64,000 bases of DNA. Source: Streptomyces sp. CA-210063. GTDB taxonomy: Bacteria; Actinomycetota; Actinomycetes; Streptomycetales; Streptomycetaceae. Of the stretch, positions 1 to 64,000 are shown in pieces. How positions within the stretch are numbered: the first letter of the stretch is position 1; each line of letters opens with the position of its first letter. The DNA lies in assembly GCF_024612015.1 (NCBI RefSeq), contig NZ_CP102512.1, positions 5,022,001-5,086,000 of the forward strand. Reading direction: 5' to 3'. The position numbers were made by a program, and so were the translations under genes. A model generated the notes under the pieces. That model searched no databases. It saw only the letters and a list, made by a program, of their open reading frames with translations, and had not been told where the DNA came from.

Positions 1-112
1 TGGCACCCGGCGCCGGTTCGACGGACCCGGCGGACCGCCCGGACCCGGCGGACCCGGGCTCGGCGGCGGATGTCACGGACTCCGCGGTCGCGGGGGCTTC
101 GGCGGGGGTCAT
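1..112 (-). CDS. Start of a gene coupled to arsR (probable arsenite efflux permease, partial)
   Basis: An ATG at 112-110 overlaps the arsR stop codon (ATGA), so the two genes are translationally coupled. Only about 37 codons lie in the window. They encode an Ala/Gly/Ser/Pro-rich, non-membrane N-terminus beginning MTPAEAPATAES. By position, directly behind arsR and opposite arsC, it is most likely an ACR3/ArsB-type permease with an N-terminal extension. That is inference from ars operon organisation; no diagnostic motif is visible before the window edge. Confidence 0.5.
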   Translation of the reverse strand, partial: MTPAEAPATAESVTSAAEPGSAGSGRSAGSVEPAPGA

Positions 113-417
113 GGGCAGGCCCTCTTGTTCTCGGCTGCGGTACGAGCGGACTCGGCCAGGTCGGCGAACTGGCCGGCGAGCTGGGCGACGACGTCCGGGA
201 GCAGCCGGTAGTAGGTGTACCGGCCGCACGGCTCCGTCTCCACCACACCGGCTTCCCGCAGCACTCTCAGGTGGTTGGAGAGGTTGGTCTGCTTGGCACC
301 GGTCTCCTCCACGAGGTGGGTGGTACACAGCGTCTCGCGGGCGAGCAGGGTCACGATCTGGAGCCTGAGCGGGTCGGCCAGGACCCGGATCAAATCACTG
401 TCGACTGACGTCATCAT
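109..417 (-). CDS. arsR: ArsR-family winged-helix repressor
   Basis: This 102-residue protein has the ArsR/SmtB fold order: a helix with DPLRLQIVTLLA near residue 16, then the recognition segment TNLSNHLRVLREAGVV, then the wing ending in YTYYRL. The segment ETLCTTHLVEE occupies the place of the classical ELCVCDL metal site but has one Cys, so As(III) sensing would need other thiols such as the Cys in the EPCGRY wing or at the C-terminus. Two ATGs (417 and 414) are possible starts. It faces arsC across a short divergent promoter holding inverted repeats, and its stop overlaps the next gene. It is probably the arsenic-responsive autorepressor of this locus. Confidence 0.88.
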   Translation of the reverse strand: MMTSVDSDLIRVLADPLRLQIVTLLARETLCTTHLVEETGAKQTNLSNHLRVLREAGVVETEPCGRYTYYRLLPDVVAQLAGQFADLAESARTAAENKRACP

Positions 418-421
418 GGGC

Positions 422-454
422 TGATACTCTCACATCAGTGGTGGCTGACACCAC
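422..454. promoter_or_regulatory. Candidate ArsR operator in the arsR/arsC divergent promoter
   Basis: Two inverted repeats lie side by side between the divergent starts: TGAT-N8-ATCA at 422-437, and a perfect GTGGTG-N5-CACCAC at 438-454. ArsR-type repressors bind imperfect palindromes that overlap promoters, so either could be the operator. The assignment rests on position and symmetry only. Confidence 0.45.
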
Positions 455-508
455 CGGGTACTGAAGTCATTCATACCTGATGCCGTCGTGAGACAAGAGA
501 GACCTCTG

Positions 509-922
509 ATGTCCGACAAGCCCTCCGTGCTGTTTGTCTGTGTCCACAACGCCGGCCGTTCGCAGATGGCCGCCGCGTGGCTGACCCACCTGGCCGGGGA
601 CCGTGTCGAGGTCCGCTCCGCCGGCTCCAACCCGGGCGCGGGCGTCAACCCGGCCGCCGTCGAGGCCATGGCCGAGGTCGGCATCGACATCTCCGCCGAG
701 GTCCCCAAGATGCTCACCGTCGACGCCGTCAAGGAGTCCGACGTCTGCATCACCATGGGCTGCGGCGACACCTGCCCCGTCTTCCCCGGCAAGCGGTACC
801 TGGACTGGCAGCTGGAGGACCCGGCGGGCCAGGGCGTCGAGGCCGTCCGCCCGATCCGTGACGAGATCAAGGTGCTGGTCGAGGGCCTGATCAAGGAGAT
901 CTCGCCGGAACCCCGGGCGTGA
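509..922 (+). CDS. arsC: Arsenate reductase, low-molecular-weight phosphatase type
   Basis: This 137-residue enzyme carries the phosphatase-loop signature C-X5-R (CVHNAGR, Cys11 to Arg17) at the N-terminus, as in LMW protein tyrosine phosphatase-type arsenate reductases. Further Cys residues occur in MGCGDTCPVFPGK near residue 90, next to the YLDWQLEDPAGQ segment. It would reduce arsenate to arsenite in the cytoplasm, feeding the efflux system of the divergent operon. The redox partner (thioredoxin or mycothiol/mycoredoxin) cannot be told from sequence. ATG 509 was chosen because it follows a purine-rich AGAGAG site and begins the conserved SVLFVCVHN strand; an in-frame GTG at 488 would add seven residues. 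Confidence 0.9.
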   Translation: MSDKPSVLFVCVHNAGRSQMAAAWLTHLAGDRVEVRSAGSNPGAGVNPAAVEAMAEVGIDISAEVPKMLTVDAVKESDVCITMGCGDTCPVFPGKRYLDWQLEDPAGQGVEAVRPIRDEIKVLVEGLIKEISPEPRA

Positions 923-985
923 GCACGGCGACCGACGCGAGCGGACCGCGGCCATCCCCACCATCTGAGCGCCGACCCCGGGCCA

Positions 986-1023
986 CCGGGAGGTGGCGCG
1001 CCGACGACCGCACCACCTCCCGG
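986..1023. terminator. Bidirectional terminator between convergent genes
   Basis: A perfect 11-bp stem (CCGGGAGGTGG at 986-996 with its complement at 1013-1023) surrounds a 16-nt loop. It sits between the end of arsC and the end of the DUF305 gene on the opposite strand, the expected place for a shared terminator. Confidence 0.65.
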
Positions 1024-1031
1024 CACATGTG

Positions 1032-1670
1032 TCAGCCCTTGCCGAGCAGCTTGTTCATCTGCTCGATCTCGGCGGTCTGGGCGGTGATGACGTCGTCCGC
1101 GAGCTTGGTGGCGGGACCGTACTTGCCGTCCGCCTTCTCAGTCTTGGCCATCTCGATGGCGCCCTCGTGGTGCTCGACCATCATCTCGAGGAACATCTTG
1201 TCGAACTCGGTACCGGAGGCTTTCTCCAGCTCGGCCATGTCCTCGCCGCTCATCATGCCGGGCATGTCGGACGACATGTCGTGGCCCATGTCGGCCGCGG
1301 CCTCGGGGACTTCCTCACCCCACGAGGTGAGCCAGCCGGACATCGTCTTGATCTCCGGGTCCTGAGCGCCCTTGATCTTCGTGGCGAGGTCCTCGACCTC
1401 CTGCGAAGCGGCACGGCCGTCAGCCAGTTCGGCCATGTCGACGGCCTGGCGGTGGTGCTGGATCATCTCCGTGGCGAAGGAGACATCCGCGTCGTTGTGG
1501 TCGCCGGCCTTCGCCGAGGCGGACGCGGACGGGCTGGAGTCGGAGTTCATCGACCCCATGTCGTGGCCGCCGCTGTCGCTGTCGCCGCCACATGCGGTCA
1601 GGACGAGGGCGGCCGCGACGGCGGTGGCGGTGAGGGCGGTACGACGGAACAACCTGCGGTGTGCGGTCAT
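1032..1670 (-). CDS. DUF305 lipoprotein, Met/His-rich
   Basis: This 212-residue secreted lipoprotein has a signal peptide and lipobox (LVLTACGG), then a Met/His/Ser-rich linker (HDMGSMNSDS), then two halves each with a paired-His motif, MIQHHRQAVDMAEL and MVEHHEGAIEMAK. That duplicated HH pattern is the DUF305 signature. The Met- and His-rich composition (also MGHDMSSDMPGMM) suggests metal, probably copper, handling at the cell surface; this is inference. The start at 1670 has an AGGAG site upstream. A gene on the same strand ends about 90 bp upstream, and a CsoR-like palindrome lies before that, so the two are probably one transcript. Confidence 0.85.
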   Translation of the reverse strand: MTAHRRLFRRTALTATAVAAALVLTACGGDSDSGGHDMGSMNSDSSPSASASAKAGDHNDADVSFATEMIQHHRQAVDMAELADGRAASQEVEDLATKIKGAQDPEIKTMSGWLTSWGEEVPEAAADMGHDMSSDMPGMMSGEDMAELEKASGTEFDKMFLEMMVEHHEGAIEMAKTEKADGKYGPATKLADDVITAQTAEIEQMNKLLGKG

Positions 1671-1761
1671 GGTGGAACTCCTGCGTTCGGATCTGGAGAA
1701 GGGCATGCCGAAGCACGGCGCCGCGCCCGCTTGAGGGGTGTGCGGCGGCGTGCGGGCCGCT

Positions 1762-2193
1762 CTAGATCCGCAGGAGTTGGAGTTCGGAGAGTGAGGGTGG
1801 CGCGCGGCCGCCGTCGGGGCCGCTGCCGGCCGAGGGCGTACGTACGTCCGTCGGCTCGGCCGAGGACACCACGTCGGGCACCAGCACCGGCACCACGGCA
1901 GGGGCCCCGGCAACGGATGCCGAGGCGCAGGTCGGGTCCGCGTGATGCACGTGCCCGGATCCACCGCCCGCGTCGTGGCCGCACTCGCCCGGCATCGACA
2001 CCACGACACCCGCGTGAGAGGTCGCCGTTGGGCGATCGTGCCCGACAGGCTCATGGAGCGCGGGGACCGGTCCGAGGCCGTGCATGCCGAGCAGACCCAG
2101 CAGCAGCGCGCACACGAGCAGCCCAAAGGACCGCGGTCGCGGTCGCTTGCGCTGTCCGAGGCGGGTCACCGCCTCATCGTAGGCACGGATCAT
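1762..2193 (-). CDS. DUF6153-like small exported/membrane protein
   Basis: This 143-residue protein has one strong hydrophobic segment (SFGLLVCALLLGLLGMHGL, about residues 22-40) followed by a His-containing region (GHDAGGGSGHVHHADPTC) and a low-complexity Pro/Ala tail. It resembles the DUF6153 proteins that accompany DUF305 lipoproteins in streptomycetes. The ATG at 2193 follows an AGGGGA site. It is the first gene of the probable two-gene unit with the DUF305 lipoprotein, 50 bp downstream of a palindromic ATACCC/GGGTAT site. The function is unknown; a role in metal handling is suggested only by the His-rich exported part and its partner. Confidence 0.65.
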   Translation of the reverse strand: MIRAYDEAVTRLGQRKRPRPRSFGLLVCALLLGLLGMHGLGPVPALHEPVGHDRPTATSHAGVVVSMPGECGHDAGGGSGHVHHADPTCASASVAGAPAVVPVLVPDVVSSAEPTDVRTPSAGSGPDGGRAPPSLSELQLLRI

Positions 2194-2242
2194 GGGTCCC
2201 CTGTGTCCTGGGCGCCATCGGAGTGGACACGACGATGATGCA

Positions 2243-2259
2243 ATACCCACCCAGGGTAT
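2243..2259. promoter_or_regulatory. CsoR-like palindromic operator
   Basis: ATACCC-N5-GGGTAT is a perfect 6-bp inverted repeat centred about 58 bp upstream of the DUF6153 start. It resembles the C-tract/G-tract operators of copper-sensing CsoR repressors. Together with the His/Met-rich exported products downstream it suggests copper-responsive control. Confidence 0.45.
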
Positions 2260-2399
2260 CGCAGCGTCCTCGGGCACTTCGCCGTCGTGCCGAAGAACGA
2301 GAGATCGCTGACTCACAACAGCCCCGATGACCTGTGGTTCGAAGGTGACCGTCGAACGAGGCTCAATGTGACCAAGGGGCAGCGACGACACCGGAGTTG

Positions 2400-3284
2400 T
2401 CAGGAGGCGCGGCGCCAACGGAGGTCCTGACCCGCTCCGTACCTGCATTCCATGAGAGTCCCGGCGCTGGTCCTCCCCAGTGTTCCGGAGCCGCTGCACC
2501 ATGCCCCGGGCCGCACTTCCTGGCTCGTGGTGTCACCTGAGGTGTACCCGCTCCCTCCCGGGTCCGGGCTTTCGGTGTCGCCGGTATCCCAGGTCGGGGC
2601 CTCCTCTTCGGCTGTGGGCTCGTCACTCGGGACGGTGGTGCCGTCGCAGCCGTCCGCGGGGTCGGCCAAGGCGATGGTCACCACCCATCCGGGCTCGCTC
2701 AGGGTCCCCTTGGTCAGCTCGGCGCCGCACACCGTCCAGTCGTCGTAACGAGGGTCGTTCAGGCCGAGGAACTTCAGAGTGGTGCCGAACGCGACGGATT
2801 CGGGGAGGACTTCTCCCCCCGCGGTGGTCTCCGCGTCCAGCGTGCGTAAGGCGTGATCCCAGTTGTCGCCCACGAGGCTGCGCAGCTCGAACGGGGACGG
2901 AGTCGAGGTGGGGGTGGGCGTGTGGAGAGTGGGACCGACGCCGAGGGAGGTGCTGGGGCCGGATCCGGGATCGGCGGAGGCCGCGGCGAAGAGCGATGCG
3001 GCGACGATCGCGGTACTGGCCACGGCGTAAGCAACGATGGGCGCGATGCGGGTCTTCCGGTTTCGGCCGGACGACGAGGATGCGGGGCCGGCACTCGCCT
3101 GCCTGGTGGAACGCACACCTTGTGGCTTGGCCTTGTCGTGGGAGAACGCGCGACTCCCGGACAAAGACGGGGGGTGATTCCGTAACTTGTGTCTTCTGAC
3201 CTCGTCCTTGACCAGTTCGAGGTTGTTGCCCTCCAGCTTCGCGCCGCATATCGAGCATCGGAGGATATGGCGGTTCAGAGGCAT
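2400..3284 (-). CDS. Membrane-anchored protein with N-terminal zinc ribbon and extracellular tail
   Basis: This 294-residue protein begins with a CxxC-containing segment (LRCSICGAKLEG) and a basic helix with conserved His residues, like half of a zinc finger. One transmembrane segment follows (IAPIVAYAVASTAIVAASLF, near residues 82-101), then a Pro/Ser/Thr linker, then an extracellular domain with FLGLNDPRYDDWTVCGAE. The end (GAWCSGSGTLGRTSAG followed by MEC and RWR) matches a short Cys-containing module seen at the C-terminus of many secreted actinomycete proteins. I cannot assign a function. The topology suggests coupling between a cytoplasmic zinc site and the cell surface. Confidence 0.6.
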   Translation of the reverse strand: MPLNRHILRCSICGAKLEGNNLELVKDEVRRHKLRNHPPSLSGSRAFSHDKAKPQGVRSTRQASAGPASSSSGRNRKTRIAPIVAYAVASTAIVAASLFAAASADPGSGPSTSLGVGPTLHTPTPTSTPSPFELRSLVGDNWDHALRTLDAETTAGGEVLPESVAFGTTLKFLGLNDPRYDDWTVCGAELTKGTLSEPGWVVTIALADPADGCDGTTVPSDEPTAEEEAPTWDTGDTESPDPGGSGYTSGDTTSQEVRPGAWCSGSGTLGRTSAGTLMECRYGAGQDLRWRRAS

Positions 3285-3332
3285 GATCGAACCCTACTCG
3301 CGGGCCTGGCCCACGCGACCGTGCGTGCCGGC

Positions 3333-5900
3333 TCAGGCAGCTCCTCGGTGTCGGCGCCGCGCTCGCAGACCGGACAGGTGCCGCATCCCCCGGTTGACCA
3401 CCGCGGCGTACCCGATGCCGAACAGAAGCGAGGCGGGCAGTGCCAGCCAGCCGGAGAAGCCGTCGATCAGGGGGTAGATCTGCCAGTGGGTCAGGTAGAT
3501 GTAGAGCGAGCTGCTCGCCAGTACGCCGGCCACGCTGTTGACGGGGCCCAGGGTCGGCAGGGTGCGTACCCATACCAGGAGCACGAAGCCGGCCGTGACG
3601 ACCGCGTCACGGAACGGTTCGCCCGGGAAGAAACCAGGGATCGTGGCCACCGCCGCCACGGTCACCAGCACGCGCTGTCGGGTGGTGTCCGCCTTCGCCG
3701 CGGCCCAGCCCAGCGCGAACAACCAGAAGACCACGGCCGCCGACGGGATGTGGATCCGGTCGCGCAGGCCGAGGAGGTCGTAGCGGGTGAGGAGCCCCAG
3801 GGCCGCGATCGTCATGGGGAGGGCGAACGGGAAACGCCTCTCCGCGCGGTCCACGGTCCGCAGGCCGAGCAGGGCGACGGCGGCGACCAGGATGTAGGTG
3901 AGCGCCTCGACGAACCAGAAGTGCATGGCCGTTTCGCTGTCGTGCGGTCCGAGGACGCTGTGCAGCAGGACGAGGTTGGTGAGGCCGTAGTCGTCGGTGA
4001 GCGGAACGACCAGGGCGATCCAGGCCAGGCTGGGCAGGGCGATCCGGGCGATGCCGCGCAGTCCGTGGCGGACGCGTTCGCGGCGTTCGGCGGAGGGGGT
4101 GAGGTGGAAACGGGCGAGGTTGTAGCCCGCGACCGCCAGCAGCAGATGGGCGCCGCCCTTGACGTAGAAGATGTGGATGTGCGAGCCGACGATGAGGACG
4201 ATCGCGGCGGCGCGCAGCGCGATGCCGGTCTCCAGGGTGCGTCGCCGACGCGAGTCCTTCCCTGGCGCCGGCCCGTCGGGCTCCGGTCGGCGGAGGTCGC
4301 GGATGGGTCTGGTGTGCCAGTCCGGCGGCAGCCGGCCGAGCGTCCGCTCCAGGTTGAGCGACATCTCCACGTACGACAGCGAGTCGCCGCCCAGCGAGAC
4401 GAAACTGCTGTCTTCGGTGACGTCCGTGCGGTCGAGTATCGCGGCGTACAACTGGCACAGATCCGACGGTTGTTCACTCGGCACCCGTCCGGGGCCGAGC
4501 TTCCGTACGGCCTCGTAGTCGGGCTTGCCCGTGGCCAGCCGGGGCAGTTCGGGCAGGACGTGGACGGTGACCGCTCGGGGCGGGAGCCCGTACTCGCCGG
4601 TCACGAGGCGCCGCACCCGGTCCGCGTCGGTGTCGCCGTCGCCCACCACGGCCACCCTGAGTTCGTCGTCGGCGCCCGCGCAGAGAGCCGTGAAGCCGTG
4701 ACGGTGCAGCAGTGCCTCGGCGCGTTGCGGATCGATGCGAAGGCCGAGGATCTTCGCGAACCGGCTGCTGCGGCCCACGATCTCGTACAGTCCGTCCGGG
4801 GCGCGCCGGGCGATGTCACCGGTGCGCAGGTCCTCGGTGGTGCGGCCCAGTGCGAGGTCCGAGGGGTGTTCGGCGTAGCCGAGCATGACGTTCGGGCCCG
4901 AGTAGACGAGTTCACCGGTGTCCTGGTCCGGCCAGTCGGGGTGGGGCTCCAGGTGGAAGGAGCCGCCGGGGATGGGGAGGCCGATCGACTCGGGGCGGGT
5001 CGCGGCGAGGTGCGGGGGCAGGTAGGCCATGCGGGCGGTGGCCTCGGTCTGGCCGTACATCACGTACAGGTCCCAGCCGTCGCGCCGTCCCGACTCCGCG
5101 TAGTGGCTGACCCGTTCGGGGGCGAGTCGGCCGCCCGCCTGCGTGATGTAGCGCAGGTGGGGCAGGTGCAGTTCGGCGAAGCCGGTCCGGTCGAGCAGGT
5201 CGAAGGTGTAGGGGACCGCCGCGAAGGTGGTGCCGCGTGCGGAGCGGAACAGGTCCCAGAAGCCGTCGTCGGCGACGGAGAGGTCGGTGAGGATCAGGCC
5301 GGCGCCCCGCAGCAGATGACTGTTGATGACCGACAGGCCGTAGCAGTAGTGCATGGGCAGGGTGGTGGCGGCGCGGTCGGCTTCGCCGATCTCCAGGTAC
5401 GTGGCGATGGACTCGGCGTTGGCCTGGAGGTTCTCGTACGACAGGCGCACGAGTTTGGGCGATCCGGTCGAGCCGGAGGTGCTCAGCAGCAGGGCGAGGT
5501 CCGGGTGGAGTTCGTGTACCGAGACGGCCCGTCGTTCGTCGAGGCGCCACCGTCCTGAGCGGTCGGCGCCGATCACGACGTCCGGGTCGTAGGCGGCGGT
5601 CAGGGACCGTACGGCCTCGTCGTTGTCGCCGGGGACCAGCAGGATCGGGTGGCCGGCCGCGAGTGCGGCGAGATAGGCGATGAGGGCGTCGGCCGTGTTG
5701 GTGCCGGCGAGCAGCACCAGTCGCCGCCGGACGCCCAGGCGGGCGGCCACCTGGGCGACCTTTTCAGCCAGCTCGCGGTAGGACAGTTCGCCGTCGGCGG
5801 TCAGCAGGGCGGCGCGGTCGCCGTGCGTGGCGAGGCGTCCGGCGAACAGCGGCGAGGTGGCGCCGGGCACGCCGGAGAGCAGGTCAGAGGGGGTGAGCAC
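3333..5900 (-). CDS. Adenylation - carrier protein - membrane acyltransferase fusion, iron-box regulated
   Basis: This protein of about 855 residues joins three parts. The first 465 residues are an ANL adenylation domain with STSGSTGSPKLVRLS (P-loop), YGQTEATARM, RTGDIARR and a C-terminal TGKPDY lysine motif. A carrier-protein domain follows with the phosphopantetheine serine in SLGGDSLSY (near residue 505). The rest, from about 570, is a polytopic membrane domain with roughly ten helices whose start resembles acyltransferase-3 enzymes (GSHIHIF, AVAGYNLARFHL). It should activate an amino or carboxylic acid, load it on its own carrier and pass it to an acceptor at the membrane. There is no condensation or thioesterase domain. 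GTG 5900 was preferred over TTG 5930: a TAATAC hexamer at 5913-5908 places the transcript start at about 5900, implying a leaderless mRNA. Confidence 0.75.
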   Translation of the reverse strand: MLTPSDLLSGVPGATSPLFAGRLATHGDRAALLTADGELSYRELAEKVAQVAARLGVRRRLVLLAGTNTADALIAYLAALAAGHPILLVPGDNDEAVRSLTAAYDPDVVIGADRSGRWRLDERRAVSVHELHPDLALLLSTSGSTGSPKLVRLSYENLQANAESIATYLEIGEADRAATTLPMHYCYGLSVINSHLLRGAGLILTDLSVADDGFWDLFRSARGTTFAAVPYTFDLLDRTGFAELHLPHLRYITQAGGRLAPERVSHYAESGRRDGWDLYVMYGQTEATARMAYLPPHLAATRPESIGLPIPGGSFHLEPHPDWPDQDTGELVYSGPNVMLGYAEHPSDLALGRTTEDLRTGDIARRAPDGLYEIVGRSSRFAKILGLRIDPQRAEALLHRHGFTALCAGADDELRVAVVGDGDTDADRVRRLVTGEYGLPPRAVTVHVLPELPRLATGKPDYEAVRKLGPGRVPSEQPSDLCQLYAAILDRTDVTEDSSFVSLGGDSLSYVEMSLNLERTLGRLPPDWHTRPIRDLRRPEPDGPAPGKDSRRRRTLETGIALRAAAIVLIVGSHIHIFYVKGGAHLLLAVAGYNLARFHLTPSAERRERVRHGLRGIARIALPSLAWIALVVPLTDDYGLTNLVLLHSVLGPHDSETAMHFWFVEALTYILVAAVALLGLRTVDRAERRFPFALPMTIAALGLLTRYDLLGLRDRIHIPSAAVVFWLFALGWAAAKADTTRQRVLVTVAAVATIPGFFPGEPFRDAVVTAGFVLLVWVRTLPTLGPVNSVAGVLASSSLYIYLTHWQIYPLIDGFSGWLALPASLLFGIGYAAVVNRGMRHLSGLRARRRHRGAA

Positions 5901-5910
5901 AGGCGCAGTA

Positions 5911-5929
5911 TTAGGTATGCCTAACCTCA
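5911..5929 (-). promoter_or_regulatory. Iron box (DtxR/IdeR/DmdR type) over the promoter of the adenylation-acyltransferase gene
   Basis: TTAGGTATGCCTAACCTCA matches the 19-bp actinobacterial iron-box consensus (TTAGGTTAGGCTAACCTAA) at 15 positions and contains a perfect TTAGG-N4-CCTAA palindrome. It overlaps the likely -10 hexamer (TAATAC, minus strand 5913-5908), so iron-loaded repressor would block transcription when iron is replete. Confidence 0.8.
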
Positions 5930-6020
5930 AAGGAAAGACACAGAAACATCACAAGGGGTGCGTGGCAGGCTCACTGGAGTGCGCCCGGAGCGGTAAGCGC
6001 CACCCGTTATCAAGCCGTTC

Positions 6021-6049
6021 TTGACGATGAGGTTAGCTTTACCTTATTC
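6021..6049 (+). promoter_or_regulatory. Promoter and iron box of the Fe(III) ABC importer operon
   Basis: A TTGACG -35 at 6021-6026 is followed 17-18 bp later by a TTATTC/TATTCA -10. The spacer holds TGAGGTTAGCTTTACCTTA (6028-6046), matching the iron-box consensus at 14 of 19 positions. A repressor bound there would occlude RNA polymerase. The leader to the first start codon is about 100 nt. Confidence 0.75.
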
Positions 6050-6160
6050 ATAGGACGTTCACAGGTTACTTCGCGGCACCGCTCCCCCGCTCGCTCTCCT
6101 TCGCCGTCCCACGGCGCGTTCTCCGGCACCGGAGTTGAGCCATGTCAGGAAGGCTTCACC

Positions 6161-7180
6161 ATGCGACGCCCCTCGGCCAGACGTCTCGCCGTACCGCTCC
6201 TCGCTCTGGGCCTGCTCGCCCCGGCCCTCGCGGCGTGCAGCGACGAGCCGGCCGACCTGGTCATCTACTCCGGGCGCAATGAGGACCTGGTGGAACCGCT
6301 GCTGGAGAAGCTGGAGAAGCACCTCGACGCCAACGTCGAGGTCCGCTACGGCGACAGCGCCGAACTGGCCGCCCAGATCCTGGAGGAGGGCGACAAGACC
6401 GAGGCCGGTCTGTTCTTCTCGCAGGACGCGGGTGCCCTCGGTGCCCTGTCGAAGGAAGGCGTGCTGACGGCGCTCCCGCAGCCGACGCTCGACAAGGTCG
6501 ACGCGGCCTACCGGGGCGGCGAGAGCGACTGGGTCGGCGTCTCCGGGCGGGTCCGCGTCCTCGCCTACCACCCGGGCAAGGTCTCCACGCCCCCGGACAG
6601 CGTCCACGAGCTGACCGAGCCGGAGTGGAAGGGGAAGATCGGGTACGCGCCGAACAACGCCTCCTTCCAGGCGTTCGTCACCGGTATGCGCGTCCTGGAG
6701 GGCGACGACGCCACCCGCGACTGGCTGAAGGGCCTGAAGGCCAACTCCCCGAAGTCGTACGAGAAGAACACCGAGATCCTCGAAGCCGTGGACTCCGGGG
6801 AGGTCTCGGTCGGGCTCATCAACCACTACTACTGGTACGAGAAGGCCGCGGAGGAGGGCGAGGACAAGCTCACCGCCAAGCTCCACTTCCTGCCCGCCGG
6901 CGACCCGGGCGGTCTGGTCAACGTCGCCGGTGTGGGCCTGCTGAAGGGCGCCGACAAGAAGGAAGCCGACTACGCGCAGCAGGCGGCGGACTTCCTGCTC
7001 GGCGAGGAGGCCCAGACCTACTTCGCCGAGGAGACCAAGGAGTACCCGCTGTCCGCGGGCGTCGCTCCGGCGGAGGGCCTGCCCGCGCTCGACTCGCTTC
7101 AGGCGCCCGAGATCAACCTCGGCGAGCTCGACTCGCTCAAGGAGACGCTGACCATGCTCCAGGAAGCCGGACTGGTCTGA
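6161..7180 (+). CDS. Fe(III) ABC importer substrate-binding lipoprotein (FbpA/AfuA type)
   Basis: This 339-residue lipoprotein has a signal peptide with lipobox LAAC (Cys26), then a type II periplasmic-binding fold starting DLVIYSGRNEDLVEPLLEKL, typical of ferric-iron binding proteins. The adjacent-tyrosine stretch NHYYWYEK near residue 222 corresponds to the Tyr pair that coordinates Fe(III) in FbpA proteins. It would capture ferric iron or a simple ferric chelate outside the cell and deliver it to the permease encoded 14 bp downstream. A consensus promoter with embedded iron box lies upstream, so expression should rise on iron starvation. Confidence 0.9.
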   Translation: MRRPSARRLAVPLLALGLLAPALAACSDEPADLVIYSGRNEDLVEPLLEKLEKHLDANVEVRYGDSAELAAQILEEGDKTEAGLFFSQDAGALGALSKEGVLTALPQPTLDKVDAAYRGGESDWVGVSGRVRVLAYHPGKVSTPPDSVHELTEPEWKGKIGYAPNNASFQAFVTGMRVLEGDDATRDWLKGLKANSPKSYEKNTEILEAVDSGEVSVGLINHYYWYEKAAEEGEDKLTAKLHFLPAGDPGGLVNVAGVGLLKGADKKEADYAQQAADFLLGEEAQTYFAEETKEYPLSAGVAPAEGLPALDSLQAPEINLGELDSLKETLTMLQEAGLV

Positions 7181-7193
7181 GGCCCGGTCAGTC

Positions 7194-8762
7194 ATGAAGA
7201 CGGGCACGTCCGTCAGCCAAAGCCCCGGCACCCGCCCGGCTCCACGGCTCCCGCCCGCCGGGCGGGTCCCCTGGGTGCTGGGCCTTCCGGCGGCGGTCGC
7301 CGCCGTGTTCGCACTGCTTCCACTCGTGTACCTCTGCGTGCGCGCCCTCGAACACGGGCCGGGCTACGCCTGGGACATCGTCACCACCGAGCGCGCCGCG
7401 ATGCTGCTCGGCCGCAGCATCGCCCTCGCCGCGGTCGTCGTGGCGGCCTGCCTGGTCCTCGGCGTCTCACTGGCGTGGCTGACCACCCGGACCGCCCTGC
7501 CGTGGGCGCGCGGCTGGGCGGTGCTGGTGACGCTGCCGCTGGCCGTGCCGAGCTATGTCGCCGCCTTCGCCTGGCTGTCCGCCGCCCCGCGACTGGCCGG
7601 GTTCACCGGGTCCGCCCTGTCACTGATCCTGGTGAGCTTCCCGTACGTCCATCTGCCCGTCGCCGCCGCGCTGCGCCGCACCGACCCCGCCCAGGAGGAA
7701 GCGGCCCGCTCGCTCGGCGTCGGACCGCTGCGCACCTTCTGGCGCGTCACCCTTCCCCAACTGCGCCCGGCGGCGGCCGGTGGCGCGGTCCTGGTGGCGC
7801 TGTACGTGTTCTCCGACTTCGGCGCGGTCTCCCTGATGCGCTACGACACCTTCACCCGAGGCATCTACACCTCCTACCGGGCGTCCTTCGACCGGACCCC
7901 GGCCGCCGCGCTCAGCGTCGTCCTGGTGGTGCTCACCGTGGCCCTGGTCGCCGCCGAGGCGCGCACCAGGGGGAGGGCGGGATACGCGCGGACCGGCACC
8001 GGCACCGCACGCCCGGCGGACCCCGCCCCCCTGGGCAAGTGGCTGGTGCCGTCGCTGAGCTGGTGCGGCGCGGTCACCGCCGCCGCCGTCGCGTTCCCGC
8101 TCGCCACGCTCGGCTACTGGCTGACCGTCGGCAACTCCGCGACCTGGGACCCCGCCCGCCTCACCGAGACCGCCACGGCCACCCTCGGCGTCGCCGCCGC
8201 GGGCGCCGCGCTGACGACCGTGCTCGCCCTGCCCATCGGAGTGATCGCCGCCCGGCACCGGGGCCGGGCCGCCCATCTGCTCGAACAGGCCGCCTACGCG
8301 GGACACGCCCTGCCCGGCATCACCATCGCCCTGTCGCTCGTCTTCTTCGCCGTGCGCTACGCCCACCCGCTGTACCAGGAACTCCCCCTGCTGGTCGGCG
8401 CGTACGCCGTGCTGTTCCTGCCCGTCGCGGTCGCCGCCACGCGCGCCGCCGTACTCCAGGCGCCGCCCGGCCTTGAGGACGTGGCGCGTTCGCTGGGCCG
8501 CAGGCCCTGGCAGGTCGTGCGGGAAGTCACCGTGCCGCTGGCGGCGCCCGGTGTGGCGGCGGGCGCCGCGCTGACCTTCGTGGTGTGCATGAAGGAACTG
8601 CCCGCCACCCTGCTGCTGCGCCCCACCGGCATGGACACGCTGGCCACCCGCCTGTGGACGGAGACCGGAACCGGCTCCTACGCCGCCGCCGCGCCGTACG
8701 CCGCCGCGCTGATCCTGCTGGCCGCGATCCCCTCCTACCTCCTCGGGAGGCACCGCACATGA
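7194..8762 (+). CDS. Fe(III) ABC importer permease (FbpB type, double membrane unit)
   Basis: This 522-residue permease is an internal duplication of the binding-protein-dependent transport fold, with about 12 helices in two halves. Each half carries an EAA-like loop: EEAARSLGVGPLRTFWRVTLP near residue 168 and EDVARSLGRRPWQVVREVTVP near residue 430. Double-length permeases are usual for FbpB-type iron importers. The stop overlaps the ATPase start (ATGA), indicating translational coupling. It belongs to the iron-box operon with the upstream binding protein. Confidence 0.9.
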   Translation: MKTGTSVSQSPGTRPAPRLPPAGRVPWVLGLPAAVAAVFALLPLVYLCVRALEHGPGYAWDIVTTERAAMLLGRSIALAAVVVAACLVLGVSLAWLTTRTALPWARGWAVLVTLPLAVPSYVAAFAWLSAAPRLAGFTGSALSLILVSFPYVHLPVAAALRRTDPAQEEAARSLGVGPLRTFWRVTLPQLRPAAAGGAVLVALYVFSDFGAVSLMRYDTFTRGIYTSYRASFDRTPAAALSVVLVVLTVALVAAEARTRGRAGYARTGTGTARPADPAPLGKWLVPSLSWCGAVTAAAVAFPLATLGYWLTVGNSATWDPARLTETATATLGVAAAGAALTTVLALPIGVIAARHRGRAAHLLEQAAYAGHALPGITIALSLVFFAVRYAHPLYQELPLLVGAYAVLFLPVAVAATRAAVLQAPPGLEDVARSLGRRPWQVVREVTVPLAAPGVAAGAALTFVVCMKELPATLLLRPTGMDTLATRLWTETGTGSYAAAAPYAAALILLAAIPSYLLGRHRT

Positions 8763-9871
8763 CCGAGCCGCACACGGCCGAACCTCACATGACCGAACTG
8801 CGCGTCGAAGGGCTGGCCAAGTCCTACGGCCCGCACACGCCGCCCGTCCTCGACGGGCTCGACCTGACCGTCCCCGGCGGCGCCCTGGCCGCGGTGCTCG
8901 GCCCCTCCGGCTGCGGCAAGACCACCCTGCTGCGCGTCATCGCGGGCTTCCTGCGCGCCGACGCGGGCAGCGTGACCGTCGGCGGACGCCCGCTGACCGG
9001 TCCCGGAGTGCACCTGCCTCCCGAGCGGCGGCGCATCGGCATCGTCCCCCAAGAAGGCGCCCTGTTCCCGCACTTGAGCGTCGCCCGGAACGTCGCCTTC
9101 GGCCTCACCGGCCTCGACCGGACCGCCCGCCGACGCCGTACGCAGGAGATGCTGGACCTGGTCGGGCTGGCCGGCTACGGCGACCGGATGCCCCACGAGC
9201 TGTCCGGCGGACAGCAGCAACGCATCGCCCTCGCCCGCGCCTTGGCACCGCGTCCGGCACTGGTCCTGCTGGACGAGCCGTTCAACGCCCTGGACAGCGC
9301 CCTGCGCGCGGGAGTCCGAGCCGATGTCCGCACGGCCCTGCGACTCAGCGGCGCCACCGCCGTCCTGGTCACCCACGACCAGCAGGAAGCCCTGTCCACC
9401 GCCGACCTCGTCGCCGTCGTACGCGACGGCCGCGTGGCCCAGTGCGACACCCCGCAGCAGGTCTACCGGCGCCCGGCCGACCCCTGGGTCGCCGGCTTCG
9501 TCGGCGACGCCGTCCTGCTCCCGGCGACCGCGCACCACGGCACCACCGCGGACACCGCCCTGGGGATCATCCCGCTCGTCACGGACGCGGGCGCGAAAGC
9601 GGAGGCGGACGCGGACGCGGACGTGGGCGCGGGCGCGGGTTCCGGCACGGTGCTGCTGCGCCCGGAGCAGCTGGAACTCACCGAGCCCGCTTCGAGCGCG
9701 GCCGGCGGTACCGTCACCGACGTCCGCTTCTACGGCCACGACGCCATGGTGACCGTGGCGGTCGACGGCCTGGACGACCCCGTCGACATCCGCGCGGCCG
9801 GGCCCCTCTCCGTACGGCCCGGTGAGCGGACCGGCATCCGGGTCCACGGGGAAGCGACCCTGCACCGGTGA
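8759..9871 (+). CDS. Fe(III) ABC importer ATPase (FbpC type)
   Basis: This 370-residue ATPase has Walker [10 protein letters not shown], a Q-loop in [11 protein letters not shown], the signature LSGGQQQR, Walker B LVLLDEP and the H-loop VTHDQ, followed by a C-terminal TOBE-like regulatory domain. ATG 8759 overlaps the permease stop; a second ATG at 8789 ([14 protein letters not shown]) starts the conserved domain, and the ten residues between them ([10 protein letters not shown]) look like a small duplication. An Ala/Glu/Asp/Gly low-complexity insert ([17 protein letters not shown]) lies between the nucleotide-binding and TOBE domains. Confidence 0.9.
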
Positions 9872-10001
9872 TCGTGCGCCTCAACCTTCACAGCACAGCT
9901 GCCGCCGTGGAGTCCCCAACGTCCACGAGAGGCGAAGCGCTGTCGCGATGACCCGGGCTCAAGGCCGAACGACGGCAGGCGCCTTCGCTCACCGAACGTC
10001 T

Positions 10002-10018
10002 GGCGACCGCCCGTCGCC
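10002..10018. terminator. Small hairpin after the response-regulator gene
   Basis: GGCGAC-N5-GTCGCC forms a perfect 6-bp stem immediately downstream of the response-regulator stop. It may serve as a terminator for the two-component operon or separate it from the iron importer. The rest of the 9872-10020 gap holds nothing I can name. Confidence 0.35.
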
Positions 10019-10020
10019 GG

Positions 10021-10668
10021 TCATCCGCGGAGGTAGGTGAGGACGGCGAGGACGCGGCGGTGGCCGTGGCCGTCGAGGTGGAGCTCCAGTTTCTGAAGGA
10101 TGTTGCTGACGTGCTTGTTGACCGCGGCCTCGGTGACGTACAGCTCGCGGGCGATGGCGGCGTTGGCGCGCCCCTCGGCCATCAGGGCGAGGACCTCGCG
10201 CTCTCGGGGGGTGAGGCGTCGCAGGGGATCGCGGCGGCGGTTGAGGAGTTGGCGGACCACCTCGGGATCCACGACCGTCGCGCCCGCGGCGACCTGGGCG
10301 ACCGCGTCGACGAACTCGCTGACGGCGCTGACGCGGTCCTTGAGGAGGTAGCCGACCCCGGTGTCGCTGCCCAGGTCGAGCAGATGCGCGGCGTAGGACT
10401 GCTCGATGTACTGGCTGAGCACCAGGACCGGCAGGCTGGGGTGCTGTCGGCGCAGGGTGACGGCGGCGCGCAGGCCGTCGTCGGTGTTGTCCGGTGGCAT
10501 GCGGACGTCGGTGACGACGATGTCGGGACGGTGTTCCCGAACGGCGGCCGTCAGGGCGTCCGCGTCGCCGACGGCGGCGAGCACCTGGTGACCGAAGCGG
10601 GTGAGCACGCCGACCAGGCCGTCCCGCATCAGCGGGGAGTCCTCGGCGAGTACGACGGTCAGCGGCAC
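10021..10668 (-). CDS. NarL/FixJ-family response regulator
   Basis: This 215-residue protein has a receiver domain with Asp54 in VVTDVRMP as phosphoacceptor, acidic residues in LAEDSP and the conserved Lys in YLLKDRV. A LuxR-type HTH follows (LTPREREVLALMAEGRANAAIA, then VTEAAVNKHVSNILQKL). It overlaps the histidine kinase gene by 10 bp. A perfect 16-bp palindrome in front of the kinase gene, shared with the divergent serine hydrolase gene, is the obvious candidate for its binding site, so the system may control itself and that envelope enzyme. The signal is unknown. Confidence 0.9.
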   Translation of the reverse strand: MPLTVVLAEDSPLMRDGLVGVLTRFGHQVLAAVGDADALTAAVREHRPDIVVTDVRMPPDNTDDGLRAAVTLRRQHPSLPVLVLSQYIEQSYAAHLLDLGSDTGVGYLLKDRVSAVSEFVDAVAQVAAGATVVDPEVVRQLLNRRRDPLRRLTPREREVLALMAEGRANAAIARELYVTEAAVNKHVSNILQKLELHLDGHGHRRVLAVLTYLRG

Positions 10669-11879
10669 GGCAGCTCCACGTGCATCAGGGTGGGCCCGCC
10701 CTGAGGGCTGGATATACGGAGTCTGCCGTCCGCCACGGCGACGCGGTCGGCCAGGCCTACGAGGCCGGTACCCGCCTGCGGTGCGGCACCGCCGATGCCG
10801 TCGTCGCTGACCGACAGAGCCAGCACGTCGGTGTGCAGGCGGGCGTGCACCTCGACCCGGGTTGCCCTGCTGTGCTTGACGGCGTTGGTCAGAGCCTCGG
10901 CGACCACGAAGTACGCCGCGGTCTCCACGGAAAGGGGAAGGCGACGAGGCAGGCGGATGTCGACCGTGACGGGCAACGCGGAGCGCCCCGCCAGGTTCTC
11001 GACCGCGGCGGCCAGACCGTGATCGGTGAGAGCCTTCGGATGGACACCCCGGCTGAGCTCCCGCAGCTCGTCGACAGCGAGCCCGACCTGTTCCTGCGCC
11101 ATGGCGAGCCGGTCGGCCAGCGGTGAGTCCGGCTCGGTGTCCAGGGCGGCCAGCCCGAGCATCACGTTGAGGGAGACCAGCCGCTGCTGCGCCCCGTCGT
11201 GCAGGTCCCGCTCGATCCGGCGCCGCTCCGCGTCGAAGGCATCGACGAGCCGCACCCTGGAGGCCCGTACGTCGGTGAGTTCACGGCCGAGTTCGTTGTC
11301 GCGCGGCGCCAGCATGAGACGTGTGACGGCCGCTCTGGCGCCGGCCCAGGCAGTGATGGTGTACGGCGCGGCGGCGAGCAGGCTGAGACCGACGATCACC
11401 AGCGGCCAGGCCCCGGGGTCGTCGAGGGGCGACATGATCACCAGCACGGGGACGACCAGGGCGAAGCCCAGGACCAGGAAGTCCATCCACCACAGAGCGG
11501 TCGCCGACACCGCCGTGAAGCCCAGCTCACGCCAGGTCGCGGGCTCTCGCAGCCGGGTTCGTACCCATCCGAGAAGTCCCGCGCGTGCGGGGGCCCGGTG
11601 CGGGTCCGGCACCGGGTCGAGGTCCACCAGGCGCAGGCGCCACCGCTCGAAGCGGGTGACGGCGACGCCGGACAGTGCCACACCGAGCAGGATCGGCACG
11701 CCCACCAACACCACCAGCGAGACGACCCCGGCGGCCAGCGCGACCACGAGGACAGCGCCGGCGACGGCACCGAAGACCACTCCGGACAGCAGATAGGCGA
11801 AGGACCGCCAGGGCCAGCTGGAGCCGAGCACCTTCAGCGGGTTCTGACCGAGCGCCTGCCAGGCGGTCCGATGTCGCAT
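10659..11879 (-). CDS. Sensor histidine kinase, HisKA_3/NarX type
   Basis: This 406-residue kinase has an N-terminal membrane sensor region with about four hydrophobic helices (35-75 and 125-180), then the HisKA_3 helix RRRIERDLHDGAQQRL with His227 as phosphorylation site. The ATPase domain has an N box TNAVKHS and the G box DDGIGG...GTGLVGL. The membrane part lacks a large extracellular domain, so it probably senses something in or at the membrane. It partners the overlapping response regulator. The gene starts about 110 bp from the divergent serine hydrolase start. Confidence 0.9.
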   Translation of the reverse strand: MRHRTAWQALGQNPLKVLGSSWPWRSFAYLLSGVVFGAVAGAVLVVALAAGVVSLVVLVGVPILLGVALSGVAVTRFERWRLRLVDLDPVPDPHRAPARAGLLGWVRTRLREPATWRELGFTAVSATALWWMDFLVLGFALVVPVLVIMSPLDDPGAWPLVIVGLSLLAAAPYTITAWAGARAAVTRLMLAPRDNELGRELTDVRASRVRLVDAFDAERRRIERDLHDGAQQRLVSLNVMLGLAALDTEPDSPLADRLAMAQEQVGLAVDELRELSRGVHPKALTDHGLAAAVENLAGRSALPVTVDIRLPRRLPLSVETAAYFVVAEALTNAVKHSRATRVEVHARLHTDVLALSVSDDGIGGAAPQAGTGLVGLADRVAVADGRLRISSPQGGPTLMHVELPCR

Positions 11880-11913
11880 CCCTCGAACCTACCGAGCCGG
11901 GGATCTCGGGGCA

Positions 11914-11929
11914 GTAGTGCATGCACTAC
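11914..11929. promoter_or_regulatory. Perfect 16-bp palindrome in divergent promoter
   Basis: GTAGTGCATGCACTAC is perfectly self-complementary and lies between the histidine kinase and serine hydrolase starts (35 bp and 60 bp away). A fully symmetric 16-mer in a short divergent promoter is a strong operator candidate; the adjacent LuxR-type response regulator is the likeliest ligand. Confidence 0.55.
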
Positions 11930-11988
11930 CTCCGAACTCGCGTGTGCGCCAGTGCGCCGACGGGGGCGGGACCGGTGCACTGGGCTCC

Positions 11989-13572
11989 ATGAAGCTGATC
12001 ACCGTCCCCACCGGCACGCGTCGCCGACTCGGCACTGTGCTGGCCGCGCTCGGTATCGCGGTCGCGGCCACCGCCGTACCGGCCGTATCGGCCTCCTCGG
12101 CCCCGCGGTCCAACGCCGCCCTGGATCCGGCCTCGATCGACCGATTCGTACGCGACTACCTGGAGCAGACCCGTCTGCCGGGTGCGGTGGTCGCCGTGAC
12201 CAAGGGCGACCGGGTCGTCCACACCGCGGGGTACGGGCACACCGCGTCCGGGCAGGCCATGACGGAGCGGACGCGCCTGCCCGTGGCGTCGCTGTCGAAG
12301 TCCATGACCGCACTCGCCGTCATGCAACTGGTCGAGGCGGGCGAAGTCGACCTGGACCAGCCCGTGCACCGCTACCTGCCCGAGTTCACCCTGGCCGACC
12401 GGCGTTCCCGGGAGATCACCGTCCGGCAGGTCCTGACCCAGACCTCCGGTATGGCCGACTCCGCCTACCCGGATCTGACCCGCGCGCAACCGCACACCCT
12501 CGAAGAGGCCGTCGCCGCGATGCGCGAGGCGCCCCTCGCCACCGCGCCGGGCGCCCGGCACCGCTACCACAACCCCAACTACTTCGTCGCGGCCCGCCTG
12601 GTCGAGGTGGTCAGCGGACAGCCCTTCGCCGACTACCTGTCAGCCGAGCTCTTCAAGCCTCTGCGTATGACGCGCACCGCGTCCGTCGACACGACCGCCG
12701 AGATGCCCGACCGGGCCCGCGGCTACGTCCGCGCCTACGGCACGGTCTTCTCCCGTCCGCACCCCCGCTGGTTCACCGCGGGCGGCCACGGTGTCGTCAC
12801 CACGGCCGACGACCTCTCCCAGTGGCTCATCGCCCAGAACAACCAGGGTGTGTCCGCCGAGGGCCGCCGTATCGCCACCGCACGCACCATCGAGCTCACG
12901 CACACCCCACCGAAGGCGCCGAAGGACACGGACTACGCGATGGGCTGGTGGCGGCACCAGCAGGGGGACGGGCCCGAGCAGATCCAGCACAGCGGCCAAC
13001 TCCTGACCCACAACTCCATGGCCGTCCTGCTGCCCGACAGCGGGATCGGCATCGCGGTCGTCACCAACACCGGCCTGATCTCCGGGGACGACGCCGCCCA
13101 GATCTCGACGGGCCTCGTCGACCTCGCGCGGGGCAAGAACGCCGAGGTGGCGAAGCCCTTCTCGATGACGGCCGACTGGGTCCTGGCGGCACTGACCCTG
13201 CTGGCGGCGGGCCTCGGCATCCGTGGTGTCCTGCGCGCGCCCCGATGGGCGCGGCACACCGCACGGCGACCATGGTGGCGTACGGCCCTGCGGTTGCTGC
13301 CCCAGGCGCTCCCGATCCTCCTCCTCACCCAACTCGCCTCGCTGCTCGGCCTGCTGATGAACCGCTCCGGAACCTTGGCACAGACCACCTACGCCTGGCC
13401 GGCCCTTGTCGTGTGCGCGGCAACCGGGGGGATCGCCTCCATCGCGGTCATCACCGCCCGGGCCCTCGCTCTGGTCCGTCACCGCCGACGCGCCCGGCAT
13501 GGAGCCGGGGGTGACGGGGGTGACGAACCACTCGGCACTCGAGACGGGCATCAGGCCCTCCGCCCCGCCTGA
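11989..13572 (+). CDS. Serine hydrolase (class C beta-lactamase/DD-peptidase family) with membrane tail
   Basis: This 527-residue exported enzyme has a Sec signal peptide, then a beta-lactamase-related domain with SxxK (Ser101-Leu-Ser-Lys104 in VASLSKSM) and YxN (Tyr193-His-Asn195 in RYHNPNY); the third motif is probably in the HSGQL segment near residue 333. Three hydrophobic helices at the C-terminus (about 405-510) anchor it in the membrane with the catalytic domain outside. Family members are DD-carboxypeptidases, esterases or D-amino-acid peptidases; substrate cannot be told. ATG 11989 was chosen as it begins the signal peptide. It is divergent from the two-component operon and may be its target. 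Confidence 0.85.
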   Translation: MKLITVPTGTRRRLGTVLAALGIAVAATAVPAVSASSAPRSNAALDPASIDRFVRDYLEQTRLPGAVVAVTKGDRVVHTAGYGHTASGQAMTERTRLPVASLSKSMTALAVMQLVEAGEVDLDQPVHRYLPEFTLADRRSREITVRQVLTQTSGMADSAYPDLTRAQPHTLEEAVAAMREAPLATAPGARHRYHNPNYFVAARLVEVVSGQPFADYLSAELFKPLRMTRTASVDTTAEMPDRARGYVRAYGTVFSRPHPRWFTAGGHGVVTTADDLSQWLIAQNNQGVSAEGRRIATARTIELTHTPPKAPKDTDYAMGWWRHQQGDGPEQIQHSGQLLTHNSMAVLLPDSGIGIAVVTNTGLISGDDAAQISTGLVDLARGKNAEVAKPFSMTADWVLAALTLLAAGLGIRGVLRAPRWARHTARRPWWRTALRLLPQALPILLLTQLASLLGLLMNRSGTLAQTTYAWPALVVCAATGGIASIAVITARALALVRHRRRARHGAGGDGGDEPLGTRDGHQALRPA

Positions 13573-13738
13573 CGCCGGAACTCCACCACGACGCCCATGC
13601 CGACAGGCGGATGACACCGGTCGGCAGGAGGTCGGCGCGGTCCCGGAAGGGTTCGTGCCGACCTCCGCGCCGGTGAACACCGCGCGCAGCCTGCCGTTCG
13701 ACACGACACCGCCAGGCCGGAGCGAGGTGCGCGGCGGA

Positions 13739-14107
13739 TCAGCTCCGCTGCCGGCAGTAGAGCGCGTCGGGGGTGCGCGACGAGCCCACCCGGGCCGTGA
13801 AGGCGATCCCGGCCGCGTACTCGTCGTTGGCGCACTGGCCCTTGTGGTGGCCGTGCACGAAGTCGCCGCCCTTGGGAGCCGAACCCCTGTTGTCGCCGCG
13901 GTCGAACCAGACGGTGCGGCCGTTCGTGCCGACGATCGAGCCGGGCGGGGCGGCTACGCACAGGGCGGCGGAGACGGCCGCGCCACGGACGCTGTAGCCG
14001 GTCAGGAAGTGGCCGTCGCGGCACTGGAGTTTGGTGTATCCGGTCGCCCAGTCCCGGCCCGGCGTGACATGCCGCTCGTCGACGATCACCTCGTGCCCGC
14101 GGTTCAT
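13739..14107 (-). CDS. 122-aa four-cysteine protein coupled to the lanthipeptide transporter gene
   Basis: The start codon shares one base with the transporter stop (TGATG), so this is the last gene of the lanthipeptide operon. An in-frame stop lies just upstream, so the protein cannot be longer. It has no signal peptide or membrane helix. Four regularly placed Cys occur (KLQCRDG, ALCVAAP, GQCANDEY, ALYCR), with repeated motifs FLTGYSVRG and YAAGIAFTARVG. It resembles a disulphide-type module I have seen at the C-terminus of secreted actinomycete proteins, so a cytoplasmic copy is odd. It could be an immunity or processing factor, a substrate of the C39 transporter, or a leftover of a larger gene. 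The 165 bp after it hold nothing recognisable. Confidence 0.55.
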   Translation of the reverse strand: MNRGHEVIVDERHVTPGRDWATGYTKLQCRDGHFLTGYSVRGAAVSAALCVAAPPGSIVGTNGRTVWFDRGDNRGSAPKGGDFVHGHHKGQCANDEYAAGIAFTARVGSSRTPDALYCRQRS

Positions 14108-16344
14108 CAGTGGTCAGGGGCACCGGGGAGCGGCTGGGCCTCGTCGCCCGACTCGAGTTGCTGGCGGACGAGTCTCGCGTAGTGACCGGCTCGCCGAAGC
14201 AGGTCGTGGTGGCTTCCCCGCTCCACGATGGTTCCCTGGTCGAGCACCAGGATGACGTCCGCGTCGCGGATCGTGCTCAGGCGATGGGCGATGATGATCT
14301 GGGTGCAGGCCAGGGTGCGCAGGTTCTCCGCGACTCTCCGCTCGGTCTCGACGTCCAGATGACTCGTGGCCTCGTCGAGCATGATGATGGCCGGTCTGTG
14401 CGCGATCGCCCGTGCGATGGCCAGCCGCTGTCGCTGACCGCCGGACAGGGCGCTCCCGCCCTCGGAGACGAAGGTGTCGTACTGCATCGGCATGGCCATG
14501 ATGTCGTCGTGGATGGCGGCCAACTCGGCGGCCTCGACCACTCGCGCGCGCTCGATCGACGGGTTACTGAGCGCGATGTTCGACAGTATCGACCCGCTGA
14601 ACAGGGCGCTCTCCTGCAGGACGACGCCGAACTGACGTCTCAGCTCCTGCCAGGTGACGTTCCGCAGCGAGACGCCGTCGTAGAAGATGTCCCCCTGTGT
14701 GGGGAGGTACAGCCCGAGCAGCAGTTTCCCCAGCGTGCTCTTGCCCGAGCCGGAGAGGCCGACGATCGCGATCCTCTCTCCGGGGCGTGCGGTCAGGTCG
14801 ACGTCATGCAGTACCTGGGGGGCCGCCTTCGCATACCGGAAACCGACCCCGTCCAGCCGCAGGTGCCCCGACAGCCGCGGCGTCGGCCGGGACACCTGCC
14901 GCGGCTGCTCCGGGTCGGCCTCGGTCACGTCACGTATGCGGTCGAGGTTGGCACCGACGAGCTGGAACTGCTGGGCGCTGTCCACGAGCGTGCTGAGCGG
15001 GGCGAAGAAAGCGGCGGCCAGCGCCAGGAGGGCCACCATCGTGCCGATGCTGATCGATCCGTCGAGGACCTGAGTGGCGCCCACCCACAGCAGCCCGAGC
15101 TGTCCGAAGAGCGGCAGTGAGCCCAGGACCGAGGCCACGGTGCCGGAGACGTAGTTGTGGCGCAGCGAGATGTTGAGGTGGTCGAAGAACAGGTTCGACC
15201 AGCGGTCGAAGGCCTGTGCTTCGGCGCCGGCCGCCTTCAGCGTGCCGATGCCGACGATCGCCTCGCCCAGATACCCCTGGGATTTTCCGAACGCGGTCAG
15301 CTCCCGGCCCGACAACGTGCGGATCATGCCCTTGGTGAGCAGGAGCACGATGGCGCCCAGCATGCCGACGCCCAGGGTGAGCAGGCCGAACGGCGGGGAC
15401 TGCCAGAAGAGGAGGAGCAGGTAGAGCATCACCAGCCCGCTGTCCATGACGCTGGACAGGAGCTGGTTGCTCAGCAGGTCGCGCAGCATGGCGTTGCTGG
15501 CCGCCCGGGCCAGCAGGTCACCGGTCGACCGCTGCTGGAAGTACTTGTAGGGCAGTGCGAGCAGGTGCTCGACGAAGCCGAGCATCATGCTCACGTCGAT
15601 GCGGGCCCGGAGAAACACCAGCAGCCATTCCCGCAGCAGCGTCGCGACGGTCTGGGCGAGAAAGGTCGCGACGATGCCGATCCCGAGGACCGGCAGGACG
15701 TTGCTCATCCGGTAGGGGAGGACCTGGTCCAGCACCACCGCGGTCAGCACCGGCAGGACCAGCCCGAGCAGGATCAGCAGCAGGGAGACCCCGAGCAGTT
15801 GCAGTGAGGTTCCCGGCGACTGCCGGACGAACTGCCCGACGTACCCCCGGAAGGTCGCGCGAGGCGGGGCGACCGCACGACGCTCGAACGTGGCGCCCGG
15901 TTCGAGGAGCATGACCACCCCGGTGAACCCGGCGTCGAACTCGTCCTCCGTCAGCCGGCAGCGTCCCCTGGCGGGATCCACCACATCGACGTGTTTGCTC
16001 TTCCACCGTTCGACGACGAGGAAGTGTGTGAACTCCCAGTGGACGATCGCGGGGAGGCGGACGAAACGGAGATCGTTCCGTGGCAGCGAGAGCGTCCTGA
16101 CCCGCATGCCGTGGTCGCGGGCGGTCTTGACGATCTCCAGTGCGGAGAGGCCGTCGCGGCCGACGCCGACGCGCGCCCGCAGCTCCGCCAAGGAGGTCCC
16201 GGAGCCGAAGTAGTTGAGGATCATCGTCAGGCAGGCGAGGCCGCATTCCATCTCGCTCAGCTGTCTGACGTCGGGAACCCTCCTGCGGTGCCTCTTGCGG
16301 GTCGGCGATCGGTGGTTGCCGAGCCAGGAGAACGGGTTGATCAC
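14107..16344 (-). CDS. lanT: LanT-type C39 peptidase/ABC exporter
   Basis: This 745-residue bifunctional exporter begins with a C39 peptidase domain: Cys34 in SEMECGLACLT, His107 in THFLVVE and Asp123 in DVVDPARG form the catalytic set that cuts after double-Gly leaders. About six transmembrane helices follow (roughly 165-440), then an ATPase with GLSGSGKST, LSGGQRQR and IIMLDEAT. It would remove the precursor leader after Gly-Gly and export the mature lanthipeptide. The GTG start at 16344 overlaps the upstream gene's stop (GTGA), and its own stop overlaps the 122-aa gene. Confidence 0.92.
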   Translation of the reverse strand: MINPFSWLGNHRSPTRKRHRRRVPDVRQLSEMECGLACLTMILNYFGSGTSLAELRARVGVGRDGLSALEIVKTARDHGMRVRTLSLPRNDLRFVRLPAIVHWEFTHFLVVERWKSKHVDVVDPARGRCRLTEDEFDAGFTGVVMLLEPGATFERRAVAPPRATFRGYVGQFVRQSPGTSLQLLGVSLLLILLGLVLPVLTAVVLDQVLPYRMSNVLPVLGIGIVATFLAQTVATLLREWLLVFLRARIDVSMMLGFVEHLLALPYKYFQQRSTGDLLARAASNAMLRDLLSNQLLSSVMDSGLVMLYLLLLFWQSPPFGLLTLGVGMLGAIVLLLTKGMIRTLSGRELTAFGKSQGYLGEAIVGIGTLKAAGAEAQAFDRWSNLFFDHLNISLRHNYVSGTVASVLGSLPLFGQLGLLWVGATQVLDGSISIGTMVALLALAAAFFAPLSTLVDSAQQFQLVGANLDRIRDVTEADPEQPRQVSRPTPRLSGHLRLDGVGFRYAKAAPQVLHDVDLTARPGERIAIVGLSGSGKSTLGKLLLGLYLPTQGDIFYDGVSLRNVTWQELRRQFGVVLQESALFSGSILSNIALSNPSIERARVVEAAELAAIHDDIMAMPMQYDTFVSEGGSALSGGQRQRLAIARAIAHRPAIIMLDEATSHLDVETERRVAENLRTLACTQIIIAHRLSTIRDADVILVLDQGTIVERGSHHDLLRRAGHYARLVRQQLESGDEAQPLPGAPDH

Positions 16345-16916
16345 GAGGCACCGCCGGCGGACGAGCCCAGTCCGGGGAAGAGCGTCAGAAGCCGCTGTGA
16401 CCCGGCCTCGACCCGGGCGGTCAGCGAGCTCCCGTCGTAGGCGGCCGGCGGCAGCGACTGTTCGAGCCGTACGATCACGACGGTCCAGGGCTGCCGAACG
16501 GTGCCGGCCGCGGGCTCGAATCCATACTCGGCTCGTGCCGTGTCCGGGCCGATCATGCCGGGCTCGACCCTGCTGACAGCACCTGACGCGGGCAGGTCCG
16601 AGGAGCCGATCCGGGCGTGGACCGGCTGGCCGGCGCGCACGTGCGCGGATTGATCGGCCGGCAGGAACAGTGCGGCATCCGTCGTTCCGCCGCCGGGTCC
16701 GGCCCGGGCGCCGTCCGAGAGGATCGTGCCCTGGGCGCCGACGTAGGCCGGGACCCGTACGGACCAGGCCACTGCCGCGGTGGCGATCAGCACGGCCAGC
16801 AGCAGCCAGAGGCAGACGATGACCGGCCGCCGCGTGAGGCGGGGCACGATGTCCTTCGCCGTACCTCGCTGGTAGGCCTGGACGGCGGTCTCCCGGAAGA
16901 TCACACGTTGGGCCAC
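16341..16916 (-). CDS. HlyD-like bacteriocin secretion accessory protein
   Basis: This 191-residue protein has one N-terminal transmembrane helix (PVIVCLWLLLAVLIATAAVAW, about 31-51) and an extracytoplasmic beta-rich part with short HlyD-like motifs (QGTILSDG, VRAGQPVHARIGSSD, SRVEPGMI). The region between the two halves is very short, without the long coiled coil of Gram-negative HlyD proteins, as expected for a partner of a C39 exporter in a Gram-positive. GTG 16916 is the start, 18 bp after LanM, and its stop overlaps the exporter gene. Its likely role is assisting lanthipeptide export. Confidence 0.7.
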   Translation of the reverse strand: MAQRVIFRETAVQAYQRGTAKDIVPRLTRRPVIVCLWLLLAVLIATAAVAWSVRVPAYVGAQGTILSDGARAGPGGGTTDAALFLPADQSAHVRAGQPVHARIGSSDLPASGAVSRVEPGMIGPDTARAEYGFEPAAGTVRQPWTVVIVRLEQSLPPAAYDGSSLTARVEAGSQRLLTLFPGLGSSAGGAS

Positions 16917-16934
16917 GGCCGATGATCCTTTCTC

Positions 16935-19900
16935 TCAGCTCTGGGCCTGCCACCGTGGAGGAGCCAGGAGAAGAAGGGACGGCACCTTGTCGGGCTCGGC
17001 CAGTCTGAGCAGCTCGTACCCGATCCCCGCCAGTCCGGTCATGAGTCCGGGCGTCTCCACCCCGAGCGGCACTCCCGTCAGGAAGCCATCGGCCTCGATA
17101 CTCGCCACGACCGACGCCGTCGCTCGTTCCAGAGCGTCATGGTCTTCGGATCTGTCGAGGATCCGCGTTGCCGTCAGGAGAAGCTCGAGGTTGCCGAGCG
17201 CGCCGTGACAGAGCGAGTGGCCCATGTCGAAGCCGTACTGTTCCGTGGCGCTCAGGGCGATGTCGATCTCCTCCCGTACCGTCGCGTCGGCCAGCAGATC
17301 CAGGGCGGCGAGGCGTGCCAGGCCGATCCCCGGGGCGCCGTGGCACCAGGCCACCATGCTCTTTCGAGGTGGCCCGGCGGCCGGGTCGAACGGGTCGGCC
17401 TCGATGCTCCGGGGTGGGAAGACACGCAGGTCGGCCCAGTTGTTCAGGTCGGGGACGAAGAGGCTGCGGTCGTAGTCGAGAGCGCTGAGGGCAGCCTGGT
17501 GAAAGCGGTTGTCGCCGCTGCGGGCGGCCAACCGCAGAAGGCTCAACGTGATGCCGGCGGTGCCGTGCGAGAACCCGCCCAGCGGCGGTTGGTCGTCGAG
17601 CGTGGTCCAGGCGATCCCTCGATGCACGGGCTGCGCCGTGGCCAGGAGCCGCTCGCCGCAGCGGATCGCCACGTCCAAGGTCCGTGGGGAGGGACGGACC
17701 GTGTGCAGGCTGAGCAGCACGAGGAGGCACCCGGCCGAACCGTGGACGACATCCAGCGACAGGTCCCTGGAGATGAGGGGTGGCAGTCTCTCGACCAGTT
17801 CGGCCGCCTCGTCGAGGAGGTCCCGCTCCGCCCACAGGACGCCCAGGCTGGTGAGGGCGTACACGACCGAGGCCAGGCCGTCGAACGCTCCGACCGGCGG
17901 AGGAGATCCGCTCGTATCCGGCTGCTCCCGGAGCCACTCCCGCGCTTGGGTGCGCGCCGATGTCAGTGCCCGGCGTGCGAGGAGCGTGGCGGAGGGCTCG
18001 CCGGTGATCGCCCCGAGGTGGCCCAGGAAGAGTGCGATTCCGCTGGTCCCGGAATAGAGGTCGCTGCCCGAAGGGAAGAGGCCCCAGGTCGATTCGTCCA
18101 GAGGGCCCACGCCGAGCCAGTACGCGCCGCCTTCGTTCTGTCCGCCTTCGTTCTGTCCGCCTTCGTTCTGTCCGCCCTGGTTCTGTCCGGCTTCGTTCCG
18201 CAGAGACAGCTCGTCGAGACGCCTCCCGACGGACCTCGCCAGTGCCAGCAACTGTTCGCGCGCCACCCGCCGGGGCGCCAGGGAAGGCCGGCTCACCGAC
18301 GGAGCCTGTGCCGGCCGGCTGATCCTGTCCTCGGAATCCATCAGCAGCGTGGCCAGCGACGCCTTGATGATCCAGCTCTGCTTGGCCAGGTCGTCATCAC
18401 CGAGCCGTTCCACTCGTTGCCGCACCAGATCGAGGCTGGGCGCGTCGAGGAAGTCCTCGAAACGCTCCCCCTCCGCGGTGAGGACCGCCCGACTGCCCGG
18501 GCTGGTGTGGAACAGCGGGATGTCACCGTGCCACAGATCCCGCCGCTCCACCGGGATGAGGGGAACGAGACCGGGACGCTGTGCCGCCTCGATCCACAGG
18601 TGGTCGAAGAAGCGATCACGTTCGAGCGCGTCACGCAGCAGATCCGGATGGAAGCTCTCGTACCACAGGAGGCCGTACACGTTCGTCGAGCGGAGGACGA
18701 CGCGTGTCTCGTCACATGCGAAGCGCGGGAGCTGTTCCGCCAGCAGAGCCGCCTTGTTCTCGCAGATCAGACGGTACATTCCGGTGAAACCCGCGAGGAC
18801 GGCGTCCTGGTACTTCAAGACCTCGACGTCCTGGTCACCCAGACGGGGCCGGTTCTCGCTCACGGGTAGCTCGGCACGCCGTCGGCCCACCCGCATCTCA
18901 TCCGTCCCCAGTCTTTCCCAGCTGACAAGCCGATGCGGGTTCGTCTGCCCCGGTTGCCCGCCCAGGCCGCTCATGTCCACGCCGATGGAGTCCCGGTCGG
19001 ACCACACGCGCCGCGGCAACAACCCGACCTGCCACACGGAACGATCCAGCTCTCCCACGCCAAGGTTCACGAGGGCCGGTTCCTCGGCGTGGACGTGAGG
19101 GTGGAACAGGGCTTCCAGGTCCACGAGCATCGGATACTCACCGGCAGCGAGCAGGTTCTCGTTGTGCAGGTCGGCGGCGTCCAGGACGTACAACAGCGCC
19201 AGGTAGCTTCCCTGACGCTCGTAGAAACGCACGACCTCCTCCTCGCAGGTGCAGGGGGCCGCGTCGACGAACTCCGACCAGCCGTGGTCGCCGCGGTCGA
19301 CCACCTTCAGCGGCCGCAGACCGGGCTCAGCCCCCCGGTGGTTCAACCACGACAGCAACTCCTGGAAGTGCGCGTCCACACCCAGCGACCTCGGCTTGTA
19401 CAGCAGCTTCATCCCCGAACCGAACCGCAGCAGCAGCACACTGCGGCCCCGGCGATGCCGGTCGCCCTTTTCGGCCTCCACGTCGACCAGCGGTCCAGGA
19501 TCGCCGCCCGGGGCGAAGGTCGTGCGGATGGACTGCCAGTCCGCGCACAGATGCGTCAGGAACTCGTACAGGTAGTCGGCCCACTGTTCCGTCGTGAGCA
19601 CCAGTTGGCGTGCGAGCACGGGGTACTTGGCGAGAAGGGCCACGATCGAGCCTTCCTGCCGAAGTCGCCGGATGAAGTCTTCGAAGCGTTCCTCCGCTGT
19701 CTCGCCTCTCAAGTGTCCTTCCAAGCGGGCGATATGCAACTCGAGCAGGAGCGGTTTGCTGAGCTGGAAGAGGATGAGGGGTGCGAGATTGGCCAGGAAC
19801 ACGCCTGGGAGCATTTTCGTTTCGAAGGGAAGGAACTCGGATTCTCCGCGCAGTCCACGGACCCTTTCCCGGAGACGATCGCAAAAGTGTCCCAGAAGAG

Positions 19901-20306
19901 GGCTGATCGCCAACAGGCTTCCAGCGAGGGGGTGATCGGCCTCGGTCCTCTCCAGCAGAGGCGCCAAATCGTCGGAGGGATCGGGATGCGCGAACGCTTG
20001 CCGGAGAGTAACCAGCCAGTCGGGGGTGGCCTGGATGCGGGCCTTCAGACTTTCCGCGGGCTCCGCCAGCAGAGCCAGCAGATCACTTTCCGAGAGAGAG
20101 TCCAGAGCCAGCCGCTGAGCGAACAACGGCCGCCGCCCGAAGGGCGTCTGACTCTTCCAGTCTTCCAGACGACCTGACGCTTCTTCAAGAAAAAGGTCCG
20201 CGCCGAAGGACATCTCCGTCGGGCGGGCGCTCCGTGTGCCATCGCGTTCGAGGAGGGAAAAGGCCCGGTACCACTCGGGAGCCTGCCACACCTCTTCCGC
20301 TCTCAT
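16935..20306 (-). CDS. lanM: Class II lanthipeptide synthetase LanM
   Basis: This 1123-residue enzyme has a DUF4135 dehydratase half with LLYKPRSLGVDAHFQELL (near 303) and DLHNENLLAAG...LVDLEALF (near 379), and a LanC-like cyclase half with GFSHGTAGI (near 910), WCHGAPG (near 987) and SLCHGALGN (near 1030). The last two supply the Cys, Cys and His zinc ligands, so the cyclase looks intact. It would phosphorylate and dehydrate Ser/Thr of the precursor and add Cys thiols to form (methyl)lanthionines. The halves are joined by a QNEGG pentapeptide repeat. The precursor gene lies 187 bp upstream with a strong hairpin between. An AGGA site precedes ATG 20306. Confidence 0.95.
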   Translation of the reverse strand: MRAEEVWQAPEWYRAFSLLERDGTRSARPTEMSFGADLFLEEASGRLEDWKSQTPFGRRPLFAQRLALDSLSESDLLALLAEPAESLKARIQATPDWLVTLRQAFAHPDPSDDLAPLLERTEADHPLAGSLLAISPLLGHFCDRLRERVRGLRGESEFLPFETKMLPGVFLANLAPLILFQLSKPLLLELHIARLEGHLRGETAEERFEDFIRRLRQEGSIVALLAKYPVLARQLVLTTEQWADYLYEFLTHLCADWQSIRTTFAPGGDPGPLVDVEAEKGDRHRRGRSVLLLRFGSGMKLLYKPRSLGVDAHFQELLSWLNHRGAEPGLRPLKVVDRGDHGWSEFVDAAPCTCEEEVVRFYERQGSYLALLYVLDAADLHNENLLAAGEYPMLVDLEALFHPHVHAEEPALVNLGVGELDRSVWQVGLLPRRVWSDRDSIGVDMSGLGGQPGQTNPHRLVSWERLGTDEMRVGRRRAELPVSENRPRLGDQDVEVLKYQDAVLAGFTGMYRLICENKAALLAEQLPRFACDETRVVLRSTNVYGLLWYESFHPDLLRDALERDRFFDHLWIEAAQRPGLVPLIPVERRDLWHGDIPLFHTSPGSRAVLTAEGERFEDFLDAPSLDLVRQRVERLGDDDLAKQSWIIKASLATLLMDSEDRISRPAQAPSVSRPSLAPRRVAREQLLALARSVGRRLDELSLRNEAGQNQGGQNEGGQNEGGQNEGGAYWLGVGPLDESTWGLFPSGSDLYSGTSGIALFLGHLGAITGEPSATLLARRALTSARTQAREWLREQPDTSGSPPPVGAFDGLASVVYALTSLGVLWAERDLLDEAAELVERLPPLISRDLSLDVVHGSAGCLLVLLSLHTVRPSPRTLDVAIRCGERLLATAQPVHRGIAWTTLDDQPPLGGFSHGTAGITLSLLRLAARSGDNRFHQAALSALDYDRSLFVPDLNNWADLRVFPPRSIEADPFDPAAGPPRKSMVAWCHGAPGIGLARLAALDLLADATVREEIDIALSATEQYGFDMGHSLCHGALGNLELLLTATRILDRSEDHDALERATASVVASIEADGFLTGVPLGVETPGLMTGLAGIGYELLRLAEPDKVPSLLLLAPPRWQAQS
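18126..18200 (-). repeat. 15-bp tandem repeat within lanM
   Basis: Five 15-bp units (consensus tccgccttcgttctg; the three at 18126-18170 are nearly identical and the last two diverged) encode QNEGG-like pentapeptides in the linker between the dehydratase and cyclase halves of LanM. Such an array can change copy number by slippage without breaking frame. Confidence 0.8.
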
Positions 20307-20344
20307 GTCCTGGCCGTCCCCTCGATTTTCCCCCTCTGCTCAGC

Positions 20345-20393
20345 CAACTCGGCGAGGGCTGCTGGACAGCGCCTAGCAGCCTTCGCCTAGTTG
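20345..20393 (-). terminator. Long intercistronic hairpin between precursor and lanM (attenuator)
   Basis: A 19-position stem (20345-20363 with 20375-20393) with two mismatches closes an 11-nt loop in the gap between lanA and lanM. Such hairpins commonly act as partial terminators or 3'-end stabilisers, giving much more precursor than modifying enzyme. No T-run follows, as is usual in streptomycetes. Confidence 0.7.
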
Positions 20394-20493
20394 CGTTGGT
20401 TCCTCGTTGCGTCGATTCCTGACCTCCGGCGTCAGGGCTTCGCCTCGTCGCCGTACGTGCCTCGGCGGCGGTTCTCCCCCCGGCACTTCGCCG

Positions 20494-20724
20494 TCAGCAG
20501 TTGCGGCAGGGGTTTGCCGAGTTGCCGCGAGTCGAGACGCAGGTCTTCGTGTTACAGCCGAAGCTGTTTCCGCTCTGGGCGCCGCCCAGAACCTGCCCCA
20601 GCTCGGCATCGGTGAGCTCTATGACGCCCGCCGGGTTGTCCGGCAGGTCGGCCAGCTCCGGGCCGCTCAGGCTGTCACGGTACTTCGGGTCCTCCCAGGC
20701 CCGGACAATCTTGCGGAGGCTCAT
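20494..20724 (-). CDS. lanA: Class II lanthipeptide precursor, mersacidin-type leader
   Basis: This 76-residue peptide has a leader starting MSLRKIVRAWEDPKYRDSLS with LPDNPAGVIELTDAELGQV and ending in Gly47-Gly48, the pattern of the mersacidin/lichenicidin leader family cut by C39 peptidases. The predicted 28-residue core begins AQSGNSFGCNTK and ends NPCRNC, with four Cys (core 9, 14, 25, 28) and seven Ser/Thr, enough for up to four (methyl)lanthionine rings. I do not recognise the core as any characterised lanthipeptide. A GGGAGAG ribosome site precedes ATG 20724. LanM, export and C39 functions follow on the same strand, so the substrate assignment is secure. Confidence 0.9.
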   Translation of the reverse strand: MSLRKIVRAWEDPKYRDSLSGPELADLPDNPAGVIELTDAELGQVLGGAQSGNSFGCNTKTCVSTRGNSANPCRNC

Positions 20725-21144
20725 GAGGCTCTCCCTGTCTTCCTCGTATTGCCTTTTCGACCGTGGGATTCACCACCGTCGGGAGACGCTGTGCCGCGCC
20801 CCTGAATGACGGAAGTCATGTGGGCCTCAGGAAACCACCTGATTGCCCATCAGAACCTCTGGCGGAATCGGCAGTGAATGCACCGCCCGATGAACGATGG
20901 GCGCGGAACGCGGATGCCACGAGAAGTGCATCGGTCGTTTGATCCCCGGTACGGGGTAGGGGGGTATACACCCACTCCGAGTATCGGGCGTTCGCCCGAA
21001 CTCCTACAAATATCAAGCCTTACTCGCGCCTCCCCAGCGTGTCAAGACGGCACCGCACCCGGGTGCTTGACCGGCGGATACGGCAACCGTTCCACGATGT
21101 GGACGTTGCCTTTCGGAGCCCCAGGGAACGGCGGCCGAACGCAG
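20725..21144. other. Upstream region of the lanthipeptide operon, no gene seen
   Basis: About 420 bp, less GC-rich than its surroundings in places, separate the precursor start from the terminator at 21145-21181. I see no open reading frame worth calling and no convincing -35/-10 pair. It contains a TCGGGCG-TT-CGCCCGA palindrome (20984-20999). The promoter for the operon must lie here. Confidence 0.5.
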
Positions 21145-21181
21145 GATTGCCGTGCCCGGCCAAAGGCGGGGCACGGCAATC
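21145..21181 (-). terminator. Strong terminator hairpin
   Basis: A perfect 13-bp stem (GATTGCCGTGCCC, 21145-21157, with 21169-21181) closes an 11-nt loop just downstream of the interrupted secreted-protein gene on the minus strand. It isolates the lanthipeptide operon from upstream transcription. Confidence 0.75.
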
Positions 21182-21237
21182 GCTTTCACGCTCTCGAGGG
21201 AGTCAGGAGCGTTTTCCGGTGGGCATCCGCCACCGGT

Positions 21238-21837
21238 TTACGGGAGGTCCGCCCCGCGGTCCGTCCAGCTGCCGCAGTCACCGATTTCGTCGCCCATCTC
21301 GCGGGTGCAGACGATGCCGAACACCTCGCCTTCCGTGGTGATGATGTCGACGTTGATGTCGGGGTCCTGGACGTCGATGGACACCCCACAGGCGTTACCG
21401 GGGTAGCCGGGCTCGCCCGAGAGGTTCCGCCAGTAGATGTTCGTCTCGGGACCCTCGTCCTCTCCGACGAACGTCTGGCCCTCCGCGGTCGCCGCGTAGA
21501 AGGCGTTGCCACCCTCCTGAAGAACGGTGTCGATCTCGAAGCAGCCGTCACCGCCGTTCGGCGGCACAGGCGTGCCGTCGTGCTTGTGGTGCTTACCGGG
21601 CTTGAAGAACTCATCGATCCACGAGCTGGGGTCGTCCGTCGAGGGCAGGGATGCCCGCTCGGTGGACACAACGGCCGACGCGGAGTGCGCGTTCAACCCG
21701 AGGACCTACGCCTGGGCGGGTGCGGCACCCGCCCAGGCGACCAGCGTGACGGTGGCCAGCGAGGCGACGCCGCCGAGTGCCAGACCGGCCCGTCGCGCAC
21801 TCGGTGACGCCCGGTCAGCGTGCCGGGCAGCCCCCAC
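21238..21837 (-). pseudogene. Secreted protein interrupted by an in-frame TAG right after its signal peptide
   Basis: From GTG 21837 the frame encodes a 43-residue signal peptide with an Arg pair, a hydrophobic core (LALGGVASLATVTLVAW) and an AXA site (APAQA), followed at once by TAG (21708-21706). The same frame then runs open for more than 150 codons to 21238, encoding an acidic protein with segments FFKPGKHHKHDG, CFEIDTVLQEGGN, YPGNACGVSIDV and IGDCGSW and four Cys. A TTG at 21696 could start the second part, but without its export signal. Either this is a recent nonsense mutation or sequencing error, or the codon is read through. I do not recognise the family. A tandem repeat abuts the start. 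Confidence 0.55.
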
Positions 21838-21848
21838 AGCCGATCAGC

Positions 21849-21908
21849 TCGCTGTCAGCCGGTCCCGCGCGAAACCACTCGCCGTCAGCCGATCCCGCGC
21901 GAGACCAC
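21849..21908. repeat. Imperfect 30-bp tandem duplication
   Basis: Two adjacent 30-bp copies (21849-21878 and 21879-21908; four differences) cover the last codons and stop of the upstream secreted-protein gene. The second copy holds the real stop; the first is a diverged duplicate of the gene's 3' end. Confidence 0.75.
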
Positions 21909-23228
21909 CAGACCGCACGCGCCCGTCGTGCTGTCACAGGCGACGTTTCCCGCGGCCAGTACGGCGCGCGTGCCGGGAACGCCGTCGACGCCGAGGAGTG
22001 AACTGCCCACGGTGGTGGAGATCTCCTCCGGAAGTTCCTCCTCGGTCCAGGAGGCGCCGTCCCAGCGGGAGAGCACCGCGTGGTTGCCGCCCGCGGGCCA
22101 GCCCGCGATCCACACCGCTCCCGAGCCGTCCACGCCCGCGGCGTTCACCTCTTCGATGTCGGGCGTGGGGACCGGCTGCCATGTGCGGCCGTCCCATCGC
22201 GCGGCGAGCAGCGCGCCGGGCACCCCGGGGTCGTTGGTCTTGCCGAACACATGGACCGTGCCGCGCTTCGTCGTCACGATGCGGTTGGCCACCCAGCCGG
22301 CGTCGTACTCGTCCGGGACGGGGATGGTGTCCACCGTCCAGCGCCGGCCGTCGAAGTGGTAGAGCAGGGGCGTCGCGGTGCCGTCGGTGCCGGACTCGGC
22401 GGTGACCCATACGTCGTCGGGGCCGGTGCCGGTGATGTCCCAGGGCTCCACCGGGCTGCCGTCCGGCGCCGGAGGAAGGGCCGTCCGCCGCCATGTGCGG
22501 CCGTCCCACTGCTCCAGTTGACCGGTGTACGCGCCGGTCACCGGGTTCCAGTCCACGGTGGTCAGCCATACGGAGTCCCGGCCCACCGAGGTCAGTTCAC
22601 CGATGAAGCGGATCCAGCCCTCGGCGGGTGCCGGACGCTGCACCTGCTTCCATCGGGTGCCGTCCCAGTGCTGGAGCACGATCGGGCTGGCCGTCGCGGG
22701 ACGCGCGGCGCCGTCGCGGGACCGGGCCGACGGGGAGTCGGGCAGACGGTCCGCGAGGCGGTCCGGCAGCCGGGCCGAGGCGGCGGAGGGGATCTCCACG
22801 TCGGTGTATGTCCCGGCGGCCCAGACGTCGTCGGGGCCGGAGGCGGCCACCGCCTCCAACTGCGCGGGCCTGCCTCCGGTCGCCGCGAGCCGGACGTCGC
22901 TCCACCGCTTGCCGTCCCAGCGTTTGGCCAGCGGGACCGCCGAGAAGGAGTCATCCGTCTTCCTGCCGACCGCCCAGGCGTCGGTCCTGTTCCTCGCGTC
23001 GACATCCATGAAGTCGATCGAAGCCGCCTCGGAGAGCGGTAACGCGAGCTTCCAGGGCGTCTGGGCCCGTGCCTTCGTCGCGGCCTGGGCCGCCGTCCCG
23101 GTCTGCGCCTGGGTTTTCGTCCCGGTCTGCGCCTGGGCCGCCCACGGGATGAGGGCGAGGGCGCAGGCCGCGAGTGCGGTGGCCACGCGGATGCCGCGTG
23201 AAGTGGAGCCTTGTGCGGGGGTTCTCAT
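21885..23228 (-). CDS. Secreted beta-propeller-like repeat protein
   Basis: This 447-residue protein has a signal peptide ending AAQAQ, then a Gln/Thr/Ala-rich stretch with a QTGTKTQAQTGT repeat, then repeated blades of the pattern 'DDVWAxG ... WDGxxW' (for example PDDVWAAGTYT, LQHWDGTRWKQV, LEQWDGRTWRR, PDDVWVTAES, LSRWDGASWTEE). This is the repeat style of kelch/galactose-oxidase-like propellers. No catalytic residues are obvious; a binding or scaffold role outside the cell is likely. An AAGGAG site precedes ATG 23228. It follows the sigma/CU044_5270 pair on the same strand after a gap of about 100 bp. Confidence 0.75.
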   Translation of the reverse strand: MRTPAQGSTSRGIRVATALAACALALIPWAAQAQTGTKTQAQTGTAAQAATKARAQTPWKLALPLSEAASIDFMDVDARNRTDAWAVGRKTDDSFSAVPLAKRWDGKRWSDVRLAATGGRPAQLEAVAASGPDDVWAAGTYTDVEIPSAASARLPDRLADRLPDSPSARSRDGAARPATASPIVLQHWDGTRWKQVQRPAPAEGWIRFIGELTSVGRDSVWLTTVDWNPVTGAYTGQLEQWDGRTWRRTALPPAPDGSPVEPWDITGTGPDDVWVTAESGTDGTATPLLYHFDGRRWTVDTIPVPDEYDAGWVANRIVTTKRGTVHVFGKTNDPGVPGALLAARWDGRTWQPVPTPDIEEVNAAGVDGSGAVWIAGWPAGGNHAVLSRWDGASWTEEELPEEISTTVGSSLLGVDGVPGTRAVLAAGNVACDSTTGACGLVVSRGIG

Positions 23229-23324
23229 CGAGTCGCTCCTTCTAGGGGTGTGTTTCCAGGGGGTGTTTCCAGCGGTGGTGTTTCCGTGACGGGCCCGGCC
23301 GTGCCGGGCCCGTCACGGGGGACT

Positions 23325-24536
23325 TCAGTGCCGGGCGTTCTCCGGCACGGTGATCTGCCGCTGCGCCCACTCCATCCGGGTGGTCGCCGAGGAGGACACC
23401 GTCGTGCCCGCGTCCAGCCCCGCCTCCCGCGCGGCGGCCGACGGTTCGGCCAGGACGACGAGCTCGGCGAGGAGCGCGCCGGTGGACGGGTCCACGACCA
23501 GCCGCTGCTCCACACTCCCCAGCGGGGTCTCCGCGTGGTCGGGGAGCGTGATGCCGATGCCCTCGCGGCCCAGCGGGTCGGTGACGGAGCCCTGGACGCG
23601 GATGCCCGGCAGGTCCGCGAGCAGGCGGTACGCGGCGGCACGGGTGCCGGGCTTCACCGGCATGGTGATGACGTTGGCCGCCTGGCGCAGCATCCAGGCC
23701 GTACGGTCGCCGCTGATCTCGGAGCCGCTGTCCCGCTCGTACAGCCGCTCGAACTGTTGGCGCAACCGCGCGCTGTCGGTGGGCAGTTTCCGCACATCCT
23801 GGTAGGAGACGTTGTCCGGGCCGAGGGCGTAGATCTTGTTGTCGCTGTCGGTGCGCATGACCGTGGGCCGCCCGGGGGCTCCGATCGTGATCGCGACCCT
23901 CATCCGGCCTTCGGTGTCTGCCGGGCTCTCCACCTGCCGCGGTGAGCCGGCGGCCCGCCAGCGTGCCTCGTCCGCCGGGGTGCGGGGCTCGGTCCCGGCG
24001 TCCAGGCCGGTGACCATCAGGCTCCGGGTTCCCGGGCGCACACCCACCGACCACTCCTGCGTCTCGGTGCTCCGCACGGCGAAGCGCCGTCCCGGCTCAC
24101 CGACGACGTCCACGTTCTCCGACCGCGTGGTCACCTGCCAGTACGTTCCCTCGGCGGCCGAAGCCTCCGCCGCCTTCGCCGCGCCGAGCAGTTCCATACG
24201 GCCGTCCAGCCGCGTGGCGGTGGCCGACGGCGGGCGGTTGCCCGGCTGTGCGCCGGTGGTTCCGCGGGAGTCCTGCTGGACGAGGGTGCCCGCCACGATC
24301 GCGGACGCCGCGACGGTCGCGACGGCCCCGAGCGGCAGGAGCCGGGGACGCAGCCATGCCAGGGGGCCGCCCATGGGCCTCTCCCGCGTGGCGGCCGTGA
24401 TCCGGGCCAGGTCCTCGCGCTGCCGCCGGGAGCCCGCCAACAGGGACGGGTCCAGCTCGGCGGGCCGGGCGTCCGCGAGCGTCTCCATGACGTCGCGCCG
24501 CCGCGCGGCCCCTCCGTATGTCTTCTTCCTGCTCAT
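23325..24536 (-). CDS. CU044_5270 family membrane protein (sigma-factor partner)
   Basis: This 403-residue protein has an Arg-rich cytoplasmic N-terminus of about 70 residues, one transmembrane helix (LLPLGAVATVAASAIVAGTLV) and a large extracellular domain with GTYWQVTTRSENVDV, VRSTETQEWSVG and WMLRQAANVITMPVKPGTRAAAYRLLADLPGI. This is the CU044_5270 family, found next to sigma-factor genes. Its start overlaps the sigma gene stop (ATGA), so the two are coupled. It probably acts as the anti-sigma or signal-receiving partner; that role is inferred from genetic linkage and topology. Confidence 0.8.
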   Translation of the reverse strand: MSRKKTYGGAARRRDVMETLADARPAELDPSLLAGSRRQREDLARITAATRERPMGGPLAWLRPRLLPLGAVATVAASAIVAGTLVQQDSRGTTGAQPGNRPPSATATRLDGRMELLGAAKAAEASAAEGTYWQVTTRSENVDVVGEPGRRFAVRSTETQEWSVGVRPGTRSLMVTGLDAGTEPRTPADEARWRAAGSPRQVESPADTEGRMRVAITIGAPGRPTVMRTDSDNKIYALGPDNVSYQDVRKLPTDSARLRQQFERLYERDSGSEISGDRTAWMLRQAANVITMPVKPGTRAAAYRLLADLPGIRVQGSVTDPLGREGIGITLPDHAETPLGSVEQRLVVDPSTGALLAELVVLAEPSAAAREAGLDAGTTVSSSATTRMEWAQRQITVPENARH

Positions 24537-25093
24537 GTGAGTGCTCCTTCGCGGTCGGTGCGGCCATCAGTGCGGCGCACTGCCGGTGCGGGGGGTACGG
24601 ACGCGGCCTCCACGGCCCGTTCCAGCCGGCGGCGGGCCCGGTGCAGCCGGACGGTCAGGGTCGCGGTGGTGCAGCCCAGGACGCGTGCGGCCTGCTTGGG
24701 GCTCAGCCCGTGCCAGGCGATCAGGGTCAGCAGTTCCCGGTCGGCGCCGGACAGGCTCGCCAGGGCCTGGAGCGCCGCCTCCCGGTCGGTCACGCCCGTG
24801 GCCACGTCCTGCGCCTCGGTCCGGGCGCCGGTGATGATGCGCTGTGCCTCCTGTGCGGCGAGGGCGTACTGGTGGCTGTCCCGGCGACGCAGCTCCCGCA
24901 CCAGGTTGCGGGCCACGCCGAGGAGCCAGGGCAGCGCGGGCTGCGGAACGTCCCGCATCCGCCGCCACGCGACGGTGAAGGTCTCGCTGGTGATGTCCTC
25001 ACCGACCTGCCGTCCCACCTGGCTCGTGGCATAGGCGAGTACGCGCGGATAGCACTCCTCGTAGACATCCCGGAAGCGTTGTGCTTGGGTCAC
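24533..25093 (-). CDS. ECF-type RNA polymerase sigma factor
   Basis: This 186-residue sigma factor has region 2 (FRDVYEECYPRVLAYATSQVG, then EDITSETFTVAWRRM) and region 4 (LLTLIAWHGLSPKQAARVLGCTTATLTVRLHRARRRL). GTG 25093 was chosen because of the GAGGAGA site just upstream. It is followed by an overlapping CU044_5270-family gene, the usual pairing, and a second such pair lies at 49912-51713. Target promoters are unknown; it may activate its own operon. Confidence 0.88.
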   Translation of the reverse strand: MTQAQRFRDVYEECYPRVLAYATSQVGRQVGEDITSETFTVAWRRMRDVPQPALPWLLGVARNLVRELRRRDSHQYALAAQEAQRIITGARTEAQDVATGVTDREAALQALASLSGADRELLTLIAWHGLSPKQAARVLGCTTATLTVRLHRARRRLERAVEAASVPPAPAVRRTDGRTDREGALT

Positions 25094-25268
25094 GCGCCGT
25101 CTCCTCGTATCGGCTCTGTCACCGAGGAATGCGCGTGACAGCCGAGTTATTACAGGCCGAGCGGAAATCCGTACGACCGAGACGGCATCGCACCGCCCTC
25201 GGCCGCGCCGTCCCGGAGGAAAGACGTCCACAACGCGAACGGAGCTGAGTGCGCGGGTGCGCTTCTCG

Positions 25269-25506
25269 TCACCCGAACCCGACGGTCCGCACCACCTGTT
25301 CCAGCAGCCGGGTCTCGGTCTCCCGCACCCGGGCCGGGAACTCCAGGCCCCGCGCGGCCTCATGGGCGGCCTGCTCGGGCGGGACGAAGAGCAGCCGCAG
25401 CCTGGAGCGGACCACCAGGTGTCGGTGTCCTGGGCCGCGCCGGGCGTACCGGAGAGGTGGTCCTGGAGTGCGCGGACGAGGCGGCCGGGGCCGAAGCCCC
25501 TGGAAT
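25269..25506 (-). pseudogene. Frame-broken gene end (remnant)
   Basis: Two reading frames carry protein-like sequence that joins if one frameshift near 25411-25418 is allowed: FGPGRLVRALQDHLSGTPG in the first, then RSRLRLLFVPPEQAAHEAAR continuing to a stop at 25271-25269. Neither half has a start of its own. The kinase gene stops immediately upstream. It looks like the decayed 3' end of a lost gene; I do not recognise the family. Confidence 0.35.
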
Positions 25507-26358
25507 TCAGGAGAAGGTACGGACGACGTCCCGGACGCGCGCCACGGTGTCGCCGTACGAGCCGAAGTGGGCCAGCACACTGAGGTGTTCGCGCAGATGC
25601 AGAAGCGGCATGCGGTCCCGCCAGCCGTCGGCCAGGGGGGAGATCTCCTCGTAGGCGCGGAAGAAGCGGTCCGGCGGAGGGTCGCAGCAGTACGTCATGC
25701 TGAGGTCGGACTCGGCCCACGCCCAGCACACCGCCGGGTCGAGGAACACGGGTTCGCCGGCCGGGTCCGCGACGATGTTGGCGCGCCAGAGGTCGCCGTG
25801 GTTGAGCACGCTCGGGGCCGCCGGGACGAGCCGCGGAAGGCGCTCGCAGATCCGCTCCAGGCCCGCCAGGTCCGCCGGTTCGAGGGCGCGGCGGACCTTG
25901 GGTTCGCGCAGGTAGCGGCGGATACGGTGCTCGGCGAAGAACGCGTGGCCGTCGTCGGCCCAGCCGTTCTCCTGGGGAAGCAGGCCCAGCCGTCCGTCGG
26001 TGTCCCAGCCGAACCGGTCGCCGCGCACCGCGTGCAGTGCGGCGAAGGCCCGGCCCGCCGCCTCCCAGAACGCGTCGGTGTCGGGCCGTGGTCGCAGCGC
26101 CTCCATGAGGACGTGGTGCGCACTCACCTCGAACACCCGGGGAGTCCGGATGCCCGCCCGCTCATGGAGCACCCCGAGGCCGGCCGCCTCCAGCGGGAAC
26201 AGGTCCGCCGGCGCGTCGAGGGATCCCTTCAGGACGTACGCCGTCCCGTCGGCGAGGGTCAGCCGCCAGACGTCGTTCACCGCGCCGCCGGCGAGCGGCT
26301 CGGCCTCGACCACGTCCGGGATGACGGCGCTGGGCAGGCTCTTCCAGCGTGCGGTCAC
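25507..26358 (-). CDS. Fructosamine-kinase-like/APH-family phosphotransferase
   Basis: This 283-residue kinase has the aminoglycoside phosphotransferase fold in its fructosamine-kinase variant: an N-lobe with GGAVNDVWRLTLADGTAYVLKG (Lys in VLKG), the catalytic loop VLNHGDLWRANIV (Asp in HGDL) and metal-binding Asp in PVFLDPAVCWAWAESDL. It would phosphorylate ketoamines on glycated proteins, or a related small sugar amine, in the cytoplasm. GTG 26358 overlaps the stop of a decayed upstream frame (GTGA); an in-frame GTG at 26385 is an alternative. Both flanks are gene remnants, so it may survive from a partly lost operon. Confidence 0.75.
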   Translation of the reverse strand: MTARWKSLPSAVIPDVVEAEPLAGGAVNDVWRLTLADGTAYVLKGSLDAPADLFPLEAAGLGVLHERAGIRTPRVFEVSAHHVLMEALRPRPDTDAFWEAAGRAFAALHAVRGDRFGWDTDGRLGLLPQENGWADDGHAFFAEHRIRRYLREPKVRRALEPADLAGLERICERLPRLVPAAPSVLNHGDLWRANIVADPAGEPVFLDPAVCWAWAESDLSMTYCCDPPPDRFFRAYEEISPLADGWRDRMPLLHLREHLSVLAHFGSYGDTVARVRDVVRTFS

Positions 26359-26536
26359 GGCGTCAGCCCCGACAGGGCGTCCCACAGGGTGCGGGCGGAA
26401 GGGAACATGACGTTGGTGCCCCGGTGAAGGCGGAGGTGAGCCGCAGTTCGTAACTCTGCGGCATGTGGACGTTGGTCAGGAAGGAGTCGCACGCCTTGTC
26501 GGGCGTCAACGGGTGGCCCCGAGTGCCGGGCCCACG
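26355..26536 (-). pseudogene. Decayed gene end upstream of the kinase
   Basis: One frame reads TPDKACDSFLTNVHMPQSYE and LRLTSAFTG; another, entered by a single shift around 26414-26428, reads TNVMFPSARTLWDALSGLTP and stops at 26355-26357 overlapping the kinase GTG. The joined sequence looks like a genuine protein C-terminus coupled to the kinase. There is no start codon or upstream body; pstB ends directly before it. The family is not recognised, and a sequencing frameshift in a truncated gene cannot be excluded. Confidence 0.4.
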
Positions 26537-27451
26537 CTAGCCGAAGCGGCCGGTGATGTAGTCCTCCGTGCGCTGGTCGGCGGGGTTCTCGAAGATCTTC
26601 TCGGTGATGTCGTACTCGACCAGGCGGCCGTGTCGTACGCCCTGTTCGTCGATGTCCGAGGTGTAGAAGGCGGTGTAGTCGGAGATGCGGGCCGCCTGCT
26701 GCATGTTGTGGGTGACGATGACGATGGTGAAGTCGGTCGCCAGGTCCGCCATCAGGTCCTCGATGCGGGCGGTGGCGATGGGGTCGAGCGACGAGCAGGG
26801 CTCGTCCATCAGGATCACCTCGGGTTTGACGGCGATGGCCCGCGCGATGCACAGCCGCTGCTGCTGCCCGCCCGACAGCGCCAGCGCGCTCGCCTTCAGC
26901 TTGTCCTTGACCTCGTCCCACAGCGCGGCGCCTGTCAGTGCCTCTTCGACGAGGTCGTCCATGGTGCCCTTCATGCCGTTCACCCGCGGCCCGTAGGCGA
27001 TGTTGTCGTAGATCGACTTGGGGAACGGGTTGGGTTTCTGGAAGACCATGCCGATACGGCGGCGCACCTCGATCGGGTCGATCACCGGGTCGTAGAGGTT
27101 CTCCCCCAGGTAGACGACCTTGCCGGTGACGCGGGCGCCGGGGATGAGGTCGTTCATCCGGTTGAAGCAGCGGATCACCGTGGACTTGCCGCAGCCGGAC
27201 GGGCCGATCATCGCGGTGATCTGGCGACGGCCGATGGTCAGGTTCACATCACGGACGGCCTGGTGGTCGCCGTACCAGATGTCCAGGTCGGAGACGTGGA
27301 ACACCGGATCGCCCAGGGAGGGTACGGGCCTGCCGGGACGGCGGCGGTCACCGATCGAAAGGCCCAGGGAGCGGGCCTCGTCGTGAGAGCCGGAGGGGAT
27401 GCTGTCGTCGGTCATGTCATCGGTCATGTCGTCGGTCATGTCGTCGGTCAT
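26537..27451 (-). CDS. pstB: Phosphate ABC importer ATPase PstB
   Basis: This ATPase of about 304 residues has Walker [10 protein letters not shown], the PstB-typical [17 protein letters not shown] and [19 protein letters not shown], the signature LSGGQQQR, Walker B VILMDEP and H-loop VTHNMQQA. It powers high-affinity phosphate uptake with PstA and PstC. The N-terminus carries four MTDD repeats from a 12-bp tandem array, so any of four ATGs could be used. It is last in pstSCAB, 4 bp after pstA. Confidence 0.95.
27404..27451 (-). repeat. Four 12-bp tandem repeats at the pstB start
   Basis: Four near-identical units of gtcgtcggtcat encode MTDD four times on the minus strand, offering four in-frame start codons at 12-bp intervals. 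Confidence 0.85.
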
Positions 27452-27455
27452 GGGA

Positions 27456-28361
27456 TCACCAGCGCTTAGTGAAGCGGTTGCGCAGCCAGATCGCGGCCGC
27501 GTTCATGATCAGGAGAATGGCCATCAGGATGACGATCGCGGCCGCGGCGAGGTGGCGGAACTCCTCGCGGGACTGACTGGTCCAACCGAAGATCTGGATG
27601 GGCAGCACGGTGTACAGGCTGTCCAGGCCCTCCGGGTTGAACGCCACATAGGTCACCGCGCCGAGCAGCAGCAGCGGCGCGGCCTCACCGATCGCCCGGG
27701 ACAGCGCGAGGATCGAGCCGGTCGCGATGCCCGGGATGGCGGCGGGAAGGATCTGGCGCCAGATCGTCTGCCACCGCGTGGCGCCGAGCGCGAGGGACGC
27801 CTGCCGGATCGACTGCGGTACGGCCCTGATGGCCTCCCTCGACGCGATGATGACCACGGGGAGCACCAGCAGCGACAGGGTGAGCGAGGCCGTCAGCACC
27901 GTGGTGCCGAGGGCGAGTTCTCTTGCCAGCAGGCCCAGTCCGAGGATGCCGTAGATGATCGAGGGCACGGCGGCCAGGTTCTGGATGTTCAGTTCGATCA
28001 GCCGGTTGTACCAGCGGTCCGGTCTGGCGTACTCCTCCAGGTAGATCGCCGCCATGATGCCCGTGGGCAGGCAGAACAGGGCGGTGAAGGCGATCACCCA
28101 GATCGTGCCGAAGATCGCCGACTGGGCGCCGGCCCGCTCGGGACGGCGGATGGACGGGAAGTTCTCCCACAGCCGGGAGTCCAGACGCGGCCAGGCCTCG
28201 ACGACGATGTACGTGAGGAGCACGCCGAGGAAGACGATCCCCACCGCCAGACAGCACAGCAGCAGCACCTGGAAGGCGGTCTCCCCCGGCCGGAAGCGTG
28301 GCCCGGAGAGCTTGCGGGGCGCGGCCGGCGCCGGCGGCTCGGTGACCCGGATGCCGGTCAT
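27456..28361 (-). CDS. pstA: Phosphate ABC importer permease PstA
   Basis: This 301-residue inner-membrane permease has about six helices and the EAA-like loop ([21 protein letters not shown]). The motif [21 protein letters not shown] is characteristic of PstA. With PstC it forms the phosphate channel energised by PstB. Its start overlaps the pstC stop (ATGA), showing translational coupling. Confidence 0.95.
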
Positions 28362-29305
28362 TCGTAGACCTCCCGGTACCTGCGCACCAGGCGGATGCTG
28401 ATGAGGTTCATCACGAAGGTGATGACGAACAGCAGGGCGCCGACGGCGAAGATGGTCTTGTACTCGAACGACTGGACCGGCACGTCACCGGAGCCGGCCT
28501 GGGCGATGAAGCCCGTCATGGTCTGCATCGCGTCCAGCGGGTTCCAGCTGAGCACGGCCTGGTTGCCGGACGCGATGGCGACGATCATCGTCTCGCCGAC
28601 GGCCCGGGAGACACCGAGGACGCAGGCGGCGACGATGCCGGAGAGCGCGGCCGGCACGACGACACGGACGGACACGACCCGCTTGCCCGAGCCGAGCGCG
28701 TACGCCCCGTCCCTGAGCGACTGTGGCACGGCGGACATCGCGTCCTCGGACAGCGAGGCGATCGTCGGGATGATCATGACGCCCATCACCAGGCCCGCGG
28801 ACAGGGCGTTCTGGAAGTCCGGTCCCGTCCCGCCCGGCCACCACTCCCTCAGGCGCGGGGTGACGAAGTTGAGCGCGAAGAAGCCGTAGACGACCGTCGG
28901 CACCCCGGCGAGCACCTCCAGCGTGGGCTTGAGGAACGCCCGCACGCGCCGGTCGGCGTACTCGCTGAGGTGGATCGCCGCGCCGAGGCCCACCGGAACG
29001 GCCACGACCAGCGCGATCACGGTGATCAGCATGGTGGCGCCGAGCAACGGCAGCACGCCGTAGCTCGGGGAGCTGAACAGTGCCGTCCACTCCGTGCCGC
29101 CGAGGAACTCGCCGAAGCTCACCCGTTCGAAGAAGTCGACGGTGGGCGGGATCAGCGAGACCACGATGCCGACCGTGGTGACGACGGACACGAGGGCGGC
29201 CACCAGCAGCAGCCCCTGGATCACCCGTTCGGCGTAACGCGGCCTGGCCCGCCGGAGGGACCGGTCCACGGTCCCTCCGGGGGCCTGATGAGTCGGGGAG
29301 ATCAT
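28358..29305 (-). CDS. pstC: Phosphate ABC importer permease PstC
   Basis: This 315-residue permease has about six helices, with the PstC-typical VPVGLGAAIHLSEYADRRVR, EVLAGVPTVVYGFFAL and EAA-like loop RDGAYALGSGKRVVSVRVVVP. It overlaps pstS upstream and pstA downstream by 4 bp each. It pairs with PstA in the membrane for phosphate import. Confidence 0.95.
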   Translation of the reverse strand: MISPTHQAPGGTVDRSLRRARPRYAERVIQGLLLVAALVSVVTTVGIVVSLIPPTVDFFERVSFGEFLGGTEWTALFSSPSYGVLPLLGATMLITVIALVVAVPVGLGAAIHLSEYADRRVRAFLKPTLEVLAGVPTVVYGFFALNFVTPRLREWWPGGTGPDFQNALSAGLVMGVMIIPTIASLSEDAMSAVPQSLRDGAYALGSGKRVVSVRVVVPAALSGIVAACVLGVSRAVGETMIVAIASGNQAVLSWNPLDAMQTMTGFIAQAGSGDVPVQSFEYKTIFAVGALLFVITFVMNLISIRLVRRYREVYE

Positions 29306-30300
29306 CCCGCTGCGGCCTTCAGGTCGTCGAGGGCGGTCTTGAGCCTGCTCTCCTGCTCGGAGTTGAGGGGAATGAACTGGGCGTCCTCGGCGATGCTCTT
29401 GTGGTTGTCGACGTAGAACTCGAGGAAGCCCATCACCTCGGGCCGCCCGGCCGCCTCGACCGACGGGTAGAGGTACAGCGGACGGGCCAACGGCGTGTAC
29501 GTCCCATCCTGCGCGGCCTTGACGCTCGGCGCGACACAGCCCCCGCCGCTGTCGATCTTCAGCGCCTTCAGCTTGTCGGTGTTCTCCTCGTAGTACGTGA
29601 AGCCGAAGTAGCCGAGGCCGCCCGGGGACCCGGCGACGCCCTGGACGATCACGTTGTCGTCCTCGCTGGGGCTGTAGTCGGTGCGGGACCTGCCCTCCTC
29701 ACCGTTGATCTCGTCGGTGAAGTAGTCGAAGGTGCCCGAGTCCGTGCCGGGTCCGAAGAGCTTCAGCGGCTCGTCGGGGAACTTCGGGTCGATCTCGTTC
29801 CAGTTGTCGACCTGGGAACCCTCGTCCCAGATCTGCTTCAGCTGCCGGGTGGTCAGACACTCCACCCAGTCGTTCGACTTGGGGACGACGACGGTCAGCG
29901 CGTCGTTGGCGACCACGAACTCTCTGTACTCGACGCCCTTGCTGTCGCAGGCCTTCTTCTCCTCGTCGTCGATGGGCCGGGAGGCGTCGGAGATGTCGGT
30001 CTCGCCGTTGCAGAACTTCTCGAAGCCACCGCCGGTGCCCGACGTACCCACGGTGACCCGGACCCTGGGCTGTTCCTCGGCGAAGATCTCCGCCGCCGCC
30101 GTGGTCAAGGGGGCCACCGTGCTGGAGCCGTCCACCCGGACCGAGCCGGACAGGTCCTCGCTGCCGCTGCCGCTGTTCGAACTCGCGTCGGAATCGCCGC
30201 CGCACGCGCTCACGGCCAGCAGCAGCGCCGCCGTCAGTGCCAGAGGGGCCTTGCCCCGGCGCGCCGTAGGGGGAATGTTCACGTGACTCTCGATCCTCAT
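29302..30300 (-). CDS. pstS: Phosphate-binding lipoprotein PstS
   Basis: This protein of about 332 residues has a lipoprotein signal (LLLAVSACGG) and then the PstS fold: VRVDGSSTVAPLT, GTSGTGGGFEKFCNGETDI (phosphate-binding loop) and GPGTDSGTFDYF. It captures inorganic phosphate outside the membrane for PstCAB. ATG 30300 is used here; a GTG at 30282 (VNIPPTARRG) is a real alternative. First gene of the operon. I found GTTC-like elements upstream but not the regular 11-bp spacing of PhoP boxes. Confidence 0.95.
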   Translation of the reverse strand: MRIESHVNIPPTARRGKAPLALTAALLLAVSACGGDSDASSNSGSGSEDLSGSVRVDGSSTVAPLTTAAAEIFAEEQPRVRVTVGTSGTGGGFEKFCNGETDISDASRPIDDEEKKACDSKGVEYREFVVANDALTVVVPKSNDWVECLTTRQLKQIWDEGSQVDNWNEIDPKFPDEPLKLFGPGTDSGTFDYFTDEINGEEGRSRTDYSPSEDDNVIVQGVAGSPGGLGYFGFTYYEENTDKLKALKIDSGGGCVAPSVKAAQDGTYTPLARPLYLYPSVEAAGRPEVMGFLEFYVDNHKSIAEDAQFIPLNSEQESRLKTALDDLKAAAG

Positions 30301-30651
30301 GTCCGCCGGAGTTACCCGGCCGTGTGGATGAGGTGCGCAGTGCGCGCCGTTCTGACCCTTGGACCGATCCGACCACGCGTGAACACGTGATGCGCAAGAC
30401 GCCGTCGAACGGTTGATCGTCGCGGAAGGATCATCTGAACTGCCGAATCGCCACTCTCCGTCGGCGCACCTCGATGAAGGGGTGGGCGGTCCACCCGAAA
30501 GCGGAACGCATGGAGCGCCCACAGCGTCGCTCATCGATGGCCGCCCGTCCGGTAGGCGACGCGCAGCGCGCCCGAATACCGCCCGGTCGGCGCTCACCTG
30601 CGGCTACGGAAAGGGTCGACGGGCGCGCGGCATCATGCGCCCGGACCGCCG
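30301..30651. other. pstS upstream region, no gene seen
   Basis: This 350-bp gap separates pstS from the DM13 gene end. It must hold the pst promoter, but I see no clear -35/-10. Three GTTC elements on the pst coding strand (near 30384, 30410, 30440) are not in phase as PhoP direct repeats. A small GGGCGC-N10-GCGCCC hairpin (30621-30642) may end the DM13 transcript. Confidence 0.45.
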
Positions 30652-31278
30652 TCAGGTGCGGGCGAGCCGGGCGGCGCCGAAGGACACGTCGAAGCGGTCG
30701 CACCAGATGCTGACGCTGGTGTAGCGGGAAAGGTCGACGTCGGCGGGCACGGTGTAGTTCTGGCTTCCCTTGTTGCCCTTGAGCCTGCCGAGGCTGACGT
30801 ACTCGCCGTCGTCGAAGACGCGCCAGCCGGCCGTGCCCTCCTTCACCGGCGCGTCGCTCAGCCACACGCGCAGGTCCGGGCCGTTGCTGGTGTCGAGGTT
30901 CTCCAGCCGTACGACGTGGGAGCCGTCGGCGAGCCGTACGAGCCTCACCGTGCCCGAGGTGGCGTGCTCATGGCTGATCAACTGCCCGCTCGCCAGCGTC
31001 CGCGGCCCGGATGCCGGGGACGCCGACGGGGACGGCACCGTCGTGGGAGGAGCGGACGTCCCCGTGGCCCCGGGCAGCGCCTCCCGGACCGTCTCGTCCT
31101 GCCACAGCTTCCACGGCTGGAACCAGTACAGCCCGAGACCGGCGCCGACGACCGCCATCACCAGTACGCCGATGGCCAACGGCCTGCCCAGCACCTTCCG
31201 CACGCGTCCCATGCCCGCCCGCCCCGTCTCCAGAGGATTTCCGGTCGCTCCCCATTCAACGGGCCGGGAAGGTGTCAT
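30652..31278 (-). CDS. Membrane-anchored DM13-domain protein
   Basis: This protein has an N-terminal anchor (LAIGVLVMAVVGAGLGLYWF), a Thr/Pro/Ser linker and a C-terminal DM13 domain with VRLENLDTSNGPDLRVWLSD, YTVPADVDLSRYTSVSIWC (conserved Cys) and FDVSFGAARL. DM13 domains are proposed cytochrome- or redox-like extracellular modules. Start is uncertain: ATG 31278 gives 208 residues, ATG 31212 (MGRVRKVLGRPL) gives 186. It follows an ECF41-type sigma factor and an NDH-like flavoprotein on the same strand, so a linked redox role is plausible. Confidence 0.8.
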   Translation of the reverse strand: MTPSRPVEWGATGNPLETGRAGMGRVRKVLGRPLAIGVLVMAVVGAGLGLYWFQPWKLWQDETVREALPGATGTSAPPTTVPSPSASPASGPRTLASGQLISHEHATSGTVRLVRLADGSHVVRLENLDTSNGPDLRVWLSDAPVKEGTAGWRVFDDGEYVSLGRLKGNKGSQNYTVPADVDLSRYTSVSIWCDRFDVSFGAARLART

Positions 31279-31368
31279 GAACCCCGCGAAAGATGACGGA
31301 ACGCTTACGTCGCCGTGGCCTGGCCCCTCTACGTCACTTCCACGTCACTGGATTCCGGTGGTTCACGG

Positions 31369-32307
31369 TCACCACGCGTCGATGACCGGCGCGTCGGGCT
31401 CGTGCCGCCGCCAGGCCTCGTTGACGCGCGTGAGCCGGTCCGCCGCGGCGATGCCGCGCAGCGACGCGACCTTGCCGTCGCTGACCTCGAACGCCACGGC
31501 TCCCACGACCCGGTCCTCGACCACGGCGAGGACGGCCGGGGAGCCGTTGACCAGCGCGATGTGGAGCGCGGGCGAGCCGCCGGCCAGCCGCCGCTTCGCC
31601 GGCGTGGGCTTGAAGCCGGCCCGCACATAGGAGGCGACCCGCTCGGGCGTGTCGTACCGCAGCAGCCGCCTGGCCAGTCCGGCGCCGTCCGAGACCATCG
31701 TCACGTCGGCGGTGAGCAGCGCCACCAGCCGTTCGGTGCGCCCCGACGTGGCGGCGGCGAGGAACTCCTCGACGACCCGGCGCGCGGACGCGGGGTCCAC
31801 CTCGTCGCCGCCGCGGCGCTCGGCGGCGACCCGGCGTCGGGCCCGGTGGGCATGCTGCTGGCTCGCGGACTCGGTGATGTCGAGGATCCCGGCGATCTCG
31901 GCGTGGCTGTACGAGAAGGCCTCACGCAGGACGTAGACGGCCCGCTCGACCGGCGCGAGGCGCTCCATGAGGGTCAGTACGGCCAGGGACACGGATTCAC
32001 GCTGCTCGAAGGTGTCGGCGGGGCCGAGCATGGGGTCGCCCTCGAGGAGCGGCTCGGGCAGCCAGTCTCCGGCAGCGCGCTCGTGGCGTGCCCGCGCCGA
32101 GCGGAGCCGGTCGAGGCAGAGATGGGTGACGACCTTGGTCAGCCAGGCCTCCGGCACCTCGATACGTTCCCGGTCCGCGGCCTGCCAGCGCAGGAACGCG
32201 TCCTGCACGGCGTCCTCGGCGTCGGCCGCCGAGCCGAGCAGACGGTACGCGAGCGAGGCCAGCCGGCCCCGGCCGGCCTCGAACCGATCGATGGCGACGC
32301 TGTCCAT
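31369..32307 (-). CDS. ECF41-type sigma factor with C-terminal SnoaL-like domain
   Basis: This 312-residue factor has sigma region 2 (YRLLGSAADAEDAVQDAFLRW), region 4 (VYVLREAFSYSHAEIAGILDITESASQQHAHRAR) and an extension of about 110 residues with the SnoaL-like fold (VVEEFLAAATSGRTERLVAL ... VNEAWRRHEP). That architecture defines the SigJ/ECF41 group, in which the fused C-terminal domain takes the place of an anti-sigma factor. ATG 32307 was chosen by its position at the start of region 2. The gene lies 10 bp after an NDH-like oxidoreductase; linkage to a redox or carboxymuconolactone-type gene is typical of the group. Confidence 0.9.
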   Translation of the reverse strand: MDSVAIDRFEAGRGRLASLAYRLLGSAADAEDAVQDAFLRWQAADRERIEVPEAWLTKVVTHLCLDRLRSARARHERAAGDWLPEPLLEGDPMLGPADTFEQRESVSLAVLTLMERLAPVERAVYVLREAFSYSHAEIAGILDITESASQQHAHRARRRVAAERRGGDEVDPASARRVVEEFLAAATSGRTERLVALLTADVTMVSDGAGLARRLLRYDTPERVASYVRAGFKPTPAKRRLAGGSPALHIALVNGSPAVLAVVEDRVVGAVAFEVSDGKVASLRGIAAADRLTRVNEAWRRHEPDAPVIDAW

Positions 32308-32317
32308 GCGGAACAGG

Positions 32318-33508
32318 CTATGCGGCGACCCGTACACCGGCCGGGTCCGGTGCGGTGGCCAGGCGGCGCCTGCGCTTCGGCATGCCGAAGGTCGGGTAGG
32401 CGATGCCCCACTCGGCTCCCTTGAGGATGCCCGCCTTGAGCCGCGCGGCACTCCGGCCGCCCAGGTACCAGGGCTTCGACCGGGCGTCCCCGTCCACCAT
32501 CTGGAAGATCGCGTCCCGCCGCCCGAGGCTGATGTGGTTGCCGTAGTACTTCAGCCCGACGGTCGGGATCTCGCCGCCCGTCAGGCGCGCGATGATCGCG
32601 GCGGTCGCCTGCATGTTGGTGAAGCCGGCCGAGGCGCAGGACATCGGCAGCGGCCTGCCGTTCTCGCCGATCGCGTAGGCGCAGTCACCGGCGGCGTAGA
32701 CGTCCGGGTGCGAGACCGAGCGCATGGTGCGGTCGACGACGATCTGGCCGGTCTCGGCGACCTCCAGGCCGCTCGCGGCCGCGATGGGGTGCACGGCGAA
32801 CCCGGCCGACCACACGGTCACGTCGGCCGGGATGGACCTGCCGTCGGCGGCGATCGCCCGTGTCGGCTCGACGGCGTCGATGCCGGTGTGCTCATGGACG
32901 GTGATGCCGAGCCGGTCGAAGGCCCGGCGCAGGTGGCGGCGGGCCTTCGGGGAGAGCCAGGCGCCCAGCTCACCGCGGGCGGCGAGCGCCACCGAGAGGT
33001 CGGGCCGGGACTCGGCGAACTCGGTGGCGGTCTCGATGCCGGTCAGCCCCTCACCGACGACCAGCACGGTGCCGCCCCCGCCCAGGCCGGCCAGACGCTC
33101 GCGCAGACGCAGCGCCGAGGACCTGCCGGTCACATCGAAGGCGTACTCGGCCACGCCGGGGACGCCGTGGTGGGCGACCGAGCTGCCGAGTGCGTAGAGA
33201 AGCGTGTCGTACGCGAGTTCGCCGTCACCGTCCTCACCGGTCACGGCGACGGTCCTGCGCTCGGGGTCGACGCCGGTGACGCGCGCCAGGCGCAGCCGCA
33301 CCCCCGTGCCCGCGAATACGTCGGCGAGCTTGCGGAACGCCAGGTCCTGGCCGCTCGCGAGCTGGTGCAGCCGCATCCGCTCGACGAAGTCGGGCACGGC
33401 GTTGACGACGGTGATCTCGGTGTCGGCGGGGGAGAGCCGACGGGCCAGGTTCCCGGCGGCGAAGGCCCCGGCGTATCCGGCGCCGAGGACGACGATGCGG
33501 TGCTTCAT
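32318..33508 (-). CDS. NAD(P)/FAD-dependent oxidoreductase, NDH-2-like
   Basis: This 396-residue flavoprotein has an N-terminal FAD fold (RIVVLGAGYAGAFAAGNLARR), a second dinucleotide fold for NAD(P)H (GGTVLVVGEGLTGIETATEFAE) and the FAD-contacting HPDVYAAGDCAYA. No C-terminal amphipathic anchor is obvious. It probably oxidises NAD(P)H with a quinone or other acceptor, as NDH-2 relatives do. It heads a unit with the ECF41-type sigma factor (10 bp gap) and is likely controlled by it. ATG 33508 follows a GGGAG site. Confidence 0.88.
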   Translation of the reverse strand: MKHRIVVLGAGYAGAFAAGNLARRLSPADTEITVVNAVPDFVERMRLHQLASGQDLAFRKLADVFAGTGVRLRLARVTGVDPERRTVAVTGEDGDGELAYDTLLYALGSSVAHHGVPGVAEYAFDVTGRSSALRLRERLAGLGGGGTVLVVGEGLTGIETATEFAESRPDLSVALAARGELGAWLSPKARRHLRRAFDRLGITVHEHTGIDAVEPTRAIAADGRSIPADVTVWSAGFAVHPIAAASGLEVAETGQIVVDRTMRSVSHPDVYAAGDCAYAIGENGRPLPMSCASAGFTNMQATAAIIARLTGGEIPTVGLKYYGNHISLGRRDAIFQMVDGDARSKPWYLGGRSAARLKAGILKGAEWGIAYPTFGMPKRRRRLATAPDPAGVRVAA

Positions 33509-33698
33509 GGCGTTGCTCCCATCTCGTTCGCGGACCCCTTGAACGAGACGGCGCCCCGATTGCTGACAGGAACCGGATGTGACGTGGGTCACCTACGGGT
33601 CACGCCGAGCCTCTGCTCCTGGCGCGTGGGAGGGTCCTTACGGCGCCTCGCACGCCACGGTCACCACCCGGCCGGTGCGGCTGTCCCAGCGGCGGCCC

Positions 33699-34541
33699 TC
33701 ATGGGGCCGGAAGGGCGACGGCGCGGAGGAAGGCGTCGGCGAACGTGTCGCAGACCTCTTCGATGGACGGGGACGGCAGGTCGGGGACCTGTCGCGTGGC
33801 CGGCCGGAGGAGGAGGTGCATCACGAGGGGGCTCGACATCTGCTGGAGGAGCAGCAGCGGCGGCAGGTCGCGGATACGGCCTGCCGCGATTTCGGCGGTG
33901 AGCCACTTTCCGACGCCCGCGAACAGGCGGGGGTAGATGTACTGGACGAGGGGCTGGAGGGACTCGTCCTGCGGGCGGGCCAGGAGTTCAGCGAGGATGG
34001 CCGGCATGACGCGGGGTTCGCGTCCGATGGCCGTGGCCATGAGCGCGTAGATCTTCCGGACCGTGCTGTCCAGGTCGGCCGGCTGCGTCGCCACGACCGC
34101 TTCGACGTCCACCATCGGGCTGTAGCGCAGGAAGATGGCCTGGAGCATCTCCTCCCGGCCGCCGAACGCGGCGTAGAGGCTGTGGACCGAGCACTGGGCG
34201 GACGAGGCGACGCGCTCGAGGGACAGTGATGCCAGTCCGTGGCCGCTGATCAGTGCGGCTCCGGCTTCGATGGCGCGTTCGCGCACGGGTTTCTGGCCGC
34301 CCGGGTCGACGCCGGCGGCTCGTACCGCGTCGTCGAGAGCGCGGCGGCCACCGCCCAGGCGGCGCAGCAGCGTGCTGCGGGAGATGCCCGCTTCCCGCGC
34401 GATGGCCTGCAGGGGCACATCCGCGACGGCGGCTTCACGGGCCCGGGCCACACGCAGCGCGGCCTGGACGAGCTCGGAGGGAACGAGCTCGGAGGGAACG
34501 GGGTCGGAGGGAACCGGGTCGGGATACTCACTGTTTGACAC
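33699..34541 (-). CDS. TetR-like regulator with two HTH domains
   Basis: This 280-residue regulator starts at GTG 34541 with a VPSDPVPSELVPSELV repeat. A first TetR-like HTH follows (PLQAIAREAGISRSTLLRRL, about 46-65), then a second (LASLSLERVASSAQCSVHSLYAAFGGREEMLQ, about 107-138), then an all-helical ligand-binding part. A tandem HTH is unusual for TetR proteins, most of which have one per chain. The gene is divergent from a membrane-protein gene whose promoter overlaps an inverted repeat, the likely operator. Confidence 0.8.
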   Translation of the reverse strand: MSNSEYPDPVPSDPVPSELVPSELVQAALRVARAREAAVADVPLQAIAREAGISRSTLLRRLGGGRRALDDAVRAAGVDPGGQKPVRERAIEAGAALISGHGLASLSLERVASSAQCSVHSLYAAFGGREEMLQAIFLRYSPMVDVEAVVATQPADLDSTVRKIYALMATAIGREPRVMPAILAELLARPQDESLQPLVQYIYPRLFAGVGKWLTAEIAAGRIRDLPPLLLLQQMSSPLVMHLLLRPATRQVPDLPSPSIEEVCDTFADAFLRAVALPAP

Positions 34542-34563
34542 GCGATTCAATCTACCCTGTAAT
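34535..34563 (+). promoter_or_regulatory. Consensus-like promoter of the membrane-protein gene with inverted repeat
   Basis: TTGACA (34535-34540), a 17-bp spacer and TGTAAT (34558-34563) match the vegetative promoter consensus at 11 of 12 positions. CGATT near the -35 and AATCG at the -10 form an inverted repeat, so the divergently encoded TetR-like protein could repress here. The -35 also overlaps the regulator's GTG start (34541). Confidence 0.7.
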
Positions 34564-34725
34564 CGTGTATCAAGCCACTGGATCGGAGGCTGCCACGCCC
34601 GTGGCGCCTCCCCGCGACCGCGGCACACCTCATGCCCTGAGGAATCCGAGTCGGCCCCCTCCCCCGTCCTGACGTCGGCGTCCGAGCCCCAGTCCCGGAC
34701 TCACACACCTGCGAGGAACCCCCTC

Positions 34726-35739
34726 ATGACCCAAAGCGCCATCACACCCGACCGGGCCGGACAGGGCCGCACACTCGCGGTCGTCGTGGTGGGCCTGGCC
34801 GCCGTCGTCGTCGCCATGCTGTGCGCCTTCGCCCTGCCCTCGATCCACAGCGGCCCTCACGACATCCCCGTCGGGGCCACCGGTCCGCAGGCCGCCACCG
34901 CGGCCGTGGGCAAGGCCCTGGCGGGCGAGGAGTGGGACGTCACCACGTACGACGACGAGAAGGCCCTGAAGACCGCGATCGAGGATCGCGACGTCATGGG
35001 AGGCATCGTGCTGGCCCAAGGCCGCATCACCGTCTACACGGCCACCGCCGCAGGAGCACAGTCCGCGGCCTCCCTGACCGGCGTGGTCACTGCCCTGGCC
35101 AAGCAGCAACAGGCCGAGGTCACCGTCACCGACCTCAAGCCGTTCCCCGCCGACGACCCCAAGGGCGCGGGATTCTCCTCCGCCGCCCTGCCCATGATCT
35201 TCGGCGGCATGATCCCCGCCGTGATCCTCTCGCGCCTCTTCCCGGGCCACGCCGGACTGCGACTGCGCCTGGCAGGCGGTGTCGCCTTCGCCGTCGTGGC
35301 GGGCTTCGCCGTCACCGCCATGCTCCAGTACGGCACGGGATCGCTGAGCGGCACCTACTGGCTCACCAGCCTCGGCCTGTCGCTGGGCATGGCGGCCCTC
35401 GCCCTCACCCTCCTCGGCCTGGAGTCCCTCAGGGGAATGGCCGGCTTCGGTCTCGGCGCGGCAGTGATCATGCTGCTGGGCAACCCGCTCTCCGGCCTCG
35501 CCGGCGGACCTCACTGGCTGCCCGACGGCTGGGCCACCCTCGGCCAGTTCCTCCCGCCCGGCGCCTCCGGCAGCCTCCTGCGCGCCAACGCGTTCTTCGA
35601 CGGCACCGGCGCCGGCAGCCCCGCCCTCACCCTGGGCTGCTGGGTCCTGCTCGGCCTCGCCCTGATCCTCATCGCCGACCGGCGCGGCCTCCGCCGGGGC
35701 ACCACGGACCAGCCGGCCCCCGAAGCCCAGCTGGTCTGA
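34726..35739 (+). CDS. TetR-linked multi-span membrane protein (ABC-2/DUF3533-like)
   Basis: This 337-residue protein has one N-terminal helix (LAVVVVGLAAVVVAMLCAFAL), an extracytoplasmic domain of about 120 residues (VGKALAGEEWDVTTYDD, IVLAQGRITVYTATAAGAQ) and about five helices toward the C-terminus (from ALPMIFGGMIPAVILSRLF). This resembles YhgE/Pip or DUF3533 proteins, which look like half-size ABC-2 exporters without an ATPase. It is the only gene behind a strong promoter facing the tandem-HTH TetR gene, a layout typical of a regulated exporter; the substrate is unknown. Confidence 0.65.
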   Translation: MTQSAITPDRAGQGRTLAVVVVGLAAVVVAMLCAFALPSIHSGPHDIPVGATGPQAATAAVGKALAGEEWDVTTYDDEKALKTAIEDRDVMGGIVLAQGRITVYTATAAGAQSAASLTGVVTALAKQQQAEVTVTDLKPFPADDPKGAGFSSAALPMIFGGMIPAVILSRLFPGHAGLRLRLAGGVAFAVVAGFAVTAMLQYGTGSLSGTYWLTSLGLSLGMAALALTLLGLESLRGMAGFGLGAAVIMLLGNPLSGLAGGPHWLPDGWATLGQFLPPGASGSLLRANAFFDGTGAGSPALTLGCWVLLGLALILIADRRGLRRGTTDQPAPEAQLV

Positions 35740-35825
35740 CCGAACAGGGCACGGGGAGGGCACCGGGAGGGCCGCTCAGGGAGGGTGGAGCTGCGCGTCC
35801 ACCGTCGTAAGGGCATCGTGGTGCC

Positions 35826-36044
35826 ATGGACACGCGGCCTCCTGTGGTGGTGCTGCCGCCCGCGTCGGACGGTGGACGGCGGGTGACGATCCACGGTGAG
35901 CACGTCGGTACGGCCTACAGCCTCTTCGACGTCCTGGACCTCCTGCACGACGCGGACCTGCCGGTCCAGGGCCGGGCCGTCGACGACCCGGAACTGATCG
36001 AGTGGCGCGGCGGCGGACCGTACGACTGGAACGACACCGCCTAG
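35826..36044 (+). CDS. Small conserved-looking hypothetical protein
   Basis: This 72-residue soluble protein (VTIHGEHVGTAYSLFDVLDL, then PELIEWRGGGPYDWNDTA) has a balanced coding composition and no membrane segment or Cys. It resembles other short streptomycete proteins ending in an acidic WxGGGPY-like tail. The function is not recognised. It sits alone between the membrane-protein gene and the 1736-aa repeat gene. Confidence 0.6.
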   Translation: MDTRPPVVVLPPASDGGRRVTIHGEHVGTAYSLFDVLDLLHDADLPVQGRAVDDPELIEWRGGGPYDWNDTA

Positions 36045-36210
36045 CCACCCGCGCCGCCCCGAGGCGGACGTGTCCCGCGCAGGAGAACCCGAAGGGACGA
36101 GCGACCTCCGGATGTACGGGAGTTGGCGTTCCGATGTGGCAGGAGCGACGAAAGGAAACGGAGGGGGCGTACGGTCCTCCGGCGGCCCCGTCCGTGCGTA
36201 GGTTGAATCC

Positions 36211-39200
36211 GTGCGGACGCAGCGGCAGGCAGGGGACGGCAGAACCGGCGCCTCTCAGGAGGGCTCCCGGGTACCCCGTACCGGCAGGCCGCCCGTCTCC
36301 GGGAGCAACCCCGCTCCGCACGCCCTGCTCGCCATGCAGCAGGCCGCGGGGAACGCGGCCACCACGCGGGCACTGGGGCGCGGGGAAGGGATCTCCCGGC
36401 CGCCGGCCGGACGGAGACAGCTCTCCGCGCCACCGCCCCGCATCGAGGAGGAGCGCACCGAGCCGGGGCTCGTCCTGCCGCCGTACCTGATGGACCTGGA
36501 GGCCGCCGGGCTGTCCACGGTGTACGGGCTGACGGGGCACGAGTTCGTCCGGAACGCGGTGGCCGCGGTCGTCGGGCACGGCGACGGCACGGTCGCCGAC
36601 ATCGCCGGTGAACTGGCCGGACGTCCCGAGTCCTTCTACGGGCAGGGCCGCGCCTTCGCGGTCCAGGGCAAGGACGGCAAGGAGTGGTTCGACGTCACCG
36701 TCACCCTCTCCCGGGCCTCCGACGACAGGCCGCCGGTCTTCCATCCCAAGGACGTGCTCGCGAACACCGTGGACCCGGGCGGGGCGCCGCTCGCCGAGGT
36801 GGACGAGGCCGAGGGCATGGAGACCAAGGTCGACGCCCACCACAACACCGCCGCGACCGTGGCGACCACCGCCGGCGGTTCGTCGAGCAAGGGCCTGGGC
36901 GGCGTGGCCTTCGGGCTCGCGCCCGTCGTGCCCGGCTTCTGGGCGGGCGCCGCGGGCATGGCCAACGTGCAGCCCTGGCAGTCCTCACGGGAGTCCCGCA
37001 GCCAGCGGAACGTGGCCGAACCGCGCGTGCTGCGCAGCGACAAGGGCTCGGTCGAGGTGCCACGCAAGGTGCGCTACGGCGTACGGGTCAAGAAGCGCGG
37101 ACCCGACCGGGCGGACGCGCAGACCTTCGCCGGCTCGGGCACCCTCACCCAGCGCGTGCCGACCGAACACCTGGTCCCGGCCGGCACGCAGGCACCCCGC
37201 GCGCCGCGGCCCGTCCCGGCGGACACCGCCCGGCGCGTCTCGCTCGCCGACTCCATGGCCCCGGTCGCCGTCTCCGACACCGCCGCCCCGCACCAGGGCG
37301 GCGGCGGGCTCTTCGACACGGTCGCCTCCGTCCTGCACCCCTCGCTCACCGCGCCCGGAGCGCCCGGCCGGGCCCGGCTGTACGAGGCGACGTCCACGGC
37401 GACCGTCCTGGAGGACATGCCCCGGCTGCTGGGCGACGGCGTCACCGGCGAGGACCTGCAGTCCAAGGACGGCAGCAGCGTGGGCAGTTACCGGATGCGC
37501 GCCGCGATCACCGCCCTGTCGCCCGCCTGGAGCACCGGCAAGACGCAGCTGCGCACCCATCAGCAGACCCAGCACTCGGTCACCGACAGCGCGGGCAAGG
37601 GGCGCTCCGCCGCGGCCGGCGTGGGCCCGGCGGTCGGCGTCGGAGCGGCCGCGAACGCCGCCGTCGTCCGGGCCACGGCCATGCCGGTCGCGGCGGCCCG
37701 CAAGGCACGGTTCACCGTGGCCGAGCAGACCGTGACGAGCCGGCAGGGCGCGGAGGTTCGGGGCGACAAGGTGCTCTACGTCGGGACCGTGAAGTTCACC
37801 GCGGAGGGTACGGGGCCCCGGTCGGCGCAGATGGTCCTGCGCCCCGGTACCCGGGTCGCCGATCACTCGATGAAGGTGTGGATCAGCCTGCGGGCCGACG
37901 AGGCGCAATCCCTCGGGCTGCCGTTGCCGCCGGGCGTCACCGCCGGGGAGTTCATCGAGAAGCCGAAGCGGACCGACGAGAACGGCGACGAGGTGGACGT
38001 CGAGTGTCATCTCCCCTTCGGCGCCATGGGGTCCAGTGTCACGCTCAGCCAGCTCGACACCGGGCCCATGGTGAAGGCCGTACAGGAGATGTTCGCGACC
38101 GACCCCCGGCTGGCCGGCTATCTGCCCGCCTTCGGCCAGGCTCCGCCCGGCGCGCTCAGCAGCAGGGAGGAGGCCGAGGTCCAGCGGCGCAACTACCGCG
38201 AGCTGATGGCCGCCCTGTCGGAGACCAACCTCCGGGTCAACAAGGACCAGTTGCTGTCCACCGGCATCCGGGTGCGGCTGCGCCGCAAGACCACGATGCA
38301 CGCGCACGACGTACAGATACGGGTCAAGGGCGGGCTCCGCGAGACCGGCTACCTCGGCGACACCGACGACTGGCTGGTGCGCAGCCACTCCGGTGTTACC
38401 GCCAACGCACAGAGTGGGCGCAGCAGTTCACGGTCGATCGGCGGTCTGGTCCTCGCGCAGGCGAGGCTGGTCCCCGGCATCCTGGCCGGCTCGGCCCGCT
38501 ACGAGAAGCACAGCTCCGGCAGCCGTCGCAACCAGGCCGGCCCCACCACCCGTACGGACGTCCTCACCAACGGCTCCGAGAAGGCCAGCGCCTTCGGGGC
38601 GGCCCTGCGCCTCGACGTGGACGTCACCATGACGTCCCGGCAGCGCAAGCTCGCCCGCGGTCTCACCCCCGGCTCCCCGGGCCGGGACGCGCCGGAGGCG
38701 AAGCTGGTGGGCGGGCTGCACATGGAGGAACAGGACGTACGGCTCGTCACGCCGACGGAGTTCACGCTCGACGACGAGGGGAAGCAGCGGCACGACTCGG
38801 TGACCGCCAAGCGCAAGGGGCAGGCCGCGCGGCCCGAACACGCGGTCACCGCCGAGGGCATCGGTGACCTGGCCGCGCTCACCCCCCGGCCGTCCACCGG
38901 GCGGGCGCTGCGGGACTGGCAGCTGGTGGAGACCGTCGGCGACGGACAGGCCGTCCGGGACCTCGCCTTCCAGCTGCTGTCCCAGGCCGCCGCCCGCAAC
39001 AAGGGCGTCCGCGAGGACCCGGCGCTCCAGACGGAGGGGCTCGCCCCGCGGCTGGCGATCGAGGAGCGGTTCAGCCCGCAGGCCATCACGGCGTCGCTGC
39101 GGCAGGCCGCGTCCTCCGGATGGGTGGTGAAGAACCTGCGCTACCCGCGCCGGCTCGCCGCGCTGAACGGGGCGGTCGGCACCCGGCTCACCCTGACCAA

Positions 39201-41421
39201 CCCGAAGTACGTGCACAGCGGCGCGGGTCCCGGCACGGAGACCTTCGTGCTCGGCGGCCACCAGGCCGCCGGACAGGAGGGGCAGGGCACCACCAGTACG
39301 ACGCAGCTGGGGGCCCTCGGCTCGCACAACAGCCCCGAGTGGCGCGTCGCCGAGGGCCTGTCCGCGAGCCGCACCACGAGCGAGGGCGACGCACGGTCCG
39401 CCGCCCTGTCCGGCACGGTCGAGCGCAACGCCCACACCCCGCGGAAGGCACCGCTCCACCTGGTCCAGTGCGACCTGCTGGTCACCATGGTCGCCGAGGT
39501 CAAGGTCACCGGCGGCGGCCCCTACGTGGCGAAGGCCGCCCGGACCCTGCCGGCCGAGGCGGCGGTGTGGCTGACGGAGGAGCAGCTGCCGGCACCGATA
39601 CGGCGGCAGCTGAAGCTCGACGCCGATCCGGGCGTGATGTCGCCCGCCCCGAAGCCGTCCTCCGAGAAGTCCTCCTCCGGGACGCCCTCCGGGAAGTCGT
39701 CGTCCCAGAAGGGGGAGACGAGGGCGGAGAGCTCCCGGACGGGCGCCGAGCGCGCGGCCCGGGAGCAGGCGGCCCTCGCCACGGGCACGGGCGGGTCCTC
39801 CTCGTCCGCGCGGCCCGGTCCGGCCCCGTCCTTCGACCGGGGGCTCCCCCTCGGCTTCGGCATGATCGAGAACCTGCCGAACTTCGTGCCGCTGCTGGAG
39901 CGGCTGCGTACGCGCCTCACGGAGAACCGGCAGCAGTCTCTCGCCGACGACCTGCTGCCCAGGCAGCAGCTGGCGGACCGCAACGACAACGTGCAGCGGC
40001 TGCTGCGGGTCCTGGACCGGGACGGTTCCGCCGGGCTGTTGTCCGGCGCGATGGACGGCGGGGTCACCGTCGAACTGTTCGACGGCCGTAAGACCCCGTA
40101 CTGGGCGGTGTTCAAGGTCAACCGCGTGGGCGACGGAACGTCCGAGGGTGCGGCGGACGACGGCCGGGACATGGAGTACATCACCTCGGCCGTCGCCCAG
40201 CGGGGCACCTCCCACGACGAGGGCGTGACGACCGGCGCGGAGGGCGTTCTCGCCGGTTCGGGCAAACCGGAGGGCGGGGCCGGGCCGTTGAAGAGCACGG
40301 GCGCTTCGGCGGGGCTCGGCATGGCTTCCAGCGACTCGCGGCGCACCGGCGCCGCCGGCCGTGGCCAGCTCGGCATGAAGACGGTCGCGGAGGCGAAGAC
40401 CGCGAAGTCGGCGAAGATGCGCGTGCCGATCGAGGCGACCCTCGAACTGCACCGGGGCGGCCGCCGGCTGGCGCTCGTCTCCCTGGGCCGCCAGGCGCTG
40501 ACCCACCGCGTCCTGGAGAAGGACCTCGCGGCCCTCAGCCAGGTGGCCGTGCCACCCGCCGCCGGAAACACCCCCACCCCCGCCCCCGGCCCGCGGGACA
40601 ACCGCTCCGCCGGACTCGGCGCCTGGCGCTCCGCGGGTGTGAAGCTCCCGATGGAAGCGCAGGTCAACGGCTTCCAAGGAGCCCCGCAGGTACGGGAGTT
40701 GGTCAACTCGGCGGTCCGTGAGGCGGGCGGCGGCGACCGCTTCAGGGACAAGGGCCAGGCGGCCGCGTACGCCCTGAACGAGGCCGTCTCCACCGAGTGG
40801 CTGATCGCGGCGCTGCCCCTGCTGACCTCCGCCGGGGCGGAGCTGCCGCCGGTCCACGCCTCCGGTGCCGAGGGCCAGGACCTGCGCGCGTCCCTGCACG
40901 CGCGGCTGCGCGCCGGGCGGGTCCTGGGCGTGGGCGACAAGATGACCTTCGAGACGGTGGGCCAGAGCCACCTGGACGCGCCCCGGCCCACCCAGACGGA
41001 CGGTCAGAGCTCCGCCGACCACGGCAGGTCGGCGTACGGTCTGGGGGGCGCGGGGCTGCTCAACGCCGACCAGTTCCGCCTCAACCAGATGATGGGCAAC
41101 GCGGGCGGCGCGGGCGGCGCGGCCGACGCGGCGGTGAACGCCGCCGGCACGATGCCGGTGCACAAGCCCAGGTTCGAGTCGGTCCTCGTCCAGTTCACCC
41201 TGGACGTACGGGTGGTCGCCCGGGTGACCGACCGGGTACGCACCGGCCGGACCGGGACCGCCGTACGGGAGCTGACCCTGCGGCGGCCGGTGGTGATCCG
41301 CATGCCCGCGCCGGCGGTCCGCCGCATGCTGGCGACCCAGGGGGCGCGACTCCAGGACCCGGACGGCCACTTGGGGCTGAGGAAGGCGTCCAGGACGGCG
41401 CCTCCGCCGCCGAGCTTCTGA
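36211..41421 (+). CDS. 1736-aa repeat protein with eCIS-cargo-like N-terminus
   Basis: This very long protein has no signal peptide or membrane helix. Residues 37-55 read HALLAMQQAAGNAATTRAL, the short 'LLALQRxAGNAAVxxLL' motif common at the N-terminus of proteins linked to extracellular contractile injection systems and DUF4157-type effectors. The rest contains about six diverged copies of one module: a Gly/Ser/Ala-rich stretch, then a beta-type segment (VRYGVRVKKRGPD; VLYVGTVKFTAEG; ALRLDVDVTMTSRQ; HLVQCDLLVTMVAEVKV; MRVPIEATLELHRGG; VLVQFTLDVRVVARV near residues 286, 515, 799, 1083, 1399, 1656), then a short motif resembling 'LRRPVVIRMPAPAVRRM'. No catalytic domain is recognised. GTG 36211 is the likely start but has a weak ribosome site. 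Confidence 0.75.
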   Translation: MRTQRQAGDGRTGASQEGSRVPRTGRPPVSGSNPAPHALLAMQQAAGNAATTRALGRGEGISRPPAGRRQLSAPPPRIEEERTEPGLVLPPYLMDLEAAGLSTVYGLTGHEFVRNAVAAVVGHGDGTVADIAGELAGRPESFYGQGRAFAVQGKDGKEWFDVTVTLSRASDDRPPVFHPKDVLANTVDPGGAPLAEVDEAEGMETKVDAHHNTAATVATTAGGSSSKGLGGVAFGLAPVVPGFWAGAAGMANVQPWQSSRESRSQRNVAEPRVLRSDKGSVEVPRKVRYGVRVKKRGPDRADAQTFAGSGTLTQRVPTEHLVPAGTQAPRAPRPVPADTARRVSLADSMAPVAVSDTAAPHQGGGGLFDTVASVLHPSLTAPGAPGRARLYEATSTATVLEDMPRLLGDGVTGEDLQSKDGSSVGSYRMRAAITALSPAWSTGKTQLRTHQQTQHSVTDSAGKGRSAAAGVGPAVGVGAAANAAVVRATAMPVAAARKARFTVAEQTVTSRQGAEVRGDKVLYVGTVKFTAEGTGPRSAQMVLRPGTRVADHSMKVWISLRADEAQSLGLPLPPGVTAGEFIEKPKRTDENGDEVDVECHLPFGAMGSSVTLSQLDTGPMVKAVQEMFATDPRLAGYLPAFGQAPPGALSSREEAEVQRRNYRELMAALSETNLRVNKDQLLSTGIRVRLRRKTTMHAHDVQIRVKGGLRETGYLGDTDDWLVRSHSGVTANAQSGRSSSRSIGGLVLAQARLVPGILAGSARYEKHSSGSRRNQAGPTTRTDVLTNGSEKASAFGAALRLDVDVTMTSRQRKLARGLTPGSPGRDAPEAKLVGGLHMEEQDVRLVTPTEFTLDDEGKQRHDSVTAKRKGQAARPEHAVTAEGIGDLAALTPRPSTGRALRDWQLVETVGDGQAVRDLAFQLLSQAAARNKGVREDPALQTEGLAPRLAIEERFSPQAITASLRQAASSGWVVKNLRYPRRLAALNGAVGTRLTLTNPKYVHSGAGPGTETFVLGGHQAAGQEGQGTTSTTQLGALGSHNSPEWRVAEGLSASRTTSEGDARSAALSGTVERNAHTPRKAPLHLVQCDLLVTMVAEVKVTGGGPYVAKAARTLPAEAAVWLTEEQLPAPIRRQLKLDADPGVMSPAPKPSSEKSSSGTPSGKSSSQKGETRAESSRTGAERAAREQAALATGTGGSSSSARPGPAPSFDRGLPLGFGMIENLPNFVPLLERLRTRLTENRQQSLADDLLPRQQLADRNDNVQRLLRVLDRDGSAGLLSGAMDGGVTVELFDGRKTPYWAVFKVNRVGDGTSEGAADDGRDMEYITSAVAQRGTSHDEGVTTGAEGVLAGSGKPEGGAGPLKSTGASAGLGMASSDSRRTGAAGRGQLGMKTVAEAKTAKSAKMRVPIEATLELHRGGRRLALVSLGRQALTHRVLEKDLAALSQVAVPPAAGNTPTPAPGPRDNRSAGLGAWRSAGVKLPMEAQVNGFQGAPQVRELVNSAVREAGGGDRFRDKGQAAAYALNEAVSTEWLIAALPLLTSAGAELPPVHASGAEGQDLRASLHARLRAGRVLGVGDKMTFETVGQSHLDAPRPTQTDGQSSADHGRSAYGLGGAGLLNADQFRLNQMMGNAGGAGGAADAAVNAAGTMPVHKPRFESVLVQFTLDVRVVARVTDRVRTGRTGTAVRELTLRRPVVIRMPAPAVRRMLATQGARLQDPDGHLGLRKASRTAPPPPSF

Positions 41422-41472
41422 CTGCCCGGTCCGACCCGCACGCCCACCCCCGGGAGTGCTCACCGACGTGCC

Positions 41473-41515
41473 ACGGGGCGCGACCCGGCCGAAAGCGACC
41501 GGGGCCGCGCCCCGT
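41473..41515. terminator. Hairpin after the 1736-aa gene
   Basis: ACGGGGCGCG (41473-41482) pairs perfectly with 41506-41515, about 50 bp after the stop of the long gene. The loop is large (23 nt), so termination efficiency is uncertain. Confidence 0.5.
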
Positions 41516-41643
41516 CGCTCAGGGCCGGGCCGGACGGGGCCGCGTCACGCGGTTCACCGGTACGTCCCCGTGCCCAGCAGGTCGGGCAGCGGGTTGACGA
41601 GGTCACCGGCCGGCGACTGCGCTGAGCGCCGCGCTCGGACGTC

Positions 41644-41823
41644 GTGAGCTACACGTACTCCTCCGACGGGGACCCGGAGGTCACGGTCGCCGCGGACGCC
41701 CACCACGGGGCGGCCGTCGACTGGACCCCGCCGACGGACGGCTTCCACTACCTCACGGTCCACGCGACGACCCGCTCCGGCGTCCGGCTGGCGCCCTACG
41801 ACTACTTCTTCACCGTGAGCTGA
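41644..41823 (+). pseudogene. Remnant of an extracellular Ig-like domain gene
   Basis: The frame reads VSYTYSSDGDPEVTVAADAH, later DGFHYLTVHATTRSG and YDYFFTVS before TGA. It looks like the last strands of an Ig/fibronectin-type domain of a secreted protein. An in-frame TGA lies 20 bp upstream and there is no signal peptide, so only the 3' end remains. The rest of 41422-41850 holds the terminator above and nothing else I can name. Confidence 0.45.
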
Positions 41824-41850
41824 CGTGGCGCAACAGGTGAGTTCCCTCGG

Positions 41851-42942
41851 CTACTTGAGGTCGGCGGCGGTGTAGTAGCCGGTCCCGATCAGAACGGACT
41901 CGTAGTTGGTCTTGTCGACGCTGATCGGCTGAAGCAAGTAGGCGGGCACGGCTTTGACGCCGTTCTTGTAGGCCCTTCTGTTGTTCAGCTCCGGCGTCTG
42001 GTCGTTGAGTATGTCGTCGGCCATGAACGCGGCCCGCTCGGCGAGCTGCCGGAGGTCCTTGTAGACGGTCTGCGACTGCTCACCCGCGACGATCAACTTC
42101 ACCGAGGCCAGTTCGGCGTCCTGTCCCGTGATGACCGGGAAGGGCTTGCCGGCGGAGCCGTAGCCGTCGGCCTTCAGCGCGGACAGGATGCCGATCGAGA
42201 TGCCGTCGTACGGGGAGAGGACCGCGTCGACCCGCTCGCTCCGGTACGACTCGGCGAGGATGCGGTCCATGCGCTTCTTCGCGGTGGGCCCGTCCCAGCG
42301 CAGGGTGGTGATCCGCTTGAGCGCGGTCTGCCCGGACCGGACCACCAACTGCTCGCTGTCCAGGTACGGCTGCAGGAGGTGCATGGCGCCGTCGAAGAAG
42401 TACTTGGTGTTGTTGTCGTCGGGGGAGCCGGCGAACAGTTCGATGGTGAACGGGCCCTTGCCGTCCTCCAGGCCGAGCTTCTCGATGATGTGGAGGGCCT
42501 GGAGCCGGCCGACCTGCTCGTTGTCGAAGGAGACGTAGTAGTCGACGTTCTCGGTGCCGCGGATGAGCCGGTCGTAGGAGATCACGGGGATGTCCGCGTC
42601 GGCGGCCTGCTGGAGCGCGCCGTTCAGCGACGTGTTGTCGATGGCCGCGACGATCAGCGCGTCGACGCCCTGCTTGATCAGTTTCTCGATCTGCGAGACC
42701 TGGGTCTCCGGGTCGTCCTCGCCGTAGACCAGCTCGGTCTTGTACCCCTTGCCCTGCAGGTTCTCGACGACGCTCTTGCCGTCGGTGAGCCAGCGCTCGG
42801 AGGCCTGGGTCGGCATCGCGATGCCGATGGTGCCGCGTTCGACGCTGCCGCTCTCGCTGGTCTCGCCGCCGCAGGCGGACAGGGTGAGGGCGAGCGAGAC
42901 GGTTCCGCCGATGACGGCGAAGGCGGCTCTTCGGTTGCGCAT
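41851..42942 (-). CDS. ChvE/XylF-type sugar-binding lipoprotein (orphan)
   Basis: This 363-residue lipoprotein has a signal with lipobox (LTLSACGG), then a type I periplasmic-binding fold: IGIAMPTQASERWLTDG, LIVAAIDNTSLNGALQQA, IPVISYDRLI and FPVITGQDAELASVKLIV. This matches multiple-sugar binding proteins such as ChvE. It would bind a pentose or hexose outside the cell. No ATPase or permease is adjacent; the nearest are at 54297-56326 beside another binding protein of the same class, so it may share a distant transporter or act in sensing. Confidence 0.88.
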   Translation of the reverse strand: MRNRRAAFAVIGGTVSLALTLSACGGETSESGSVERGTIGIAMPTQASERWLTDGKSVVENLQGKGYKTELVYGEDDPETQVSQIEKLIKQGVDALIVAAIDNTSLNGALQQAADADIPVISYDRLIRGTENVDYYVSFDNEQVGRLQALHIIEKLGLEDGKGPFTIELFAGSPDDNNTKYFFDGAMHLLQPYLDSEQLVVRSGQTALKRITTLRWDGPTAKKRMDRILAESYRSERVDAVLSPYDGISIGILSALKADGYGSAGKPFPVITGQDAELASVKLIVAGEQSQTVYKDLRQLAERAAFMADDILNDQTPELNNRRAYKNGVKAVPAYLLQPISVDKTNYESVLIGTGYYTAADLK

Positions 42943-43374
42943 GGGTGATCGTTCCCTGTTCTTCTCGTCGTTGAGAGGATGACGGCGACCGCCACGTTGC
43001 CGAGTCGGGCCTCAGACGCCGTACGTCAGGGTGCGCCACGGCGTTCCGGCCACGTGTGTACTGATTCCGGCGATACGTAGGGCACTTGCCTTTCAATCGT
43101 TCGAAATCTCGTCACATGGTCAGAAGGCTGGCGTGACATTAGGAGGGGATACGCGAGGTGTCAACGGGACGAACAGAAACGGTCGGGCGGCGGGTGTCTC
43201 CGGACCGCCGTACCCAGTCGATGTGTTGCCGTGTCACAGCCGTGCAACGGCGATGTCCTGAAGGGGAGACGGGCGTGACCTGAGGGCTCCGGGGCTCCTC
43301 ATAGTCAGCACAGAGCGGGAACCGGAGGAAACGCCACCGGCTCCCCGCCACCCCCGCTTCGGAAGGAACCTCCC
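42943..43374. other. Divergent intergenic region, no gene seen
   Basis: About 430 bp separate the sugar-binding lipoprotein gene from the duplicated-domain lipoprotein gene. It must hold both promoters. I see no clear operator, hairpin or coding frame. Confidence 0.45.
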
Positions 43375-44253
43375 GTGATGAACCGCCACCTGCGCAAGGC
43401 CGTCGTCCTCACCGCCGCGATCACCGCCGGGCTGCTGATGACGGCATGCCAGAGCGGCACCGACACCGACTCCTCCGGCAAGAGCGGGACGGACACGGCG
43501 GCGGTCGCGGAGAAGACGACGAACTCCAAGGGCGTCAGCGGCACGTTCAAGAACGGCACGGTCACCTATCTCGCCCCGGGCAAGTACATCGTGTCCGTAC
43601 CGGGCAAGGACGACCAGCAGTTCCTGGTCGCCGACGACACCGAGGTCTACGGCGCCGGCACGATATGCGGCGAGGCGGGCGCCAAGGTCGACGCGCCGTG
43701 CACGCTCGACCAGTTGGAGGCGGCCACCAAGAAGGGCGCCGTGAACGCCGACGTGGAGATGAAGAAGGGCATCGCGACCCTGGTGACCGAGCGGCGTGCC
43801 GCCCAGCAGGGCACCGGCTCCGGATCGTCGTCCGGGTCCGCCGGTTCCTCCGGCTCCTCCGGCTCCTCCGGCTCGGGTTCGGACTCCGGCTCCTCGTCCG
43901 GCTCCGGCTCGAACTCCGGCTCCGGCTCCGGCTCCGACTCCCGTGACACCGTTGTCGAGGGCATCGACAAGGGCAAGGGCGTCGACGGAACCTGGTTCGG
44001 CAACGTCTCCTACCTGGCGCCGGGCAAGTACACGGTCTCGGACATGAAGGGCGTCGAGCAGCAGTTCCTCGTCGCCGAGGACACCAAGATCTGGGGCTAC
44101 GGCGACATCTGCGGCGACACGAACACGGGTGAAGGGGGCCAGGGCGGCATCCAGTGCTACGAGAACGAACTGGAGGCCGCCGCCAAGAAGGGCTTCACCG
44201 CCGAGGTCGTCATCAGCAACGGCATCGCGACCACCATCACCGACGACCACTGA
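43375..44253 (+). CDS. Lipoprotein with two copies of one domain joined by a Ser/Gly linker
   Basis: This 292-residue lipoprotein (lipobox LLMTACQSG) has two copies of a domain of about 85 residues. The first has GTVTYLAPGKYIVSV, QQFLVADDTEVYG and ICGEAGAK; the second has GNVSYLAPGKYTVSD, QQFLVAEDTKIWG and ICGDTNTG. Each ends LEAA.KKG...GIAT and contains two Cys. They are joined by about 45 residues of nearly pure Ser/Gly/Asp. The family is not recognised; the pattern suggests an exposed bivalent binding protein. GTG 43375 and ATG 43378 both fit the GGAAGGA site. Confidence 0.75.
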   Translation: MMNRHLRKAVVLTAAITAGLLMTACQSGTDTDSSGKSGTDTAAVAEKTTNSKGVSGTFKNGTVTYLAPGKYIVSVPGKDDQQFLVADDTEVYGAGTICGEAGAKVDAPCTLDQLEAATKKGAVNADVEMKKGIATLVTERRAAQQGTGSGSSSGSAGSSGSSGSSGSGSDSGSSSGSGSNSGSGSGSDSRDTVVEGIDKGKGVDGTWFGNVSYLAPGKYTVSDMKGVEQQFLVAEDTKIWGYGDICGDTNTGEGGQGGIQCYENELEAAAKKGFTAEVVISNGIATTITDDH

Positions 44254-44305
44254 GCCGCGAGCAGGGTCTGCCGCTCCGCGCGGAGGATGGCGGGATGATG
44301 GCCGT

Positions 44306-44806
44306 ATGCGTATCCGCATCGACGCCGTCGACCTGCCCGGCCTCACCCGCCCCGCCTCCGCCGACGGCAGAGTCCCCGCGTACGGCAACCTCCATGTCGC
44401 CGTGCAACGCCGCGACCGGCCGGCCGAACTCCTGGAGCCACAGCGCGGCGACGCACCGTCCGCGACGTGGACCCTGGAGTGCACCACGAGCACCTCGCCG
44501 ACCGGCACCGAGATCAAAGGGCCCTACGTGCAGGACCGTCTGGGCCGACGGTTCATCTACCTGTCGTGGGGCACGGTCGACGAGTCGGGCGCCTTCACGA
44601 TGTTCCGCCGCGCCAAGCTCATGCTCGACGTCGTCCCCGCCGACGTACTCGCCGCCGCCGCACGCGACGGGCTGCTGATCGGACGCCTCGGCCTGACCGA
44701 CGCCCAGGGCGGACCCCTGTGCGCGCGAGTGGAGCCCCCGCACATCACCTGGACCGCCGCACGCGCCGACCAGGAGACGGTGCCATCGGCGAACGGGCCG
44801 ATGTGA
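44306..44806 (+). CDS. DUF5990-like protein
   Basis: This 166-residue soluble protein has [13 protein letters not shown], then [30 protein letters not shown] and [15 protein letters not shown], matching the DUF5990 pattern as I know it. It has no membrane segment. The function is unknown. It follows the duplicated-domain lipoprotein on the same strand after about 50 bp and could share its transcript. Confidence 0.65.
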
Positions 44807-45176
44807 CCTTTATTGCGCCGGCGGGGTCGCGGCGTGTTCGCCGCCGTCCCGTCCGTCGGTGACGACGGCAGCGCCCCAGGGCTCATCCACGGAGGTCATG
44901 GCGCTGCGGCCGGCAGTACCCGGCGGGAACACCGCCTCCGCGCAGATCAATATCTGTATCCGTGAAGTAAGAAATAGGTGCGGCACACGGCGAGTATTCC
45001 TCGGTCACCGACGAGGGCGGAATTATTTACGGCGCAGGGCCGATCACGCCATGCTAATGTCTGTCTCAGTTGCAGGTGTGGTTGCCAGAGGGTTCATTTT
45101 CCGACGGGTTAATCAGCACGGCGACACGGAATCCGCACAGGGCGAATTCCGAACTCGTCTCCGAAGGAGAAATGAC
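44807..45176 (+). other. Leader/promoter region of the cold-shock gene
   Basis: This 370-bp gap is locally AT-rich for the genome (around 44950-45070) and leads into cspA. Small stems occur (GGCGG-N5-CCGCC and CCTCG-N8-CGAGG). A long 5' leader is typical of cold-shock genes, whose translation depends on leader folding, but I cannot place the start of transcription. Confidence 0.4.
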
Positions 45177-45380
45177 ATGGCTACTGGCACCGTGAAGTGG
45201 TTCAACGCGGAAAAGGGCTTCGGCTTCATCGAGCAGGACGGCGGCGGCGCCGACGTCTTCGCCCACTACTCGAACATCGCCGCCCAGGGCTTCCGCGAGC
45301 TGCAGGAAGGCCAGAAGGTGTCCTTCGACATCGCTCAGGGCCAGAAGGGTCCGACGGCCGAGAACATCGTTCCCGCCTGA
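45177..45380 (+). CDS. Cold-shock protein, CspA family
   Basis: This 67-residue cold-shock domain has both RNA-binding motifs, KGFGFI and VFAHY, in the standard order, starting [12 protein letters not shown]. It binds single-stranded RNA and prevents secondary structure. AAGGAGA lies upstream and a perfect terminator downstream. The gene order cold-shock protein, DEAD helicase, CBS-like protein, SCO5918-family protein is the same as I recall for SCO5921-SCO5918 of S. coelicolor. Confidence 0.95.
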
Positions 45381-45404
45381 CCCACACAGCAACGCATATT
45401 TCGC

Positions 45405-45440
45405 AGCTGGGGCCCGCACCTTGGGGTGCGGGCCCCAGCT
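45405..45440 (+). terminator. Terminator of the cold-shock gene
   Basis: A perfect 16-bp stem (AGCTGGGGCCCGCACC with its complement) with loop TTGG begins 24 nt after the cspA stop. It should end most transcripts, leaving the helicase gene on read-through or its own promoter. Confidence 0.85.
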
Positions 45441-45552
45441 CGCTGTATTTCAAGGCATGTGCCGCTCGTTCTCGCGATTCTCTGCGCTGTTCATTTTGCT
45501 GCGGAAATTCCTTGCTACATGCCTACGCGCTCACATCGAGGAAAGGTTCCGC

Positions 45553-47055
45553 TTGAACCGCGCACGCACCGCCCGCACGACCCGTACCAACGACCGCTCC
45601 TGGGGGTCCGCGGCCAAGCGCTCGGGGGCTCCCCGGCGTTCCAACGGCTACGACCGCCGACAGACCGCACCCCAGGGCGAGTTCGCGCTGCCGGTGACGG
45701 TCACTCCCCCGCTGCCCGCCGTCGAGTCGTTCGCCGACCTCGCCCTGCCGGCGCCGCTGCTGAGCGCGCTCGGGCACGAGGGTGTGACCACACCGTTCCC
45801 CATCCAGGGGGCGACCCTGCCGAACTCCCTCGCCGGACGTGACGTGCTCGGCCGCGGCCGCACCGGGTCGGGCAAGACCCTCGCCTTCGGCCTCGCCGTA
45901 CTGGCCCGTACCGCGGGCCGGCGCGCGGAGCCGCGGCAGCCGCTCGCCCTCGTCCTCGTCCCCACCCGCGAGCTGGCCCAGCAGGTGACCGACGCGCTCA
46001 CCCCGTACGCCCGCTCCGTGCGGCTGCGGCTGGCCACCGTGGTCGGCGGCATGTCGATCGGCCGGCAGGTGGGTGCGCTGCGGACCGGCGCGGAGGTCGT
46101 CGTGGCGACGCCGGGACGGCTCAAGGACCTCATCGACCGGGGCGACTGCCGACTGGACGACGTCGACATCACCGTCCTCGACGAGGCCGACCAGATGGCC
46201 GACATGGGCTTCATGCCCCAGGTCACCGCCCTGCTCGACCAGGTGCGCCCCGGAGGGCAGCGGATGCTCTTCTCGGCCACCCTGGACCGCAACGTCGACC
46301 GGCTGGTCCGCCAGTACCTGGCCGACCCGGTGGTCCACTCCGTCGACCCCTCGGCGGGCGCGGTCACCACGATGGAGCACCACGTGCTCCACGTGCACGA
46401 CGCGGACAAGCACCGGACGACCACCGAGATCGCGGCGCGCGACGGCCGGGTGATCATGTTCCTGGACACCAAGCACGCCGTGGACCGGCTGACCGAGCAC
46501 CTGCTGAAGAGCGGTGTCCGCGCCGCGGCTCTGCACGGCGGCAAGTCCCAGCCCCAGCGCACCCGGACCCTCGCCCAGTTCAAGACCGGACATGTGACGG
46601 TGCTGGTGGCGACCAATGTCGCGGCCCGCGGCATCCACGTCGACAACCTCGACCTGGTCGTCAACGTGGATCCGCCCAGCGACCACAAGGACTACCTGCA
46701 CCGCGGCGGCCGTACCGCCCGGGCCGGCGAGTCCGGCAGCGTCGTCACCCTCGTGACACCCTCCCAGCGCCGCGGCATGAGCCGGCTGATGGCCTCGGCC
46801 GGCATCGCCCCCCAGATCACCTCCGTACGGTCCGGTGAGGCGGAGCTGACCCGCATCACAGGCGCCCAGGCCCCTTCCGGTGTCCCGGTCGTCATCACCG
46901 CACCGGCCGTGGCACGTCCTCGGCGCGCCGGGTCGTCCGGGTCGTCCGGGGCTCCCTCGTCCCGAGGCCGCCACGACCGTCCCGCCCGGGGGCGCGCCAC
47001 CGGACAGGCGGGGCGGCGCAGGGCGCAGCGGCCCGCCGTCGCCCCGGCGGCCTAG
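45553..47055 (+). CDS. DEAD-box RNA helicase
   Basis: This 500-residue helicase has the Q motif region (FPIQGATLP), Walker A GRTGSGKT, PTRELAQQ, TPGRL, the DEAD box in VLDEADQM, FSATL, ARGIHVDN and HRGGRTAR in the usual order, then an Arg/Gly/Ser-rich tail that may bind RNA. TTG 45553 was chosen because GAGGAAAGG sits just upstream; no ATG or GTG precedes the conserved core suitably. Next to cspA it is likely a cold-related RNA-unwinding factor. Confidence 0.92.
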   Translation: MNRARTARTTRTNDRSWGSAAKRSGAPRRSNGYDRRQTAPQGEFALPVTVTPPLPAVESFADLALPAPLLSALGHEGVTTPFPIQGATLPNSLAGRDVLGRGRTGSGKTLAFGLAVLARTAGRRAEPRQPLALVLVPTRELAQQVTDALTPYARSVRLRLATVVGGMSIGRQVGALRTGAEVVVATPGRLKDLIDRGDCRLDDVDITVLDEADQMADMGFMPQVTALLDQVRPGGQRMLFSATLDRNVDRLVRQYLADPVVHSVDPSAGAVTTMEHHVLHVHDADKHRTTTEIAARDGRVIMFLDTKHAVDRLTEHLLKSGVRAAALHGGKSQPQRTRTLAQFKTGHVTVLVATNVAARGIHVDNLDLVVNVDPPSDHKDYLHRGGRTARAGESGSVVTLVTPSQRRGMSRLMASAGIAPQITSVRSGEAELTRITGAQAPSGVPVVITAPAVARPRRAGSSGSSGAPSSRGRHDRPARGRATGQAGRRRAQRPAVAPAA

Positions 47056-47113
47056 AGACGTCGATCAGGCCCAGGCATCGATCAGAAGGTCACCCATCTT
47101 CGAGGAGGCAGCT

Positions 47114-47476
47114 TTGACACCGGTTCGGACACAGCGGCACCAGGCGGTTCCCTTCCCCATGACCGTGGTCGACATGACCGTGGTCGACGACATGGAGGTG
47201 TCCGGCCTGCGGGTCCGGGACGACATGACCGTCGAGGTCGCGCTGTCCGTCATGGCCGGTGCCGGTGTCGAGTACCTCCTCCTGTGCGACGGGGACGACC
47301 AGTGCACGGGCTCGGTCAGCCGGGCCGAACTCGCCGTTCACCTCGGCAGTTCCACGTACACGGACCGGATCCGGCTGCGGGACGTCCTCGACGGCCCCTT
47401 CACCTCGTCCGTCCCCCGGCCCTTCGGGGCCGGGGTGCACGGCCGGGCCCCGGGCGTCCTCGCCCTCTCCCGCTGA
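47114..47476 (+). CDS. CBS-domain-like small protein
   Basis: This 120-residue protein contains one CBS-like unit (MTVEVALSVMAGAGVEYLLL, then CTGSVSRAELAVHLGSS) and a second partial one with RLRDVLDGPF. Start TTG 47114 follows GAGGAGG. A short MTVVDMTVVDDM duplication lies near the N-terminus. CBS modules bind adenine nucleotides; the target here is unknown. It sits between the helicase and the SCO5918-family gene. Confidence 0.65.
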   Translation: MTPVRTQRHQAVPFPMTVVDMTVVDDMEVSGLRVRDDMTVEVALSVMAGAGVEYLLLCDGDDQCTGSVSRAELAVHLGSSTYTDRIRLRDVLDGPFTSSVPRPFGAGVHGRAPGVLALSR

Positions 47477-47524
47477 TCCGTCTCGCCCCGGTCAGCCCGT
47501 TCTCCTTCTCCCCGTGGGGGCTTC

Positions 47525-47836
47525 ATGCGCTGTGTCATCGCCCGGTACCCGTTCGACCTGACCAAGAGCGGAGTGCTGGCGTCCATGAAGGGCGTCGCGC
47601 CCGGACTCATCACGGGTGAGTCCGTGACCATCGGCCGCCGTCGCTACCCGGTCAAGCAGGTGGGCCAGATCCTCACCCGGCAGGACAGCCGCGACTTCAC
47701 CAGCGGCGAGGTCGTCCGGGCCATGACCCGTCTCGGCTTCACCTGCCACGACCACCTCGAGGCCGCGCCCGTGCGTGTCGCCACTCCGTTCCAGACCGCG
47801 TCGGCACTGCTCGGCGTCGCCTCCCTGGACGGATGA
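47525..47836 (+). CDS. SCO5918 family protein
   Basis: This 103-residue protein (MRCVIARYPFDLTKSGVLAS, ITIGRR-like VTIGRRRYPVKQVGQILTRQ, DFTSGEVVRAMTRLGF) matches the SCO5918 family of streptomycetes. It is soluble and of unknown function, consistently found beside the cold-shock helicase. A perfect 18-bp terminator follows, ending the cspA-helicase-CBS-SCO5918 block. Confidence 0.8.
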   Translation: MRCVIARYPFDLTKSGVLASMKGVAPGLITGESVTIGRRRYPVKQVGQILTRQDSRDFTSGEVVRAMTRLGFTCHDHLEAAPVRVATPFQTASALLGVASLDG

Positions 47837-47866
47837 GGACGGGCGGGCGACCGCCACCAGGATCCC

Positions 47867-47906
47867 GACGAGGGCCCTGCCGACACATGTCGGCAGGGCC
47901 CTCGTC
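47867..47906 (+). terminator. Terminator of the helicase block
   Basis: GACGAGGGCCCTGCCGAC and its exact complement form an 18-bp stem with loop ACAT, 30 nt after the SCO5918-family stop. Confidence 0.9.
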
Positions 47907-48005
47907 GTCGTCTCGCCGTCCGAGTCACCCGGGCCTCCGGGACGCACTCCCTCACTCCCCCGTTATCGCAGGTCGCAGGCTATCTGTTCCCCCACAGAGG
48001 TGAAA

Positions 48006-48025
48006 TCTACTCTGGCCAGAGTAGA
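48006..48025. promoter_or_regulatory. Perfect 20-bp palindrome
   Basis: TCTACTCTGGCCAGAGTAGA is completely self-complementary. It lies about 100 bp after the helicase-block terminator, at the front of the folded leader that precedes the merR-type gene. Its symmetry and position suggest an operator, perhaps for that MerR-like protein. Confidence 0.5.
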
Positions 48026-48039
48026 CATTGGGCGCCAGC

Positions 48040-48500
48040 GTGGTTAGTCTTTTTCTCGTTGAGACGGTCGAGCGAAGCCCGGCAGACACGAACTGCCGGA
48101 GTTGGAGTACATGAAGTTCGCAGGTCAGTGCGGTTCCGGAGTTCCGAAGCCAGAGTGTCAGCAGGACGGTGACGGACTGGGAACCGCACTGGGCGGCTCG
48201 CAGGACGAGGGGCCGCCGACAGCACCACCCAGCAGTACCGCAGTACCAATTCGCCCAGTGGTTGGTTCAGAGGAAAGGAACGGAGGAGCAGACGCCATCA
48301 GGATCGCCCGGCCCGAGCAGTGCTCGGCCCGGGTACCGCAAGACCCCGGAACGGAAGGTGGTCCCCGGTCAGGCAGCCGCGATCCCCGCACCCCCTGCCG
48401 CAGGGCTGGTAGCGGAAACAGAAGGTCGGCCGAGCACGAGGGCCGACAGATGGTGTTGAATTTCCTTCGGGGCCCTGGTGCCGTACGGCACCAGGGCCCC
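48040..48500 (+). ncRNA. Candidate structured RNA or long 5' leader upstream of the merR-type gene
   Basis: This 460-nt stretch has no convincing coding frame but many precise stems on the plus strand: 48079-48085/48093-48099 (7 bp), 48126-48137/48180-48191 (12 bp), 48187-48195/48252-48260 (9 bp, competing with the previous stem for 48187-48191), 48307-48317/48323-48333 (10 of 11 bp), 48425-48431/48441-48447 (7 bp) and a final terminator. It is either a stand-alone RNA or a regulated leader of the MerR-type gene. The 5' end is a guess. It lacks the invariant blocks of RNase P RNA and tmRNA. Confidence 0.5.
48469..48500 (+). terminator. Terminator/attenuator just before the merR-type start
   Basis: GGGGCCCTGGTGCC and its exact complement make a 14-bp stem with loop GTAC, ending 25 nt before ATG 48526. 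It either ends a separate RNA or attenuates transcription into the merR-type gene. Confidence 0.8.
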
Positions 48501-48525
48501 TCGACGCGTTGCACAAAGAGGTGAC

Positions 48526-48879
48526 ATGACAGCAGATACACCGCTCACTGGTCGTCTGGACGACGACGACTACCCCGCCTACACGATGGGCCGGGCAGCC
48601 GAGATGCTCGGCACCACCCCGGCCTTCCTCCGCGCCATCGGTGAGGCTCGGCTGATCACTCCGCTGCGCTCGGAGGGCGGACACCGCCGGTACTCCCGCT
48701 ACCAGCTCCGGATCGCGGCGCGCGCCCGCGAGCTCGTCGACAAGGGCACCCCGATCGAGGCCGCGTGCCGCATCGTCATCCTCGAGGACCAGCTCGAGGA
48801 AGCCCAGCGCATCAACGCCGAGTACCGCCGCCGTGCCGGGCACGAAGCGCCCGACGGTTCCGCTCCCGGTTCCGGCTGA
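48526..48879 (+). CDS. MerR-type transcriptional regulator
   Basis: This 117-residue protein has a MerR winged HTH: YTMGRAAEMLGTTPAFLRAIGEARLITPLRSEGGHRRYSRYQLR, then a helix suited to dimerisation (PIEAACRIVILEDQLEEAQRINAEYRRR). There is no C-terminal effector domain or Cys, so it probably responds to no metal and may act constitutively or through partners. AAAGAGG precedes ATG 48526. It lies behind the folded leader and terminator, suggesting read-through control. Confidence 0.88.
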   Translation: MTADTPLTGRLDDDDYPAYTMGRAAEMLGTTPAFLRAIGEARLITPLRSEGGHRRYSRYQLRIAARARELVDKGTPIEAACRIVILEDQLEEAQRINAEYRRRAGHEAPDGSAPGSG

Positions 48880-48923
48880 TCACCTGGGCACGGGCCGCCC
48901 GGAGGTCCGAGGGGCCGTACGTA

Positions 48924-49700
48924 TCACTGGCACTGCGGACACCACACCGTGCCGCGGCCTGCCATACGGGACCGGCGCAGGGGGTTGTCGCAGCGCGGGC
49001 AGGTGGGGACGGGGTCGTCGCGGTGACCGGTGAGCCAGGTATCCCGCGGCGGGACGCAGCCGGCGGTGACCGCGGAGCGCAGGGTGCGGCGCATCTGCGT
49101 GTACAGGCGACGGCAGTCGGCCTCGGTGAGATCGCTCGCCCGGCTCGTGGGACGCAGCCCCGCCCGCCACAGGATCTCGTCGGCCAGCAGATTGCCGAGT
49201 CCGGCCAGCACGGACTGGTCGGTGAGGGCCGTCTTGACGCTGCCGCGGCGTGCGGCGAGCGCGGCCTCGAACTCCTCACGGTTCACCGCCATCGCGTCGG
49301 GACCCTGGCGCTCCAGCAGCCGTGCGACCTCCGACTCGTCGTCGGCCAGCCAGAGGCCCCTCAGCTTGCGCTGGTCGCGGTAGCGGAGCTGACGGTCACG
49401 GGCCACGGTGAACAGGACACGGTCGTGCGCCTCGACCGCGTCGTCGGGACGGCCGCAGAGCAGTCGGCCGGTCATGCCGAAGTGCAGCAACAAGGTGGGG
49501 CCGCCGGTGCGGGCGAGCAGCCACTTCCCGTGCCGCTCCGGCTCGGTGAAGCGCCGGCCTTCCAGCGCGTCACGCAGCCGCTCCGTGCTCGTCCCGTGCA
49601 GTACGCCCGGATCGCGCACGTCGACGCGTTGGATGACCCTGCCCTTCGCGCAGGACTCGAGCACCTTCCGAAAACCCTCGACGTCCGGCAGCTCGGGCAT
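48924..49700 (-). CDS. Fpg/Nei family DNA glycosylase
   Basis: This 258-residue enzyme starts MPELPDVE, giving the catalytic Pro2 and Glu3 of the Fpg/Nei family. It has the helix-two-turn-helix (DQSVLAGLGNLLADEILWRAG) and a C-terminal zinc finger (CPRC ... CPQC). It would remove oxidised bases and nick the abasic site. The 210 bp upstream hold only the terminator of the next gene. Confidence 0.92.
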   Translation of the reverse strand: MPELPDVEGFRKVLESCAKGRVIQRVDVRDPGVLHGTSTERLRDALEGRRFTEPERHGKWLLARTGGPTLLLHFGMTGRLLCGRPDDAVEAHDRVLFTVARDRQLRYRDQRKLRGLWLADDESEVARLLERQGPDAMAVNREEFEAALAARRGSVKTALTDQSVLAGLGNLLADEILWRAGLRPTSRASDLTEADCRRLYTQMRRTLRSAVTAGCVPPRDTWLTGHRDDPVPTCPRCDNPLRRSRMAGRGTVWCPQCQ

Positions 49701-49870
49701 GGGGCACGTCCTCTCTCACCCGAAGATCCACGCACTCGGTCCGGCCGCGGCCTCCCTCCCAACATGGTGTCTCCTGGGCAGGTCGTGTGCAGTACGGCAG
49801 GCGGCGCCGGAGGACACCGGAGCGTGGTGGGGCGCGCGCCGTCCGCCGTGTTCGACGCGCTGGGCGTGCG

Positions 49871-49897
49871 GGGCCCGCAGCCGTGCGGTGCGGGCCC
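49871..49897 (-). terminator. Terminator of the second sigma/CU044_5270 operon
   Basis: GGGCCCGCA and its exact complement form a 9-bp stem with a 9-nt loop, 15 nt after the CU044_5270-family stop on the minus strand. Confidence 0.65.
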
Positions 49898-49911
49898 TGC
49901 CGGCGGACGGG

Positions 49912-51015
49912 TCAGCCGGTCTGGGACGGCGTCTGCTTGATGCCGTCGACGATGGCGCGGTTCATGACGGCGCTGGTGTAGACGACCGTGCCGGGCTTGA
50001 TCAGGGCGTCCTCTCCGCTGTTCCCGTTCACCTGGACGATGCGCTCGCCCAGGAAGACATGGGTCTTCTTGTCGAAGATCCATTCCTCGCGCTGACCGCT
50101 GGTCTCGTCCAGCCGGGCCACCGCCACGCCGTGTCGGCCCACCGCGTCCACCGCGTCGTCGACCACGACGACACCGGGGATCTTCGCGGCGGTCTTGAAA
50201 AGTGCCGAGTACAGCTCCGCCGGGGGGTAGCTCTCGGAGAGCAGGTCACCGATGGTGGCGAACGCCTGCTGGTCGGGGGTGTTGCCCTGCCCCTCGGTCT
50301 CCTTGTAGATCTTGGCCAGCAGGGCGTCGGGGTCGGTGGTCAACTTGGTCAGATAGTCGTACGACGGGGCGTTCAGGTTCGCCTCGGGGGTGTTGCCCTG
50401 CTCGTCGGGGAGGCTCAGGGTCTCGCCCTCGGAGCTGTCGTTGACGGCCGGGTCGATCAGCCAGCCCTTGGTGCCGTCCGGCGACATCCACACCTGGCGG
50501 CGGTGCAGCTCGTGGCTGGCCAGGGTGCTCTTGTCGTCGACCGTCTTGACGAAGGTGCCGGCCGACTTGGACTCGACGTAGATGTACTGGCCGGGCTCGA
50601 CGGTCGGATGGTCCCCCTCGCCGGCCGCCAGCGCGATCCGGTCGAGCAGTTGCGGCACGCCCTTGCTGGTCGCGGCGCCGACGGTCGTGGTCAGGGCCGG
50701 TCCGGTGGCGACGCCTTCGTCCTGGACTCCGCTGCCGCCGGAGGCGACCACCCCGGCGACGACCACGCCGGCGAGGGCGGCGGCCAGCGCGGGCAGGACG
50801 ATCGCGGGGCGCGGCAGGCTAAAGCGCCGGGTCCGCGCGGGGGCCGTCGGCTTCGCCGCCGTACGCTCTTCCGCCTGGGTCTCGTGAATCTGGGCCATCA
50901 TGCGCTCCTTGTGGAACCGGTGACGGCCCGGTGGCAGGTCGCGTGTCGTCCGGTCGAAGAGCTGGGCGCCTTCTTCCCACTCGGCGGTGTTCCGCCGGGA
51001 CGTGTTCGCGTTCAT
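49912..51015 (-). CDS. CU044_5270 family membrane protein, second copy
   Basis: This 367-residue protein has a basic cytoplasmic part with RDLPPGRHRFHKERMMAQIH, one transmembrane helix (AIVLPALAAALAGVVVAGVV) and an extracellular domain with GQYIYVESKSAGTFVKTV, WMSPDGTKGWLIDP and KIPGVVVVDDAVDAVGRHGV. It belongs to the same family and has the same layout as the protein at 23325-24536. Its start overlaps the sigma gene (ATGA). It is probably the membrane partner controlling that sigma factor. Confidence 0.82.
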   Translation of the reverse strand: MNANTSRRNTAEWEEGAQLFDRTTRDLPPGRHRFHKERMMAQIHETQAEERTAAKPTAPARTRRFSLPRPAIVLPALAAALAGVVVAGVVASGGSGVQDEGVATGPALTTTVGAATSKGVPQLLDRIALAAGEGDHPTVEPGQYIYVESKSAGTFVKTVDDKSTLASHELHRRQVWMSPDGTKGWLIDPAVNDSSEGETLSLPDEQGNTPEANLNAPSYDYLTKLTTDPDALLAKIYKETEGQGNTPDQQAFATIGDLLSESYPPAELYSALFKTAAKIPGVVVVDDAVDAVGRHGVAVARLDETSGQREEWIFDKKTHVFLGERIVQVNGNSGEDALIKPGTVVYTSAVMNRAIVDGIKQTPSQTG

Positions 51016-51713
51016 CGGTTTCCTTCCTGTGCGGGCCGGATCGCGTGTGCGTGATCGCCTCTTGTCTGTCGGCCGGGGCGGCCGACTTCCCGTTTCCCGA
51101 GACTTTTTTCGAGGGCCGCTGTCGCAGCCGGATGTCTCAACTCCCCTTGTTCTCTTGGTGGTTGAAGTCCCGGCCAGTCGACCTCGGCGGCCTCGGCGAC
51201 CTTGCGGAGCTTCTTGCGGGCGCGGGAGAGCCGGGAGGCGACCGTGCCGACCGGAATGCCCAGCGCCTCCGCCGCGGCCTCGTAGTCCAGGCCCTCCCCC
51301 AGACAGAGCGCGATGACCTCGCGCTCCGGCCGGCGCAGCGCCGCGAGCGCGGTGAGTGCCGTCGCGAGGCGCCGCCGGCCGTCGAGCCGGTCGGCCACCT
51401 CCTCGGCGTGGTCGGGCACCGACAGTTCGGCGGCCGCGGCCGCCTCCGCCGCCGCCCGGTAGCGCCGGTTGCTCCGGAACTGGTTGCGCGCCGTGTTGGT
51501 GGCGATGCCCAGCAGCCAGGGCCGCAGGGAACCGCCTTCCGGGTCGACCTTGTCGCGCAGCCGCCAGGCCTCCATGAAGGTCGCTGCCATCACGTCCTCG
51601 GCCGTCGACCAGTCGGCGGCCAGCCGGAAGGCATGGTTGTAGACCGCGCGCGCATACGTGTCGAAGAGCTCGGCGAACGCGCTCGGATCCCCGGCCCGTA
51701 CCCGGGTACGCAT
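51012..51713 (-). CDS. ECF-type sigma factor, second copy
   Basis: This 233-residue sigma factor has region 2 (FAELFDTYARAVYNHAFRLA, then TAEDVMAATFMEAWRLRD) and region 4 (REVIALCLGEGLDYEAAAEALGIPVGTVASRLSRARKKL), with a C-terminal tail of about 50 residues rich in Arg, Gly and Glu. ATG 51713 was chosen because GAGGTGAG lies 8 bp upstream; GTG 51725 lacks proper spacing. It pairs with the overlapping CU044_5270-family gene. Confidence 0.88.
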   Translation of the reverse strand: MRTRVRAGDPSAFAELFDTYARAVYNHAFRLAADWSTAEDVMAATFMEAWRLRDKVDPEGGSLRPWLLGIATNTARNQFRSNRRYRAAAEAAAAAELSVPDHAEEVADRLDGRRRLATALTALAALRRPEREVIALCLGEGLDYEAAAEALGIPVGTVASRLSRARKKLRKVAEAAEVDWPGLQPPREQGELRHPAATAALEKSLGKREVGRPGRQTRGDHAHAIRPAQEGNR

Positions 51714-51993
51714 ATGAGTGCTCACCTCAATGAGCTGTCCGGCACCCCACACCGACTTCCCGTGACCTGCGCCACACTCGCCCTCGATGTGCCAGGGAGA
51801 TCGTCACACGAAGGGCACGGCCGCTCGGCGGGGTGCGACCGCGGGCGTAGGCAGCCCTCTATCTCTGGTTACAGAGGGACGGTGGGGAGATCGGGTTCTG
51901 GGCCGATGTTCCGTGAGGGCCGTTCTCCGAGAATTTTCCCGTGCCGACCGACAACCGTCGAAGGCAGCTTGGGAAGACGATCAGGAGTCTGTG

Positions 51994-52911
51994 ATGAGCA
52001 CCAAGGCCGGTCCCCAGCGCTACCCCGTCGCGAGCCGGGCGAACTGGTACCAGGACGACTTCGGGGGTGACCCGATGCAGGTGAACGTCGTCGTGCTGCA
52101 CACCACGGAGGGTCCCACGCTGCCCGGATACGGCGGCGGCTCGTCCGCGCCGAATCTGACGGCGGTCCCCGACCTCGCCGCCAAGAAGCTGAGGTGGTAC
52201 CAGCACTTCGACATCGAGACCTCCTCCAGAGCGCTGGTCAATCTGCGGGGCGGTGTCGAGACGAACACCATGAACGTGTGCCAGGTCGAGCTGGTCGGCA
52301 CCTGCGACCCGAAGACCCACGCGAAGTGGAAGGCCGCGGGCCGGGCGCACGTCTACTGGCCGGACGCGCCCGACTGGGCGCTGCGGGGCGTCGCCGACTT
52401 CCTGGCCTGGATGCACGAGGAACACGGCGTACCGCTGTCCGGCCCGAAGACATGGCCCGCGTACCCCACGTCGTACGCGAACGGCGGCGGCCAGCGGATG
52501 ACGGCCGCCCAGTGGACCGGCTTCAAGGGCGTCTGCGGGCACATGCACGTGCCCGAGAACGTCCATGGCGACCCCGGCGCGGTCGACTTCGCCCGGATCA
52601 TCAAGTACGCGAAGGCCGATCTGGACCTGGGCGACGACACCCCGGAGGCGACCACCCCCGCCAAGCCGAAGGTCCCCGCCTTCCCGGGCCGCAAGTACTT
52701 CGTGGGCGGGGCCTCGAACGCGTACGTCCTGCAGCTCGGCAAGCAGCTGGTGAAGCGCGGCTTCGGCGACCACTACAAGGTCGGCCCCAGCAGGACCTGG
52801 GGCGAGGCGGACCGGCTGAACGTGCGGGCCTTCCAGAAGTCGCGCAAGGAACTGCGCGGCGACGCCGACGGCACCCCCGGCCCGCTGACCTGGCGCCTGC
52901 TGTTCTCCTGA
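51994..52911 (+). CDS. Endolysin-like PG amidase with peptidoglycan-binding domain
   Basis: This 305-residue protein has an amidase-like fold with VNVVVLHTTEG (first zinc His), a central NVCQVELVGT strand and GHMHVPENVHGDPGAVDF (second His and Asp), then a C-terminal domain with YVLQLGKQLVKRGFGDHY and DGTPGPLTWRLLF, like a peptidoglycan-binding unit. There is no signal peptide, as in phage endolysins and some streptomycete amidases. ATG 51994 follows CAGGAG; GTG 51991 is adjacent. It could be of phage origin, but no other phage gene is nearby. Confidence 0.8.
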   Translation: MSTKAGPQRYPVASRANWYQDDFGGDPMQVNVVVLHTTEGPTLPGYGGGSSAPNLTAVPDLAAKKLRWYQHFDIETSSRALVNLRGGVETNTMNVCQVELVGTCDPKTHAKWKAAGRAHVYWPDAPDWALRGVADFLAWMHEEHGVPLSGPKTWPAYPTSYANGGGQRMTAAQWTGFKGVCGHMHVPENVHGDPGAVDFARIIKYAKADLDLGDDTPEATTPAKPKVPAFPGRKYFVGGASNAYVLQLGKQLVKRGFGDHYKVGPSRTWGEADRLNVRAFQKSRKELRGDADGTPGPLTWRLLFS

Positions 52912-53069
52912 GACCACGAGACGCCGAGTGGCACGGGCGCTCGGGCGGGCGGGTGGCGATGACACCGGGCGCGGCCGGGCGCGCTGTTCGTCGGGGGCTG
53001 CTTGACTACGCTGGGGAGAAGGTGTCCATAGCGGGGTAAGATCGGGCAAATTTCCCTAAGGAACCGAAA

Positions 53070-54194
53070 ATGGGTCTCGGTGTCGGCCTGCGGGCCGTGA
53101 AGCGTAGGTCCCTCACCCGTGCGTCGGTGGCGATGGCGGTCGCCGTCGGCCTGGCCCTGACCGGGGCCTGCGGGGGAGGCAGTGGGGGCGGGAGCGGGGG
53201 CGGGGGCGACAGCCTCACCGTCGGGTTGTTGCTCCCGGGTGGTGGGGCCTCTCGGTTCGGGCAGTTCGACAGGCCCCTGATCGAGAAGAAACTGAAGGAG
53301 CTGTGCCCGGACTGCCCGGCGGCGACCGTCGCCGCCACAGCCGAGCCGGCGGTCCAGCGGCAGCAGCTCGACGCCATGATCACCAAGGGCGTGGACGTCC
53401 TGATCCTCGCCGCCGTCGACCCCAAGGCGCTGCGCTCGTCGGTCGAGGCCGCGGACCGGGCCGACATCCCGGTCGTCGCCTACGACCGGCTCGCCGAGGG
53501 GCCCATCTCCGGTTACGTCACCTTCGACGGTGAGATCGTCGGCAGGCTGCAGGCCGAGGCCCTGCTGAAGGCCATGGGCGACAAGGCGGACGGCGGCCAG
53601 ATCGTCATGATGAACGGCGCCACCACCGACCCCAACGCCGGCTGGTTCAAGCGGGGCGCGCTCGCCGTCCTCGAAGGCGAGGTGAAGATCGGCAAGTCGT
53701 ACGACACCGTCGGATGGCGGCCGGAGAACGCCTACGTCAACATGACCGGCGCCATCGCCGCCCTGGGCGCGGGCAACATCGACGGCGTGCTGGCCGCCAA
53801 CGACAGCCTCGCCGGCGCCGTGGTCTCCGCCTTCGGCGCCAGCGGGGTCAGTCCACCGCCCCCGGTCACCGGGCAGGACGCCGACCTGGCGGCCGTGCAA
53901 CGCATCGTCACGGGCGACCAGCACATGACCATCTACAAGCCCTTCAAGCCCGCGGCCGACGCCGCCGCCGAGATGGCCGTCGCCCTGGGGCGCGGCGAGC
54001 CGGTCGACTCCATCGCCACCGGCACCGTCGACAGCCCCACCACCGAGGACGTCCCGGCGGTCCTGCTCCCGTCGGTCTCGGTGACGGCCGGGAACATCGA
54101 GGACACCCTGGTGAAGGACGGTATGTACACCATCGACCAGATCTGCACCCCGAAGTACCGGTCCGCCTGCGACAAGGCCGGACTCACCGGATGA
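53070..54194 (+). CDS. Sugar ABC importer binding lipoprotein (XylF/RbsB-like)
   Basis: This 374-residue lipoprotein (lipobox LALTGACGGG) has a type I binding fold: LTVGLLLPGGGASRFGQFD, DVLILAAVDPKALRSSVEA, IPVVAYDRLA, DGVLAANDSLAGAVVSAF and PPVTGQDADLAAVQRIV. This is the xylose/ribose binding protein class. A Gly-rich linker follows the lipidated Cys. It starts a three-gene importer with the ATPase and permease downstream. AAGGAA precedes ATG 53070; a TTGACT at 53002-53007 may be a -35. Confidence 0.9.
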   Translation: MGLGVGLRAVKRRSLTRASVAMAVAVGLALTGACGGGSGGGSGGGGDSLTVGLLLPGGGASRFGQFDRPLIEKKLKELCPDCPAATVAATAEPAVQRQQLDAMITKGVDVLILAAVDPKALRSSVEAADRADIPVVAYDRLAEGPISGYVTFDGEIVGRLQAEALLKAMGDKADGGQIVMMNGATTDPNAGWFKRGALAVLEGEVKIGKSYDTVGWRPENAYVNMTGAIAALGAGNIDGVLAANDSLAGAVVSAFGASGVSPPPPVTGQDADLAAVQRIVTGDQHMTIYKPFKPAADAAAEMAVALGRGEPVDSIATGTVDSPTTEDVPAVLLPSVSVTAGNIEDTLVKDGMYTIDQICTPKYRSACDKAGLTG

Positions 54195-54210
54195 GTTCGC
54201 CTCGAAGCCT

Positions 54211-54278
54211 CGTAGGCCTCATGAGCTTCGTAGGCCTCATGAGCTTCGTACGCCTCGTGAGCTTCGTAAGCCTCGTAG
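54211..54278. repeat. 18-bp tandem repeat between binding-protein and ATPase genes
   Basis: Three full 18-bp units (cgtaggcctcatgagctt and variants, at 54211-54228, 54229-54246 and 54247-54264) and a partial fourth fill the gap before the ribosome site of the ATPase gene. The array is in the untranslated spacer. Confidence 0.8.
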
Positions 54279-54296
54279 GGGGAAGGAGGTGGCGCC

Positions 54297-55073
54297 GTGG
54301 TGCAGCCGCTGCTGGCGTTGCGCGGCGTATCCAAGCGCTTCGCCGCCGTCCAGGCGCTGGTGGACGTGGAACTGGAGATCAGGGCCGGGGAGGTGGTCGC
54401 CCTGGTGGGCGACAACGCCGCGGGCAAGTCCACCCTGATCAAGGTGATCTCGGGGGTCGGTCCCCCCGACAAGGGTGTCATCAAGTGGGAGGGCGAACCC
54501 GTCCAGATCAAGCGCCCCCAGGACGCCCAGCTCCTCGGGATCGCGGCCGTCTACCAGGACCTCGCGATGTGCGGCAACCTCGATGTCGTCGCCAATCTCT
54601 TCCTCGGCCGGGAGATCCACCGGTTCGGCATCCTCGACGAGGTCGAGATGGAGCGCCGGACCCGCGAACTGCTGCGCACCCTGTCCATCAGCATCCCCGA
54701 TGTACGGGTGCCGCTCGCCACGCTGTCCGGCGGCCAGCGGCAGGTCGTCGCGATCACCCGCTCGTTCCTCAGCGCGCCCAGGCTGCTGCTGCTCGACGAG
54801 CCCACCGCCTCGCTGGGCCTCGAACAGACCAATCAGCTCCTCGACCTCATCGAGGAGCTGCGCGACCGAGGCGCCGGGGTGCTCCTCATCAGCCACAACA
54901 TGGGTGACATCAAGGCCGTCGCCGACAAGGTCGCCGTCCTGCGCCTCGGCCGTAACAACGGCGTCTTCGACGTGAACACCACCTCGCAGGAGCAGATCAT
55001 CTCCTCCATCACCGGCGCGGTGGACAACACCGCCAACCACCGCCCGGCCGGCCCGGAGGAGGCATGGCCGTGA
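54297..55073 (+). CDS. Sugar ABC importer ATPase, single nucleotide-binding domain
   Basis: This 258-residue ATPase has Walker A VGDNAAGKST, the signature LSGGQRQV, Walker B LLLLDEPTASLG and H-loop ISHNM. Xylose/ribose importers usually have a fused double ATPase of about 500 residues; here one domain is encoded, as in FrcA-type systems, and would work as a homodimer. GTG 54297 follows GGAAGGAGGT. Its stop overlaps the permease start. Confidence 0.9.
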   Translation: MVQPLLALRGVSKRFAAVQALVDVELEIRAGEVVALVGDNAAGKSTLIKVISGVGPPDKGVIKWEGEPVQIKRPQDAQLLGIAAVYQDLAMCGNLDVVANLFLGREIHRFGILDEVEMERRTRELLRTLSISIPDVRVPLATLSGGQRQVVAITRSFLSAPRLLLLDEPTASLGLEQTNQLLDLIEELRDRGAGVLLISHNMGDIKAVADKVAVLRLGRNNGVFDVNTTSQEQIISSITGAVDNTANHRPAGPEEAWP

Positions 55074-56326
55074 GGTGGAGGGGGAGGGAGAGCCGGGCGC
55101 GCGCCGCCGGCCGGCAGCCGGACGGGCACCGGTGGTACACCGGACGCCCCAGGTCGTACGCGGACGCGGTGCGCCGCAGGCTGCGCGAAGGTGAACTCGG
55201 CCCGGCCCCGGCCCTGCTCGCTCTCGCCGTGACCTGGATCGTCTTCCAGAGCCTCAACGAGAACTTCCTCTCGCCGCGCAACCTGTCCGTCCTCAGCGTG
55301 GAGATCGTCGGGACCGGCATGGTCGCCGTCGGCGTCGTCTTCGTGCTGCTGATCGGCGAGATCGACCTGTCGGTGGGCTCACTGGCCGGTCTCTCGGGCG
55401 CGCTGTTCGCGGCGCTGAACGTGAACCACGGGGTGCCGGAAGGGCTCGCCGTGCTCATCGCGGTGGTCTGCGGCGCCGCCGCCGGGGCCATCCACGGGTT
55501 CGTGTTCACCAAGATCGGCGTACCCGCGTTCGTCGTCACCCTCGCGGGCCTGCTGGCCTGGAACGGCCTGATGCTCTATCTGCTGGGGCCCGAGAGCTCC
55601 ATCAGCTTCAGCCAGGACGGGCTGGTCGCAGAGCTGACCAGCCGCTATTTCAGCACCGCCGCCGTCACCTACGGCCTGGCGGCGCTCGGCACGGCCACGT
55701 ACTTCCTCGTCTCCGCCTACGACCGCAGGCGCCGCGGTGCCGCCGGGATGCCGTACCGGCGGATGGGCGAGATCTGGGCGCGTACGGCCCTCCTCGCGGT
55801 GGCCGCGTTCGCCACCGTCTGGGTGCTGGGCCGGTTCGAGGGCCTGCCGCTGGCGCTCCTGATCTTCCTCGGCGTCATCATCGCCTCGGACCTCCTGCTG
55901 CGCCGCACGGCCTACGGCCGCCAGGTCCTCGCACTCGGCGGCGGTGTGGAGGCGGCCCGGCGGGCCGGCGTCGATGTGTCCCGCCTGCGGATCTCGGTGT
56001 TCCTGGTGTCGGGGACCCTGGCCGCGGTCGGCGGCCTGTTCGTCGCGTCGCGCCTCACCTCGGCGACCCAGGTCCCGGGCTCCGGGATGCTGCTGATCAA
56101 CGCGATCGCCGCCGCCGTCATCGGCGGCACCAGCCTCTTCGGCGGCCGCGGCTCGACCTGGTCCGCCCTGCTGGGCGTGCTCATCATCCAGTCCATCGCC
56201 TCGGGCATGGCACTCCTGGGGGTCCAGCCCGCCGTCCAGTTCATGATCACCGGTGGTGTGCTGCTCATCGCGGTGATCTTCGACGCGTTGGCGCGGCGCG
56301 CCGCGGAGTCACGGGGGCGGGCCTGA
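55064..56326 (+). CDS. Sugar ABC importer permease (XylH/RbsC-like)
   Basis: This 420-residue permease has about ten helices with LIGEIDLSVGSLAGLSGALF, GVPAFVVTLAGLLAWNGLM, AYGRQVLALGGGVEAARRAG (EAA-like) and NAIAAAVIGGTSLFGGRGS, all typical of the ribose/xylose permease family. A basic cytoplasmic N-terminus of about 40 residues precedes the first helix. It overlaps the ATPase gene by 10 bp and completes the importer. Confidence 0.92.
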   Translation: MAVRWRGRESRARAAGRQPDGHRWYTGRPRSYADAVRRRLREGELGPAPALLALAVTWIVFQSLNENFLSPRNLSVLSVEIVGTGMVAVGVVFVLLIGEIDLSVGSLAGLSGALFAALNVNHGVPEGLAVLIAVVCGAAAGAIHGFVFTKIGVPAFVVTLAGLLAWNGLMLYLLGPESSISFSQDGLVAELTSRYFSTAAVTYGLAALGTATYFLVSAYDRRRRGAAGMPYRRMGEIWARTALLAVAAFATVWVLGRFEGLPLALLIFLGVIIASDLLLRRTAYGRQVLALGGGVEAARRAGVDVSRLRISVFLVSGTLAAVGGLFVASRLTSATQVPGSGMLLINAIAAAVIGGTSLFGGRGSTWSALLGVLIIQSIASGMALLGVQPAVQFMITGGVLLIAVIFDALARRAAESRGRA

Positions 56327-56398
56327 GAGGGACGACCTGCCGGTCACAAGGTCTCAGTTCCCCACGCGCAGGACGTACGGAACCCGCCCGCACGCGTC

Positions 56399-56554
56399 TC
56401 ATGTCCACCTCCGCAGCACCCCGAACCGGAGCGCGGTGCCGATCAGGATCGGCGTCACGCCGACGCCGTAGAGGCCGCCGGCGTCGTCCGACCAACTCCA
56501 CGTGAGTACGTGAGCGCTCGGGGACGTGCCCGCCGACTCGGGGAACGGGACGGG
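56399..56554 (-). pseudogene. Remnant of a membrane-protein gene end
   Basis: On the minus strand an open frame of about 50 codons reads ESAGTSPSAHVLTWSWSDDA and then GGLYGVGVTPILIGTALRF before a stop at 56401-56399. It looks like the C-terminal helix of a membrane protein, but has no start and is preceded by an in-frame stop. The rest of the 56327-56683 gap has nothing else I can support. Confidence 0.35.
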
Positions 56555-56683
56555 TTAAGCGGGTGAAGCATGCGCCCGGGTGGGTGGTGTGGGGCATGGA
56601 TGAAGCCCCCGGCCGGGATCCGGCCGAGTCGGCGGACACCACGGACACGACGGACACCCACACCCACGCGCTGGAGGCGAGCG

Positions 56684-58462
56684 ATGCATCAGAGAGCCGA
56701 TCGAACCGGTCGAGCCGATCAAGAGGGCCGAACCGGTCGAGCCGATCACACCGGTCGAGCCCATGGAACCGGCCCCACGACCCATCAGGTTCCCGTCCTC
56801 GTCGTCGGGGGTTCCCTCGTCGGGCTGTCGACCTCGGTGTTCCTGGGGCGGTTGGGGGTGCGGCACATGCTGGTGGAGCGGCACGCCGGTACCTCCATCC
56901 ATCCGCGCGGCCGGGGCAACAACGTCCGCACGATGGAGCTGTTCCGGACGGCCGGTGTGGAGCCGGGGATCCGGCGGGCGGCCGCCACGCTGGCCGACAA
57001 CCACGGCATCCTGCAGACGCCCACCCTGGTCGGCGAGGCGGGCGAGTGGCTCTTCAAGGAGATCGACGCGGGCGGCGGGCTGGCCCGGTTCAGCCCCAGT
57101 TCGTGGTGCCTGTGCAGCCAGAACGACCTGGAGCCGGTGCTGTTCGAGCACGCCGAGCGGCTGGGCGGCGATCTGCGGTACGGCACCGAACTGCTGTCGT
57201 TCGACAGCGATCCCTCCGGCGTCACCGCGGTGGTCAAGAGCCGGGAGACGGGTGAGCACACCACCGTCCACGCGGACTACCTCGTGGCCGCCGACGGCCC
57301 CCGCAGCCCGGTCCGCGAGCAGCTCGGCATCGGCCAGAGCGGTCCGGGCGACCTGTTCCACAACGTCAGCATCACCTTCCGCTCCCGCGGCCTCGCCGGC
57401 GTCGTGGGCGACCGGCGTTTCATCGTCTGCTACCTGACGAACCCGGACGCCGACGGCGCGCTGCTGCCCGTGGACAACCGGGAGAACTGGGTCTTCCACG
57501 CCCCCTGGCACCCCGAACGCGGCGAAGCGCTGGAGGAGTTCACCGAAGAGCGGTGCGTCGCGCACATCCGCCGCGCGGTCGGGGTCGCCGACCTCGACGT
57601 CCAGGTCACCGGCAAGGCCCCCTGGCACGCCGCCCAGCGGGTCGCCCGCAGCTACCGGGCGGGACGGGTCTTCCTGGCCGGTGACTCGGCCCACGAGATG
57701 TCCCCCACGGGGGCGTTCGGCTCCAACACCGGTATCCAGGACGCACACAACCTCGCCTGGAAGCTGGCGGCCGTGCTCGGCGGCTGGGCCGGGGACGGCC
57801 TGCTGGACACGTACGACGCCGAGCGCCGCCCGGTGGCGGAGGCGACCAGCGCCCGCGCCGCCGGCCGGTCGGTGGAGCACAGCCACCCCGGCTTCGCCCC
57901 GGCTCCCGGCGTCGGCGGTGGCGGGGGCGGGGGCCCGCAGCGGGGCATCCTCAACGTGGCCCTCGGCTACCGCTATCCGCGCGGCGCCGTCCTCGGCACC
58001 GACCCCGCGACCCCGGTCGTCCCGGAACGCCTCGACCTGTCCGGCGAACCCGGAAGCAGGGCACCCCACTTGGCGGTACGGCACCGAGGCGACCGTATCT
58101 CCACCCTCGACCTCTACGAACGCTCACTCGTCCTGCTCAGCGACGCCGACGCCAGCACAGGCACCGGCACCGGCACCGGCACCGGCACCGATGCCGCCGA
58201 ACCGGGCGGCTGGCACGAGGCCGCCCTCCGCCTCGCCGAGGCGATGTCCGTCCCGCTGGCCTCGTACCGGGTGGGCGACGGGCCCGACGCCGACCTGACG
58301 CCCGAGGGCGGCGCGGACTGGGCGGCCGCCCACGGGACGACGCGTGGAGGCGCCGTACTGGTCCGGCCCGACGGGTTCGTGGCCTGGCGGTCGCCTGGGC
58401 CGGTCCCGGATGCCGAGTCGGCACTGCGCGAGGTCCTGACCACGCTGCTGGCAGCGGCCTGA
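56684..58462 (+). CDS. FAD-dependent aromatic hydroxylase, spore-pigment type
   Basis: This 592-residue flavoprotein monooxygenase has the FAD-binding VLVVGGSLVGLSTSVFLG, the DG motif YLVAADGPRSPVR and the GD motif VFLAGDSAHEMSPTGAFGSN, then a C-terminal thioredoxin-like part. This is the architecture of polyketide hydroxylases and whiE ORFVIII-type spore-pigment enzymes. It would hydroxylate the aromatic polyketide. Two low-complexity segments occur: TGRADQEGRTGRADHTGRA at the N-terminus and a TG repeat near residue 490. GGAGG precedes ATG 56684. In S. coelicolor the whiE hydroxylase is divergent; here it lies on the same strand as the PKS genes. Confidence 0.85.
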   Translation: MHQRADRTGRADQEGRTGRADHTGRAHGTGPTTHQVPVLVVGGSLVGLSTSVFLGRLGVRHMLVERHAGTSIHPRGRGNNVRTMELFRTAGVEPGIRRAAATLADNHGILQTPTLVGEAGEWLFKEIDAGGGLARFSPSSWCLCSQNDLEPVLFEHAERLGGDLRYGTELLSFDSDPSGVTAVVKSRETGEHTTVHADYLVAADGPRSPVREQLGIGQSGPGDLFHNVSITFRSRGLAGVVGDRRFIVCYLTNPDADGALLPVDNRENWVFHAPWHPERGEALEEFTEERCVAHIRRAVGVADLDVQVTGKAPWHAAQRVARSYRAGRVFLAGDSAHEMSPTGAFGSNTGIQDAHNLAWKLAAVLGGWAGDGLLDTYDAERRPVAEATSARAAGRSVEHSHPGFAPAPGVGGGGGGGPQRGILNVALGYRYPRGAVLGTDPATPVVPERLDLSGEPGSRAPHLAVRHRGDRISTLDLYERSLVLLSDADASTGTGTGTGTGTDAAEPGGWHEAALRLAEAMSVPLASYRVGDGPDADLTPEGGADWAAAHGTTRGGAVLVRPDGFVAWRSPGPVPDAESALREVLTTLLAAA

Positions 58463-58480
58463 CCTTCTGTCAGACACAGT

Positions 58481-58511
58481 CGGCCGACCCCGCGACACCG
58501 GGGGTCGGCCG
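58481..58511 (+). terminator. Terminator of the hydroxylase gene
   Basis: CGGCCGACCCC and its exact complement form an 11-bp stem with a 9-nt loop, 19 nt after the hydroxylase stop. Confidence 0.75.
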
Positions 58512-58674
58512 GCTGTTTGACGTGGTCGTTCCCTCGCTTCCCACGCCGGTTCACCCGAGTGATTGTCCCGAGTGGTGGCGGGGCGCGGACTGGCTGACGG
58601 TGGATCACGTCGGGGGCGGGTCATCCCAGCTGACGAAGTGCCAGCTGCCCTGCCGTCGACGGAAGGAACGTCAG

Positions 58675-59376
58675 ATGCGCTCTGCTCGCATGCTCATGGC
58701 CACTGCGGCGACCTCGGCCGTCCTCGCACTCGGCGCACCCGTCGCCTACGCGGTCGAGGACGACGGGGACCACACGGACTCCTCCTACAGCAAGGAGCAG
58801 GACAAGGAGCAGGACTCGGAGAAGGAGTACGACAAGGAGAAGGACGCGGAGAAGGAGTACGGCAAGGAGAAGGAGCACGGTAAGGAGCACGACGGGCCGC
58901 GTGGTGGCATGCACACCGGTGGTGGCGCGCTGACCACCGTGAACGAGGACGACTGGACCAAGGAGGACTCTGAGACGTCCAAGGAGGACTCGGAAACCTC
59001 CAAGGACAGCACGAAGGGCGACGAGGGCTCCTGGACCGGCAAGCACAAGAAGCCCCACGGTGGTGTGCACACCGGCGGTGGCGCGCTGACCACCCTGAAC
59101 GAGGACGACTGGAGCAAGCAGGACTCGGAGACCTCGAAGGACGGCGCGCACAGCGAGGACTCCTGGAGCGGCAAGCAGGACGAGAGCGCCGGCGGTGAGA
59201 AGCACGACGAGAACGGCTGGAGCGGGAAGCACGAGAAGCCCAGCGGTGGTGTGCACACCGGCGGTGGCGCCCTGGCCTCGCCGACCATGACCGCGGGCGG
59301 GCTGGCCGTGCTGACGGTCGCCGCCGGCGCGCTGTACGCGGCGCGCCGCAAGAAGTCGGCCGGAAGCGTGGCCTGA
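58675..59376 (+). CDS. Secreted charged protein with three HTGGGAL repeats and C-terminal anchor
   Basis: This 233-residue protein has a signal peptide ending VAYAVE, a Lys/Glu/Asp-rich stretch made of short KEK/KEY repeats, then three copies of a module 'GG(M/V)HTGGGALT' (PRGGMHTGGGALTTVNEDDW, PHGGVHTGGGALTTLNEDDW, PSGGVHTGGGALAS) separated by acidic spacers. It ends in a hydrophobic helix (GGLAVLTVAAGALYAA) and RRKK, like a membrane or wall anchor without LPXTG. GGAAGGA precedes ATG 58675. It lies between spore-pigment genes and has its own terminators on both sides; a spore-envelope role is possible but unproven. Confidence 0.7.
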   Translation: MRSARMLMATAATSAVLALGAPVAYAVEDDGDHTDSSYSKEQDKEQDSEKEYDKEKDAEKEYGKEKEHGKEHDGPRGGMHTGGGALTTVNEDDWTKEDSETSKEDSETSKDSTKGDEGSWTGKHKKPHGGVHTGGGALTTLNEDDWSKQDSETSKDGAHSEDSWSGKQDESAGGEKHDENGWSGKHEKPSGGVHTGGGALASPTMTAGGLAVLTVAAGALYAARRKKSAGSVA

Positions 59377-59400
59377 TCCATGCCGGACGCGATAGCCGCC

Positions 59401-59433
59401 GCGGCCGCCACGCACGCGCCGCGTGGCGGCCGC
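59401..59433 (+). terminator. Terminator after the HTGGG-repeat gene
   Basis: GCGGCCGCCACGC and its exact complement form a 13-bp stem with a 7-nt loop, 24 nt after the stop. The 160 bp after it must hold the promoter of the pigment operon; CTTAC-GA-GTAAG (59453-59464) is a short palindrome there. Confidence 0.8.
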
Positions 59434-59593
59434 CGGCCGGAGCCGGTTCCCCCTTACGAGTAAGCCGGTCACCCGCGTAGTGCATACGAGTCGCGCACCT
59501 GAGGGGGCGGGCTCAGGATCGAGGCACGCCGACGTCCCGCCGACGGGGCCGACGTCCGTCCGCCTCCGCCCCCATGAAGGAGATGTGCGCAGG

Positions 59594-60751
59594 ATGACCA
59601 CCACTTCTGAACGTGTTTCTGACCAGCTGACGCACCAGGCGTCGCAGCGTGTCTCCCAGTCCGTGTTCGACGGCTCCAGGCTCCGTGTCGTCCTGCTGGT
59701 GGACGTCTACGACGGCGCCCAACAGCAGTTCCTGGAGGCGTACGAGCAGCTGTGCAACCAGGTCGCGTCCGTCCCCGGGCATGTCAGCGACCAGCTGTGC
59801 CAGTCCATCGAGAACCCCTCCCAATGGCTCATCACCAGTGAGTGGGAGAGCGCCCCGCCCTTCCTCACCTGGGTGAACAGCGAGGAACACGTACGGATGG
59901 TGGAGCCCCTGCACAGCTGCGTCCGGGACACCCGTTCGCTGCGCTTCCACATCGTCCGCGAGACCGGCGGCCCGGCGGTGGACGCCGAGCCCGGCAAGCG
60001 CCGGCTCCAGACCTCGCCCCGGATCGGCGACGGCCTGATCCGGCACGCGCTCACCTTCACGGTCAAGCCGGGCAGCGAGGAGACCGTCGCCCGGATCCTG
60101 GCCGGCTACACCTCCCCCGAACCGAAGGTCGACGACACCACCCGGCTGTGCCGCACCTCCCTGTTCATGCACGGCAACCGGGTGGTGCGGGCCATCGAGG
60201 TGCGGGGCGATCTGCTCGCCGCGCTGCGCCATGTCGCCCGGCAGCCCGAGGTGCGGGCCGTCGAGGAGGCCATCAACCCCTATCTGGAGCAGGACCGGGA
60301 CCTCGACGACCCCGAGTCCGCCCGGGTCTTCTTCACCCGCGCGGCGCTGCCCGCCGTCCACCATGTGACGGCCGGCCAGGAAAGCCCGGACGCCGTGCGG
60401 CACGCGTTGTACTACCCGGCCCGTCAGGGGTGCGGTCTGCGGCTGGCCGAGCTGCTCGCCCGCCAGGACGAGGCGGCGGCGGACGATACGCGCGGGCCGG
60501 TGCTGCGCAGCACGATCTTCCAGCGCGACGACGTCGTGGTGCGGCTGGTCGACGTACGCGGCGGGATCGACAGCGAACCCGGCCCCGTGCTCGGGCTCAC
60601 GGATCGCGGACGGGCGGCCGAGCTGACGAAGCTGCTCGACGGCGCGGCCCTCGGCCTGGACGGTTCGGCGCTGAAGGACGGCGCCCCCGCCCGCCTGCTC
60701 ACGGTCGCCCGCATGGAACTCGTCACCGACCGCCGCGCGCCCGACGCCTGA
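59594..60751 (+). CDS. SchA/CurD-like spore-pigment protein (whiE ORFI type)
   Basis: This 385-residue protein has an N-terminal antibiotic-monooxygenase-like ferredoxin fold (VVLLVDVYDGAQQQFLEAYE, then WLITSEWESAPPFLTWVNSE) and two further related parts (IRHALTFTVKPGSEETVARI, then VRHALYYPARQGCGLRLAEL), each with VRxxxVxG strands. This corresponds to the SchA/CurD family of spore-pigment clusters. It stands first in the operon, as in whiE. The role may be cyclisation or oxygenation help for the nascent polyketide. Confidence 0.85.
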   Translation: MTTTSERVSDQLTHQASQRVSQSVFDGSRLRVVLLVDVYDGAQQQFLEAYEQLCNQVASVPGHVSDQLCQSIENPSQWLITSEWESAPPFLTWVNSEEHVRMVEPLHSCVRDTRSLRFHIVRETGGPAVDAEPGKRRLQTSPRIGDGLIRHALTFTVKPGSEETVARILAGYTSPEPKVDDTTRLCRTSLFMHGNRVVRAIEVRGDLLAALRHVARQPEVRAVEEAINPYLEQDRDLDDPESARVFFTRAALPAVHHVTAGQESPDAVRHALYYPARQGCGLRLAELLARQDEAAADDTRGPVLRSTIFQRDDVVVRLVDVRGGIDSEPGPVLGLTDRGRAAELTKLLDGAALGLDGSALKDGAPARLLTVARMELVTDRRAPDA

Positions 60752-60850
60752 CCCACCGCCACCCGGGCGGTGACGGCCACGCCCTCACGTAGACGCAGCA
60801 CCTGTTCGACACAGCTCACGTTCGACGCAGCACATGTTCGGAGGAACGTC

Positions 60851-61312
60851 GTGATCAAACGCCATCCCGGAATCGTGGATGTCAGCGAGGTCGAGCCCAA
60901 CACTCGGCGCGGCGGCGACCTGCGCGCCATGCTGACCCCCACCACAGTCGGCTCCACCAGCGGTTTCATGGGGGTCGCCATCGTGCCGCCCGGCGACCGC
61001 ATCGCCGAGCACTACCACCCGTACTCCGAGGAGTTCATCTACGTCATCTGCGGGCAGCTGGAGGTGGACCTGGACGGCGAGCCGTATGAACTGCGGCCCG
61101 AGCAGGGGCTCCTGATCCCGTCCCACATGCGGCACCGCTTCCGCAACGTCGGCAGGGTGGAGGCCCGTATGGTCTTCCACCTCGGCCCGCTGGCCCCGAG
61201 CCCGCCGCTCGGCCATGTCGACACCGAGGACGCGAACGGCGTGCCGATCCCGGTGGAGGCCACCCACGCGGGTGCGGGGCGGGCGGCCGAGCGGCCTCAG
61301 GTCCGCTCATGA
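60851..61312 (+). CDS. Cupin protein of spore-pigment cluster (whiE ORFII type)
   Basis: This 153-residue single-domain cupin has both motifs: [20 protein letters not shown] (HxH and Glu) and [12 protein letters not shown] (His), so the metal site appears complete. GTG 60851 follows GGAGGA. The stop overlaps the KSalpha start (ATGA). It matches the SchB/WhiE-ORFII proteins, thought to act in polyketide folding or oxidation. Confidence 0.88.
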
Positions 61313-62577
61313 CCAGGCGCGTGGCGGTCACCGGCATAGGCATCGTCGCTCCGGGCGGCATCGGTGTCCCGGCGTTCTGGGACCTCCTGGCAGGCGGTCG
61401 TACGGCGACACGCGGCATCACCTTCTTCGACCCGTCCGGCCTGCGGTCGAGGATCGCCGCCGAGTGCGACTTCGACCCGGCGGCCCACGGGCTGAACGCC
61501 GAGGACATCGCCCGGTGCGACCGGTACATCCAGTTCGCCCTGGTCGCCGGTGAGGAGGCGATTGCGGACTCCGGGCTCGACCTCGCCACGGAGAACCCCT
61601 GGCGGGTCGGGGTCTCCCTGGGCACCGCGGTCGGCGGCACCACCCGGCTGGAGCACGACTACGTCCTGGTCAGCGGCCGTGGGCAGCGCTGGGACGTGGA
61701 CCACCGGGAGGCGGGCCCGCATCTGCAGCGGGCGTTCGCGCCCAGCACCCTCGCGTCGACGGTGGCGGAGCGGTTCGAAGCACGCGGGCCGGTGCAGACC
61801 GTCTCCACCGGCTGCACCTCGGGCCTCGACGCGGTCGGGTACGCCTTCCACACGATCGAGGAGGGCCGGGCCGACATCTGCATAGCCGGCGCCTCTGACT
61901 CGCCGATCTCCCCGATCACCATGGCCTGCTTCGACGCCATCAAGGCCACGTCCCCCAACAACGATGACCCGGCCCACGCCTCCCGCCCCTTCGACGCGGA
62001 CCGCAACGGGTTCGTCATGGGCGAGGGCGGCGCCGTACTCGTCCTGGAGGAGCTGGACCACGCCCGGGCCCGGGGTGCGCACGTGTACTGCGAACTCAGC
62101 GGCTACGCCACCTTCGGCAACGCCTACCACATGACCGGTCTGACCACCGAGGGCCTGGAGATGGCCCGGGCCATCGAGGACGCCCTCGACCACGCCCGGC
62201 TCGACCCCACCGCCATCGACTACGTCAACGCGCACGGCTCGGGCACCAAACAGAACGACCGGCACGAGACGGCCGCCGTCAAACGGGTCCTGGGCGCACA
62301 CGCCTACGACACGCCCATGAGCTCCATCAAGTCCATGGTGGGCCACTCCCTCGGCGCGATCGGCGCCATCGAGGTCGTCGCCTGCGCGCTGGCCCTGGCC
62401 CACCAGGTCGTCCCGCCCACCGCGAACTACGAGACCCCGGACCCGGAGTGCGACCTGGACTACGTCCCGCGCGTCGCCCGTGAGCGACGGCTGAACAACG
62501 TGCTCTCCGTGGGCAGCGGGTTCGGCGGCTTCCAGTCCGCGGTGGTCCTGACCCTGCCGAGGGAGAAGACACGATGA
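61309..62577 (+). CDS. Ketosynthase alpha of type II PKS (whiE ORFIII type)
   Basis: This 422-residue ketosynthase has the active-site Cys169 in [14 protein letters not shown] and the catalytic His residues in [11 protein letters not shown] and [15 protein letters not shown]. It condenses malonyl units on the ACP together with the chain-length factor. It overlaps the cupin gene and the KSbeta gene by 4 bp each. The cluster order (SchA-like, cupin, KSalpha, KSbeta, ACP) identifies a spore-pigment rather than antibiotic locus. Confidence 0.95.
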
Positions 62578-63824
62578 GCGAACGGCGTCCTCGGCGCGCG
62601 GCCGTCACCGGAATCGGCGTGGTCGCGCCCAACGGAACCAGCACCGAGACCTTCTGGAAGTCCACCAGGGAGGGCATCAGCGTCCTGGACCGGGTCACCC
62701 GCGACGGATGCGAGCACCTGCCGCTGCGGGTGGCCGGTGAAATCCGGGGCTTCGACCCGCCGTCGGCGATCGAGGAGCGCTACCTCGTCCAGACCGACCG
62801 GTTCACGCACTTCGCGATGGCGGCGGCCGACCAGGCGCTCGACGACGCCCGCCTCCACCGGCCCGAGACCGACGCCGCGCCGTTCTCCGTGGGCGTGGTC
62901 ACCGCGGCCGGCTCCGGCGGCGGTGAGTTCGGGCAGCGGGAGCTGCAGCAGCTGTGGTCCAAGGGCAGCCGTTTCGTGGGGCCGTACCAGTCGATCGCCT
63001 GGTTCTACGCCGCCAGCACCGGCCAGATCTCCATCCGGCGAGGCTTCAAGGGCCCCTGCGGGGTGATCGCCTCCGACGAGGCCGGCGGCCTGGACGCCCT
63101 GGCGCACGCGGCGCGGGCCGTGCGGCGCGGCACCGATGTGATGGTGGCCGGCGCGACCGAGGCGCCGCTGGCCCCCTACTCGGTGGTCTGCCAGCTCGGC
63201 TACGACGAGCTGAGCACCGTCGAGGACCCGGAGCGGGCCTACCGCCCCTTCACGGCGGCGGCCTGCGGTTTCGTGCCCGCCGAGGGCGGCGCCATGCTCG
63301 TCGTGGAGGCCGAGAGCGCGGCCCGGCAGCGGGGCGCGCCCGTCCGGGCCGTCCTGGCGGGACACGCGGCGACCTTCACCGGCGCGTCCCGCTGGGAGCG
63401 GTCCCGGGAGGGGCTGGCCGAGGCGATCCGGGGTGCCCTGCGCGAGGCGGTCTGTGCCCCCGAGGAGATCGACGTGGTCTTCGCGGACGCCCTCGGCGTA
63501 CCGGAGGCGGACCGGGCCGAGGCGCTGGCGATCGCCGACGCCCTGGGCCCGCACGGCATCCGCGTCCCCGTCACCGCGCCGAAGACCGCCATCGGCCGGG
63601 GCTACGGCGCGGCTCCCGTCCTGGACGTCGCCGCGGCGGTGCTCGCGATGGAGCACGGCGTGATCCCGCCCACCCCCAACGTCTTCGACATCTGCCACGA
63701 CCTCGACCTCGTCACCACCCGCGCCCGCGCCGCCGAACCGCGCACGGCGCTTGTCCTCAGCCGAGGACTCATGGGGTCGAACTCGGCGCTGGTGCTACGG
63801 CTCGGCGCCGGCGACGCCTCGTAG
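62574..63824 (+). CDS. Ketosynthase beta/chain-length factor (whiE ORFIV type)
   Basis: This 416-residue partner of KSalpha keeps the fold but has Glu169 ([12 protein letters not shown]) at the position of the KSalpha cysteine; most chain-length factors have Gln there. It shapes the heterodimer cavity that sets polyketide length. Start overlaps the KSalpha stop (ATGA). Confidence 0.93.
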
Positions 63825-63857
63825 CGAGGCGTCACCAACCACCAAGGGAGAACCCGC

Positions 63858-64000
63858 ATGAGTGACCGCATCACCGTGGAAGAGCTGTCCGAGCTCATGA
63901 AGAAGGCCGCCGGAGTCACCGTCCCCCCGGAGGAGCTCCAACGGCGGTACGACTCGGGCTTCGACGCCCTCGGCGTCGACTCGCTCGGTCTGCTCGGCAT
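63858..64000 (+). CDS. Acyl carrier protein of spore-pigment PKS (partial)
   Basis: The first 47 residues of an ACP are present (MSDRITVEELSELMKKAAG), including the phosphopantetheine site DSLGL near residue 42, before the window ends. AAGGGAG lies upstream. It follows KSbeta by 33 bp, as whiE ORFV does. Cyclase genes are expected beyond the edge. Confidence 0.93.
   Translation, partial: MSDRITVEELSELMKKAAGVTVPPEELQRRYDSGFDALGVDSLGLLG

Follow-up and report, generated by a model that had tools for sequence, protein, structure and literature searches.

A putative class II lanthipeptide operon

Within the window, by which we mean the whole stretch of 64,000 nucleotides from Streptomyces sp. CA-210063 that was analyzed (source genome 10.86 Mb, single contig), a precursor gene, a gene for the synthetase LanM, a gene for a small HlyD-like protein and a gene for an exporter with a C39 peptidase domain follow one another on the minus strand (Table 1). 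All four reading frames are intact, no TTA codon occurs in any of them, and the block from 14100 to 21060 has a G+C content of 67.4%, against 70.8% for the whole window. A search of positions 13500-22000 for known RNA families returned two matches, both far under the gathering score.

Table 1. Features of the putative operon and its borders (window coordinates)
Feature	Position	Strand	Description
Upstream promoter/5' untranslated region	20725..21060	-	Candidate -35 TTGACA at 21045-21040; -10-like TAAGGC at 21022-21017
lanA, precursor, 76 aa	20494..20724	-	48-aa mersacidin-type leader ending GG and 28-aa core AQSGNSFGCNTKTCVSTRGNSANPCRNC; TIGR03898
Stem-loop in lanA-lanM gap	20351..20387	-	17 possible pairs; conserved lowest-energy hairpin with compensatory changes
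lanM, class II lanthipeptide synthetase, 1123 aa	16935..20306	-	DUF4135 dehydratase and LanC-like cyclase; TIGR03897
Small HlyD/membrane-fusion-like accessory protein, 191 aa	16341..16916	-	GTG start; assigned from fold of predicted model
C39 peptidase/ABC exporter, 745 aa	14107..16344	-	GTG start; Peptidase_C39, ABC_membrane, ABC_tran
C-terminal remnant of glycoside hydrolase, 122 aa	13739..14107	-	Outside operon; long frames elsewhere; junction at about 14100

The precursor scored 65.6 bits against TIGR03898 in an NCBIfam scan, where the curated cut-off is 23.5, and its leader ends in GG, which bears out an earlier note on this DNA that had described a 76-residue precursor with a mersacidin-type leader and a Gly-Gly site. 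Against the lacticin 481 family (NF040664) it reached only 15.6 bits, below the cut-off of 46. A lanM-adjacent precursor with a leader, a double-glycine site and a core containing Ser, Thr and Cys is what marks a class II lanthipeptide cluster, and all of these were found.

LanM scored 906.1 bits against TIGR03897 (cut-off 304), and both its dehydratase and its cyclase domain were recovered by Pfam (PF13575, 420.7 bits; PF05147, 207.9 bits). The motifs WCHGA (from residue 987) and LCHGAL (from residue 1032) are present, so that the enzyme, with its open frame, appears intact, as had been claimed. Among solved structures, it aligns in two stretches, covering the dehydratase and cyclase parts, to LicM2 (6st5, 410 bits), a lichenicidin synthetase, while the best stretch shared with CylM (5dzt) is the dehydratase part (190 bits). 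The window LanM is diverged from both and differs from them in having (QNEGG)n inserted between the dehydratase and the cyclase domain. This insert is encoded by a tandem repeat at 18127-18198 (minus strand; 15-base unit, 4.8 copies) and is absent from the LanM of S. piniterrae.

The peptidase residues C34, H107 and D123 of the exporter were found and its Peptidase_C39 domain was matched, in agreement with the earlier description. The exporter resembles those of the NHLP/NHLM type in its whole-length match to TIGR03796 (NHLM_micro_ABC1) and in the HlyD-like gene adjoining it, but at 652.5 bits it stays under the family cut-off of 853.3, and its partner counts only 191 aa. For this partner, the designation HlyD-like holds for the predicted fold and not for the sequence: at E 0.1 neither Pfam nor NCBIfam models matched the accessory protein, and six members scanned gave no HlyD family, whereas its predicted model, of middling confidence, contains membrane-fusion-protein beta domains. 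Judging from the ranges skipped in the structure alignment, the modeled protein seems to be without the long hairpin of MacA/EmrA-type adaptors. The search for accessory homologues scored 8000 candidates only; precursor and accessory clusters had a same-sized longest contig in 10 of 22 precursor clusters (contigs of at least 5 kb), the window's included, a proxy for co-occurrence that says nothing of adjacency on whole chromosomes. A PHROGs scan of three proteins gave no match.

Relatives and distribution

Five relative LanM loci were compared with the window, three from Streptomyces and two from Amycolatopsis, with LanM identities of 61-85%; two of the stretches used below, L044 and L045, are longer versions of L023 and L021. 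In all six loci, lanA, lanM, the accessory gene and the exporter occur together, and no further gene among the flank frames compared is common to them. The family models, the catalytic residues and this conservation support the class II operon, with up to four rings in its product, that had been proposed earlier. The other flank matches are distant similarities among ABC transporters and, in the window and L045, pairs of a kinase and a regulator. In particular, the six loci have neither a LanFEG set nor a second precursor nor a regulator in common. Other ABC genes lie near L022 and L025 and are not shared by all six, and those of the window are, according to Pfam, a binding-protein importer (26537-30597) and another importer (6161-8762), not LanFEG; the reported lack of such immunity genes stands.

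The operon is uncommon, as judged from sequence searches. The exact GCNTKTC codons were found in 2 of the 391 other genomes sampled from the genus, by a search that misses variants such as the GCNTRTC of L022. In a draw of 295 genomes, 14, among them the window's own, had a precursor match at E up to 0.01; apart from the window's own, only G238 matched over almost the full length (85%), and the remaining matches are weaker and mostly cover the leader. One class-level pattern match, L029, was discarded, as it does not fall within any open frame for a precursor. A plasmid origin was likewise rejected, because plasmid matches to the precursor (4 of 72,556 records) reach residue 62 at most and are all below 60% identity.

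Two class I-type pairs of LanB and LanC flank the window, one about 59 kb before it (G000:C1 4958888-4962918) and one about 37 kb after it (5123027-5127039), so that a stretch of less than 170 kb holds three lanthipeptide-type loci. A partial LanC-like match is also present in a frame of 952 aa at 601091, and two adjacent frames at the end of the window (61309-63824) resemble type II polyketide ketosynthases by eye.

The operon border and the 122-aa frame

The earlier note had extended the operon to 13739 by counting a coupled 122-aa gene as a member. Indeed, the ATG of this frame overlaps the TGA of the exporter by one base, which would allow translational coupling, and in a five-gene operon the protein might serve in immunity or tailoring. 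Several observations make such a unit most improbable. The frame has 31 homologues, whose names include glycoside hydrolase and endoglucanase, and its matches in 16 of 60 other genomes fall within open frames of 655-1405 aa in 15 cases and in a 42-aa frame in one. In the flanks compared (only about 0.9 kb for L024), none of the five relative operons has a match beside it. Moreover, similarity to hydrolase genes starts at 14100 (L041, L042) or 14095 (L043), just where the similarity to the 3' ends of the exporters breaks off (14097 in L044, 14099 in L045, 14104 in L022); in the diverged Amycolatopsis loci L024 and L025 the exporter similarity breaks off earlier, at 14144 and 14132. With the exporter stop codon at 14107-14109, the operon therefore ends no more than a few bases beyond that stop, abutting the tail of a hydrolase gene, and the sharp junction at 14095-14107 is probably a recombination scar. 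In other words, the four class II genes of the original proposal are retained, but the operon ends at about 14100 rather than 13739, and together with its upstream region it would span about 14100 to 21060. Insertion of the operon into a single hydrolase gene, with both halves left, was also considered and rejected, because only the C-terminal piece of a hydrolase is clearly recognizable in the window; other hydrolase matches there are no better than E 0.006, and one of these covers the same place.

Upstream region and intergenic hairpin

Ahead of lanA, similarity is continuous to L044 from 21060 and patchy in L045 and L022, and none was found past 20743 in the Amycolatopsis loci L024 and L025. 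In the alignment, TTGACA and GAGTAAGGCT are invariant in all four Streptomyces loci, which suggests a candidate promoter about 290 bases ahead of lanA; a consensus scanner called no promoter in the upstream region. As for a dedicated regulator, its reported absence holds insofar as none is common to the relatives, but the window does contain a NarL-type kinase/regulator pair at 10021-11879, behind a convergent gene, which shares only 30-36% identity with such genes near L045.

The lowest-energy 40-base hairpin of the lanA-lanM gap was found in all six loci, at -25.4 to -36.7 kcal/mol and 41-79 bases ahead of lanM, the LanM starts in L022, L024 and L025 being set from tblastn matches. Across the six sequences, which were excised around the lowest-energy stem in a way that favors it, 89.2% of cells are paired, against 30-51% for slid partners. 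Changes on both sides occur in 6 of the 17 pairs; two of these six lie in the inner helix and four in the outer stem, part of which does not pair in some loci. Four of five covariation measures lie above nearly all shuffles; the further-pair-types measure does not (414 of 500 shuffles as high). There is no T tract, and a scanner found no terminator there on the minus strand. By analogy with lantibiotic operons, the hairpin probably serves to hold the mRNA of the precursor above that of the enzyme.

A conserved core outside the known lipid II motifs

A search of 5.8 billion proteins gave 113 precursor homologues; its candidates were chosen by shared 5-residue words, so that conserved cores are favored. 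QSGxSxGC is present in 97 of the 113 and the strict pattern QSGxSxGCNTKTC...RGNS...C...C in 91. The 16 sequences that are without QSGxSxGC (P0077, P0078, P0100-P0113) are altered or have mainly the leader in common, and P0072 has the first core half without RGNS. Among the 97, the leader is long in 76 and short (about 25 residues) in 21; the short-leader members (P0079-P0099) keep the core and have a leader without the RAWEDPEYR part.

Residues were counted in the 81 homologues with a 28-residue core, measured from the leader end without use of the core pattern. Q2, S3, G4, S6, G8, C9, N10 and T13 are identical in all 81, and T11, K12 and C14 are each kept in 80 (one T11S, one K12R, one C14G). 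Further on, S/T17 and S21 are kept in 74 and C25 and C28 in 71; seven cores are out of register past C14, with two residues missing there. Position 16 is Ser or Thr in only 62 of the 81 and is therefore probably dispensable for a conserved ring. Over the six loci, uncorrected pN/pS was 0.33 in the leader and 0.23 in residues 1-21 of the core.

None of the 97 family cores, that of the window included, contains the mersacidin-type lipid II motif [ST]x[ST]xEC, which a passage of PMC7268733 gives as TxTxEC, and the nisin-type lipid II motif is equally absent from all 97. Five core words were not found in the searchable open-licence literature, and dmxorosin is presented as a class I lanthipeptide in a passage of PMC11855644. 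The core had earlier been called unrecognized, which holds in that no description turned up in the open-licence literature; it is no orphan, however, given the strict pattern in 91 homologues. These precursors form a distinct, conserved family of class II lanthipeptides, whose leader is of the mersacidin type but whose core is different, and which is apparently undescribed in that literature.

Proposed pathway and alternative readings

By its genes, the system is of an ordinary kind, and a four-gene class II lanthipeptide operon is very probably the right explanation. LanM would bind the mersacidin-type leader, phosphorylate and then eliminate Ser and Thr residues of the 28-residue core, and close thioether rings with Cys9, Cys14, Cys25 and Cys28. 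The C39 exporter would cleave after Gly47-Gly48 and export the product, aided by the small membrane-fusion-like protein. These steps of dehydration, ring formation, leader removal and export are inferred. The calculated mass of the unmodified core is 2876.217 Da, and loss of four, five or six waters would bring it to 2804.175, 2786.164 or 2768.154 Da. A ring pattern of S6-C9, T11-C14, S21-C25 and T17-C28 is possible, and we offer it only tentatively. The product may have antibacterial or signaling activity. The TIGR03898 leader with GG, LanM and the C39 exporter recall the class II lantibiotics mersacidin and lichenicidin, from which the family differs by the missing [ST]x[ST]xEC motif and by having neither a shared LanFEG set nor a shared second precursor. 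The shared unit includes no immunity gene, which is unusual for a potent lantibiotic and weighs against the four-gene explanation.

Two other readings were weighed against the four-gene operon. That the locus is decayed or silent and yields no product could be argued from the gene fragment abutting the operon and from its patchy presence, as seen in the codon search of the genus sample, but with four intact frames, the catalytic residues in place and pN/pS well below 1, we regard this as very unlikely. The best solved relative of LanM by sequence being LicM2, the product could also be one of the two peptides of a two-component lantibiotic such as lichenicidin or roseocin; yet a search of the whole genome for this leader type gave a single TIGR03898 match at E up to 1, and the six loci share no second precursor, which renders such a pair highly improbable.

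Returning to the four-gene class II operon, a bolder proposal, which we consider rather unlikely, is that the near-invariant QSGxSxGCNTKTC half constitutes a new target-binding structure in a widespread actinobacterial family, unlike the lipid II motifs of nisin and mersacidin, and that shared immunity genes are lacking because the product has a role other than that of an antibiotic, for instance in signaling or development. For cloning, the stretch to take would be that within the corrected boundaries, about 14100 to 21060, which holds the four genes and the upstream region. The core is near-invariant across Streptomyces, Amycolatopsis and a large number of database sequences, it carries no known lipid II motif, and no immunity genes are shared; this combination makes the family a tractable candidate for a lanthipeptide that acts on a different target or serves a non-antibiotic role.
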